Part shown: positions 1 through 37,010 of the stretch, in pieces
Position numbering within the stretch: the stretch's first letter is position 1
Layout of the letters: the number at the start of each line of letters is the position of its first letter
Origin: a virus
Direction: 5' to 3' (one strand)
Length of the DNA: 37,010 nt
IMG/VR virus record: IMGVR_UViG_3300042868_004050
Location: 1 to 37,010 of that record
The notes under the pieces: model-generated
Seen by the model: only the letters and a program-made list of their open reading frames with translations
Database searches by the model: none
What the model was told of the DNA's origin: nothing
Position numbers and translations under genes: made by a program

Positions 1-2
1 TT

Positions 3-1217
3 GGCGGGACAGGAACAGTCAGTGGTTTATCACTTACAGGTTCGGTATCAACAACGGGAAATCTTACATTGGGCGGCACATTAGCTGTTGCCAATGCAAG
101 CACGACTGCAACCGACTTGAATACTGCCTCGACCATTGTCGCTCGGGATGGCTCTGGTAACTTTTTTGCTGGAACCATTACAGCAGCTTTGACTGGCAAT
201 GCAACAACTGCTACATCTGCTACATCTGCTACAACCGCAGGAACAATTACAAGCCAAGCAAACAGCGCAACGATTACTGCTGCAACTACAAGCACGGCCT
301 CAACTATTGTTCTTCGAGATGCTTCAGGGGATTTTGCAGCCGGAACAATTACTGCTGCCTTGACTGGCAATGCATCAACCGCTACATCTGCTGCAACCGC
401 AGGAACAATTACAAGCCAAGCAAACAGCGCAACGATTGCTGCTGCAAGCGCAAACACTGCGTCTACTATTGTTCTTCGAGATGCTTCAGGGGATTTTGCA
501 GCCGGAACAATTACCGCATCTTTAACAGGTAACGCATCAACAGCAACATCTGCAACCACTGCGGGATCAATTACAAGTCAGGCTAACAGCGCAACAATTA
601 CTGCCGCAACTGCGAACACTGCATCTACTGTTGTTCTTCGCGACGCTTCGGGAAACTTTTCAGCCGGAACAATTACAGCAGCTTTGACTGGCAATGCATC
701 AACTGCAACCGCTGCGGGATCAATTACAAGTCAGGCAAACAGTGCAACTATTGCAGCGGCGACTTCAAGCACGGCTTCAACTATTGTTCTTCGAGATGCC
801 TCCGGGGATTTTGCTGCCAATACGATTGGTGCAGTCAATGTAAATATTTCAGGAACAATAACTCCGCAACTTACAAAATCAAAAGTTTATCAAGACTTTG
901 TTTCCAGCACGACTGCAAATTCAGCAACGACTAATATTGATTTGTCCTTGGGAAATACATTTGTAGTGACGATTTCTGCAAATACAACACTTGCATTTCT
1001 CAATCCACCGTCAGGAACAGATGTAACTTCATTCACGATTATTACGCTCAACGATGGTACTGGTGGTTATGCCGTTTCGTTCCCTGCTTCAGCAACTTGG
1101 GCAGGGGGTCAATTGCCAACAAGAACTACTGCGGCAAATAAACAAGACCTTTGGACTTTCTTTACTCGAAATGCGGGTACACAGTATGTCGGCACATTGT
1201 CCATCGCAAACTTCTAA
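3..1217 (+). CDS. Phage tail fibre protein, repeat-rich, 5'-truncated by the window edge
   Basis: The reading frame is open from base 3 with no stop, so the true start lies left of the window; the TTG at 69 is only an internal codon. The visible protein begins GGTGTVSG. It then has about five degenerate repeats of 51-54 residues, each containing a [ST]TIV[LA]RD[AG]SG[DN]F core, a GTITAALTGNAST segment and a TITSQANSATI segment. This motif family is typical of phage tail fibres and suggests a repetitive trimeric beta-structured shaft. The last ~110 residues (bases ~880-1217) are non-repetitive and rich in beta-type sequence, ending in GTLSIANF; this is the likely tip or receptor-contact domain. 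The gene is followed 8 bases later by another repeat protein, so it probably belongs to a tail-fibre operon. The fibre call is sound; the receptor is unknown. Confidence 0.8.
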   Translation, partial: GGTGTVSGLSLTGSVSTTGNLTLGGTLAVANASTTATDLNTASTIVARDGSGNFFAGTITAALTGNATTATSATSATTAGTITSQANSATITAATTSTASTIVLRDASGDFAAGTITAALTGNASTATSAATAGTITSQANSATIAAASANTASTIVLRDASGDFAAGTITASLTGNASTATSATTAGSITSQANSATITAATANTASTVVLRDASGNFSAGTITAALTGNASTATAAGSITSQANSATIAAATSSTASTIVLRDASGDFAANTIGAVNVNISGTITPQLTKSKVYQDFVSSTTANSATTNIDLSLGNTFVVTISANTTLAFLNPPSGTDVTSFTIITLNDGTGGYAVSFPASATWAGGQLPTRTTAANKQDLWTFFTRNAGTQYVGTLSIANF

Positions 1218-1225
1218 GGTACACA

Positions 1226-2824
1226 ATGAAGCTTGCAAAAAACCTACTCAGACAGAAAACGCGAGCAACGGTTTTTCAAACCGTTACATTTAACGCTCCT
1301 GGAATTTATTACCCACCGTATGGTAGGTCGGCTTTTTTACTGCAGGGTCAAGGTCAGCCGGGTAACTATGCAAGCGGCGGTAATTACGCCAGCATGAATC
1401 CAAATTCCGGTGCTAATTACGCTAATACGAACCCAGGCACTCCGCCTAGTTACGTAAGTACCAACCCAAATTCAGGCGGTAATGCCGCTAACACAAACCC
1501 CGTAACAGGCGGCAATTTCTCCAGCACAAATCCTGTAACAGGTGGCAACTACGCTAACACGAATCCTGTAACAGGTGGCAACTACGCTAACACGAACCCC
1601 GTAACAGGAGGTAATTACGCCAATACAAATCCTGTAACAGGCGGCAACTATGCCAATACAAATCCTGTAACGGGGGGCAATTACGTTAGTACTAATCCTG
1701 TAACAGGCGGCAACTACGCCGGAGTGAATCCAAACTCGGGCCCCAATTATTCTGGAATGAATGCCGCCACAGGCGGAAACTATGCCGGTGTGAATGCCGA
1801 CACTAACCCTACTTACGCAGGTACTAATCCGGGTTCAGGTGGCACCTATGCTGGTGAAAACCCCGGCTCTCCCGGCAATTACTCTGGCATGAATGCAAAT
1901 TCAGGCGGAAATTATGCTGGTGAGAATGCTGGATCGGGTGGAAATTATGCCGGTGCTAATCCCGGATCGGGTGGCAATGCTGCAACTAATCCATCTACTC
2001 CCGGCAATCCTGTGGGAACGCTTTATCAATATTTTTCACCTTATCTGGTTGACTCTTATAACGAATACCCCGGCGTTGTTTTTGCAGCTTCTACTTACTC
2101 AGACAATAACTCTGTTCCCGGATATCTTTATGTTGCTCAATATGGCACATATTATACTGCAAGCACTCCAGGAAATGCTTATACAAACCCTTACGTTCCG
2201 GGTAACGCTTACTATAATCCGTATACCCCGGGTAATGCTTACTATAATACTTATTTTCCCGGCAATCCCAATTATAATCCCTACACTCCAGGCAACGCCT
2301 ACTTTAATCCGTATGTAGCCGGTAATGCTAACTATAATCCTTATGTAGCCGGTAATCCCAACTATAATCCATATTATCCCGCCAATGCAAACTATAATCC
2401 TTATGTAGCCGGTAACCCCAACTATAATCCATACGTACCGGGGAATGATAACTACAACCCGTATGTACCGGGGAATCCTAATATCAATGCCTACGTGCCG
2501 GGAAATGATAATTACAACCCATACGTACCAGGGAATCTTAACTACAACCCTTATGTAGCCGGTAACGATAATTACAACCCGTATGTTCCGGGGAATGCTA
2601 ATTACAACCCGTATGTTCCGGGGAATGCTAATTACAACCCCTATTATCCTGGCAATCCATCGTCACCTAGTTCAGCACTGGGCGTGACTTTGCCCGGTGG
2701 CAGCAGCGATTCATCCGCACCTGTTATTGGTTATGTGCCGGTAGTCATTCAATACTCCAATAGTGGAACCCCCGTTACTGTACCAACAGGCGGTTATGTC
2801 TTAATTCAAAACACACAGCCATGA
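1226..2824 (+). CDS. Gly/Asn/Pro-rich tandem-repeat protein, probable fibre-associated adhesin
   Basis: This 532-residue protein has no family I recognise. I chose the ATG at 1226 because an AAGG lies 6 bases upstream (1216-1219) and it avoids a long overlap with the preceding fibre gene. After a basic N-terminus (MKLAKNLLRQKTRATVFQ) come 18 consecutive 11-residue units of the form GGNYANTNPVT (1376-1969). A non-repetitive linker follows, then 16 consecutive 10-residue units of the form PGNANYNPYV (2168-2647) and a short hydrophobic C-terminal segment. Such strict short periods suggest a solenoid or extended fibre. Codons vary between most units, so the protein pattern is under selection, while some neighbouring units are nearly identical in DNA, which suggests recent duplication. 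The next gene, a 2OG-Fe(II) dioxygenase, overlaps its stop as ATGA and may modify the repeat prolines or asparagines (inference). Confidence 0.72.
   Translation: MKLAKNLLRQKTRATVFQTVTFNAPGIYYPPYGRSAFLLQGQGQPGNYASGGNYASMNPNSGANYANTNPGTPPSYVSTNPNSGGNAANTNPVTGGNFSSTNPVTGGNYANTNPVTGGNYANTNPVTGGNYANTNPVTGGNYANTNPVTGGNYVSTNPVTGGNYAGVNPNSGPNYSGMNAATGGNYAGVNADTNPTYAGTNPGSGGTYAGENPGSPGNYSGMNANSGGNYAGENAGSGGNYAGANPGSGGNAATNPSTPGNPVGTLYQYFSPYLVDSYNEYPGVVFAASTYSDNNSVPGYLYVAQYGTYYTASTPGNAYTNPYVPGNAYYNPYTPGNAYYNTYFPGNPNYNPYTPGNAYFNPYVAGNANYNPYVAGNPNYNPYYPANANYNPYVAGNPNYNPYVPGNDNYNPYVPGNPNINAYVPGNDNYNPYVPGNLNYNPYVAGNDNYNPYVPGNANYNPYVPGNANYNPYYPGNPSSPSSALGVTLPGGSSDSSAPVIGYVPVVIQYSNSGTPVTVPTGGYVLIQNTQP
1376..1969 (+). 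repeat. Coding tandem repeat, 33 bp x 18 units
   Basis: Eighteen uninterrupted units of 33 bp encode variants of GGNYANTNPVT. Units 6-9 are identical in protein and nearly identical in DNA, while the flanking units are diverged. The phase never breaks until a 30-bp unit at 1970. It is an in-frame protein repeat, not a CRISPR array. Confidence 0.9.
2168..2647 (+). repeat. Coding tandem repeat, 30 bp x 16 units
   Basis: Sixteen units of 30 bp encode variants of [PA]GNxNYNPYV. The period (10 residues) differs from that of the first block (11 residues) in the same gene. Pro, Gly, Asn and Tyr positions are strongly conserved, and the first residue of each unit is Pro or Ala. Confidence 0.9.
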
Positions 2825-3426
2825 AACAAATTCCAGACATGAACCGCATTCCAGAAATGCACACCGCATTAGACAACTTCATTGTTTACCAAAATGGTTT
2901 TAATGAAGATGAATTAAGCAGAATCATTAATTTTGGAGAATTGGCTGAATTTCAAAAAGGTGAAGTTGGCTCGGGCAAGGAAGCAAAAGTTTCAGAGGAT
3001 ACCAGAGAAACAGATATTACTTGGTTACACCCACATCCCGACACGCAGTGGATTTATGAACGGATGTCAAGCATTGCAGCAAAAATCAATCACGATAAAT
3101 TTCAATTTGATTTAAGCCACTTTCAACCGTTTCAATATGGTAAGTACAAAACAAACGGACATTACAACTGGCACTTTGATTCAGGCCCCAATATGCCGGA
3201 ACATAGAAAACTATCATTTGTGCTTGGATTGGTTGACCCTAATGGATACGAAGGGGGAGAGTTTCAAATAAATACAAATGGAAATTCTGATAAAGCGCAT
3301 AGCTTTAAGATTCTCAAGGGAGATTTAATTGTATTCCCAGCTTTTATGGGGCATCGAGTTACACCTGTTACATCCGGTGAACGAATGACTTTAACAGCAT
3401 GGGCTATCGGTCCTAAATTCAGGTAA
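2821..3426 (+). CDS. 2-oxoglutarate/Fe(II)-dependent dioxygenase, prolyl 4-hydroxylase-like
   Basis: The 201-residue protein carries the signature of the 2OG-Fe(II) oxygenase superfamily. The metal ligands are H118 and D120 (NWHFDSG) and H178 (MGHRVTPV), with R188 (GERMTL) placed to bind the 2-oxoglutarate carboxylate. A typical GGEF strand precedes the distal histidine. Enzymes of this family couple oxidation of 2-oxoglutarate to hydroxylation of a substrate such as proline, asparagine or a nucleobase. The substrate cannot be read from sequence. The ATG at 2821 overlaps the stop of the upstream repeat gene (ATGA), so the two are translationally coupled; a role in hydroxylating that Pro/Asn-rich protein is an attractive inference. 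An alternative is a DNA- or metabolite-modifying enzyme, as proposed for related phage oxygenases. Confidence 0.87.
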   Translation: MKQIPDMNRIPEMHTALDNFIVYQNGFNEDELSRIINFGELAEFQKGEVGSGKEAKVSEDTRETDITWLHPHPDTQWIYERMSSIAAKINHDKFQFDLSHFQPFQYGKYKTNGHYNWHFDSGPNMPEHRKLSFVLGLVDPNGYEGGEFQINTNGNSDKAHSFKILKGDLIVFPAFMGHRVTPVTSGERMTLTAWAIGPKFR

Positions 3427-3431
3427 ATACA

Positions 3432-4151
3432 ATGAACTTAATCTCAATATTTAAAACGCCAGTCATTGAGTTTTTTTGTGATGAGCGCTATTTTGGCGTT
3501 GCACCAAACCCATGTCCCGCTAGTAAAAATATACCGGAGTGGTTTAAACAAATTCCTCCGATTAGCAAAACTACTAGAGACTCATTTTCAAGACCTGCAT
3601 TGAACGCAAAGAAATGTTTGCCAATGCTTGATGCAATGACCATTGGTTTCACGATGCCGTTAGCAATTAGCCAACACATCAAATCAAATCATGATTTATC
3701 AAAAATTGAAATTTGTTCAACATCAACAAATTTTGATAGAGCCGTTGAAAGGCATAGCTTGGAGCAAGTAGGCAATGCTGAAGTTTTTGGTAAAGCTGAT
3801 CCAGTCAAGTTCATTAACCCGTGGGTTGTAAAAACCGCCCCCGGATGGTCAACTTTATTTATACCGCCTATCAACAGTACAGAGGATAGATTTATTTGTT
3901 TGGGTGGGTTAGTTGATACAGATAAATATCCAAAGCAAGTTAACTTTCCAGCAAGATGGTTAAAGCCTAATTTTGATGACACCCTTGTTGCGGGAACACC
4001 TTTGGTAACAGCGATACCCATCAAACGGCAACACGTAGAACATGTCGCTCGTCAAATGACTGATGCTGAAGCAAAAGAAATTGACAGGATCAGACGTTGC
4101 CAAGATAGCAGAAGTCACTACTACACCCAAGAATTGAGATGCCCCCGATGA
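3432..4151 (+). CDS. Conserved phage protein of unknown function, paralogue A
   Basis: This 239-residue protein has no function I can assign. It starts 5 bases after the oxygenase gene, with AGGT at 3421-3424 as a ribosome site. Visible motifs are an N-terminal IPEWFKQIPP, a KKCLPMLDAMTIGFTMPL segment, a PGWSTLFIPP segment, a FPARW segment and a C-terminal AGTPLVTAIPIKR. The same ordered motifs occur in the next gene, so the two are tandem paralogues. There is no signal peptide or membrane segment. Small soluble proteins of this pattern occur beside tail-fibre genes in other phages. Position between a fibre operon and a fibre-assembly protein suggests a tail or host-interaction role, which is inference only. 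Confidence 0.7.
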   Translation: MNLISIFKTPVIEFFCDERYFGVAPNPCPASKNIPEWFKQIPPISKTTRDSFSRPALNAKKCLPMLDAMTIGFTMPLAISQHIKSNHDLSKIEICSTSTNFDRAVERHSLEQVGNAEVFGKADPVKFINPWVVKTAPGWSTLFIPPINSTEDRFICLGGLVDTDKYPKQVNFPARWLKPNFDDTLVAGTPLVTAIPIKRQHVEHVARQMTDAEAKEIDRIRRCQDSRSHYYTQELRCPR

Positions 4152-4876
4152 TGGCGCACGTCCGTTCTTGGTTTAGTCCTGCACCTGAAATAACATTCAG
4201 GCCACACTCGGGAGCACCTCAAGTTTCAAAGATTACGCGAATTCAATTGGCAAGCGAAGTTACGCCAAGTTGGTTAGCTGATCAAAAGAATTACGAAAAC
4301 AGCAGAGAAAAGTTTCAAAATTGTCCCGGTATGCACGACCTTATGAGGGCCGGTTATATCATCAACGCATGGGATGACATTAGGATAAAAGCGAATCGGG
4401 TTGGGACTATTGCTAAATTGACTATGTCTTTTACTCCTCAGTTGCAAGCAATGAGTCCTAAAGTTGTGACTGGTATCGCGCCAATTGAGAAAGATATGCC
4501 ATTGCAGGTATACAAATTAAATTCACCTTGGAGCATCACTACACGCGCCGGTTGGTCAGCAATGGTTTTACCCGCAACTTTCCATTCACCCTTTTTCAAA
4601 GACTTGTATGTTTACGGTGGCATCAATGATTACGAAGATTTTCACATCATGAATTTCATTTTTTCACCGCTACGTGAGTGTGAAGTTTTTATCCCAGCAG
4701 GGACTCCTTTGCTGCAAGTCATTCCATACAAACGCGAATCTTTGAAAGCCGTAACTGGCTCATCAACGCAACATGACCGTGATATTTATCACTTTTCTTT
4801 TCCTACGCGAGTACGGGCGGCGTATAGAAAATTATTTCACCACCGTAAAACTTACACACTGGAGCATCAAAAATGA
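4148..4876 (+). CDS. Conserved phage protein of unknown function, paralogue B
   Basis: This is the second copy of the family in the preceding gene, with the same order of motifs: FQNCPGMHDLMRAGYII, a SPWSITTRAGWSAMVLP segment, a FIFSPLR segment in place of FPARW, and AGTPLLQVIPYKR. Identity between the copies is low outside these motifs, so the duplication is old. In-frame ATGs exist at 4139, 4148 and 4151. I prefer 4148 because it gives the ATGA stop-start overlap seen repeatedly in this phage; 4139 would add MPP. The stop overlaps the next start by 4 bases. No enzymatic motif is visible, and both copies keep the cysteine, glycine and tryptophan core residues. Confidence 0.7.
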   Translation: MMAHVRSWFSPAPEITFRPHSGAPQVSKITRIQLASEVTPSWLADQKNYENSREKFQNCPGMHDLMRAGYIINAWDDIRIKANRVGTIAKLTMSFTPQLQAMSPKVVTGIAPIEKDMPLQVYKLNSPWSITTRAGWSAMVLPATFHSPFFKDLYVYGGINDYEDFHIMNFIFSPLRECEVFIPAGTPLLQVIPYKRESLKAVTGSSTQHDRDIYHFSFPTRVRAAYRKLFHHRKTYTLEHQK

Positions 4877-5283
4877 TAATTTATTACTGCATTGAAAAAG
4901 ACACAAAAAAAGCTTTATCTGCCGGGTTCTTAAAAGACACATGGGGAACAATTACCGGGATGAAAGATTTGGGCGAGCAAGAAGTTTATAACTTAACTTG
5001 GGCTAATTATCCCAATCATGGTTTCATGACTTTGTCAGCCGCTTTGGCATATGGTGTACTGCAAGAAGAGTTAGATGCTGCAAAAGTACTTGGTTCTGTA
5101 TTTCAATCTGATTATGTAAGAGCAGATAGGGTTGTCCGTTTGGCAGCGACTGATTGGAGGTTTCGTACCGACCAACAACCGGCGCAAGATTGGATTGACT
5201 ATTGCCAAGCACTACGCGACATCACGGATCAAACTGGATTTCCTTGGGAAATCAATTGGCCTGTTGAGCCATTAGTGGGGTAA
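4873..5283 (+). CDS. Tail fibre assembly / tail assembly chaperone-like protein
   Basis: The 136-residue protein ends with a pattern known from phage tail assembly chaperones (Phage_tail_APC-like): a basic-hydrophobic LAATDWRFRTDQQP, then W-x-x-Y-x-x-ALRDIT, then TGFPWEINWP. These domains are thought to help folding or attachment of the distal tail fibre. The N-terminal half is specific to this phage. One usual arginine in the WxxYRQALRDI motif is cysteine here (DYCQALRDI). The start overlaps the upstream stop as ATGA. Position at the end of the fibre block fits a fibre-folding helper. The motif match is good; the exact client protein is inferred. Confidence 0.72.
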   Translation: MIIYYCIEKDTKKALSAGFLKDTWGTITGMKDLGEQEVYNLTWANYPNHGFMTLSAALAYGVLQEELDAAKVLGSVFQSDYVRADRVVRLAATDWRFRTDQQPAQDWIDYCQALRDITDQTGFPWEINWPVEPLVG

Positions 5284-5286
5284 ACC

Positions 5287-5586
5287 ATGAGCACACAGAC
5301 ACCAGCATGGCAGAGAAAAGAAGGCAAGAGCCCCACGGGTGGTTTAAACGATAAGGGTCGTGCAAGCGCCCGTGCTGAAGGCATGAACCTAAAAGCACCC
5401 GTTAAGTCGGGGGATAACCCACGTAGGGCCAGCTTCCTAGCAAGGATGGGTGGTGCGCCTGGACCAGAGCGCGACTCTAAGGGCGCCCCAACTAGGCTTT
5501 TGCTGTCATTGAACGCTTGGGGCGCATCTTCTAAATCAGATGCCAAGTCAAAAGCAAACGCAATATCCGCAAGGAATAAGAAATGA
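5287..5586 (+). CDS. DUF6321-like small basic phage protein
   Basis: This 99-residue, very basic protein has the pattern I associate with DUF6321 in phages: TPAWQRKEGKSPTGGLN, then LKAPVKSGDNPRRASFLARM, then GPERDSKGAPTRLLLSL and a C-terminal AWGASSKSDA...ISARNKK. The function of the family is unknown. The charge suggests nucleic-acid or virion binding. It starts 3 bases after the fibre-assembly gene, with a GGGG upstream at 5277-5280. It closes the first operon; an 85-base gap with a palindromic operator follows. Confidence 0.75.
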   Translation: MSTQTPAWQRKEGKSPTGGLNDKGRASARAEGMNLKAPVKSGDNPRRASFLARMGGAPGPERDSKGAPTRLLLSLNAWGASSKSDAKSKANAISARNKK

Positions 5587-5617
5587 CTGACTTGGCATGC
5601 CAGTAATAACACACACG

Positions 5618-5629
5618 CTAACGTGTTAG
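5618..5629. promoter_or_regulatory. Palindromic operator CTAACGTGTTAG upstream of the membrane/lysis block
   Basis: The site is two inverted CTAAC arms around a GT spacer, extended by related flanks (ACACG on the left, TGTTG on the right). It lies in the 85-base gap before the gene at 5672. A weak -10-like TAAACT follows at 5635-5640, but I see no good -35. The identical 12-mer recurs at 13161 and, on the other strand, at 27790. Confidence 0.6.
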
Positions 5630-5671
5630 TGTTGTAAACTGCTGGTATGTAGGTTCTAAAAACACTAGCTA

Positions 5672-5929
5672 ATGCACTTGCCAACACAGATCATGTCACC
5701 CGAACAACGCGCTGAATTCATAGGGGAGCTAATGCTCCGAATCAACTCCGTTAACTCGTTGACAGACGAGGAGCTACGTTGGGTCAGGCTGGCTATTGAG
5801 AAGGAAGCGCAGTCCATAGCGCTTCGTAAAGCAATTATTGAGAAAACTTTGACTTCATTAATCTGGATGCTGGTCGTCGGGGTGGGGTACATATTTGTAG
5901 ATTTTATTCGGCGGCACGGGATTAAGTAA
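5672..5929 (+). CDS. Small single-pass membrane protein, unknown function
   Basis: The 85-residue protein has a charged N-terminal helical half (MSPEQRAEFIGELMLRI...EELRWVRLAIEKEAQ). One hydrophobic segment follows near residues 59-79 (LTSLIWMLVVGVGYIFVDF), then a short basic tail RRHGIK, so the C-terminus may be cytoplasmic. The start is uncertain: ATG 5672 and ATG 5693 (MSPEQ) are both in frame and neither has a convincing ribosome site. It is the first gene after the operator at 5618 and heads a run of membrane-associated genes leading to holin and endolysin. It could belong to the lysis or superinfection-exclusion functions, but nothing proves this. Confidence 0.65.
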   Translation: MHLPTQIMSPEQRAEFIGELMLRINSVNSLTDEELRWVRLAIEKEAQSIALRKAIIEKTLTSLIWMLVVGVGYIFVDFIRRHGIK

Positions 5930-5948
5930 AAGCAGGAAAAGGCTATGA

Positions 5949-6239
5949 ATGCGTCTGCTTTTTCTTCTTCTGCTGCTACTGGGGTTGGTCGGTGCCGCAG
6001 CCAAAGATGGATGTCATGTCCGAGAGTTCTGGTCGATTGCTCACAGCATTCACAACCCTTCAGAGCGCCATCAGCAACTCTCGATGTGGCTGACAAACAA
6101 TGCGAGGTTTTGCAGAAGTCAAGATTTAGCAGTCATTTGGAACAACTTGGCAATGTGGGCTGGCACAGCAGATTCATCAGAAGTCAGAGCCAAAGTTATT
6201 CATGGATACAAAGATGCGCTTGAACGTGAAAAGAAATGA
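5949..6239 (+). CDS. Secreted small protein with signal peptide, unknown function
   Basis: The 96-residue product begins MRLLFLLLLLLGLVGAAAKDG, a clear Sec signal peptide with likely cleavage near AAA-KD. The mature part has two cysteines and conserved-looking segments: REFWSIAHSIHNPSERH, CRSQDLAVIWNNLAMWAG and VIHGYKDAL. The pattern occurs in other phages of this type but has no known function to me. ATG 5949 is chosen over ATG 5945 because the AGGAAAAGG at 5934-5942 is correctly spaced and the frame yields the signal peptide. It has no lipobox, so it is not an evident Rz1 spanin. It lies upstream of the holin and endolysin, so a periplasmic lysis or envelope role is possible. Confidence 0.72.
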   Translation: MRLLFLLLLLLGLVGAAAKDGCHVREFWSIAHSIHNPSERHQQLSMWLTNNARFCRSQDLAVIWNNLAMWAGTADSSEVRAKVIHGYKDALEREKK

Positions 6240-6475
6240 TCCCGCCCCTGTACAAGTGGTATCCCATGGTTCAGCCAGAAGGTTACCCGACCAAGACAGA
6301 TGCGCTTGAGCGTAGGGCTGAACGTATGCAGGAAGAATATGCGCAAGCGTTAAAGATGAAAAAGATGGACAACAAAATTGACGCTATTGAGTTTGAGTTG
6401 TATGTGAAGAAGGCAGAACACAACCAACTTAGCCTTGAGATTTTTACCAACCGAAAAGTGGACATATTGGTGTAA
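6236..6475 (+). CDS. Small helical phage protein, unknown function
   Basis: The 79-residue protein overlaps the upstream stop by ATGA. After a proline/aromatic N-terminus (MIPPLYKWYPMVQPEGYP) it is charged and probably helical (ALERRAERMQEEYAQALKMKKMDNKIDAIEFEL), consistent with a short coiled coil. No signal peptide, membrane segment or catalytic motif is present. Tight packing between the secreted protein and a membrane protein indicates one operon. I do not recognise a family. Confidence 0.62.
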   Translation: MIPPLYKWYPMVQPEGYPTKTDALERRAERMQEEYAQALKMKKMDNKIDAIEFELYVKKAEHNQLSLEIFTNRKVDILV

Positions 6476-6477
6476 AC

Positions 6478-7206
6478 ATGGTCACAAAGAAACCCCCAGC
6501 CAAAGTGGCGCCCGTTAGGCGCAGAGCGCCTACGCCTAAGGCAGAGCAGACAATCAACGTGTCTGTAGCTGCCCCAGCTGCGGCCAAGACTGAAGCTAAG
6601 AAAGACGAGAGCACCGTTGGCAAGATCATCGGCCTGATCGAGTGGGTGGATAACCCATTCAAGTTGTTCACAGTCATCTTGCTGGGCTTCTTGGTTTTCG
6701 CTGGCTATTTTGCGTGGGACTCTCGTCAAGTGCTTTTGCACGCTATCACCACCCAGGACAAGATGCCGCAACTGGTCAAGCAAGACGAGCTGCTCATACC
6801 GGCCCGCAGCTTACTTAAAGATGTGGACGGCTTGGTGCTCCTGGTTCACAAGGCTAATCTTTCAACTAACAGCCGTACCACAGTGCTGGCTCTTAACGCC
6901 GATGGCACACGTGAGAAGACGATGGAGGGCACCGTGACGTCTCTCTTTAATGCCAGCGCAGATCGCAATGCTGCCATGGTGGCCATGCTGAACAACGAGG
7001 TTCTCTGCGAAGAGTTTAACCCGTCGAGCAAAGTGGGAGAGTGGGGCGCCAAGCAAGGTGTGCGTTATATGTGCCGTGGCTCTATACCACCCGATCCGGG
7101 AAAGTTTGCGGGGTATGTAGCCGTTGGATTTAAAGAAAAGCCAGAGGATATTGCAGCGCTTAAAACCCGCATCAATCTGGCAGCAACTGATATGTCGGAG
7201 GATTGA
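6478..7206 (+). CDS. Membrane-anchored protein with one transmembrane segment, unknown function
   Basis: The 242-residue protein has a basic, Ala/Pro/Lys-rich N-terminal tail (VTKKPPAKVAPVRRRAPTPK). A transmembrane segment at about residues 60-78 (KLFTVILLGFLVFAGYFAW) is followed by a C-terminal domain of ~160 residues. The topology resembles inner-membrane proteins with the larger domain in the periplasm, where the two cysteines (in EVLCEEF and YMCRGS) could pair. It lies directly before the holin gene, whose ribosome site is in its 3' end. A role in lysis control or as a host-membrane modifier is possible; I see no spanin or antiholin signature strong enough to name. Confidence 0.68.
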   Translation: MVTKKPPAKVAPVRRRAPTPKAEQTINVSVAAPAAAKTEAKKDESTVGKIIGLIEWVDNPFKLFTVILLGFLVFAGYFAWDSRQVLLHAITTQDKMPQLVKQDELLIPARSLLKDVDGLVLLVHKANLSTNSRTTVLALNADGTREKTMEGTVTSLFNASADRNAAMVAMLNNEVLCEEFNPSSKVGEWGAKQGVRYMCRGSIPPDPGKFAGYVAVGFKEKPEDIAALKTRINLAATDMSED

Positions 7207-7208
7207 TT

Positions 7209-7703
7209 ATGTTAGATATTCTTAGCGGTGGTATTTTAGGCTCTGTTTTTGGCGGCTTGTTTCGCATGGCCCCTGAGGTGCTGAAGTTCTTTGACAAGAA
7301 GAACGAGCGGCTGCACGAACTTAATATGTTTGCCCGTCAGTGCGAACTAGAAACCCTGCGCGGTCAGCAGAAGTTGGCTGAGATTGGGGCACAACGAGAG
7401 GCGGCTGTAGATGTAGGGGTCATGGATGCGTTTCAGTCTGCAATAGAACAACAAGCCACAATGGTTAAAGCCGTTGGTGGTTGGGCGGCTAGTTTGTCTG
7501 CATCTGTTCGTCCTGTTGTTACATACTGGATTCTTTTGGTCTGGAGTTTGGCGCATTTTTGGTATGCGTGGACTGGCTACCGAACTGGCCTCGATCCAAC
7601 AGAAGTGTTTAAACTTTTTATGTCTCCTGACTTCTCGGCACTCTTGGCTGGAACAATTAACTATTGGTTCCTCGATAGAACTCTAAAGCAGCGCGGGTTA
7701 TGA
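7209..7703 (+). CDS. Holin of the 3TM superfamily
   Basis: The 164-residue protein matches the 3TM holin (GTA-holin-like) pattern. It has a Gly-rich hydrophobic N-terminus (LSGGILGSVFGGLFRM) and a charged helical region with KKNERLHELNM and an internal REAAVDVG. A strongly hydrophobic region follows (SVRPVVTYWILLVWSLAHFWYAW), with a final hydrophobic stretch ending NYWFLDRTLKQRG. Such proteins form inner-membrane lesions that let endolysin reach the cell wall. I chose ATG 7209 because GGAGG sits at 7197-7201, 7 bases upstream; the TTG at 7203 would be too close to it. The gene overlaps the endolysin start by ATGA, the usual holin-endolysin coupling. Confidence 0.85.
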   Translation: MLDILSGGILGSVFGGLFRMAPEVLKFFDKKNERLHELNMFARQCELETLRGQQKLAEIGAQREAAVDVGVMDAFQSAIEQQATMVKAVGGWAASLSASVRPVVTYWILLVWSLAHFWYAWTGYRTGLDPTEVFKLFMSPDFSALLAGTINYWFLDRTLKQRGL

Positions 7704-8143
7704 ACTTAGCACTAGCCGCAGAGATGTGTAAACGGTTTGAGGGCTTTCGCTCCAAGCCGTATCTTTGTCCTGCCAACGTAGCCACGATTGGTTACGGTTC
7801 TACCTACTACGCAGACAAGCGCAAGGTGACTTTAGAAGATACACCAATGAGTCAAGAAGAGGCGCACGCTCTTTTGATGATTGAGTTAGAACATACATAC
7901 TTGCCCGGTGTGTTGCGTAATTGCCCCGGCTTGATTACAGACGTTCGTAAGTGCAACGCCATCGTGGATTTTGCCTACAACTTGGGCACCGGGCGTCTCC
8001 AAACTTCTACATTGAAACGAAAGGTCAACGCCCAAGATTGGGAAGGAGCTAAAGAACAGCTCATGCTATGGACTAGAGGGGGCGGCAAGGTATTGCCCGG
8101 ACTACTTAAACGCCGCACGGCTGAGTGCGCATTGCTGGATTAA
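7700..8143 (+). CDS. Endolysin, GH24 lysozyme (T4/P21-type muramidase)
   Basis: This 147-residue glycoside hydrolase cleaves the MurNAc-GlcNAc bond of peptidoglycan. The N-terminus shows CKRFEGFRSKPYLCPANVATIGYGS. The catalytic triad is E14, C23 and T29, with the E-9-x-6-T spacing of T4 lysozyme (E11, D20, T26), but with Cys in the Asp position as in several phage lysozymes. The C-terminal part has the usual ..VDFAYNLGTGRLQTSTL.. and ..LPGLLKRRTAECAL.. motifs. No signal peptide or SAR segment is present, so export depends on the holin just upstream. Length is normal for the family. Confidence 0.95.
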   Translation: MNLALAAEMCKRFEGFRSKPYLCPANVATIGYGSTYYADKRKVTLEDTPMSQEEAHALLMIELEHTYLPGVLRNCPGLITDVRKCNAIVDFAYNLGTGRLQTSTLKRKVNAQDWEGAKEQLMLWTRGGGKVLPGLLKRRTAECALLD

Positions 8144-8144
8144 T

Positions 8145-9914
8145 ATGACTACCCTAAGACTATCGGGCTTTACCGGAGAAAACCGGGCGATACATCCTAT
8201 CCTCTTGTCCGAGACAAGCGGCGTTACATCGCTAAATCAAAAGCCTGGGCGCGGTGATTTTCGGCCTTGGAAAGCTCCTCTTAACGTGGCAGTCGTGCCT
8301 TCAGGTCGCCAAACAATCTACCGTATGGGGCGCGATGTTGCATCAGATACAAACTATTGGCTAACCTGGACAACTGACGTACACGTTGTTCGTGGACCTA
8401 ATGCAAGCGATTCCGCTGAACAAACCTATTTCTCAGGGAGCGGTACTCCCAAATGGACAGACACAACGCAAGCACTTGCAACGTATCCATATCCAACTGC
8501 GGCTCGTGAATTGGGCATACCCGCACCTAATGCGGCTTGTACATTAGCGCTTATTACGGTCACCCTAGCTGCTGGGTCTTTTACCATAGCAAACGTCTAC
8601 ATAATAGCAACGGTTGGAACAACCGACTTCACCCTAATTGGGGCAACGGCTAATACAGTTGGCTTATCGTTTACAGCTACCGGCGTTGGCTCAGGTACTG
8701 GCACTTGCACCAGTGGTAATTTACTTACCGAGACGCGCTACTACACCTACACCTACGTAACTGATATTGGCGAAGAAAGCGCACCTAACGCTTCGCCAAC
8801 CTCTATCACATGTAAAACTGATGCTACCTTAACGGTATCAAACCTTGCGGCGGTTCCTAACGGTAATTACGGGGTAAACCGCATTCGCATCTATCGCACT
8901 CAGACAGGCGCAGCAGGGGATACCGACTTTTTCTTTCTTCGTGAAATTTCCTCGACGCTAACTTCCACTACCGATGACGGTCGCTCACTCGCTGAAGTGA
9001 TGCCCTCGACCACATGGCTGCAGCCCCCTGCTGATCTGTCTTGGTTGACGGGGCTTTGGAACGGCATGATGGCCGGCATAAGCGGTCGCTCGGTCCGTTT
9101 TTGTGAAGCGTATAAGCCTTACGCTTGGCCCATTGCATATGAGATTCTGCCCACTGAAGTTACGCCCGTGGCGTTGCGTACATTCGGGCAATCGCTTGTT
9201 ATTTTGACCAATGGTTCCCCCATTGTCGTAACGGGAGGCTCGCCTGATGCAATGGATGAGCAGCCAGTCGAGTTCTACCAATCTTGCGTAGCGCCTTTGT
9301 CAGCCGTTGATATGGGCTATGGTGTAGCTTGGGCGTCACCTGATGGGCTAGCGTTTATTGGGCCGGGTGGACCCAAGATGCTGACCGAGGGCGTGATGAC
9401 AAGAGATGATTGGCAAGCAATCAACCCCTCAAGTATTGTCGGTTGTATGTATGAGCGAAGATACCTTGGTTTTTACACAGTCGCAGGTGTACGAAAAGGC
9501 TTCGTGATGGACCCAATGAATCCTGGCGGCTTGTACTTTATGGACTTCGGCGTAGACGCCCTGTACCTTGATAGCTTGCAGGACACGTTGTATGTGCTGG
9601 ATGGCGTCAATGTGCAGAAATGGGATGCCTCAAACACTTTTAAAACTGCAACTTTTAGGGGCAAGTTAAACCAACTGCCCAAACCTATGTGCGACTTTGC
9701 ATGCGCGGAAGTTATAGCTGAAAGCTACCCTGTTACGTTTAGCCTTTATACCGACGGCGCGTTGAAATACACCTGTCAAGTCGCTGATAAAAATCCATTT
9801 AGATTGCCCAGCGGTCGCCACTGTCAGACGGCCCAGATTGAAGTCTCTACAACCGGAGCAGCAATTCAAGGTATTGCGATTGCGCACTCCATGAGAGAGA
9901 TTTCTGGATCATGA
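8145..9914 (+). CDS. Virion tail protein, candidate beta-propeller hub/nozzle-like
   Basis: The 589-residue protein belongs to a family of large phage structural proteins. Its start contains ENRAIHPILLSETSGVTSLNQKPGRGDFRPWKAP, and the rest is beta-rich with repeated short strand patterns (YWLTWTTDVHVVRGP, TRYYTYTYVTDIGEESAPN, GVAWASPDGLAFIGPGGPKML, LYLDSLQDTLYVLDG). The opening resembles tail hub or nozzle proteins such as T7 gp12 in style rather than clear identity. Bases ~8556-8715 encode a Gly/Thr-rich insert (GTTDFTLIGATANTVG...GVGSGTGTC) of a type found as a movable module in many phage virion proteins. Its stop overlaps the next gene by ATGA. Structural role is likely; the exact tail position is uncertain. 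Confidence 0.65.
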   Translation: MTTLRLSGFTGENRAIHPILLSETSGVTSLNQKPGRGDFRPWKAPLNVAVVPSGRQTIYRMGRDVASDTNYWLTWTTDVHVVRGPNASDSAEQTYFSGSGTPKWTDTTQALATYPYPTAARELGIPAPNAACTLALITVTLAAGSFTIANVYIIATVGTTDFTLIGATANTVGLSFTATGVGSGTGTCTSGNLLTETRYYTYTYVTDIGEESAPNASPTSITCKTDATLTVSNLAAVPNGNYGVNRIRIYRTQTGAAGDTDFFFLREISSTLTSTTDDGRSLAEVMPSTTWLQPPADLSWLTGLWNGMMAGISGRSVRFCEAYKPYAWPIAYEILPTEVTPVALRTFGQSLVILTNGSPIVVTGGSPDAMDEQPVEFYQSCVAPLSAVDMGYGVAWASPDGLAFIGPGGPKMLTEGVMTRDDWQAINPSSIVGCMYERRYLGFYTVAGVRKGFVMDPMNPGGLYFMDFGVDALYLDSLQDTLYVLDGVNVQKWDASNTFKTATFRGKLNQLPKPMCDFACAEVIAESYPVTFSLYTDGALKYTCQVADKNPFRLPSGRHCQTAQIEVSTTGAAIQGIAIAHSMREISGS

Positions 9915-12793
9915 GCGAAGACAGCCGTAAAGACTTGCCACCGGTCACGTCTCCAAACTTTCTGGAAAAGGTCCGAGAGGCCCTTGGGGTCTACCTTGGC
10001 AATAGGGGGGACGCGCTAGACCGAGGAGTTACTCTGCGGGATTTGACAGACTCCGGCATGGTGACATTGCGTCCAGGCTACAACGGCAGCGGTAGTAAAA
10101 CTAGAACTCCGATTTTGGGAGTTGGCACTGCCGTTGTAACTACACCTTATGAGCCTGACTTAACTCCACCCCCAACTCCAACTGGCTTCACCGTAACGCC
10201 CGCTATCACTAGCCTGTTCGTCGAATGCGATTCTCAAATATACGCTCAAGGGCATGGTCACGCCAAGAGCGTTGTGTACGGTGCAACTTGGGTTTCGGGG
10301 GCGCTTCCTGTTTTTGCCAACGCGGTTGTGATTGACGAATTTACTGGGACCGTTGTCAGCTCTGCAACTAACCCAGCGACAACATGGCATCTTTGGCTGA
10401 AGTGGGTGACGGTGGATGGGGTGTATTCGGTTGTGCCTGCTGGTGGAACCAACGGCGTTGTGGCAACTACTGGTCAGGACGTAAGCAAACTTTTAACCGC
10501 GTTAAACGGCGCAATCACGTCCTCTCAACTTTACGCAGCCCTTGGCACTCGCATCAATCTTATTGATGATTCGTCTGCTACTGCTGGTTCCGTCAACGCT
10601 CGTGTTTTGGCTGAAGCTACCGCTCGCGCCACTGCCTTAGCAAACGAAGCTACGGCTCGCGCCACAGCCTTATCGAATGAAGCTACGGCTCGCGCCACTG
10701 CCTTAGCAAACGAAGCTACGGCTCGCGGTGCCGCCATTTCAAGCGAAGCCACTATTAGGCAAACTGCGGATACTTCTCTTGCTAGTGACATCACAACAAT
10801 TACTGCGTCTGTCAACGGTAATGCGTCTGCAATTCAGACGGAAGCTACTGCTCGGGCCACAGCAGACAGCGCCGAAGCTACCGCACGCCAAACTCTGGCC
10901 GCTAGAGTTACAAATACTGAGACAGGTTTAACTGCAGCACAAGCCTCGATAACGACAGAGTCCTCAACCCGCGCTAGTGCAGATTCAGCTACTGCCTCTC
11001 AAATTTCTGCTCTGACTTCAACTGTAGGTGCAAATACTTCCGCAATCACCACGGAAGCTACAGCTAGAGCTAGTGCAGATTCGGCTATAGCCTCTCAAAT
11101 TACCGCACTGACTTCAACTGTAGGTGCAAATACTTCCGCAATCACCACGGAAGCTACAACTAGAGCTAGTGCAGATTCAGCTACTGCCTCTCAAATTTCT
11201 GCACTGACTTCAACTGTAGGTGCAAATACTTCTGCAATCACCACGGAAGCTACAACTAGAGCTAGTGCAGATTCAGCTATCACAGGGCAGATCACAACTT
11301 TGTCAGCTACGGCAGGCGCTAACACTTCTGCTATTCAGACAGAGGCCACAACCCGAGCTAGCCAAACTGGCGACTTGTTTGCTAAGTACACCGTCAAGCT
11401 TGACGTCAACGGGTATGTTTCAGGGTTTGGATTGGCTAGCACGGCTAATAATGCTGCGCCTTTTAGTAGTTTTATTGTTCGTGCTGATAACTTTGCTATA
11501 GCTGCGCCTACTGGCCCTGGCATCTCCCCCTTAACGCCTTTCACCGTTACAACAACAACTCAAACAATTGATGGTGTATCAGTTCCCCCAGGTGTCTATA
11601 TTGACGGCGGTTACATTAAGGGCGGAAGTATCGACGGTTCTAAGATTACCGGTGGAACAATTACTGGCTCTAAGCTCATCAGCGTTTCGGCTGACAAGAT
11701 CACTGGCGCAGCTCTGCTAAACACAAGTTACATTGAAAGCGCCAGTTTTGTTACAGGCACATCAGGCTGGAAGATTTTTGGCAACGGTACGGCGGAGTTT
11801 GCCGCAGCTTCTATTCGTGGACAGCTATCTGCGGGGCAGATCAATACTAACGGTCTAATAATTAGAGATGCTGGGGGCACGCCCATTTTTGGTTCTGGGT
11901 ATCCGCTCAGCTACACCAGTATTACAGGAACTCCTACCCTTGGGCCGCTGGCTACTTCAAGCACCATTCCCTACTCAAGCGTAACGGGGACTCCTACCCT
12001 CGGAGCTTTAGCTACACAAGCTACCGTTAACTGGAATACGCAGATTACAAACATACCCGGCTTTGGCGGGTTTGCTTTCTTAAGCACGATTACCAGCGCC
12101 AACATTGGCACGTTCATGGGCCCGACGGCGATTACAAACGCTTACATCGCCGATGCCGCTATTACCAGTGCCAAAATTTTAGATGGAGAGGTAACGAACG
12201 CCAAGATTGGCGGAGCCATTCAGTCCACAAATTATTTATCATTTGCCACGTATGGCGCGTATGCTGCTGGGTGGAGGATTGATAAAGCAGGTACTGCTGA
12301 GTTCAATGATATTACGGTTCGCTCTGGTCAAGTCACTGGCGCATTGATGACGGCGTTTAAAGTAAATTCTTACAGCGGACTGTATGTCGATATTAGCTAC
12401 GGCTCTCCGGTCTCTACCACCAACGGCCCGTACTATCTAAACGGAGCAGGTGAGCCTTTGTATCTTGTATACCAAGGCGTGATGCCTGCTCCAGCTACAG
12501 CACCTCATAAAATAGCGATTGCCCTCAACGTTCAAGCAATAGCAGGAGCATCTCAAAAAGACCTTGGCGTAAAACTTTTTGTTGACGCGAACTTTACAGG
12601 GGGTAGCAACGTTACGGCTTCGGAATCAATCGCGTACAACACTGACTCAGGTACGTTTGCTATCTCTACCAATGCGGCCGGCGTCACAACTAGCACTTAC
12701 GCTGCAGCTACAACTTGTATGGTTTTTGTGACTGGCTACAACGCAGGGTACACCGTTCAGAGTATTGATGGTCTAGCGTGGGGAGTACGTTAA
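9911..12793 (+). CDS. Large tail tip/fibre protein with coiled-coil repeats and DUF1983-like region
   Basis: The 960-residue protein starts with a non-repetitive adaptor region; its TPPPTPTGFTVTPAITSLFVECDSQ segment looks like an Ig/FN3-type domain. Residues ~235-290 are repeats of 11 residues (EATARATALAN, three near-perfect copies). Then come about four 32-residue units (TTEATTRASADSATASQISALTSTVGANTSAI), all typical of long trimeric coiled coils. After these, FAKYTVKLDVNGYVSGFGLAST and SSFIVRADNFAIA match the DUF1983-type domain of host-specificity (J-like) proteins. GGYIKGGSIDGSKITGGTITGSKL and TNAYIADAAITSAKI segments follow, as in tail-tip and fibre proteins. It probably forms the distal tail fibre or tip that touches the host. 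Confidence 0.78.
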   Translation: MSEDSRKDLPPVTSPNFLEKVREALGVYLGNRGDALDRGVTLRDLTDSGMVTLRPGYNGSGSKTRTPILGVGTAVVTTPYEPDLTPPPTPTGFTVTPAITSLFVECDSQIYAQGHGHAKSVVYGATWVSGALPVFANAVVIDEFTGTVVSSATNPATTWHLWLKWVTVDGVYSVVPAGGTNGVVATTGQDVSKLLTALNGAITSSQLYAALGTRINLIDDSSATAGSVNARVLAEATARATALANEATARATALSNEATARATALANEATARGAAISSEATIRQTADTSLASDITTITASVNGNASAIQTEATARATADSAEATARQTLAARVTNTETGLTAAQASITTESSTRASADSATASQISALTSTVGANTSAITTEATARASADSAIASQITALTSTVGANTSAITTEATTRASADSATASQISALTSTVGANTSAITTEATTRASADSAITGQITTLSATAGANTSAIQTEATTRASQTGDLFAKYTVKLDVNGYVSGFGLASTANNAAPFSSFIVRADNFAIAAPTGPGISPLTPFTVTTTTQTIDGVSVPPGVYIDGGYIKGGSIDGSKITGGTITGSKLISVSADKITGAALLNTSYIESASFVTGTSGWKIFGNGTAEFAAASIRGQLSAGQINTNGLIIRDAGGTPIFGSGYPLSYTSITGTPTLGPLATSSTIPYSSVTGTPTLGALATQATVNWNTQITNIPGFGGFAFLSTITSANIGTFMGPTAITNAYIADAAITSAKILDGEVTNAKIGGAIQSTNYLSFATYGAYAAGWRIDKAGTAEFNDITVRSGQVTGALMTAFKVNSYSGLYVDISYGSPVSTTNGPYYLNGAGEPLYLVYQGVMPAPATAPHKIAIALNVQAIAGASQKDLGVKLFVDANFTGGSNVTASESIAYNTDSGTFAISTNAAGVTTSTYAAATTCMVFVTGYNAGYTVQSIDGLAWGVR
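10605..10728 (+). repeat. Coding 33-bp direct repeats (coiled-coil heptad/undecad)
   Basis: Three to four near-identical 33-bp units encode EATARATALAN/S within the tail protein at 9911-12793. The 11-residue period is an undecad expected for a slightly right-handed coiled coil. DNA identity is high, suggesting recent unit duplication. Confidence 0.8.
10955..11350 (+). repeat. Coding 96-bp direct repeats, about four units
   Basis: Units of 32 residues (core RASADSATASQISALTSTVGANTSAITTEATT) repeat in frame. The middle units are almost identical in DNA and the last is more diverged (ITGQITTLSATAGANTSAIQ). They encode the fibre shaft of the 960-residue protein. Confidence 0.8.
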
Positions 12794-13116
12794 TGGATAC
12801 GCAATGGGTTAAATTTGAAAACGGACAGATTGTGTTTGGTCCAAGCACCTACAAGCATGACGATACTTACGTAGAGTACGTAGAAGCAATTAACCTTGTA
12901 AAACCTTACTCTCGGGTTAATGTGGCAACTGCCATGGTGGACGGGAAGTGCGTCAAAACCGTCACCAGTATTACTGACTATCGTGTTCAGCGGGAAGCTG
13001 AGTACCCACCGATCGCCGACTACCTAGATGGAATTGTTAAAGGTGACCAATCTCAGATTGACGCCTACGTTGCGGCGTGCCAAGCCGTTAAAGCCAAGTA
13101 CCCGAGACCAGCGTAA
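12793..13116 (+). CDS. Small tail-associated hypothetical protein
   Basis: The 107-residue protein starts at ATG 12793, whose A is the last base of the upstream TAA. A GGGGAG at 12780-12785 provides the ribosome site; a longer GTG start at 12778 is less likely. The N-terminal half (WVKFENGQIVFGPSTYKH) is beta-type. The C-terminus (YPPIADYLDGIVKGDQSQIDAYVAACQAVKAKYPRP) matches a pattern often found at the end of phage tail-fibre-associated proteins. It may be a fibre assembly helper or minor tail protein. No enzyme motif is visible. Confidence 0.68.
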   Translation: MDTQWVKFENGQIVFGPSTYKHDDTYVEYVEAINLVKPYSRVNVATAMVDGKCVKTVTSITDYRVQREAEYPPIADYLDGIVKGDQSQIDAYVAACQAVKAKYPRPA

Positions 13117-13151
13117 CAAGTCGTAAAGCGCTGAAGTTTGCTTTAAAAAGT

Positions 13152-13180
13152 CAACACACACTAACGTGTTAGCTTATAAT
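13152..13180 (+). promoter_or_regulatory. Promoter with CTAACGTGTTAG operator between -35 and -10
   Basis: A perfect -10 TATAAT lies at 13175-13180 and the palindrome CTAACGTGTTAG at 13161-13172, two bases upstream of it. A weak -35 (TCAACA at 13151-13156, 18-bp spacer) precedes it. The palindrome therefore lies where RNA polymerase binds, as expected for a repressor site. It sits in an 86-base gap before the gene at 13203, which has a GGAG ribosome site at 13194-13197. Confidence 0.68.
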
Positions 13181-13202
13181 TTGCTATATTTTTGGAGTAA
13201 GC

Positions 13203-13436
13203 ATGCCCGACTCACGTTTTCTTGCTGAAGGCGCCCAGAGCGTTTGTGGCTCCCTAATCTACAAGAATAAAGAAGTAGGCTTGTACAGGCACGGCAGCTT
13301 CAGCATCAACGCGCTCGGGGTAGAACTCCTTGCTGGGCTGGAGCAGATCACCGATGCGGTGGTCAAGCCTACCCGAACCCGTAAGCCCAAAGCCGATACC
13401 GACCCTGCGTTAGTCGAAGAAGTGCCGGGTGAATAA
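13203..13436 (+). CDS. Small hypothetical protein heading the ejection-protein operon
   Basis: The 77-residue protein begins MPDSRFLAEGAQSVCGSLIYKNKEVGLYRHG and ends with a charged, proline-containing tail (TRTRKPKADTDPALVEEVPGE). I do not recognise a family. GGAG at 13194-13197 is 5 bases before the ATG. It is the first gene after the strong promoter-operator at 13152-13180. The following gene starts immediately after its stop, so the two are probably co-translated. Confidence 0.65.
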   Translation: MPDSRFLAEGAQSVCGSLIYKNKEVGLYRHGSFSINALGVELLAGLEQITDAVVKPTRTRKPKADTDPALVEEVPGE

Positions 13437-13886
13437 GTGAACGGGCTGTTTTCTCAGTTGCTAAGAGGTAATGAGAGCGCCGTTGCGCTTTGCCTGCTGG
13501 TGTTTGATTGGGCCAATGACTACGACCACTTAGTTGACGGAGACCTCCCTGAGGCGGATAGGGAAGCTGTGCTGCACCGCGCCATGTGGACGCTGTTGGG
13601 GGGGATGCAAACCAATGATTTTTATAGGCAATATCAGGACGAACTTCTGGTGACTCTGGCAAACGGGGTTTCAACTTGGCGCACATCCACCCTACTGCAG
13701 CGCGGAACTAACCCTAAAGGCCACGAGCTAGCCCATGTAATGCGGTGGGCTCCAGTGGAATTTTTTATACATTGCGCTCGAATTGTTGGCGGAGAAGCTT
13801 GGGTCCAAGAAGTAGCCCCCGGCTTTTGGTTAGCCATGACACAAGATCATTCATTTGAACAGTTTGCACGCGAGTGCGGAGGATAG
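13437..13886 (+). CDS. Conserved phage protein of unknown function, acidic helical
   Basis: The 149-residue product uses a GTG start directly abutting the upstream TAA. The sequence is helical and contains LCLLVFDWANDYDHLVDGDLPEADRE, then RAMWTLLGGMQTNDFYRQYQDEL and MRWAPVEFFIHCARIVGGEAWVQEVAP. This arrangement, with an acidic D..ND.DHL.DGD motif near the N-terminus, occurs in other phages next to internal virion protein genes; the function is not known. The acidic motif could hint at metal binding but no reaction can be named. Confidence 0.66.
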   Translation: MNGLFSQLLRGNESAVALCLLVFDWANDYDHLVDGDLPEADREAVLHRAMWTLLGGMQTNDFYRQYQDELLVTLANGVSTWRTSTLLQRGTNPKGHELAHVMRWAPVEFFIHCARIVGGEAWVQEVAPGFWLAMTQDHSFEQFARECGG

Positions 13887-13890
13887 AACT

Positions 13891-14709
13891 ATGGGATGGG
13901 GACCATCAGCACCGGATATGTCAGGAGCCAATGAAGCTGCCCGAGCAGGCATAGCTATGAATAAAGAGCAATTCGATTACTGGAAAACAGTAACTAACCC
14001 TCGCGCTTTGGCTCAAGAAGATGAAATGATTGCGCAAGGTAAAGATCAGCTAAAACGGTCGAACGAAGCTCAAGAATTTCAGATGGGGTTGACCAAGAAA
14101 TACGACCAGCGATTTTGGGACAAGCAAGCCCCCATGCAAGATAGCCTGACCAAAGAAGCCAACGATTACAACGAAGCGGCTAACGTAGACAAGATGTCCG
14201 GTCAGGCCGGAGCAGATGTCGAAACGGCGTTTGGCGCGGCGCAGGCTCAGCAGCAGCGCGGCCTTAACAGGTCGGGGGTAAACCCTAGGTCGGGTCAAGC
14301 GTTGGCAATGGGCAACCAAACTGCAATTGCTATGGCGTCTGCCCGAGCAAACGCCGAAAACAAAACCCGCGATGCCGCCAAATTGATGGGGCACAGTTTG
14401 AAACTCGACGCTAATGCCGCGATGGCCGGCCTATCTGGATTTAGTTCAGCCGCGAACTCGGCAGCACAAAACTGGAGCGGCAACGGTATGGCTGCAGGAC
14501 GTATGGGCATGGACGGTATCTATGCCGCCAGCAGCATGGCGAATTCTTCGACGGGCGGAGCCGCCGCCGGTATGTACGGCGCGAGCAGTCAGCTTCGCTC
14601 GAACGCAATCGAGTCTGCTAAGTCTCCAGGCTTCGATGCAGCGATGGGATTAGTAGCAGGCGGTATGAAGATGTACGGCTCAATGTACTCTCCCGTCAAA
14701 CCGGGATAA
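13891..14709 (+). CDS. Probable internal virion (ejection) protein, gp14-like
   Basis: The 272-residue protein starts at ATG 13891 with GGAGG at 13878-13882; the longer frame from 13855 overlaps the previous gene and lacks such a site. The N-terminal half is charged and helical (ANEAARAGIAMNKEQFDYWKTV). The middle is Ala/Gln-rich (AAQAQQQRGLNRSGVNPRSGQALAMGNQ). The C-terminal half is Gly/Ala/Met/Ser-rich, with a small hydrophobic end (FDAAMGLVAGGMKMYG). This composition, size and position before two larger proteins match the small internal core protein of podovirus-like ejection systems. It is inferred to enter the host envelope with the DNA. Confidence 0.68.
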   Translation: MGWGPSAPDMSGANEAARAGIAMNKEQFDYWKTVTNPRALAQEDEMIAQGKDQLKRSNEAQEFQMGLTKKYDQRFWDKQAPMQDSLTKEANDYNEAANVDKMSGQAGADVETAFGAAQAQQQRGLNRSGVNPRSGQALAMGNQTAIAMASARANAENKTRDAAKLMGHSLKLDANAAMAGLSGFSSAANSAAQNWSGNGMAAGRMGMDGIYAASSMANSSTGGAAAGMYGASSQLRSNAIESAKSPGFDAAMGLVAGGMKMYGSMYSPVKPG

Positions 14710-14718
14710 GGAACTAAC

Positions 14719-16281
14719 ATGGCTACTGATTATTTCAAGATGATGCAAAGCGTCCTTGGCTCTTATGCCGATGGACGCGAAGAGGCTCGCCTACGTCAGA
14801 GGCAAGTTGATGCTGATACCAGAGCGGTCACTGTGTTTGACCAGTCGCAGGAGGCTTACAAACGCGACAAAACCCAGCGCGACATGGTAGACGCTGCGCA
14901 CACTAAGCTTAGCGGCCTCTCGGCTAACGGTGTAGAAATTCCTGAGTCTGCGGGCTTGGATCAACCCCCCGTGCAACCTCGAGCAGATGGTTTAGCTGTT
15001 AACCTGGCTCAAGACGTGGCGCCAACTAGAGTCCCAGCGCAGTCTCAAGCTAATGGTTTAACTCTTTCTCCAGCTCAAGACGATGCGCTAACTCGAGCTA
15101 ACCCTGTGCCTACAAAAAGGTATCGCCCTGCGACTGACTTAGAAATTAACCGGGGGCAGTACAACGTTGCGGTAGCTAGTCGAGATATGAATGCTCAGCA
15201 AAACCTGCAAACCCAGCACCGCGAACTCCGAATAAGAGATGTTCACAACACAGTTGGCAAACTTACCCCCGAGGAGTTGGTTAAAGAAGCTGCTGGTGTA
15301 AATGTGACCGGCGACATTCCAATGATTTATACGGGCAAGGACAAGAACGGGTACACCTTTATGACGACCGATAGTGCAGGGGCACCGGATAAAAAATTCA
15401 CTGCGTCACCAGATCAACTTCGTCAGTTGGTACTGGCAAAACAGTTGGGGGCTGGCGGGTTCGGAAAAGAATCAATGGACGTGGCTGGCAAAGCTCACGG
15501 TGCTGTTTCTGAGCTCATCAAAGCGATGAATGCTCAGACGAGTGCACTTGCAACAAATGCTAATGATGTTCTGCATAAAGGCAACGCAGATAAAAATGAC
15601 ACCACAAGAGCCGGAGCGGCCGTTACCAGCGCTAATGCAGCAGCCACAACTGCTCAGGCGCACGCTTCCTATTGGAACACACAGGGGAAAGTTGCTAATC
15701 TCACGCTCGAAGGCCAAAAGGCCGTTAACGAAGCGAATAACGCTTTCAACGAAACCATGTCCAAGCTTACTCCCGCTCAGCAAGATGGCGTTGAGGGAAG
15801 AAATGCGAAGGCTATCTTTAATGCTGCAACTGCTAAGTTTGGTCAAGCGCGCTTAGATACTCGACCCCCTACGGGTAAGGCAGGTATTGCACCAGAGGAT
15901 GTGCCCGCGTACCGAAAAGATATTCTTGCACTTGGTCTTAGACCGCCGGAAAAAGTAGGTATGTTAGGCGGCAAGGATGACAGACAAGGCGTAGTTTGGG
16001 ATGCGCAAAAGAACAACATAGACCAAGTTTATGGCGTGAATAAATTGAACGCTGCGCCTGGAGCTAAGACTCGGCTCGATCAGGCGATGAGTGAGCTACC
16101 TGTTCAAGGTGGCCGCAACAATACTGCTCCCGATGTTCCGGGCAGGCCTTTCTACAACACTGACACGAAGCAGCTTCGGGCCTTGGCCACTAAGCCAAGA
16201 GGCGTCAGTAGCGATGAGGCCAACCAAGCTCAAGCGGAGCTGGATTCCAGAGTGGGCGAACAAAGAATCAAAGGGTTCTAA
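14719..16281 (+). CDS. Probable internal virion protein, second ejection component
   Basis: The 520-residue protein follows 9 bases after the previous gene, with AAGGA at 14708-14712 upstream. It is Ala/Gln/Asn-rich and mostly helical (TRAGAAVTSANAAATTAQAHASYWNTQGKVANL). It contains an imperfect duplication of 23 residues near its N-terminus (DGLAVNLAQDVAPTR and NGLTLSPAQDDALTR). No enzymatic motif is visible. By order (small protein, this one, then a giant one) it corresponds to the middle ejection protein of T7-like systems, with which I see no direct sequence similarity. The stop is 2 bases before the giant gene. Confidence 0.66.
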   Translation: MATDYFKMMQSVLGSYADGREEARLRQRQVDADTRAVTVFDQSQEAYKRDKTQRDMVDAAHTKLSGLSANGVEIPESAGLDQPPVQPRADGLAVNLAQDVAPTRVPAQSQANGLTLSPAQDDALTRANPVPTKRYRPATDLEINRGQYNVAVASRDMNAQQNLQTQHRELRIRDVHNTVGKLTPEELVKEAAGVNVTGDIPMIYTGKDKNGYTFMTTDSAGAPDKKFTASPDQLRQLVLAKQLGAGGFGKESMDVAGKAHGAVSELIKAMNAQTSALATNANDVLHKGNADKNDTTRAGAAVTSANAAATTAQAHASYWNTQGKVANLTLEGQKAVNEANNAFNETMSKLTPAQQDGVEGRNAKAIFNAATAKFGQARLDTRPPTGKAGIAPEDVPAYRKDILALGLRPPEKVGMLGGKDDRQGVVWDAQKNNIDQVYGVNKLNAAPGAKTRLDQAMSELPVQGGRNNTAPDVPGRPFYNTDTKQLRALATKPRGVSSDEANQAQAELDSRVGEQRIKGF

Positions 16282-16283
16282 AG

Positions 16284-19200
16284 ATGGCTACGCTTAAACA
16301 GCTTCGTGAGTTTTTTCCGATGGCTGCGTCCGATGAGGACGCGATCAGCCGTGCATCGCAACAGTTTGGGATAGACCCCTCTGAGATTGCTAACGAAGTT
16401 GGGTATGACGTTGGTGGGGGTAGGCTGACTTCCAAGCGAATTGGAGGCTCGTTAGATAGCTATCAATCTGGCCTCTACGAGACCGGAGCTGCTGCGGCTG
16501 GAGCCGTGGGGCTTGGCGGCGCTAAAGCCTATATGGACCGCAAAGCGTCTGATAACAGACTTCAAGCGGAAGTTGCAGGATCGCGGGCTAGGGCACTTGG
16601 CGGAATCGACTCTTACAAAGACGTTGAAGGAGTTGGCACTGGCTTGAACTACTTGGGCGGATTAGCTGCTCAATCAGTACCTTACGTTGGTGAGGCTGCG
16701 GTTGGAGGTGTACTTACTCGAAGCGCGCTTACGGGTTTACGTGCGACTGTGGCAGCGGGGCGTGTTGCTGGTGCAACTGAAGAGGCAGTGACTGCGGCTA
16801 GAACGGCGCAGAAGGCCATTGATTTTCGCAGTGTTGCCGGTGCTACCGCAGCCAGCTACCCAAGCTCAATGGGAGACATTCTCGGCAATCAGCGCGAGCA
16901 AATTGAAATTAGTGGGGGCGAGATGCGCCCCGGCATGGCTGCACTGGGTGCTATTCCTTACTCACTGCTAAATGCAGGAACCGGCGTTGGCGGGCTAGCG
17001 GCTAGGGGCAATCTTGCTCGCAGCGGGGTACGTGCCCTTGATGATATGGACGGTTTTAAAGGCGGCTTAGCCCGCACGGGCGCTGCTGTTACTAGGGTGG
17101 CGGGCGCGGAAGGTGCTGGAGAGCTCGGTCAAGAGTTTGTGAACCAGGGGGCTGGCCGTATGGCGGTGGACCCTTACCAGAAGTTTTGGGACGATTCCGT
17201 TAACCCAGACGGCTCACCAACCAACCGCAATTCAACAGATCGCTACGCAGAGTCATTTGTCGGCGGCGCCGTTATGGGCGGAGCGACGGGAGTTATCGGC
17301 GGTCATCGCCGAAGCGCTGGCTACAAAGCTCCTGCGGAGCCTGTTTCAGATACCCAAGAGACTAATTTGTTAGCGCCAAATGACGGCACTGGGCCACCCA
17401 CAGATTTGATTGGACCAGGTATTCCTCGTCAGGGCATTCAAACAAACATGTCGGGGTTTAACCAGGAGTTTCCTGAGAACCAATTTAGCCCGATAAACCG
17501 AGGTGGTGTTCCTGATGCTAACGTTGCTTCCAACATGGCCGAGCTACAAAACTTGCGGAGCCAAAAGAGCGGAATCGTTTCCTATTTACAGTCGCTTCAA
17601 GATAGTGGAAACCAAGATGCCTACTACCGCTTCTTGGACCAAGCGTACCCAGCTATTGACAAGATTGATGAAGCTATGGCTCCGCTGGAGCGACTCGAGG
17701 CAGCACAAAGAGACAGTGGGGGTCAACAAGGCTTTGACTTTAACAATGCTCAGCAAAATCAAAACGTTGGCGATTCTCTCATTCCTGCTACTGGAGTAGG
17801 CCCACAAGACCTAATTAACCAGCAGCTAGGCCTTACTCGCCCAGACGTTGCAGGCGCCACACAGAAGGAAAAAAACAAGTACCCAAGCTTGTTTGAAGAC
17901 GCGGCCTCTGAGCAAACTGGTCAGGACATCTCTGACAGCGCTACAGACCAAACGGAGTTCAATGACACTGCGCTTCAGGACGTACAGCGACAAGCTGGAA
18001 TCCTGCAGCAGCAACGAGTAGCTCAACAAAAACTTGAGGGCATGCAGAAAGAAGTGCAGGCAGAAACTGCACGAGTGGCGGCGTCAAACGCTCGGGGTAC
18101 CGGCTTTGGTATCAAGGGCAAAGCTGCTCTCGATGTGTTCGATCAATTGGAGCAGTTCTTCGAACAGGGCAGAGCCACTGAGGCAGAGTTCAAAGAGAAC
18201 GCATCCTTGCTAGCTCAACGCAAAATGGGTTCCGTTAAGAAGTGGATGGACGCCATCACAGGCACAAAAGCCGCTGCTAATTCACCCGTAGCTGTCCCCA
18301 CCATCGCTGCACCCGCAGCACTAACCACGCAAGAAAATGGCACTCAAACCAATCAAACCGTCCAAACAGAAACGCAACCAAACACCCAAGCAGGAGCGCA
18401 AGCCTTGCCTACAAAAGGCGTCCGAACATTAGCCCGAGGAACCCTCGCAGCCTCACAAGCTGTTGATCCCGTTGCTACTGATGCTGTTGTTGCTACCGCT
18501 GACCCAATCGCTGACGAAGCTCCTGTAGCTCCAACTGAGTTTGTCAATGGAGTTCCGGTGCAGAAGCTATCTTATGTTGAGCCCGCTACAGGCTCTAAAG
18601 CATTAGATGAAGACGGCCTACCTTCTGTTGCGGCGATCCATGAAAAAGTTAAAGGGTTGTTACTGGCAAATGTATTGGGGCAGCACAGTCAAACCTATGA
18701 GCAATTTAAACTCAATCTTGCTCAAGTTACAGGCATGCAAGTTGAGACTGACCCCGAGACCGGAGTGGCTACGGTTATTCAGGCTAACAACCCTGTGCCT
18801 ATGGCTCAAGTAGCTGCTAGTAACGGTACCTCGCGCCAGGCTATTTCGCAGAGCCTCAACGGCCGTGGAATTACCGACAAACTAATTGAGAAATTAGTCT
18901 TCAACGCCAACCCCACGAATTCAAGCTTTGACCCCGATGCCAACGAACAAGACGCTCCCACGGGAGACGACACCATTGACCCCACTGACAACAGAGCAGA
19001 AAAAGAATATGGGTCAGACGCTGTAGTTGAAGACGCTGCAGTTAACGGTGGTATGCGCGTGGAGAATTCTGCAGCGAAGGCAATGGGCGAGGGTCTTGTC
19101 ACCAACGACGTAACTTATTCGCCCCAAGAAACAAAGCTGATTGGCAACTCAGCCAAAGCAATTAAGGAAGCGGAGTTCAGCCAAGGATCAATTGATGCGG

Positions 19201-22200
19201 CTATCGAGGGTAAAAGCGATAGGATGAAGAATGCAATTCTGGCCACAGCGGCGAAGCTCCAAATCTCTAGCAGCAGGGCCGTAGGGACAAAGGTTAAAAC
19301 AACCGCTGATATTGCATTTGAAGGCAAGCGCTCTGAAGCGGCTAAAGCATCTTACATGCGTGAGCTTGCGCTTTTTTGGAATGGCCCTGATGGGGCAAAT
19401 ACTGCAAGCGACTGGAATGAGCGCACTGCGGGAAACTTTCCTGACTTCGATCAACTTACTACTGCCCAGCAGTTAAACTGGACGGCGGGTCTGTATGAGC
19501 TAACCAAGGAACAAACAAATGACCAAGAAGCCATTGACGCCCTCTTCACCCAACTCTCCAATGGAGTCCCCCGTAGTACGCAAGCCGACCGGAGCCTCGC
19601 AGATAACGCCAGAGGGATGGGCACAAATAGCGAACCTGCTGGAACGAGCGAAGGAGCTGGGGCTTCGGGACGACCAGCCCAGCCAGCCGCCCAAGTAACG
19701 GTCAAGAAAACTCGTAAGGTTGCGCAACCGGCTATTGCGGACGACTCACGCACCATCGACGGAACTGATCTAGTCCGCGAAGTCTCAGAGCAAGAGATGC
19801 TTCTGTTGGAGTCGGGCGTCGGCAGCTTGCCTGATGCTCAGCGAGGTGCTCTCGAGAAGGCATATGGAGAAAAAGCCGGTACTGAGGCGTTCTCCGCCAG
19901 GCTGCGTGAAGATGTCACCAACTACATCAACAAAGGCATTGAGTCTGTCTCTGCTGCCATTCGCCACATTATCAAGAGCGTTGCCGAAGGCGTACTTGCA
20001 GTTGGTATTGTTTTTAACCCAACAGCGTTCAGCAACAAGTTAGACCTTCAGCTAGCTCAAATCGTTAAGACTCAGGTAACTAGCCAGGTTAAAACTGAGG
20101 TCCCTGCTAACGCCAAGGCAAAGATGTCTACGCAAGCTCAAGGTGTCTACGAGTCGATGGCTCCCACTGCCGCCAAGCTAGGTAAGGGCTTCATCATTGC
20201 AGACAAGCCGATGGGCATGGTCCACATCTTTAAAGCTGATGGCTCAGTGCTTGTTCAAGACGCAGCTTTGTACGGTAAAGATAAAGGAGATACCTTAGAC
20301 AGTAAATCTTCTCTGCAAGGCGGTCCTAAGACTACTCCGGCTGGCTCATTCCACCTGGAAGCAATGGACGATAAAGACTATACCGGCGGTAAAGTTCTAT
20401 CCCTCGTCGAGAGCCGAGACTCTACAGGTTACGTTGCGGTTCACTCCGTGTACTTGGGTGACCCCAAAGAGCAGCGAGTTGAGCGCTTTAAATCAGCAAA
20501 CCCCGATGATCGCCGAGTAAGCTTTGGCTGCATCAACACGACTGAGGATACGTTTGTAAATAATGTGCTTCCAGTTATTAATGAATTCAACGGCGGCATG
20601 ATATTTGTGATGCCCGAAGCTCAGGAAAACACTGCGGCCATGTTCCCCGCCCAGACAGTAACTACTGAGGTTGAGCAAGCTGAAGGGGGCGTTAAAACTG
20701 CGGATGCTCGTTTAGGAGCGCTTGGCAAGAACGATGAAGTCGTTGCTGAGAAAGTAAGACTGTCTCAAGGCAACAAAACCCAGAGCAGCACCGTAGCCCG
20801 AGTAACTTCCGAAGTTAAAGGCCTGATGCCCATCAGCTCTCGTTTGGTTGTAGTCGAATCATTTGCTGACTTGCCTTCTCATGTGCAGCAGAGCGTAGCT
20901 CAACAGTCTGCCGACGGCAAAACTGTTCAGGGTTTTATCCTTGGCGGCAAAGCCTACTTGATTGCAAAAAACATTGCCCCCGGTAAAGCCCGTGCCGTTT
21001 TTATGCACGAAGTCGGCTCTCACCTTGGGCTTGATAACCTTTTGTCCCCAGAGCAACATGCCGCATTGGCGGCTAAAGTGTCTGAGTGGGCTGCACGCAA
21101 CGACGGCTCTCGGGAATCTAATCTAGCCCAAGCCGCATTGGCAAGGGTTGAGCAGGCGGGGGTAAGCGAAGAAGATCGTAACTCTGAGCTGATCGCTTAC
21201 TTCATTGAAGAAGCTGTGAACGCAGGTATTGATCCTACAGCTAACAGCTACAAGTCCGACTTGGATCGATGGTTCCGCACTGTGTGGGCTGCTTTCAAAT
21301 CAGCAATGCACCGCCTCGGTGTAAACCCAGATAAGTTGACCGCTCAAGATATGGTGGACATGGCTTACGGCGCTGCAAAGTTGGAGATGAATGGTGCTTG
21401 GCATGGTACTGCAGCGGAGTTTAAAAAGTTTAACCACAAGTATATGAACAGCGGAGAAGGCGCCCAGGCTCACGGCTGGGGTTCGTACTTTGCTCAGGCT
21501 CCGGGAATTGCCAAAGGGTACTTTGAGCGGGACGTAAAGAACAAGACAGGCAAAGGCTCGATTCCTCCACAAGGTAACTTGATGCGTATCGATTTCAATG
21601 TTGCAGAGGACGAATGGCTTGACCTAAACGAGAAGTTAAATGAAAGAAATTTGCAGCTCCTCGAAACCAACTTGCCCAGCACGTTAAAAGATGATTTGGT
21701 GGAGGCAGTTAACGAAGAACTAAACGAGATGGACGGGCGGGACCTGTATCGCGGCTTAGTATTCTTGGAAAAACTAGATGGTTCGGTATCTGATTTATTT
21801 AAAGACACTGAGGCGTACAACGCCAAGCTAGCTAACAAAGACGCAGATCAAATAGTATCCACTTACCTAGACTCTATCGGAATCAAGGGCAGCAGGTTTT
21901 TGGACGCAAACAGTCGCACAGATCGCAGAGGTAAGTTGTTTATTGATGGGCAGCGAGTCAAAGCTTTGCCCTCCATGGAGTTTGGGGAGCGAGACGGCAT
22001 TGAGCGGCTCATGGTTAATGATGGTAATTTAACCGAGGCTCTCAAAGAAGCAAAGAACGAGGCGCTAGGCACACAAGAAGAAATCAAGTACCTCGAGTCA
22101 CTGCAGGGCAAAGAAATAAGCTTAGAAGGCGCTAGTCAAACTCAAAATCTTGTGGTTTTTAATGACGAAAATATCCAGCGCGTAGCTTCCCTTAAAGGGG

Positions 22201-24902
22201 CGGACAAAGGCAAAGTGCAGTTCTCCGTTGCCGCTAGCCCCAGTGCTGCTGCAGCAGTCAAATCTATGGCTCGCTCTGTAGGCGGTCGCTCTGCTGAGTC
22301 GCTGGCTATCAGCGGCATGCACTTCGCACGCAAAGCTGCTCTCTCGATGGAGTCGCTCCACAGTTTAGTGGATCGTTTTGAAGGCCGTATCCCTGCTATT
22401 CGCCCTTGGTACAACGCAATGATTGCTACATCGAGCCGACGCCGTGAGCTGGAAGCGTCAGCCGAAAAAGTGTCTGCAATGGCCACGAAGCTAAAGGACT
22501 CTACGGCAGTAAACCAGTTTATATCTGAGTCAACTGTCGACCAGAAATGGGGTTATGACCCCGGCTTCAAGAACCGTAAGAAGCCAGTGGTATTGGATGC
22601 CGCAATGAAGCAGAAGTTCAATCGCCTCACAGCGCCTGAACAAGAAGTAGTTAAAGCAGTCTTTGCCCACGGCGAAGAAATGTCTGAGGCTAAGAACAAG
22701 ATTCTTAAGACTCTTGGTATTGATGACATCTTCACCAGCAAGGGCAAACTTGAAGGACCATACGCTCCACTCAAGCGCTTCGGTAATTACATTTCAATCC
22801 TAAAGTCCAAAGAGTTGGTGGCGGCACTAGATGAAAAAACTGGCAACGCTGCGCTAGCAGACAAGCTCAAGTCTAGTCCAGACAACTACGTGGTGACTTC
22901 CTTTGACACGATGGGCGAAGCCGAGCTCCACGCTAAAGATAATGCTGCTGACTTCCTCGGCGGTACGGCTGATGCTTTCGAGAAGTCTGTGCGCGTTGAT
23001 GCTGATCGAGTCATGAATCCTGCTCTGTTAGCAAAGGTAATGGCTGCTGTGAACGCGAGTGACATACCTACAGAGGCGCAAGCGGCCGTGCACTCACTCG
23101 TACAGGACATGTACTTTCAGTCCCTCGATGAGCAAAACGCTCGTACCTCGGGGCTTAAGCGTAAGAATCGTGCGGGCTATGAAGCTGACATGATTCGTTC
23201 GTTCTTGTCTAACGCCCGCGCAGAAGCAGGGTTCTTGGCAAACATGGAGCACGGCGGTGACATAAACCGACAGTTCTACGAAATGCAGAAGGGGGCTAAA
23301 GATGCGCAAGGTAAACGGGTCCACCAGACCGAGTTCAACACACTTGCAGCTCACTACGCTGACAGCTTGAAGTACACCAAGACTCCTTGGCAAGACGCAC
23401 TAATGGCGGGTACTGCTGCTTGGCAGCTTTCAACGAGCCCTGCTTATCACTTGGTTAACGCGATGCAAGGCATCATGGTTACTGTGCCTCGTTTGGCTGC
23501 TGACTTCAACGATTACACCGGAGCTTGGAGTGCTCTTCTTGCTGGCTACGGCACGCTGAAGCAAACTGGTATGTGGGGGAATATCAACTTATCCAGAGTC
23601 AGCAACCCAGGTCTTCGTGCTGCGCTTCAGAAAGCTGCCGATATGGGCGTACTGGATGTCGGCTTGGATGAGGACTTAACTCGCCTCGAGGCGACTCGAA
23701 CTGGTGTGGCGGCAATCGACCGTTCAACAGGTCTCGCTCAGACAGCGCTTCACAAGTTGCGTCAAGTATCACGCGCAGTGGAGATGGCTAACCGTGTGTC
23801 CTCCGCTACAGCGGGCTACAACATGTCTATTGCCAGGGGAGATGGCGAGGCAGCAGCTCAAGCTTACGCAGTGCGCCTTCTTCAGGACACGCAGGGTGAC
23901 TTCAGCCGCACCGATGCACCGTTGATACTTAAGAAGTTGCCTAAAGTTGTGACCCAGTACAAAAAGTACCAGTTCATGATGGCAGCGCTTTACGTTAAGG
24001 CGTTCCAACAAGCGTTCAACAGCACAGACCCTGAAGTTAAGGCCATTGGTCGCCGGATGCTAGCTTACAAGTTGTTCCATACAAGCATGGCTGCGGGCGC
24101 TCTTGGCATGCCGCTGGCTAACGTGGTTGGTATGGTGTTCGCAGCCCTTGGCGGCGATGACGGTGAGCCACCTGATCTTGAGCGCACGTTGAGGGAGTTG
24201 ATTGGCGACGAGGACATGGCAAACATTCTTCTGCACGGCCCCTTAAGTTATCTTGGTGTGGACCTTTCCGGCAAGCTCGGCGACGATAAGATTTTCTCCA
24301 TTTTGCCTTACGGTACTTGGGACTTCTCTAGCGCAGCAGGACTTATAAAGACTGCGGCTTCACTTGCTGGACCCGGAGTTTCTCAGCTTGGGAAAATGGC
24401 CGACGGCGTGGGCCTCATCGGTAAGGGCGAGCTAGGTAAAGGCACTGAGAAGCTGATGCCAAGCGGTATTGCAAACGCTATGAAAGCTTTCCGTATTGCT
24501 AACGAAGGGTTCACGCTGAAGAACGGAGATGTGATGTTCCGGCCTGAGGACATTAACGGTATGTCCCTTGCATTGGATGCGTTGGGCGTGCCCTCTGCGG
24601 CTTTGAAACGAATGGAGTGGATACGTAGCCAGCAGTACGAGATCAGCCGCTTCTACACTGACCAGTCGAGCCAGATCAAGCAAGAGTATGCGGCGGCAAC
24701 TAAAGACGGAGACTACGAAGTTCAGGCTCAGTTGAGAGCTGATTGGATGGCGCTTCAAGGTGGCAAGGCCAAAATGCGTCAATACTTCGGTGATTCCCAA
24801 GACGCGCTTAAAGCACAGCCGCTAACTACGCTACTGAAGTACCCCTCAACTAAGGCAGAGAGAGAAGCCAAGCTGCAAAGAGCAGCTCAGGTCTCTAACT
24901 AA
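16284..24902 (+). CDS. Giant polyvalent internal virion protein (L,D-transpeptidase, zincin-like, ART-like, PLxRFG)
   Basis: At 2872 residues this is the largest gene in the window. The N-terminus (LREFFPMAASDEDAI, then GLYETGAAAAGAVGLGG) has a Gly/Ala hydrophobic segment at ~65-85. A helix-turn-helix-like stretch lies near 840-872. An L,D-transpeptidase (YkuD-like) domain spans ~1300-1445, with H1387 and the SFGCIN motif (catalytic C1416); it could act on peptidoglycan cross-links. A zincin-like motif HEVGSH is at 1575-1580. An ADP-ribosyltransferase-like domain of polyvalent proteins starts at WHGT (1706-1709), continues GEGAQAHGWGSYFA and ends near NLVVFND (~1955). The APLKRFG motif at 2161-2167 defines the PLxRFG family. 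A membrane-prone segment lies at ~2600-2622. Such proteins are packaged and injected with the DNA to breach the wall and modify host targets. Confidence 0.9.
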   Translation: MATLKQLREFFPMAASDEDAISRASQQFGIDPSEIANEVGYDVGGGRLTSKRIGGSLDSYQSGLYETGAAAAGAVGLGGAKAYMDRKASDNRLQAEVAGSRARALGGIDSYKDVEGVGTGLNYLGGLAAQSVPYVGEAAVGGVLTRSALTGLRATVAAGRVAGATEEAVTAARTAQKAIDFRSVAGATAASYPSSMGDILGNQREQIEISGGEMRPGMAALGAIPYSLLNAGTGVGGLAARGNLARSGVRALDDMDGFKGGLARTGAAVTRVAGAEGAGELGQEFVNQGAGRMAVDPYQKFWDDSVNPDGSPTNRNSTDRYAESFVGGAVMGGATGVIGGHRRSAGYKAPAEPVSDTQETNLLAPNDGTGPPTDLIGPGIPRQGIQTNMSGFNQEFPENQFSPINRGGVPDANVASNMAELQNLRSQKSGIVSYLQSLQDSGNQDAYYRFLDQAYPAIDKIDEAMAPLERLEAAQRDSGGQQGFDFNNAQQNQNVGDSLIPATGVGPQDLINQQLGLTRPDVAGATQKEKNKYPSLFEDAASEQTGQDISDSATDQTEFNDTALQDVQRQAGILQQQRVAQQKLEGMQKEVQAETARVAASNARGTGFGIKGKAALDVFDQLEQFFEQGRATEAEFKENASLLAQRKMGSVKKWMDAITGTKAAANSPVAVPTIAAPAALTTQENGTQTNQTVQTETQPNTQAGAQALPTKGVRTLARGTLAASQAVDPVATDAVVATADPIADEAPVAPTEFVNGVPVQKLSYVEPATGSKALDEDGLPSVAAIHEKVKGLLLANVLGQHSQTYEQFKLNLAQVTGMQVETDPETGVATVIQANNPVPMAQVAASNGTSRQAISQSLNGRGITDKLIEKLVFNANPTNSSFDPDANEQDAPTGDDTIDPTDNRAEKEYGSDAVVEDAAVNGGMRVENSAAKAMGEGLVTNDVTYSPQETKLIGNSAKAIKEAEFSQGSIDAAIEGKSDRMKNAILATAAKLQISSSRAVGTKVKTTADIAFEGKRSEAAKASYMRELALFWNGPDGANTASDWNERTAGNFPDFDQLTTAQQLNWTAGLYELTKEQTNDQEAIDALFTQLSNGVPRSTQADRSLADNARGMGTNSEPAGTSEGAGASGRPAQPAAQVTVKKTRKVAQPAIADDSRTIDGTDLVREVSEQEMLLLESGVGSLPDAQRGALEKAYGEKAGTEAFSARLREDVTNYINKGIESVSAAIRHIIKSVAEGVLAVGIVFNPTAFSNKLDLQLAQIVKTQVTSQVKTEVPANAKAKMSTQAQGVYESMAPTAAKLGKGFIIADKPMGMVHIFKADGSVLVQDAALYGKDKGDTLDSKSSLQGGPKTTPAGSFHLEAMDDKDYTGGKVLSLVESRDSTGYVAVHSVYLGDPKEQRVERFKSANPDDRRVSFGCINTTEDTFVNNVLPVINEFNGGMIFVMPEAQENTAAMFPAQTVTTEVEQAEGGVKTADARLGALGKNDEVVAEKVRLSQGNKTQSSTVARVTSEVKGLMPISSRLVVVESFADLPSHVQQSVAQQSADGKTVQGFILGGKAYLIAKNIAPGKARAVFMHEVGSHLGLDNLLSPEQHAALAAKVSEWAARNDGSRESNLAQAALARVEQAGVSEEDRNSELIAYFIEEAVNAGIDPTANSYKSDLDRWFRTVWAAFKSAMHRLGVNPDKLTAQDMVDMAYGAAKLEMNGAWHGTAAEFKKFNHKYMNSGEGAQAHGWGSYFAQAPGIAKGYFERDVKNKTGKGSIPPQGNLMRIDFNVAEDEWLDLNEKLNERNLQLLETNLPSTLKDDLVEAVNEELNEMDGRDLYRGLVFLEKLDGSVSDLFKDTEAYNAKLANKDADQIVSTYLDSIGIKGSRFLDANSRTDRRGKLFIDGQRVKALPSMEFGERDGIERLMVNDGNLTEALKEAKNEALGTQEEIKYLESLQGKEISLEGASQTQNLVVFNDENIQRVASLKGADKGKVQFSVAASPSAAAAVKSMARSVGGRSAESLAISGMHFARKAALSMESLHSLVDRFEGRIPAIRPWYNAMIATSSRRRELEASAEKVSAMATKLKDSTAVNQFISESTVDQKWGYDPGFKNRKKPVVLDAAMKQKFNRLTAPEQEVVKAVFAHGEEMSEAKNKILKTLGIDDIFTSKGKLEGPYAPLKRFGNYISILKSKELVAALDEKTGNAALADKLKSSPDNYVVTSFDTMGEAELHAKDNAADFLGGTADAFEKSVRVDADRVMNPALLAKVMAAVNASDIPTEAQAAVHSLVQDMYFQSLDEQNARTSGLKRKNRAGYEADMIRSFLSNARAEAGFLANMEHGGDINRQFYEMQKGAKDAQGKRVHQTEFNTLAAHYADSLKYTKTPWQDALMAGTAAWQLSTSPAYHLVNAMQGIMVTVPRLAADFNDYTGAWSALLAGYGTLKQTGMWGNINLSRVSNPGLRAALQKAADMGVLDVGLDEDLTRLEATRTGVAAIDRSTGLAQTALHKLRQVSRAVEMANRVSSATAGYNMSIARGDGEAAAQAYAVRLLQDTQGDFSRTDAPLILKKLPKVVTQYKKYQFMMAALYVKAFQQAFNSTDPEVKAIGRRMLAYKLFHTSMAAGALGMPLANVVGMVFAALGGDDGEPPDLERTLRELIGDEDMANILLHGPLSYLGVDLSGKLGDDKIFSILPYGTWDFSSAAGLIKTAASLAGPGVSQLGKMADGVGLIGKGELGKGTEKLMPSGIANAMKAFRIANEGFTLKNGDVMFRPEDINGMSLALDALGVPSAALKRMEWIRSQQYEISRFYTDQSSQIKQEYAAATKDGDYEVQAQLRADWMALQGGKAKMRQYFGDSQDALKAQPLTTLLKYPSTKAEREAKLQRAAQVSN

Positions 24903-27900
24903 GCAGCGGCCACCTCGGAGCTAGCATCAGGGGCAGGGGTCTCGATGGTAGCTCTGGCCATGGAGATGACCTTTCCATCTGTGTCGGGAAGTACCCTGTC
25001 CCAATCCGCGCCAATGGAGCGAAGCATGCGGCGCGTATCTACCTTCATGCAACGGCTGCGGGCATCAGCGTTGTCCTTCATCCCCTTGTGGAAGTTGTAG
25101 TACTCAGTGAAGTGGTCTTTGGTATCTCCCGTAGCGTTCTTGAAAGGCACCAAGATTTCGCTTCGGCGGCACTCGGTAATGATTTCGCGTTCGCTGACCT
25201 TGTTCTCCGCACACCAGTCGCGAAAGGCACCCGTTGATACGTAGGTGAACCCCGAACTGATAACGTGGCGGGCGATAGGCTTGTCTGGGGCGCGTAGGTT
25301 AAGCGCCATATCGAAGTGACCCCGTGAGTGGCCTTGGTGTGTCTCCGCCTCAGTCACCAACGTGCGGTTAGCGCAAGAGGCAAGCATCATCGTCATCAAC
25401 TCAGGCCCACTGGTGGGGGTGTGGGTATCCTTAATGAACTCGTTACCCGCGTCAAACGCCAGCTTGAATTCACGAATCAGGGTATCGGTATCAAACATGG
25501 CCAAGCCCATGCGCTCACAGAACGCCTGAAGGCACAGCATGGCTCCCAAAACTCGGTACTGGTAGCGAGCCCCTTGCTCAGCGTCTCCGAGCAACTGACG
25601 GGCTTTAATTACGTTGTGCATGACCAGCTCGTTCATCTTGGCCTGACCTTGCTTACAAATCCAGTACTCGAGCACCGCACCAAAGGCTCCTGCGCAATCC
25701 CGATCGATCGCTGCTGAACCAATGTCGTAGTTGTCCAGATTTCCACCTTGCTTAGAGTCGAACTTTTTAATGTTATCGACGTTCAGTTCCATCAAACGAT
25801 TTTGAATGGCAGTGCTATCTGTACCTACTGCGGCAATCATGTCTCGCTGTGAGCGGTTAGTGGTAATCATGTTGATGAGTGCCCATGGAGCCTTAACCAC
25901 AAGGTCTCCGTCCTTGGTGGCACGTTCGCGGGATGCCCCATTGCCAACCATGTTGACCATCGAGCTGATCGAGGTTTCCTTGGTGTCCCCCATCTCATCC
26001 ATGCTCATTGGCATCGTGCCCCATAAGGACAGCTTGGAGCTGCGGGCAATGTCTGTTGAACCGCTAGAGTTCGAGTCTTTTACTAGAACTGATTTGTTGC
26101 CGTAGGCCATCATGATTGTCTGAACTACAGCCGTTTTGCCGCGTCCAGTTTCACGACTGAACAGGGATACGCTAAACCCGTTTGCGGGCAGATCAATACC
26201 TCGCGTGTATGCGCCAGTAATAAAGGCCATGAGTGGGCTGCAAAGGCCGAGCATGATGGCTAGTTGGTACTTCTCTAGGCCGGGAGCATCGTAGTAGTTC
26301 TTAACAAAGTCTCTGTACTGGCGAGAGGCAGGGACCAACGTAGTGGCCCAGACTTCCTTCCCCCAGGTTCCATTGCTCGTAGGCGGTAAGGGCAGGGGGA
26401 ACCGGTTAGCAACTGACTCTAGTGACTTGCCCAGCATCGCTATTTGAATTTCGCCACTGCTAGTGATGTAGTACTTTCCGTGGGCGCACACCATGTCGCC
26501 GTTTTCCAAAATTCGCAGACCCATGCGGTCATTTATCTTGTCGCGGTGATTTGAAGTTTTGATGCCGTGCAACATGGAAAGAATAAATTGGCTCATAGCG
26601 GCGGGTGCTCTTTTGTTTGAGGTTAGGTGAATGGCTTTTCCTGCAAGGTATCTAAGCAGGTCAGACCGGCTAGCGATAAGAGATTGGTCGAGCACATACG
26701 TTTTCACGCGCCCGTTTGACAGCAAGTGCAGTGTTACCAGTGCGTTGTCTTCCGTAGCAAGAGCCTCTGCCCACTGACCAAGCCAAAAGATGTCGTTAGT
26801 AAAAGGAACCAGAATCTCGCTTTGAACAGTGTCTCCGTCCGCGCTCTCGGTCTCCACGATCATCTTGTGTACGAGGGTGTTGATGAGCCCCTTTTGAACT
26901 GAGAATTTAGCGGGGATCATGCCGTCCCATGGGTCTCCAGTGGGCGCGGGTGGCCTAGCGGGAGCAGGCTGTTGATCTGGCGGCAGCGCCTCCACTTGCT
27001 CAGGGTTCAGATAACCCAGCAAGATCGGAGACTTCACCTTGCCTCGGTACTCGCAGCCCATGCAGGCGTTGGTGTGCTTACCCAGCTCTGCGCATGTTGT
27101 AGGTCCCGTGGCCCACGCGTTGAACTTGCGCTCGGTGCTCACCTCGTCGTAGTCAGGGTGGCCTGTGCTTAGCATCTGCGCGGCCTCTACGCCCTCCACA
27201 GTGAACTTCACTACGCCAAGCATGGCACGCCAGAACGGCTCTTGCACATCGCCTTTAACAGCATTGATTTCTTGCATCGCACCGCAGTGCTGAAGAATCT
27301 TGTGGATGGACTTGGGTGGCCCCTCAACTGTCAGGCCTAGATCAGCGTTAACGTCCATGTTGAACACGCGCTCAGCCGCTTCGGGAACTGCACCAAGAGC
27401 TAGTGCTAGAGCGGCAGGCTCATAGCGTGATCCGGTGTCGGCAACCAAGCTAACTAGGTTCCCATTTTTGTGGGTAGTCCCCAGTGGACGCAGAACCCTT
27501 GCAGTGTCGGACGTGACCGTGGGGTCGATCAGTAAGCCGCTAGCCCGAGCTACTCTGCCCAGTGCCGTAGCAAGAGGCTTCCAGTCCTCTGGTGTCAGGT
27601 CTTCGGTCAGGCAGTAGTAGATGTGCCAGCCCTCGCCGCTAGATACAAGGAAGCTAGGTTTGATACCACTGTCCTTGATGAACACCGTGATCGCCTTAAG
27701 CGCCAACTCACGAGTTTCATAGACATGCTGCGGGTCGCGGCTGAACTTATCAGCCCCAGCATCTACGTCTAAACGCAAAGAACACAACGCTAACACGTTA
27801 GCTTGTGTGCGATTTTCAGGCGATTTGAATGACTCGACAGCGAAGTAAACGCCGTCTTCAGTGCCGAATTCTAGGGTTAACTCGGCAAGTTCTTCTGTGG

Positions 27901-27991
27901 ACTCAGCCCAGACGTGGGTTCGCGCCGGAAGTTTTAGAAGGCAATAGTGCCCTGATTGCGGTAAAACCGCTTGATAAAAATTGTGCAGCAT
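24899..27991 (-). CDS. Primase-helicase: AEP-type primase domain fused to a AAA+/SF3-like helicase
   Basis: The 1030-residue protein combines two replication activities. The N-terminal ~200 residues look like an archaeo-eukaryotic primase: LRLDVDAG (D75, D77 metal ligands), SSGEGWHIYY (H123) and a DPTVTSDTARVLRPLGTTHKNG motif. After a linker with a Cys cluster (CAELGKHTNACMGC) and a Pro-rich stretch comes the helicase. It has a degenerate Walker A RETGRGKTA (K619), Walker B MSMDEMG (D665, E666) and a sensor-like ALINMITTNRS. It would unwind DNA and make primers for the family A polymerase. The stop overlaps the stop of the giant gene by 4 bp from the opposite strand. The bases at 27790-27801 contain an exact operator-like palindrome. 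Confidence 0.85.
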   Translation of the reverse strand: MLHNFYQAVLPQSGHYCLLKLPARTHVWAESTEELAELTLEFGTEDGVYFAVESFKSPENRTQANVLALCSLRLDVDAGADKFSRDPQHVYETRELALKAITVFIKDSGIKPSFLVSSGEGWHIYYCLTEDLTPEDWKPLATALGRVARASGLLIDPTVTSDTARVLRPLGTTHKNGNLVSLVADTGSRYEPAALALALGAVPEAAERVFNMDVNADLGLTVEGPPKSIHKILQHCGAMQEINAVKGDVQEPFWRAMLGVVKFTVEGVEAAQMLSTGHPDYDEVSTERKFNAWATGPTTCAELGKHTNACMGCEYRGKVKSPILLGYLNPEQVEALPPDQQPAPARPPAPTGDPWDGMIPAKFSVQKGLINTLVHKMIVETESADGDTVQSEILVPFTNDIFWLGQWAEALATEDNALVTLHLLSNGRVKTYVLDQSLIASRSDLLRYLAGKAIHLTSNKRAPAAMSQFILSMLHGIKTSNHRDKINDRMGLRILENGDMVCAHGKYYITSSGEIQIAMLGKSLESVANRFPLPLPPTSNGTWGKEVWATTLVPASRQYRDFVKNYYDAPGLEKYQLAIMLGLCSPLMAFITGAYTRGIDLPANGFSVSLFSRETGRGKTAVVQTIMMAYGNKSVLVKDSNSSGSTDIARSSKLSLWGTMPMSMDEMGDTKETSISSMVNMVGNGASRERATKDGDLVVKAPWALINMITTNRSQRDMIAAVGTDSTAIQNRLMELNVDNIKKFDSKQGGNLDNYDIGSAAIDRDCAGAFGAVLEYWICKQGQAKMNELVMHNVIKARQLLGDAEQGARYQYRVLGAMLCLQAFCERMGLAMFDTDTLIREFKLAFDAGNEFIKDTHTPTSGPELMTMMLASCANRTLVTEAETHQGHSRGHFDMALNLRAPDKPIARHVISSGFTYVSTGAFRDWCAENKVSEREIITECRRSEILVPFKNATGDTKDHFTEYYNFHKGMKDNADARSRCMKVDTRRMLRSIGADWDRVLPDTDGKVISMARATIETPAPDASSEVAAA
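27790..27801. promoter_or_regulatory. Operator-like palindrome inside the primase gene
   Basis: CTAACACGTTAG, the reverse complement of the 12-mer at 5618 and 13161, lies within codons for A-N-V-L-A near residue 65 of the primase. It has no promoter elements that I can see. It may be a real internal operator, a decoy, or coincidence of coding sequence. Confidence 0.4.
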
Positions 27992-28027
27992 TGGGACCCC
28001 GGATTAAGCACCGCACGGCGGCGATTG

Positions 28028-28309
28028 TTATGTTTGCACTACGTCTTTTTGACGTAAAGCCCCACTTTTGACTGCTTCCTTAATGGCTAACTGCCTCTTT
28101 GCAGTGGCGATAGAAGTAGAAATCGGCAGTTCTTGCATCTCAATTGCAGACTGCATAGCCTCAACTACCTTGCCAATCTTTAGCTTTATGTAGCGGTGGG
28201 GAGCCATCTTACCGCTTACCCATAGGTTTGTAGTTGTCCGACTAACGCCTGTTAGTAAAGAAAACTCGAGCTGCGTTAACCCTGCTCGTTTTATGACAGT
28301 GAAGTCCAT
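28028..28309 (-). CDS. Small HTH transcription regulator, XRE/Cro-like
   Basis: The 93-residue protein contains a helix-turn-helix near its N-terminus: AGLTQLEFSLLTGVSRTTTNLWVSGKMAP (residues ~8-38), with the Q..FS...GVSRTT pattern of Cro/CI-type domains. The rest is a charged helix. ATG 28309 is preferred since AAGGA lies at the right distance upstream; the TTG at 28381 would overlap the previous stop without a ribosome site. It is located between the ssDNA-binding-like gene and the primase, inside the operon whose promoter at 29811-29839 has the palindrome. It is a candidate for the protein that binds CTAAC-N-GTTAG sites, unproven. Confidence 0.78.
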   Translation of the reverse strand: MDFTVIKRAGLTQLEFSLLTGVSRTTTNLWVSGKMAPHRYIKLKIGKVVEAMQSAIEMQELPISTSIATAKRQLAIKEAVKSGALRQKDVVQT

Positions 28310-28377
28310 GATTATTCCTTGAATGTGCTGGTTACGTTCTCCAGCGTCGGTAGTCAATCCGACCGTTTCAAGGAGAC

Positions 28378-29373
28378 TCAATCGTCCGAATTTCCGAGGA
28401 GCATGTCCAAGTCACCGAGCAGGTCATCCATGCCGGTGGAAGTAGCCGCTTTAGGAGCGGGCTTTGGAGCCGGTGCGACCTTGGCTGCGGGTTTAGCCGC
28501 AATGTCTTCCACATCAAAGTCGTCCATCGCAGGAGCTGGCTTCGGTGCGGGTTTTGGTGGTGCAACTTTCGGTGCAGCAGCTTTGGCAACTACGGCCTTG
28601 GCGCTGATTGCAGCATCAAGCTCATCGGTATCCACAAGAGCTGGCAACTCGAGCGCTTCGTTATGTACTGCTAGTCCAACGATCTCGCGCACAGTCTCGT
28701 TCTCGTAACTTGCGTGGGCTTTGGCGTAGGTGGTGTCGTCCAGCAGGCCGGTCAGCTTGAAGGTCAGCTTGGGGCTTGCAGCTTCCTTGTCGAAGCCAAC
28801 CTTCATCACTAGGGCGTTGTACGGAATGCCACGGGTCTCGGCGGCTTTGACGGCCTCTGCAAAGGCTTTACGCGATGCAGGCGGTACACGCAGTAGGAAC
28901 GGGTCTTCAATGTGCGATGGGTCAGCTACAGCGAGTCGTGTGTTCATGGAGCACTCAGTGCCGACACCGCCAGATTTCCCACCCCATACTGCACGGGCGC
29001 ATATTTGGCATTTCTTAGACTGCGGCTCTTGAGCCTCTGGGCTAGGGGCGATGCCGTCGTTGGAGAAGCAGGAAGGGACTGCGCCATCGGACTCGCCTTC
29101 CACGTAGGCTTTAGCGTAGAACACACGGCTCTTCGTGTTAGCACGCACAACTGTAAGCGTGATGTTTTGCATGACTTCATCTGGCTCGTCTTCGCGCATC
29201 AAGACTTTCTTCTCGCCGTCTTTGGACAAGGTGAAGACTTTGCCCTTGATGGACAGCACAGGAAAACTTGCGCTTGCGGAGACCACATCGCGGTTGATGC
29301 TTGCCAGTGCTGCTTTGTTAGCGAGGTAAGCGGGGAGGGCGGCACCATTGCCGAAGGGAATGATATTTGACAT
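28378..29373 (-). CDS. Probable single-stranded DNA-binding protein
   Basis: The 331-residue protein has an N-terminal globular region, a short Cys-containing module (KKCQICARAVWG..GTECSMN) that may bind zinc, and a Pro/Ala/Lys-rich flexible stretch. It ends in an acidic tail, MDDLLGDLDMLLGNSDD. A folded domain plus linker plus acidic C-terminal tip is the usual architecture of phage and bacterial SSBs, where the tip binds partner proteins. It lies between two replication genes in one operon. I see no named family with certainty, so the SSB call rests on architecture and context. Start at ATG 29373. Confidence 0.62.
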   Translation of the reverse strand: MSNIIPFGNGAALPAYLANKAALASINRDVVSASASFPVLSIKGKVFTLSKDGEKKVLMREDEPDEVMQNITLTVVRANTKSRVFYAKAYVEGESDGAVPSCFSNDGIAPSPEAQEPQSKKCQICARAVWGGKSGGVGTECSMNTRLAVADPSHIEDPFLLRVPPASRKAFAEAVKAAETRGIPYNALVMKVGFDKEAASPKLTFKLTGLLDDTTYAKAHASYENETVREIVGLAVHNEALELPALVDTDELDAAISAKAVVAKAAAPKVAPPKPAPKPAPAMDDFDVEDIAAKPAAKVAPAPKPAPKAATSTGMDDLLGDLDMLLGNSDD

Positions 29374-29391
29374 TTATTTTCCAGGTTTAAA

Positions 29392-29784
29392 TTAACTTCT
29401 AAGAATTTGCACAACTACCGCTTCACGCCAGTTTAGACCTGGGGGCAGGTCATCGTTGGCAGCACGGTACTCATCTACGGCGGTCTTGTTGACCCGCTTG
29501 TCTAACATGTTCCACAGCTCATTCTCCTTGATGAAGCTTAGAGCTATGTCCCAATCCGCCACTGTGGCGCTCGATGTGGTCTTTTTGTAAGCAGTCCCTG
29601 CTGCAGTTTTCACTGACAACTGGCCGCTCTCGTTCATAGAAGTTAGAAGCCACTTCTCTATCTTGTCCATGCCTTGGTCATACTTAGCTTTATCAGCCTC
29701 GTACTTGGCCTTGAGCACCGCTTTCGCGTCTCGCATCGCTATGTATCTTTCAACAACAGCGGCCTGATCTATAACTGTAATCAT
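29392..29784 (-). CDS. Small helical phage protein, unknown function, first gene of the replication operon
   Basis: The product begins MITVIDQAAVVERYIAMRDAK if started at 29784, where GGAG (29793-29796) has an 8-base spacing; the ATG at 29790 is too close to it. It is ~130 residues, charged and helical in the N-terminal half (KAVLKAKYEADKAKYDQGMDKIEKWL), then has a GTAYKKTTSSATVADWDIAL segment and ends in a PPGLNWREAVVVQILRS motif. The pattern occurs in other phages next to recombination or replication genes. Its function is not known. It is immediately downstream of the operator-containing promoter. Confidence 0.68.
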   Translation of the reverse strand: MITVIDQAAVVERYIAMRDAKAVLKAKYEADKAKYDQGMDKIEKWLLTSMNESGQLSVKTAAGTAYKKTTSSATVADWDIALSFIKENELWNMLDKRVNKTAVDEYRAANDDLPPGLNWREAVVVQILRS

Positions 29785-29810
29785 AGCCATTTCTCCTTCT
29801 AGTGTAAACT

Positions 29811-29839
29811 ATTATAACTAACATGTGTTAGTGCTTCAA
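29811..29839 (-). promoter_or_regulatory. Sigma70-type promoter with CTAAC-N4-GTTAG operator in the spacer
   Basis: Read on the minus strand: -35 TTGAAG (29839-29834), a 17-base spacer, and a perfect -10 TATAAT (29816-29811). The spacer contains CTAACACATGTTAG (29831-29818), the same palindrome type as at 5618 and 13161 with a four-base centre. This drives the small gene, SSB-like gene, HTH regulator and primase-helicase. Confidence 0.78.
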
Positions 29840-29852
29840 GCGTTTTTTTGGT

Positions 29853-31400
29853 TCATCGGACTTCCTTAAGTAGTTCCAAAAGTAGACCCTGCATCTTCTC
29901 TTTTCCTTGCAGGCGGGCGTAAATCTTCCTCTCCACGTCGGTCGCTTCGATGTTTACGATCAGCGTGTTGAGCTTCTGTCCGGGGCGCACAATTCGGGCG
30001 TTAGCCTGTTGGTACGTCTCGTTGGAATTTATGGGGGCAAACCAAACTATCACGTTAGCCTTGGTCAGCGTTAGTCCGTGAGACAAAGTGCCGGGGTTAG
30101 CGACTAACACGCGAGGGTCTTTGGCCTGTTGGAACTCTTGAAAGATGATGTCCCGCTTGGTCTTGCTAGTGTCCCCGTGAACGATGGCGACCGAAAAGTG
30201 CTTGGCTAGCTCGGCAGCAACAGCCTTTAGCGCAGCGGTCAGCGGCACGAACACGAGCACCTTGCCCTCGGCCTCCTCGATGATTTCCCTAACCAGCTCG
30301 ATGCGGTTGGTGGCCGGTATCGCCACTTCCCCAGCTTCTCCGTAAGCCACGCCACAGCAGATTTGGATCAGCTTACTGAGCTTGACCGCTTCATTAATCG
30401 CACTGATCGCACCCCCCGCCGTCTCGGCCTTGAGCTTCTTGAGCATGTCGTTGAACGCTACCTTCTGCTCAGCCGTCAGTTCAGCTTGGCGGGTAACGAA
30501 CGTGGTGGGCGGTAGATCAATGCAGTCTTCTCGGCTGAACCGGATGCTCGGCTGCATGGCGTGCTTCACCAAATCTAGCGCGCCGTCCCTGGCTCCCCAC
30601 TTGAACTTAGTGAGTGGGCGCATTACCGAGTCCCTGAACTGCCCGAAGTACTTTGGCACTCGGCTCGGCTCGATCAAGCGGCACTGCGCCCAGGCATCGG
30701 TTGGCGCATTGGGGGTGGGCGTGCCGGTCAAGCCCCAGACCCAGCTCTTCTCTTTAACCAGTCTGAACAGCGCCTTCCAGCGGTCGGTGGCGGCATTGCG
30801 GAAGCTTGCAATCTCATCGATGACGATAACGTCTAGCCCTTCCTTTTCGGAAAGCATGCGAAGTAGCTCTTTATTTTTTAAGCCGTCGTGGTTGATGATG
30901 TAAACGTCGTGGTCTACGGCCAATAGCTTTTGGCGCTTCTCCTGACTCCCGTGCAGCACGGCGAAACTCATGTCAAAGAAGTTTGTAAAAATCTCATCGC
31001 CCCAAGCCCGCTCTAAGGTAGACAGGGGAGACACAACCAGCATTCGCTTGACCGTGCCCGCCTTGCGCAGGTAGTCGAACGCCCACAAAGCGGCTAGCGT
31101 CTTGCCGCTGCCCATGCCGTTTAAGCAAAAGGCGCGGGGATTGGTAGTCAGGAACTCCGCAGTGGCGCGTTGGTGGATGAAGGGCGTGAACTTGCCAGGA
31201 AACTCGTAGTAGCTAGATATGGGGGCAGGTGCATCAAAGCCTAGGTTCTTCAGCACGCGAACCTCGTCCTCCCTGTGCGGCACTGCAACCAGCGTATGGC
31301 CCTTGACTTCCACGACCTGCGCCGTGGGAATCACCGCAGTGATGCGCTCAGGGTTACGACTGTTTATCAGCAGCTTCTTGTGTTTTTTTACTACGAGCAT
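29853..31400 (-). CDS. SNF2-type superfamily II DNA helicase/translocase
   Basis: The 515-residue protein has the SF2 motifs in order: Q-motif-like region with FTPFIHQRAT (~71-80), motif I GMGSGKT (95-101), motif Ia VVSPLSTL (~122-129), motif II DEIA (195-198), motif III LTGTP (224-228), and C-terminal motifs including VHGDTSKTKRD and motif VI QQANARIVRPGQ (464-475). This is the stand-alone ATPase core of SNF2-like DNA translocases found in many phages, acting in replication, recombination or protein displacement. Its start lies inside the end of the integrase gene (47-bp overlap), so the two are coupled. A GGA about 8 bases upstream of ATG 31400 is a weak ribosome site. Confidence 0.92.
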   Translation of the reverse strand: MLVVKKHKKLLINSRNPERITAVIPTAQVVEVKGHTLVAVPHREDEVRVLKNLGFDAPAPISSYYEFPGKFTPFIHQRATAEFLTTNPRAFCLNGMGSGKTLAALWAFDYLRKAGTVKRMLVVSPLSTLERAWGDEIFTNFFDMSFAVLHGSQEKRQKLLAVDHDVYIINHDGLKNKELLRMLSEKEGLDVIVIDEIASFRNAATDRWKALFRLVKEKSWVWGLTGTPTPNAPTDAWAQCRLIEPSRVPKYFGQFRDSVMRPLTKFKWGARDGALDLVKHAMQPSIRFSREDCIDLPPTTFVTRQAELTAEQKVAFNDMLKKLKAETAGGAISAINEAVKLSKLIQICCGVAYGEAGEVAIPATNRIELVREIIEEAEGKVLVFVPLTAALKAVAAELAKHFSVAIVHGDTSKTKRDIIFQEFQQAKDPRVLVANPGTLSHGLTLTKANVIVWFAPINSNETYQQANARIVRPGQKLNTLIVNIEATDVERKIYARLQGKEKMQGLLLELLKEVR

Positions 31401-32433
31401 TTAGTTTTTCCAGTACGTCGGAAGGTTTAAGGTGGGTGTATCGCTTCAGGGTGGCCCAACTGCGGTGGCCAGAGATAAGCGAAACTTCTTGTATTTCTAG
31501 TCCCTGTGCAAACAGTCTGCTGATACCCTCATGCCGCAAATCATGAAGGTGCAAGTCTTCGATACCTAGCCGATTACAGGCTCGCTGGAACCCGGCGGAG
31601 ACCGACTCGGGGTTATATGGAAAGATACGGGCATCTATCTTGGGCAGCTTATCTATGATTGCTGCAGCGGGGGCCGGCACAGGGATAGTTTCATTTCGAA
31701 CTCGGTGCTTGTCTTTGGTGTCGTATAGCGTGATCTGAACCCCGTTGTAATCTTCCCATCTCATCTCGCACAGTTCCTCACGGCGGCGCGGTAGCTCGAT
31801 GGCTAGGCGCAAGTAGGCGGCCATGGGAATCTTAGTTGAGGGGTAGGCAAAGATTCTTTTGAACTCGGCTTCCAGCCGGTCTAGCTCATCCTCGGTAGGG
31901 CGGCGCTCCCTGACCTCGCTCTTGTGTACTACGCCGATTCGGCTAAGCGCGTTGATAGCGTCTTTAACAGTGTCTCCGTTAATGTCCAGACCGTACATTG
32001 CTTTGGCGGCATTAAGCATCCCTTGGATGGTGGTCAAGTTATGCAAGATGGTGGCTCCGCCGGTTTTGCCGGTCGCAGCTCTTCGCGTAGCAAAATCGGA
32101 GAACACCTTTGAAGTAAGCGCTGAGAGCTTAACGTTAGCAAACTCGCCAGACAGTTGGTCAAGCTCCCACGCCATTTGCCTTCGGATCGGCTTGTCGGGG
32201 TCTACGGAGCTTAAAGTTTCCTTGTACTTTCCAAGCAGGTCGCCTAAAGTCTGAGTAGCTAGCAGGCGCTGAGGGATGCCGTGGACTTCGATGACTGCTT
32301 CAGCTTTCTTAGCCCACTCTTTAGCCAGCTTCTCGGTTTTGAAAGTCCGCCTCTCCTCGTACACTAGGACACCATCTTTCTTCTTACGAATCCAAGCCTG
32401 CCATGAATCACCACGTTGCCTTATCAGTGCCAT
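31354..32433 (-). CDS. int: Tyrosine-family site-specific integrase
   Basis: The 359-residue recombinase shows the arm-binding N-terminal pattern (ALIRQRGDSWQAWIRKKKD), a core-binding SAM-like domain (~60-165) and the catalytic domain. The catalytic set is R217 (ELPRRREELCEMRW), K240 (TKDKHRVRN), H297 and R300 (HLHDLRHEG), H323 (SGHRSWAT) and nucleophile Y332 (LKRYTH). I chose ATG 32433 over the in-frame GTG/ATG extension to 32514, because the extension runs through GGCACACT repeats of the attachment region and this start begins the usual domain. The gene is adjacent to a region containing a dusA-like sequence, suggesting dusA as target. It overlaps the helicase gene by 47 bp. Confidence 0.95.
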   Translation of the reverse strand: MALIRQRGDSWQAWIRKKKDGVLVYEERRTFKTEKLAKEWAKKAEAVIEVHGIPQRLLATQTLGDLLGKYKETLSSVDPDKPIRRQMAWELDQLSGEFANVKLSALTSKVFSDFATRRAATGKTGGATILHNLTTIQGMLNAAKAMYGLDINGDTVKDAINALSRIGVVHKSEVRERRPTEDELDRLEAEFKRIFAYPSTKIPMAAYLRLAIELPRRREELCEMRWEDYNGVQITLYDTKDKHRVRNETIPVPAPAAAIIDKLPKIDARIFPYNPESVSAGFQRACNRLGIEDLHLHDLRHEGISRLFAQGLEIQEVSLISGHRSWATLKRYTHLKPSDVLEKLNARSKKTQEAADKQS

Positions 32434-32442
32434 ATTTATATC

Positions 32443-32687
32443 CAGTGTGCCTAAGTGTGCCAAGTGTGCCATTGGCGGTGTGCCAAGTCTATCATGGCAC
32501 ACTGTTTGGCACACTTATATCTCAAAATAGAGCATAAATACACTAACATAAACAGACTCAAAATGAACTTTACAGAGGTAAACTGGGCTAGAAGAGTTAG
32601 TGTAGCACCTATGATGGACTGGACGGAGACCCGCATGGATGCTAGCTTTCAAGACATTTCAATCCCCCATGAGACCTTTGGCACACT
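32443..32687. other. attP: Probable attP: dusA-like core flanked by GGCACACT arm-type repeats
   Basis: Between the integrase and the PrtN-like gene, the + strand encodes RRVSVAPMMDWT at 32590-32625. This is the conserved start of bacterial tRNA-dihydrouridine synthase A (usual VAPMMDWTDRHCR); similarity ends at T. The likely core is within 32598-32625. Copies of AGTGTGCC/GGCACACT (or G/C variants) lie at 32444-32451, 32454-32461, 32463-32470, ~32477-32484, 32496-32503, 32508-32515 and 32680-32687, on both sides of the core. This matches lambda-like attP logic of core plus arm sites. dusA is a documented integration hotspot in Proteobacteria. Core boundaries are inferred. Confidence 0.78.
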
Positions 32688-32718
32688 AAGCAGTGTCGGT
32701 CTGTCCAGTCAAACTTGA
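32563..32718 (+). other. dusA 5'-end mimic ORF inside the attachment site
   Basis: An ATG at 32563 opens a frame MNFTEVNWARRVSVAPMMDWT, after which dusA-like sequence stops and unrelated codons run to a stop at 32716-32718. In the phage this is not a functional gene. On integration into dusA, this segment would replace the host 5' codons, giving a hybrid with a phage-supplied start. It overlaps the end of the PrtN-like gene on the opposite strand by 10 bases. Known dusA-integrating elements rebuild dusA in this way. Confidence 0.7.
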
Positions 32719-32966
32719 GAGTTGGCCCAGTCAACTTGCGCAGTGGCAGCTTGAGCATCTATGAAGGTAGCAAGGTCTTCAACTTTCACCATCCAAGGTG
32801 AGCGTTGGTTTGCAATAGGTCTGTATGCAGGGAAGGGCAGTTCATGACTACTCGCCTTGCGAAGTGCCACTGGATAGCTCAGACCAAGATACGGTCCGCA
32901 GATGTCGATCAGCTTAAGAGTTGGAGCTTTGTGCACAGCTAGTAGCTGAAGTTCTGTTGGTGTCAT
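32709..32966 (-). CDS. PrtN-like DNA-binding protein, candidate excisionase
   Basis: The 85-residue protein resembles the pyocin activator PrtN family: a hydrophobic start (TLKLIDICGPYLGLSYPVALRKASSHELPFPAYRP) forming a winged-helix-like fold, then SPWMVKVEDLATFIDAQAA. Small proteins of this fold often act as excisionases or regulators in phages. It lies directly next to attP, with a GGCACACT site just past its 3' end, and the integrase is the next gene in the same direction. This makes it a good candidate recombination directionality factor. An activator role, as for PrtN, is the alternative. Start ATG 32966 overlaps the stop of the upstream gene by 4 bases. Confidence 0.7.
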   Translation of the reverse strand: MTPTELQLLAVHKAPTLKLIDICGPYLGLSYPVALRKASSHELPFPAYRPIANQRSPWMVKVEDLATFIDAQAATAQVDWANSQV

Positions 32967-33259
32967 TTGCGCTCCTTCTTGCTGGTCTCGGACTTCATGG
33001 AGCCACTGGGATTACGGCTGAAGCTGCGATTAGATGAGGCGGATTCCAGCTTGGTGTTGGCTGCCGTTGCGCTGCCGCCTTTAGAAAAGGCAACCTTGTG
33101 ACTCGCGTCCTTGCCGTCACCTTTGGAGCCGATTCCTGCTTTTGTAAGCTCGCGGTTCTGCTTTACGTTATCTGCGCGGTGAGCTCGTGCATCGGGTTTG
33201 GAATCAACAAGCGCACCTTGTTTTACGTAATCCCGTTTACCGTTGGTCATGTATGGCAT
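32963..33259 (-). CDS. Small basic HNH-like phage protein, degenerate
   Basis: The 98-residue protein starts at ATG 33259, overlapping the previous stop by one base (TGATG). It begins MPYMTNGKRDYVKQGALVDSKPDARAHRADN and has KGDGKDASHKVAFSKGGSATAANTKLESASSNRSFSRNPSG. Related phage proteins have a D-x-D-H..SKGGSN..NL pattern of an HNH-like fold. Here the first histidine remains but the usual D-H pair and downstream residues are altered, so nuclease activity is doubtful. It is highly basic and probably binds nucleic acid. It lies in a row of nuclease-type genes. Confidence 0.66.
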   Translation of the reverse strand: MPYMTNGKRDYVKQGALVDSKPDARAHRADNVKQNRELTKAGIGSKGDGKDASHKVAFSKGGSATAANTKLESASSNRSFSRNPSGSMKSETSKKERK

Positions 33260-33534
33260 CAAAATACTCCTTCAAGTTGGGACACGTCGTCGATGACGAT
33301 CGACCGGCCACCGGCTGCACTGATAGCCTGAAGTTGGCGTTCCTGCATGGTGGTCGTGTTCTTAATCTTTCCTGGGGCCTTGGTCTCGATGCCCACGAAG
33401 CGGCCTTGGTGGCAGACCAAGAAGTCCGGGACACCGCTCGAGCCAAACCCAGTTCCAGCAGGCATGGTGTACCAAGCACCTAGAGTAGCAAGGTACTTCT
33501 TGACTTCAGCTTTGACCTTGCCTTCGGGCGTCAT
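33259..33534 (-). CDS. VRR-NUC domain nuclease
   Basis: The 91-residue protein is a stand-alone VRR-NUC fold of the PD-(D/E)XK superfamily. Visible motifs: N-terminal E at the start of a helix (TPEGKVKAEVKKYLATLGAWYTMPAG), GSSGVPDFLVC with D37, GIETKAP with E50 and K52, and MQERQLQAI with Q64. D37, E50 and K52 form the metal-dependent active site. Phage stand-alone copies are thought to process recombination or replication intermediates such as branched DNA. Its start overlaps the stop of the 58-residue gene before it (ATGA). Size is normal for the family. Confidence 0.9.
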   Translation of the reverse strand: MTPEGKVKAEVKKYLATLGAWYTMPAGTGFGSSGVPDFLVCHQGRFVGIETKAPGKIKNTTTMQERQLQAISAAGGRSIVIDDVSQLEGVF

Positions 33535-33707
33535 ATCGGAACAGCCGCTTTAAGAGCTACTAGTCTTTCAATGTCCACCGTCAAGTCTTCAATCTCATCA
33601 ACTGCATTTCGCAGGTGATCTAAATAGACTAACTGCTCGTGAGTCGGATAGCGCAAGTTATCTAGGTACTGGATAACTTCTTTGGTTGTCAGATTTGTTA
33701 GTCGCAT
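33531..33707 (-). CDS. Small 58-residue protein, unknown function
   Basis: This gene is too short for many gene finders but is well placed. ATG 33707 to TGA 33531-33533, with the stop overlapping the start of the VRR-NUC gene as ATGA. The sequence begins MRLTNLTTKEVIQYLDN, continues LRYPTHEQLVYLDHLRNAVDE and ends DIERLVALKAAVPI, a leucine-spaced helical pattern that could be a coiled coil. It fills a 209-base gap that would otherwise be unexplained. Ribosome site is weak (GAGA). Function unknown. Confidence 0.6.
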   Translation of the reverse strand: MRLTNLTTKEVIQYLDNLRYPTHEQLVYLDHLRNAVDEIEDLTVDIERLVALKAAVPI

Positions 33708-33743
33708 TTGATTGTCTCAGTTTTCTGACGGGGGGTATTCATG

Positions 33744-34412
33744 TTAGTCTTTTCCACAGAATTCGCAGAGTGTTTTCCCTACTGGGCACCAGTTTTTGCA
33801 TAAACCTGATGGCCGAGGCAAGAACTCATCGGTAGAAACTGAAGTTTCCATCCGCTTAACCCTCGGTAAAAACTCCTGCCAAATTCCTGGCGCATCGCTT
33901 TTGCTGAAATCTGCTGTGTCTGTCTTGTTGTAAGCCAGCCAGAGATAGCCAGTCTTAACCCGCTCTAGGTAGGGATGCATCGCAAATGTGGTGGCTGCAA
34001 ACAGCTTGAGCTGGTCGTGGTCGACCTTAACCTTGCCCGTTTTGTAGTCGAGGATGACCGCAGATGTGGGCTGGATGATTGCCAAGTCAATGACGCCGCG
34101 AACCCAAGCGTCCTTTGCAGAGAACTCTGTTGGGCGTAAGGTGTTAGTAAGCGCGAACTTGGTTTCAACTAACTTGCGTCCTCGTGCAGCCCGCAGTTTC
34201 TTAACCAATGGAGCATAGTTAGTGTATTTACTAGCTAACATCTTTTCACCAGAGACGGCGTCTTCCAGTGCCTTGTGCACCTCGTTGCCATGTATCGTAG
34301 CCTCGGTCTGAGGCTCCCGAATTAACTTGTCGATCTTGGTAATCTTGAACCTGCGGGGGCAGGTCTCGTAGGCTGTGAGGCTGGAGTAACTCCAAGGGAT
34401 GACGCTGCTCAT
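33744..34412 (-). CDS. PD-(D/E)XK exonuclease, Cas4/RecB-like with iron-sulfur cysteines
   Basis: The 222-residue protein matches the Cas4/RecB-nuclease family: SYSSLTAYETCPRRFKI at the N-terminus with C18, H46 in GNEVHKALED, D109 in GVIDLAII, D122 and K124 in LDYKTGK, and Q134 downstream. The C-terminus carries C205, C209, C216 and C219 (LCKNWCPVGKTLCEFCG), which with or without C18 could hold a [4Fe-4S] cluster. Such enzymes resect DNA ends and work in phage recombination or replication. No CRISPR array is in the window, so it is unlikely to serve adaptation. The start overlaps the upstream stop by 4 bases. Confidence 0.88.
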   Translation of the reverse strand: MSSVIPWSYSSLTAYETCPRRFKITKIDKLIREPQTEATIHGNEVHKALEDAVSGEKMLASKYTNYAPLVKKLRAARGRKLVETKFALTNTLRPTEFSAKDAWVRGVIDLAIIQPTSAVILDYKTGKVKVDHDQLKLFAATTFAMHPYLERVKTGYLWLAYNKTDTADFSKSDAPGIWQEFLPRVKRMETSVSTDEFLPRPSGLCKNWCPVGKTLCEFCGKD

Positions 34413-34720
34413 CTCACAGTACCATTTAAGCGGTCGCCTACCAGCTTGGCATAGCCAGCAATGTCATCCCACGAGTCAGCGTAGTTAGGGTCACCATTTA
34501 AAATGCGGGCGATCTTGTGAACCACCATCTCCAGAGACTCCATCTGGTCATCGCCTAAACGAGTCCAACCGGGATGCCTGTGCATGACCGACTTTAGGTC
34601 TTGAGCGATCTTTGCCTGACCCACAAAAAGGCCATAGCGCGAACCTCGTTCTGCAAGAATTGCAACAATATCGGTGTGTGTGTTAGCGCCCATAGTGCAG
34701 TATAGCTTGATGTATGTCAT
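34409..34720 (-). CDS. DUF6378-like phage protein
   Basis: The 103-residue protein contains the pattern of DUF6378: ERGSRYGLFVGQAKIAQDLKSVM, then W.RLGDDQMESLEMVVHKIARILNGDPNYADSWDDIAGYAKLV. The family is frequent in phages near replication genes and is of unknown biochemical function. ATG 34720 lacks a good ribosome site, and an in-frame ATG at 34693 (MGANTHTDI) is an alternative start. The gene follows a terminator (34792-34814) and an inverted GTTAG/CTAAC repeat, so it starts a new transcript. Confidence 0.8.
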   Translation of the reverse strand: MTYIKLYCTMGANTHTDIVAILAERGSRYGLFVGQAKIAQDLKSVMHRHPGWTRLGDDQMESLEMVVHKIARILNGDPNYADSWDDIAGYAKLVGDRLNGTVR

Positions 34721-34725
34721 GTTGT

Positions 34726-34743
34726 GTTAGTTTATGCACTAAC
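34726..34743. promoter_or_regulatory. Inverted GTTAG-N8-CTAAC repeat upstream of the DUF6378-like gene
   Basis: Arms GTTAG at 34726-34730 and CTAAC at 34739-34743 enclose eight bases. The arms are in the opposite order to the other palindromes, so the protein might bind in a different arrangement. It overlaps a weak -10-like TAAACT on the minus strand, just before ATG 34720 and after a terminator. Promoter details are uncertain. Confidence 0.42.
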
Positions 34744-34791
34744 TTGCGCAACTAAATTTAATTCGGTTGTTGTGGTCTTAGTTCCCCAATG

Positions 34792-34814
34792 AAAAAACCC
34801 ACCGAGTGGTGGGT
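34792..34814 (-). terminator. Rho-independent terminator
   Basis: On the minus strand the sequence forms a stem ACCCACC/GGTGGGT with an ACTC loop (34814-34797), followed by a run of six T (34797-34792). It lies 22 bases past the stop of the gene at 34836-35495 and ends that transcription unit. Confidence 0.92.
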
Positions 34815-34835
34815 CTGTAGATCGTGGAGCGTTGC

Positions 34836-35495
34836 TCAGCTCTTGTAGGGGTCGAACTCCAGTGCTTGCAGCAGAGCTTCCAAGGATGCGTCCGGTCTTC
34901 TGCGCTGGCTCTCGGGTTTAACTGCTTCAGCCCGGGCTCGGGTTTCCCGCTCGTCAAGATCGGAGTCCACAGCGCTCCAGAACCTAGCCAAGGTCTCTTG
35001 CATCTTCTCTTTCTCTAGCTTCACACCATGCGGGCCTCGAGCTGCCTCCAGGAAGCGATCTCGCTGTTCTTTCCATGCAGCCGACTGACGGCGCATAAAT
35101 TCGAGGCGGGCAGTGCCAATCAGCTTTTCTCGCTCTGGGCGGAGCATGTTCTCGATCGCAGCAGCACGACGTTCTCGCTGCCTTTTCTGGTCCATGAACA
35201 TTCTCATGTACTCAGTTTTATCGTACTCGTCCGAAGCTTTGTCTTTGGTGAGCCGATCAAAACCAGCCTCTGCCCGTCGCTTCTCTACAAGCTCGATCAC
35301 TCCGTCGTAGCCGGTAGGGTTTGACTTTTTAAGAGCGATGAGCGGGTTCAACACCGCAGCATCACCACTGAGCTTGACGGGGAAGTTGTTAGTGGCGATG
35401 GGTAAAAGCACCGTTAGTGCTTCAAACATTTCGTGAGCTCGAGGTGATGCTATCAGGGCATTAACTGCATCCCGCAACAGTTCTCTGTCAATCAT
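34836..35495 (-). CDS. Hypothetical charged helical phage protein
   Basis: The 219-residue protein has an N-terminal part with hydrophobic segments (DAVNALIASPRAHEMFEALTVLLPIATNN). A long, highly charged, probably coiled-coil region follows (~90-180; YMRMFMDQKRQRERRAAAIENML, KEQRDRFLEAARGPHG), and then an acidic/basic C-terminus. AGGA at the right distance precedes ATG 35495. No known family recognised. It lies between the DNA polymerase and a terminator, after a 210-base intergenic region, so it may be a separate transcript or the end of the polymerase operon. Confidence 0.62.
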   Translation of the reverse strand: MIDRELLRDAVNALIASPRAHEMFEALTVLLPIATNNFPVKLSGDAAVLNPLIALKKSNPTGYDGVIELVEKRRAEAGFDRLTKDKASDEYDKTEYMRMFMDQKRQRERRAAAIENMLRPEREKLIGTARLEFMRRQSAAWKEQRDRFLEAARGPHGVKLEKEKMQETLARFWSAVDSDLDERETRARAEAVKPESQRRRPDASLEALLQALEFDPYKS

Positions 35496-35705
35496 TTGAT
35501 GTCCTAGTAGTAGTGGTCAGTTAGTTAGCTCATATCGTTTAATTCGCGTATATGTTAGCTAATTTATGTTTTGATGTGTTAATGATACACCTAACCCTAG
35601 CCCGAACATGGACATCTGGATACCTATTTAAGGAACTAACTTGTCATGGTAGTAAATGTCACCGTAGTAGAAACAAATTGTCATACTAGTAAATATAAGC
35701 AACTG
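35496..35705. other. Intergenic region with direct repeats and CTAAC half-sites
   Basis: No gene is seen in these 210 bases. The right part has three direct copies of TGTCAY-NN-TAGTARA (35642-35656, 35657-35671, 35679-35693). The left part is AT-rich with scattered GTTAG/CTAAC half-sites (for example near 35518 and 35552). It probably contains the promoter for the 34836 gene on the minus strand, but no clear -35/-10 pair was identified. An origin or regulator cluster is possible. Confidence 0.5.
35642..35693 (+). repeat. Three direct repeats TGTCAY-NN-TAGTARA
   Basis: Copies start at 35642, 35657 and 35679, i.e. 15 and 22 bases apart. The first and third agree except at two central bases. 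The repeats sit just past the end of the DNA polymerase gene and could be iterons or binding sites. Confidence 0.6.
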
Positions 35706-37010
35706 TTATTTAGCCGCCCCATAGGTCTGCGCCACGTCTCCACTACTAGATACAACAAGCCCCGGCCACCACCTAGGCGACTGACCCATAACCCGCTGCA
35801 GCTCAATTAACAAGCCATCTGCCTCTTTTTCAGGCACGACATAAACTAACTCATCGTGAACTCGCAGGGCAGGGCGCAGCCTGGTTGATTTAAAAAAGTC
35901 TAACGCGCAGTCAAATATAGAGTCCCGAGCTAACGCCTGAACAATGTTCTCGTCGATCTTTCCAGCGTAGATGCGTGCTTTGTGCCTGCTATTTGCGTAG
36001 ACCCACTCTTGCTTATCTGTTTTTTCGTTAGTCTCTTGGCGCAGGTCAGGGTAGCGGATAACACGCCCGCTCGGCAGATGGATACCTTGCTTACTGGTGT
36101 ACGTCATGCCCCATGGATCGATCTTGGCTTCTCGGCCATCATAAATATCTTGCAGTGCAGCATGGCAAGTTCTCCAGCCCGTGACGATTTCAGAGTACTC
36201 GGTACGCCAGCGGAACGTAGTGACCTCTGCATCGGGCAGGGACAGCTCAATGCCGCCCATTAGTTTGGCAACTCTCTGAAAGGTAGGCGCACCGGCTCCG
36301 AACCCGAGGCCGAGCTGGGCAACCTTAGCAAGCTGCCGCTCTGACTTAGTGACCTTGGATACATCCTTGAGGTACATGTTGGCTGCGAACGACTTGTACA
36401 AGTCAGCATCTTTATCCGCCTGGTACAGCTTCATACTGGAGCCGACCTTCCATAGGAAATGGTTGACCCGCAGCTCGATACCGGACTGGTCAGAGACGAT
36501 CACCTTGTAGCCCACTGGGGCGCGTAGGCAGTTACGCAGCGCATCGCTAGTTTTAGGGGCAGGGCCGATCCTAGGTAAGTTCTGAGGGTTGTAGTCCTCT
36601 CCACTATCTCGTCCCGTGGTGTCAGCACCGCAATATCTCAGCGGGATAGGCAGCTTGCCGCCCGCTAAGTTTCCAGCAGTCAGGAACTTCTGGATGCGAG
36701 TCTCGAGCAGGGTGGACTTAACTTCCAACCTTACTCGTGTAGCCTCGGCCACGATGGGGTTGTCGTGCTCTTGCATGTCGGTGAACGCTTCGTCTGACTT
36801 GGCCAGTGCAGGCACCATCTTGCCGCTTTCTGGGTCTGATGGGCTTGGCTTCATCGGCACTTCAACGCCTTGGGCAACAAGAATCTCCGAAAACTTGGCG
36901 GCAGACGCCATTTGGGAGCGAACCTCCTCGACCATGTCCTCTTGCGGGCGGGCATCACCAGCTTCATCCAAGCTAGACACGCTTAGAAGCTTTGCTAGTG
37001 TCATCAGCGA
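35706..37010 (-). CDS. Family A DNA polymerase, C-terminal part, 5'-truncated by the window edge
   Basis: The frame is open to the right edge (S-L-M-T...), so the start and any exonuclease domain lie outside the window; the ATG at 37004 is probably internal. The visible ~434 residues cover the palm and fingers of a Pol I-type polymerase. Motif A is VSDQSGIELRVNHFL (Asp for metal binding). Motif B is around RQLAKVAQLGLGFGAG (R and K of the O-helix). Motif C is RVHDELVYVV (HDE codons at 35850-35858). This is the replicative polymerase working with the primase-helicase. The C-terminus QTYGAAK resembles phage family A ends. Confidence 0.93.
   Translation of the reverse strand, partial: SLMTLAKLLSVSSLDEAGDARPQEDMVEEVRSQMASAAKFSEILVAQGVEVPMKPSPSDPESGKMVPALAKSDEAFTDMQEHDNPIVAEATRVRLEVKSTLLETRIQKFLTAGNLAGGKLPIPLRYCGADTTGRDSGEDYNPQNLPRIGPAPKTSDALRNCLRAPVGYKVIVSDQSGIELRVNHFLWKVGSSMKLYQADKDADLYKSFAANMYLKDVSKVTKSERQLAKVAQLGLGFGAGAPTFQRVAKLMGGIELSLPDAEVTTFRWRTEYSEIVTGWRTCHAALQDIYDGREAKIDPWGMTYTSKQGIHLPSGRVIRYPDLRQETNEKTDKQEWVYANSRHKARIYAGKIDENIVQALARDSIFDCALDFFKSTRLRPALRVHDELVYVVPEKEADGLLIELQRVMGQSPRWWPGLVVSSSGDVAQTYGAAK

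Follow-up and report, generated by a model that had tools for sequence, protein, structure and literature searches.

A phage tail-fibre cassette that probably decorates its own putative adhesin, built around a prolyl-hydroxylase-like oxygenase

Prolyl 4-hydroxylases (P4Hs), among them characterised enzymes from a virus (5c5t/5c5u), Bacillus anthracis (3itq/5hv0), Pseudomonas (4iw3/4j25) and Chlamydomonas (2jig/3gze), share a DSBH 2OG-Fe(II) domain, an HxD...H motif and a basic residue for 2OG, all of which are also found in the phage oxygenase analysed here. In canonical P4Hs this basic residue is a lysine, and hydroxyproline is known to rigidify collagen and plant wall proteins. Mimivirus is known to add both hydroxyls and sugars to a repeat protein of its own by means of L230, a bifunctional collagen hydroxylase/glycosyltransferase; we liken it to our locus by description only, and it differs in belonging to a eukaryotic virus, in acting on lysine rather than proline and in having collagen as its substrate. 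In the Skp1 pathway, the prolyl hydroxylase PhyA acts first, and Gnt1, the namesake of family PF11397, then works on the hydroxylated protein, glycosylating the hydroxyproline of Skp1 (PMC3515798). A 2022 survey states that viral use of prolyl 4-hydroxylase "remains cryptic", and it cites the P4H of chlorella virus PBCV-1 as a eukaryotic-virus case of own-protein hydroxylation (PMC9301287). Our search of the open-access literature found no report of hydroxyproline in phage virions or of a comparable phage hydroxylation system, and no paper on DUF6065 or on the cassette of repeat protein and oxygenase that we describe below.

The window, by which we mean the whole stretch of DNA analysed, is a complete virus record of 37,010 bases. 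The genes that matter for our argument lie at its left end:

3..1217, + strand: tail fibre protein encoded ahead of REP, its ORF open on the 5' side, where the contig ends; PHROG tail fibre/structural matches (phrog_697 1.5e-26, phrog_9017 2.8e-10)
1226..2824, + strand: REP, a repeat-armed putative adhesin of 532 aa, recognised as an ORF with repeats and with relatives in unrelated phage contigs
1226..1375, + strand: REP N-cap (TFNAPGIYYPPYG...GQPGN), kept across REP proteins and co-folding with the C-cap in an AlphaFold2 model of the relative L091
1376..1969, + strand: REP repeat arm 1, residues 51-248, 18 units of 11 aa, GGNYANTNPVT type
2015..2161, + strand: REP non-repetitive centre, 49 aa, a possible tip, diverging faster than the caps
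2168..2647, + strand: REP repeat arm 2, residues 315-474, 16 units of 10 aa, PGNANYNPYV type
2657..2821, + strand: REP C-cap (LGVTLPGG...VTVPTGGYVLI), conserved, with confident beta strands alongside the N-cap in the L091 model
2821..3426, + strand: 2OG-Fe(II) oxygenase, prolyl-hydroxylase-like, 201 aa (PF13640, 4.2e-16)
3432..4151, + strand: DUF6065-A, with a predicted trimeric-dUTPase-like fold (PF19541 1e-8, phrog_7084)
4139..4876, + strand: DUF6065-B, a divergent paralogue of DUF6065-A (phrog_7084 8.5e-28, alignment)
4873..5283, + strand: tail fibre assembly chaperone (PF16778, 7.9e-13)

On the 3' side of the chaperone come small ORFs, then a lysozyme and more tail genes, and elsewhere the contig encodes an integrase, a DNA polymerase and a helicase. 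The upstream tail fibre gene contains a four-copy 162-bp tandem repeat (171-818), and a 2,872-aa protein is encoded at 16284-24902 of this 37-kb contig, its C-terminal part giving a DarB-like antirestriction match (phrog_10089 3e-41). With a tail fibre gene upstream and the PF16778 chaperone downstream, REP stands in a fibre or adhesin gene context, and because it is encoded among tail genes it is presumably part of the virion.

The sequence-only reading of this locus counted 34 short repeats in REP, a count that we find correct and that lies far beyond what a shuffled protein would give: four-mers with at least three copies account for 215 occurrences, where 1000 shufflings of this protein gave 3.4 on average and never more than 21, and 15 of the 18 units of arm 1 fit a single strict pattern. 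Where the codons of repeat copies differ, roughly every second difference is synonymous (409/824 in arm 1 and 485/813 in arm 2), so it is the protein sequence that selection keeps. What that reading lacked was the arrangement of the repeats as cap, arm, centre, arm and cap, the two DUF6065 genes, and the sugar- and sulfate-adding enzymes of related cassettes. The caps are the constant part of the protein. Compared with the nearest relative, identity is 42/47 in the N-cap and 45/55 in the C-cap and falls to 32/49 in the centre, which becomes unalignable among distant REPs; across relatives the caps follow the consensus TFNAPGxYxPPYGK...VxGRGxxGN and LGVTFPGG...APVV...VSVPxGGYVTI. The repeat types between them vary strongly among phages (PGNxNYNP, TNYNVAYPIANQPATA, YNPGNPATYTGN, GSQNLANTYNQ, NPPNPGSYTPG). 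An AlphaFold2 model of the short relative L091, a REP of 276 aa, has a low overall pLDDT of 60, with arms near 40 and a centre of intermediate value, and its two caps fold jointly into one beta domain of high confidence, with pLDDT mostly between 83 and 94. REP thus has the look of an adhesin with arms and a tip: the caps would be its anchor, the arms would reach outward and the centre would form the tip.

Could REP belong to a known adhesin class? It resembles the glycine-rich adhesins of the S16/PP01 gp38 type in having low-complexity repeats framed by beta strands and a tail-fibre context, and its weak BFVD matches include several phage proteins named as "glycine-rich domain-containing". 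However, its repeats are made of Asn, Tyr, Pro and Gly with periods of 10-11, the fold match is not significant, and the Pfam glycine-rich domain gives no match. The window protein itself matches nothing in Pfam, NCBIfam or PHROG, and the REP family has marginal or single-member matches only in Pfam and PHROGs. Nothing significant was found for the REP fold in the PDB; VIA matches to a Bxb1 tail-tip chain (Z 5.3) and to the Bacillus anthracis spore glycoprotein 3twi (Z 4.3) were set aside as too weak. A collagen-like repeat was likewise rejected, since there are no Gly-X-Y runs, the longest being two triplets in the window and three among 93 REPs. Finally, a tblastn search of INPHARED with the window REP returned no match, so that no cultured phage carrying it is known from that collection.

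The oxygenase can be placed more firmly. The window protein scores 60.1 bits against PF13640, where the curated cut-off is 27, and all 52 of its relatives match the same family. The residues H118, D120, H178 and R188 that the sequence-only reading singled out are correctly positioned, and as HxD...H iron ligands and basic 2OG ligand they are invariant in 52/52 diverse cassette oxygenases. A profile of 52 aligned members, searched against the PDB, matches at E<=1e-3 PKHD hydroxylases, prolyl 4-hydroxylases (5c5t, 4iw3, 2jig, 3gze, 3itq and 5hv0), PHD2, P3H1 and one generic 2OG oxidoreductase. Characterised P4Hs are matched at 3e-12 to 6e-7, with 5c5t at 2.9e-12 over positions 21-169 and 4iw3 at 8.7e-11 over positions 38-191, and R62, W68, N90, Q105, Y109, Y115 and R129 align with identical residues in 5c5t. 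By its sequence, then, the oxygenase is related to characterised P4Hs along most of its domain. Unlike the P4Hs, it uses an arginine as its 2OG residue, is encoded by a phage within a fibre cassette and has a partner that is not collagen-like; its hydroxylase activity is putative. Counted against a prolyl reading is that the best-scoring PDB match belongs to the PKHD/PiuC group, of the YbiX/PiuC type (Sbal_3634, 3dkq, 1.2e-15). That match covers the catalytic C-terminal half, whereas the N-terminal half aligns to 5c5t and not to PKHD, and R129 is common to the phage family and 5c5t where PKHD has a threonine; the equivalent arginine in P4H contacts the peptide substrate. Against NCBIfam PRK05467 (PKHD) the window oxygenase scores 67.5 bits (1.2e-18), under the curated cut-off of 143 bits.

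How tightly is this enzyme tied to REP? We collected loci from IMG/VR contigs of up to 372 kb with REP, the REP N-cap and DUF6065-A as queries, annotated them by gene calls and profile searches, and dereplicated the lineages; the C-cap alignment proved too weakly conserved to scan the collection with. The common order is REP (one to four copies), oxygenase, DUF6065-A and DUF6065-B. Among lineages picked by DUF6065 alone, 49 of 51 have both oxygenase and REP nearby; among those picked by REP alone, 14 of 15 have oxygenase and DUF6065, the exception (L112) having neither within 5 kb downstream of its REP. The co-occurrence of the two gene families, which had been proposed as a check, is thus borne out. 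Further neighbours are much less constant, the commonest being the PF11397 glycosyltransferase (22/56 lineages) and the fibre chaperone (17/56), with none near universal. REP lies directly upstream of the oxygenase in 63 distinct pairs. The sequence-only reading had taken the start of the oxygenase in the stop codon of REP to mean that the two are translated together; in the window the ORFs do share an ATGA, but the overlap is not conserved, recurring in 3 of the 63 pairs with gaps of 2-118 nt in the remainder, and we have dropped it as evidence of coupling. Overlaps are usual further on, between oxygenase and DUF6065-A (42/58) and between the two DUF6065 genes (54/62). In a maximum-likelihood tree a single group of 63 rows takes in the cassette oxygenases, with 0 of 44 other rows inside and moderate support (87/62); the sole cassette oxygenase outside it is a second copy, L188:2857. 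Oxygenases outside this clade, in other phages, come without REP, so it is in the other clades, and not in this one, that the enzyme occurs unaccompanied by the repeat protein. Two further arrangements were seen. In one contig (L125:168-740) and its kin (L127, L131, L132, L136) a second oxygenase adjoins a PF11397 glycosyltransferase and REP, and these second copies make up their own clade within the cassette oxygenases. Two loci (L086:5992-10906 and L097:6001-8798) carry four tandem REP paralogues per single oxygenase, which suggests tip diversification; a single oxygenase is shared by several tandem REPs in L086/L104 and L097.

These associations bear on whether REP is the substrate at all. 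2OG oxygenases are frequent in phages, where they are as a rule classed as auxiliary genes (phrog_61), and many relatives of this one are located elsewhere in other phages; the enzyme might therefore leave REP unmodified, either as an auxiliary metabolic or host-modifying gene travelling with the fibre module or as an enzyme for some other protein, be it the tail fibre encoded upstream, DUF6065 or one made by the host. Given the 49/51 co-occurrence, the position of REP directly upstream in 63 pairs, the restriction to one clade and the presence of more protein- or sugar-modifying enzymes within the cluster, we regard this as quite improbable. The earlier idea, hydroxylation of prolines or asparagines in the phage's own fibre with stiffening or masking as its purpose, survives in part, in the form that a P4H-like enzyme with a dedicated linkage to REP has a structural protein of the phage itself as its probable substrate, and we conclude that phages with this cassette probably decorate their own adhesin chemically.

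The enzymes within related cassettes suggest what such decoration could involve. A PF11397 glycosyltransferase occurs in about 40% of cassette lineages, mostly directly after DUF6065-B. All 20 members match the family at E<=1e-3 (best 1.2e-29), and the L118 enzyme scores 77.7 bits where the curated cut-off is 21. A reverse scan with this enzyme, covering 37 dereplicated lineages, recovered DUF6065 in 37/37, the oxygenase in 34/37 and a recognised REP in 30/37; the three loci without oxygenase start inside DUF6065 at a contig end. The pairing of a P4H-like enzyme with a nearby PF11397 gene is like the Skp1 pathway, and differs from it in the setting of a bacterial virus, in the substrate and in that PF11397 is absent from the window contig. 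PF11397 is also a broad family, which counts against reading the phage clade as acting on hydroxyproline. The cassette glycosyltransferase has no match in INPHARED. Four cassettes contain a second kind of transferase:

L110:7659-8357, L122:1602-2306, L176:4368-4988 and L179:4359-4988: sulfotransferase-family genes (PF03567)

These genes are placed between the oxygenase and DUF6065-A or 5' of the oxygenase. Many REP arms are rich in tyrosine, and tyrosine sulfation of the arms by these enzymes is conceivable. At two loci (L161:2022-3689 and L129:6447-7997) the glycosyltransferase is apparently fused to a methyltransferase domain, of FkbM type in the former and of another class in the latter, possibly for O-methylation of the sugar. 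With glycosyltransferases and sulfotransferases in related cassettes, hydroxylation may act as a handle for more decoration. The window has no PF11397 gene, and its cassette no sulfotransferase-family gene; as it lacks a glycosyltransferase, it is simpler to suppose that hydroxylation there serves rigidity or acts directly on surface chemistry.

Which residue would be hydroxylated? We think proline most likely, because of the closest characterised relatives of the oxygenase, the PF11397 partner, and the presence in all REP cores of proline (59/59, at least 9 times each) and of the dipeptide PG (59/59). Against proline as a universal arm target stands L161, with zero prolines in 246 repeat-arm residues. 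The same module could instead act on asparagine, by beta-hydroxylation of the kind that FIH and AspH carry out on repeat proteins, or on some other arm residue. Asparagine is the only residue abundant in all arms of at least 60 residues, making up at least 13% of each, including those proline-free arms, and the dipeptides YN, NY and GN are each found in 58-59 of the 59 REP cores. On the other hand, the profile's closest characterised relatives are PKHD and prolyl hydroxylases, the partner family PF11397 is known from hydroxyproline, and proline and PG are in every core; Asn hydroxylases are absent from the PDB profile matches, though enzymes of the FIH type are too divergent for such a search to exclude. 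On balance we judge a target other than proline unlikely.

The two DUF6065 proteins are harder to place. An AlphaFold2 model from 54 sequences has a pLDDT of 90.5, and its comparison with trimeric dUTPases (Foldseek best E 5e-4; VIA Z about 10, for example 3ecy with 119 residues aligned at 2.9 A) points to a predicted dUTPase-like fold. The DUF6065 sequence profile gives no dUTPase match in the PDB, and a motif-3-like GLVDTDxYPKEVNFP was noticed by eye only. We tentatively suppose that DUF6065 serves the fibre as a trimer, either as a structural part or in assembly; it may also have a nucleotide-related role. The cultured viruses that carry DUF6065 are mainly haloarchaeal (HF1, HRTV and kin), with a single match each, and a genome scan found one MAG contig only. 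In two haloarchaeal virus regions examined, DUF6065 lies near a ribonucleotide reductase gene, and within 6 kb of it neither region is annotated with an oxygenase or a repeat protein. Such a fold, together with the fibre assembly chaperone that follows the module in 17/56 lineages, could be taken to mean that the oxygenase and the DUF6065 pair are folding or assembly factors or fibre parts rather than modifying enzymes. We find this hardly credible, since the oxygenase keeps all its metal and 2OG ligands in 52/52 relatives and a structural role would have no need of them.

We return to modification of REP, and infer the substrate of the enzyme, its target residue and the effect on the virion as follows. 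REP, the oxygenase, DUF6065-A and DUF6065-B would form one functional module of the host-recognition apparatus. The termini of REP would close into one beta domain, from which two arms run outward carrying the variable centre. The oxygenase would be a P4H-like protein hydroxylase with REP as its dedicated substrate, adding hydroxyls to side chains of the repeat region, with proline as the likeliest target. The hydroxyls would then either rigidify the arms or act as attachment points for sugars or sulfate, and in the roughly 40% of lineages that have the PF11397 enzyme the cassette would recreate the hydroxylase and GlcNAc-transferase pair of the Skp1 pathway. That this four-gene module hydroxylates its own REP, most likely on proline, for rigidity, as a handle for sugar, or both, seems to us reasonably likely. 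More tentatively, and short of calling it probable, we propose that tailed phages run a dedicated system of post-translational modification that places hydroxyproline in REP, often to be decorated by a PF11397 enzyme or a sulfotransferase, as a counterpart of the Skp1 hydroxyproline glycan in a mobile cassette with two DUF6065 proteins.

Genes resembling P4Hs often turn up as "auxiliary" genes in virus metagenomes. Here a whole clade of such oxygenases is tied to one candidate substrate and, in many lineages, to a member of an enzyme family that acts on hydroxyproline. If our proposal is true, the question of what phage hydroxylases are for would be answered: phages would put hydroxyls, and in some cases also sugars or sulfate, on a protein with a possible part in host recognition, and this would bear on how they adsorb and on how their assembly depends on oxygen.

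Follow-up and report, generated by a model that had tools for sequence, protein, structure and literature searches.

A YkuD-like L,D-transpeptidase domain beside a zincin-like domain in a 2872-residue phage polyvalent protein

A viral protein of 2872 residues joins a putative YkuD-like L,D-transpeptidase (LDT) domain, a zincin-like metallopeptidase domain, an ADP-ribosyltransferase (ART)-like domain and a PLxRFG/tail-700 C-terminus in one chain, with conserved catalytic residues, a conserved adjacency of LDT and zincin, and virion-type genes as neighbours. Polyvalent proteins, their zincins and their ARTs are already known; no earlier description of the LDT part appears to exist. The reading favoured here, at a probability of about 0.5, is that the protein is ejected at infection, with its LDT editing the host wall, the zincin then cleaving the chain and the ART subsequently acting in the cytoplasm.

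The locus and the architecture of the protein

The window, that is, the whole stretch analysed, is the complete virus record IMGVR_UViG_3300042868_004050 (37 kb; 37,010 nt). Its gene content includes tail, internal-virion, lysozyme, SNF2-helicase, integrase and DNA polymerase genes. The features relevant here are as follows:

7700..8143, + strand, endolysin (phage lysozyme; PF00959, 5.9e-33), a gene separate from the polyvalent protein
8145..9914, + strand, 589-aa internal virion protein (phrog_511, 2.5e-123)
13855..14709, + strand, 284-aa virion structural protein (phrog_8003, 1.6e-19)
14719..16281, + strand, 520-aa protein, immediate upstream neighbour (in contigs L009 and L003 a homologue directly precedes the polyvalent gene)
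16284..24902, + strand, polyvalent protein gene, 2872 aa, one ATG-initiated ORF without interruption
16284..17333, + strand, N-terminal region, residues 1-350, Gly/Ala-rich, common to LDT and non-LDT relatives
18780..18899, + strand, possible helix-turn-helix, approximately residues 833-872 (weak: MarR_2 0.055, RecX_HTH2 0.063)
19803..20657, + strand, mobile module of hydrophobic segment and LDT, residues 1174-1458 (shared block)
19965..20015, + strand, short hydrophobic, signal-anchor-like segment HIIKSVAEGVLAVGIVF, residues 1228-1244 (from hydropathy)
20175..20621, + strand, YkuD-like LDT domain, residues 1298-1446 (from Pfam matches of relatives and annotated bacterial relatives), with the motif SFGCIN
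20442-20444 and 20529-20531, + strand, conserved LDT catalytic codons of His1387 and of Cys1416 (the Cys of SFGCIN)
20763..21389, + strand, zincin-like metallopeptidase domain of the HExxxH clade, residues 1494-1702 (HEVGSH at 1575-1580, presumed third ligand Glu1635)
21390..22193, + strand, ART-PolyVal-like domain, residues 1703-1970 (WHGT at 1706-1709; His1707, Tyr1735, Asn1955; PF18760, 0.003)
22755..24740, + strand, PLxRFG/tail-700 C-terminal domain, residues 2158-2819 (PLKRFG at 2162-2167; NCBIfam NF032893)

The original prediction had read this ORF as a polyvalent phage protein bearing an LDT, a zincin-like motif, an ART-like domain and a PLxRFG region on one chain. All four features lie at the predicted residues of an intact ORF, and the polyvalent assignment is borne out by the domain set, the C-terminus and the gene neighbourhood: more than one unrelated catalytic domain (LDT-like, zincin-like, ART-like, tail-700) occurs in the single chain, and the gene is located among virion and late genes (phrog_511, phrog_8003, adjoining tail genes). 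The PLxRFG region is confirmed by its motif and by the match of tail-700 to the C-terminal ~660 residues (240.8 bits, cut-off 100, 3e-71), and residues 2154-2846 also match the DarB-like antirestriction family phrog_10089 (3.4e-41). The N-terminal region gave no match in a Pfam scan; it is 41% identical to that of contig L014 and, over residues 193-356, 42% identical to L003a. Helix-turn-helix-like stretches in the relatives were called by eye. Searched against PDB sequences, neither the whole protein nor the LDT profiles gave more than spurious matches to NHL repeats.

The tail-700 C-terminus is common to phages of Erwinia, Klebsiella, Serratia and Pseudomonas, and the named phages possessing it include SopranoGao, Pavtok and Parlo, among others. 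Some of these PLxRFG-domain chains are giant, with methylase, helicase and lytic transglycosylase parts. One relative (L003) shares the C-terminus, is without the LDT and possesses MuF_C where the window protein has its ART. The polyvalent gene of L003 (9467-21580; also L002:702-5144) consists of two ORFs of 944 and 1480 aa, approximately 4.8 kb apart, with tail-like and other ORFs between them; the break falls near where the LDT sits in the window protein, and may reflect either an insertion or an original split.

Two genes lie directly upstream of the polyvalent gene, one of them virion-type, and homologues are likewise upstream in several relatives (for the 284-aa protein, in L003, L005, L014 and L015). 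This layout is that of the polyvalent proteins in the main text of Iyer et al. 2017 (PMC5512222). It bears on whether the protein is injected at all. Its gene is among late genes and an endolysin gene lies in the same gene run, as would suit late action in the producing cell, such as altering the wall ahead of lysis or to counter superinfection. This alternative is considered unlikely, as virion-type genes are directly adjacent, in relatives too, and the polyvalent proteins studied to date, in the main-text account of Iyer et al. (PMC5512222), are virion components (P1 DdrB, processed and packaged; N4 vRNAP, packaged whole).

Other genes of the window were also noted. A 1030-aa protein with a DUF927/primase-helicase-like part (24899-27991, - strand) is convergent with the polyvalent gene and overlaps its stop codon; L003 has a convergent gene of similar length, and another DUF927 gene occurs on the E. 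coli plasmid pSTEC648_2. Adjacent genes at 3432-4876 (239 and 245 aa) both belong to phrog_7084, one also matching DUF6065, and are probably a tandem duplication. A 2OG-Fe(II) oxygenase (2821-3426; PF13640, 4.2e-16) adjoins the tail-fibre genes.

The YkuD-like domain and its spread as a module

In Pfam, the LDT segment of the window gave no match to YkuD (PF03734) even at E 10. Among LDT-family relatives, 11/26 match YkuD (best 8.1e-8), and the homologue on pSTEC648_2 scores 27.2 bits, above the cut-off of 23.4. A profile built from 14 polyvalent sequences retrieved secreted-type bacterial proteins at ~1e-24, two of them annotated as L,D-transpeptidase. His1387, Arg1398, Gly1415, Cys1416 and Asn1418 are invariant in 26 sequences, secreted bacterial homologues among them. 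The domain is best placed as a divergent branch of the YkuD family, a call that rests on homology and not on the window's own score; the predicted LDT is upheld by the YkuD matches of relatives and by the intact Cys and His, but not by a Pfam score of its own. Most bacterial relatives start with signal-peptide-like sequences, so the family probably acts outside the cytoplasm.

Using Foldseek, the two top hits of the LDT model among ~350,000 PDB chains were both LDTs (5bmq and 8da2), at non-significant E values of 0.025 and 0.18 and from a weak model (pLDDT 61). Alignment of the LDT profile with seven classical YkuD domains by hhalign covered the SxGC motif only (probability 4%), with a score above reversed and shuffled controls and far short of significance. 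In a tree, the 18 polyvalent copies (that of the window, 16 more from viral rows and one from a metagenome-assembled genome (MAG) contig) form a cluster with support of 98/100 that excludes both the pSTEC648_2 copy and the bacterial enzymes.

Like YkuD LDTs, the domain possesses a catalytic Cys and His, a TPxG stretch, an SxGCIN motif and an export-type segment before it. It differs in being fused within a phage protein and in its motif: the His of SHGC is replaced by Phe in the window (SFGC) and by Tyr in most relatives, contig L066 retaining SHGC, and His and Cys are 29 residues apart, against 18-21 in the textbook motif. The strict pattern HX14-17[S/T]HGC is therefore absent, and the domain is termed YkuD-like and not a canonical LDT. 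Phe or Tyr at this position in nearly all members would suit an injected effector that damages or edits the wall, namely a Tlde1-like LD-carboxypeptidase or D-amino-acid exchanger, which would weaken or disguise the wall with no sealing. Tlde1 is itself an LDT fold brought in by a phage-tail-like machine, its H129A variant (Tlde1a) retains D-amino-acid exchange with most crosslinking lost (PMC9638812), and carboxypeptidases and endopeptidases occur among YkuD proteins. Against this, none of the Tlde1 families in Pfam matches the window protein, its bacterial relatives are annotated as plain LDTs, SHGC persists in L066, and crosslinking need not be lost without the second His; such an effector is judged a less probable explanation than the favoured reading.

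In 13 other viral contigs the Cys1416 module shows 40-64% identity, with His1387 and Cys1416 invariant. The nearest relatives match the window over the ~285-residue module at 52-59% identity (58.6% over 285 aa with L006/L014), while other regions of those proteins differ. Hydrophobic segment and LDT together were found in 17 other viral contigs (two pairs near-identical) and in one Geobacteraceae MAG contig. By these comparisons, segment and domain evidently move as one unit between otherwise differing proteins. Among 198 genomes of the Geobacteraceae phylum, the module was identified solely in the one where it had been found before; PF18760 gave no match in the same genomes, and none in controls either, which makes that negative uninformative.

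The hydrophobic segment has a mean hydropathy of 1.66 over 17 residues, short and under the usual transmembrane threshold; a counterpart directly precedes the LDT in polyvalent relatives and in pSTEC648_2. Such a segment adjoining the LDT, with a protease after it, could also fit covalent anchoring of the ejected protein or entry channel to peptidoglycan, as for Lpp, with later release by the zincin. Several bacteria do use LDTs to link proteins to peptidoglycan, OutB being the example described in PMC12274547, yet anchoring as the main role is judged improbable.

The more distant module on pSTEC648_2 (CP061838; L059 and L146) belongs to a phage-like E. coli plasmid of 60 kb. Probably a phage-plasmid, it encodes a ParB partition protein, a holin, a lysozyme, a homologue of the 589-aa internal virion protein, a DUF927 protein and a 2318-aa LDT polyvalent protein annotated as hypothetical. 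No near match was found for the LDT gene in RefSeq E. coli genomes, or for the surrounding 18 kb in the phage collection. A gene annotated as GH104 lies directly upstream of the LDT gene on this plasmid. This recalls TtsA, which requires LD-crosslinked peptidoglycan (PMC6996933) and is licensed by YcbB-edited peptidoglycan, and a phage LDT might similarly edit the wall to make it cleavable by a partner muramidase. This was judged the least probable of the alternatives: the GH104 annotation is unsupported by a Pfam scan, and the window has no adjacent muramidase except the endolysin.

The zincin-like and ART-like domains

All 23 aligned sequences retain H1575, E1576, H1580 and E1635. The HExxxH motif with its downstream Glu fits the HEXXXH zincin set in the main text of Iyer et al. 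(PMC5512222), and the predicted zincin-like motif holds, with all three presumed Zn ligands present. Helices of the zincin segment were confidently predicted, with no significant PDB match. The combined zincin and ART model likewise gave no meaningful match in the PDB by Foldseek; among viral models its hits were mainly other polyvalent or ART-PolyVal proteins. In 11/14 proteins the LDT is followed, no more than 200 aa further on, by an HExxH or HExxxH motif, against 0.09 expected in shuffled sequence, and this recurrence despite differing motif type suggests functional coupling of LDT and zincin. No HExxH motif was seen in the pSTEC648_2 LDT protein sequence. The spacing statistics, together with the residue invariance in 26 sequences, rule out a chance motif match for the LDT and zincin features.

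The ART region scores 17.4-18.7 bits against Pfam ART-PolyVal (PF18760), below the cut-off of 31.2. A search with this domain found 321 viral relatives, and 21/28 relatives match ART-PolyVal at E up to 0.01 (best 1.7e-14). Neither His1707 nor Tyr1735 varies; the third catalytic residue is Asn1955, and most relatives have Asn there too. PARP-type ARTs have Glu at the third catalytic position, and mono-ADP-ribosyltransferases without an acid there exist. In the main text of Iyer et al. (PMC5512222), polyvalent ARTs have an H-Y-D active site. The toxin-like ART that had been proposed is supported by WHGT, by the retained His and Tyr and by the family matches of relatives, but not by its own score or its third residue; activity is plausible, and is not assured because Asn1955 stands at that position. 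The combination of LDT, zincin and ART recurs in approximately six other contigs (L013, L066, L067, L071 and L084 among them), so the idea that it is unique to this phage was rejected. In contig L012 an LDT occurs with an ART-PolyVal domain above cut-off.

Possible action during infection and comparison with known systems

In the favoured reading, the polyvalent protein would enter the virion together with the products of the two genes immediately upstream and be ejected on infection; packaging, injection, topology, proteolysis and the activities are inferred here from sequence. The hydrophobic segment and YkuD-like domain would act from the periplasmic side, where His1387 would activate Cys1416 to attack stem peptides in the host wall near the site of entry; transfer of the acyl group, with either an amine or water as acceptor, would edit the wall locally. 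The LDT would thereby occupy the slot held by a lytic transglycosylase in related phage proteins (the SopranoGao PLxRFG protein has an N-terminal SLT domain, 1.5e-14; Pavtok gp27 is annotated as a lytic transglycosylase). The adjoining zincin would cut the chain and so separate the envelope-acting half from the cytoplasm-acting half, freeing the ART-like and C-terminal parts to work in the cytoplasm, the former by modifying a host target.

Sealing, as first suggested, would be one possible outcome of LDT chemistry; trimming or exchange, or anchoring, would fit too. By our own estimate the product divides between crosslinks (~45%), carboxypeptidase action or amino-acid exchange (40%) and protein anchoring (15%). 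Trimming or exchange is put about level with sealing because the SHGC His is missing and Tlde1a H129A keeps exchange; the LDT annotation of bacterial relatives is a mild argument for crosslinking. The fuller version, in which an injected crosslinker recloses or reinforces the entry hole and the built-in protease then releases an ADP-ribosylating part to the cytoplasm, is doubtful.

Searches for YkuD or transpeptidase in phage virions, phage genomes or polyvalent proteins found no paper in the open-licence literature, and a jumbo-phage survey mentions neither term. The main text of Iyer et al. 2017 (PMC5512222) likewise mentions neither; the wall-targeting polyvalent domains listed there are lysozyme, SpoIID-like, DD-peptidase and zeta-toxin. 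The window protein resembles the polyvalent proteins of that text in being a very large multidomain chain by virion genes, with an HEXXXH zincin, an ART-PolyVal-like domain and a PLxRFG/LPD-type C-terminus, and differs from them in its YkuD-like LDT. With the PLxRFG/DarB-like proteins of Lastavirus and Pavtokvirus (SopranoGao, Pavtok) it shares a homologous C-terminus (~25% identity) and a giant chain with a wall enzyme, whereas the enzyme in those proteins is an SLT lytic transglycosylase and their other domains are a methylase and a helicase.

Stand-alone LDT-like proteins with the same H...GC[IV]N core are encoded by Delepquintavirus and large Xanthomonas phages (L007:3025-3273, L008:1926-2270; annotated as hypothetical); unlike the window protein, these are unfused and much shorter, 82-114 aa as annotated. 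The 82-aa call in phage Summit may begin too late, the open frame being 166 aa. LDTGo-type enzymes are 1,3-transpeptidases (PMC10864386). The T6SS effector Tlde1a (PMC9638812) is also an LDT-fold enzyme and is delivered into another cell's envelope, but belongs to another sequence family, without a profile match. Known phage entry enzymes cut the wall; if the favoured reading is true, the conserved, mobile pairing of LDT and zincin in injected-type proteins from many phages would show that an acyltransferase able to edit the wall is delivered by phages as well. Such a pair, if injected, would allow what becomes of the entry wound to be tested in concrete terms, and a relative encoded by an E. 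coli phage-like plasmid places the question near a standard host.
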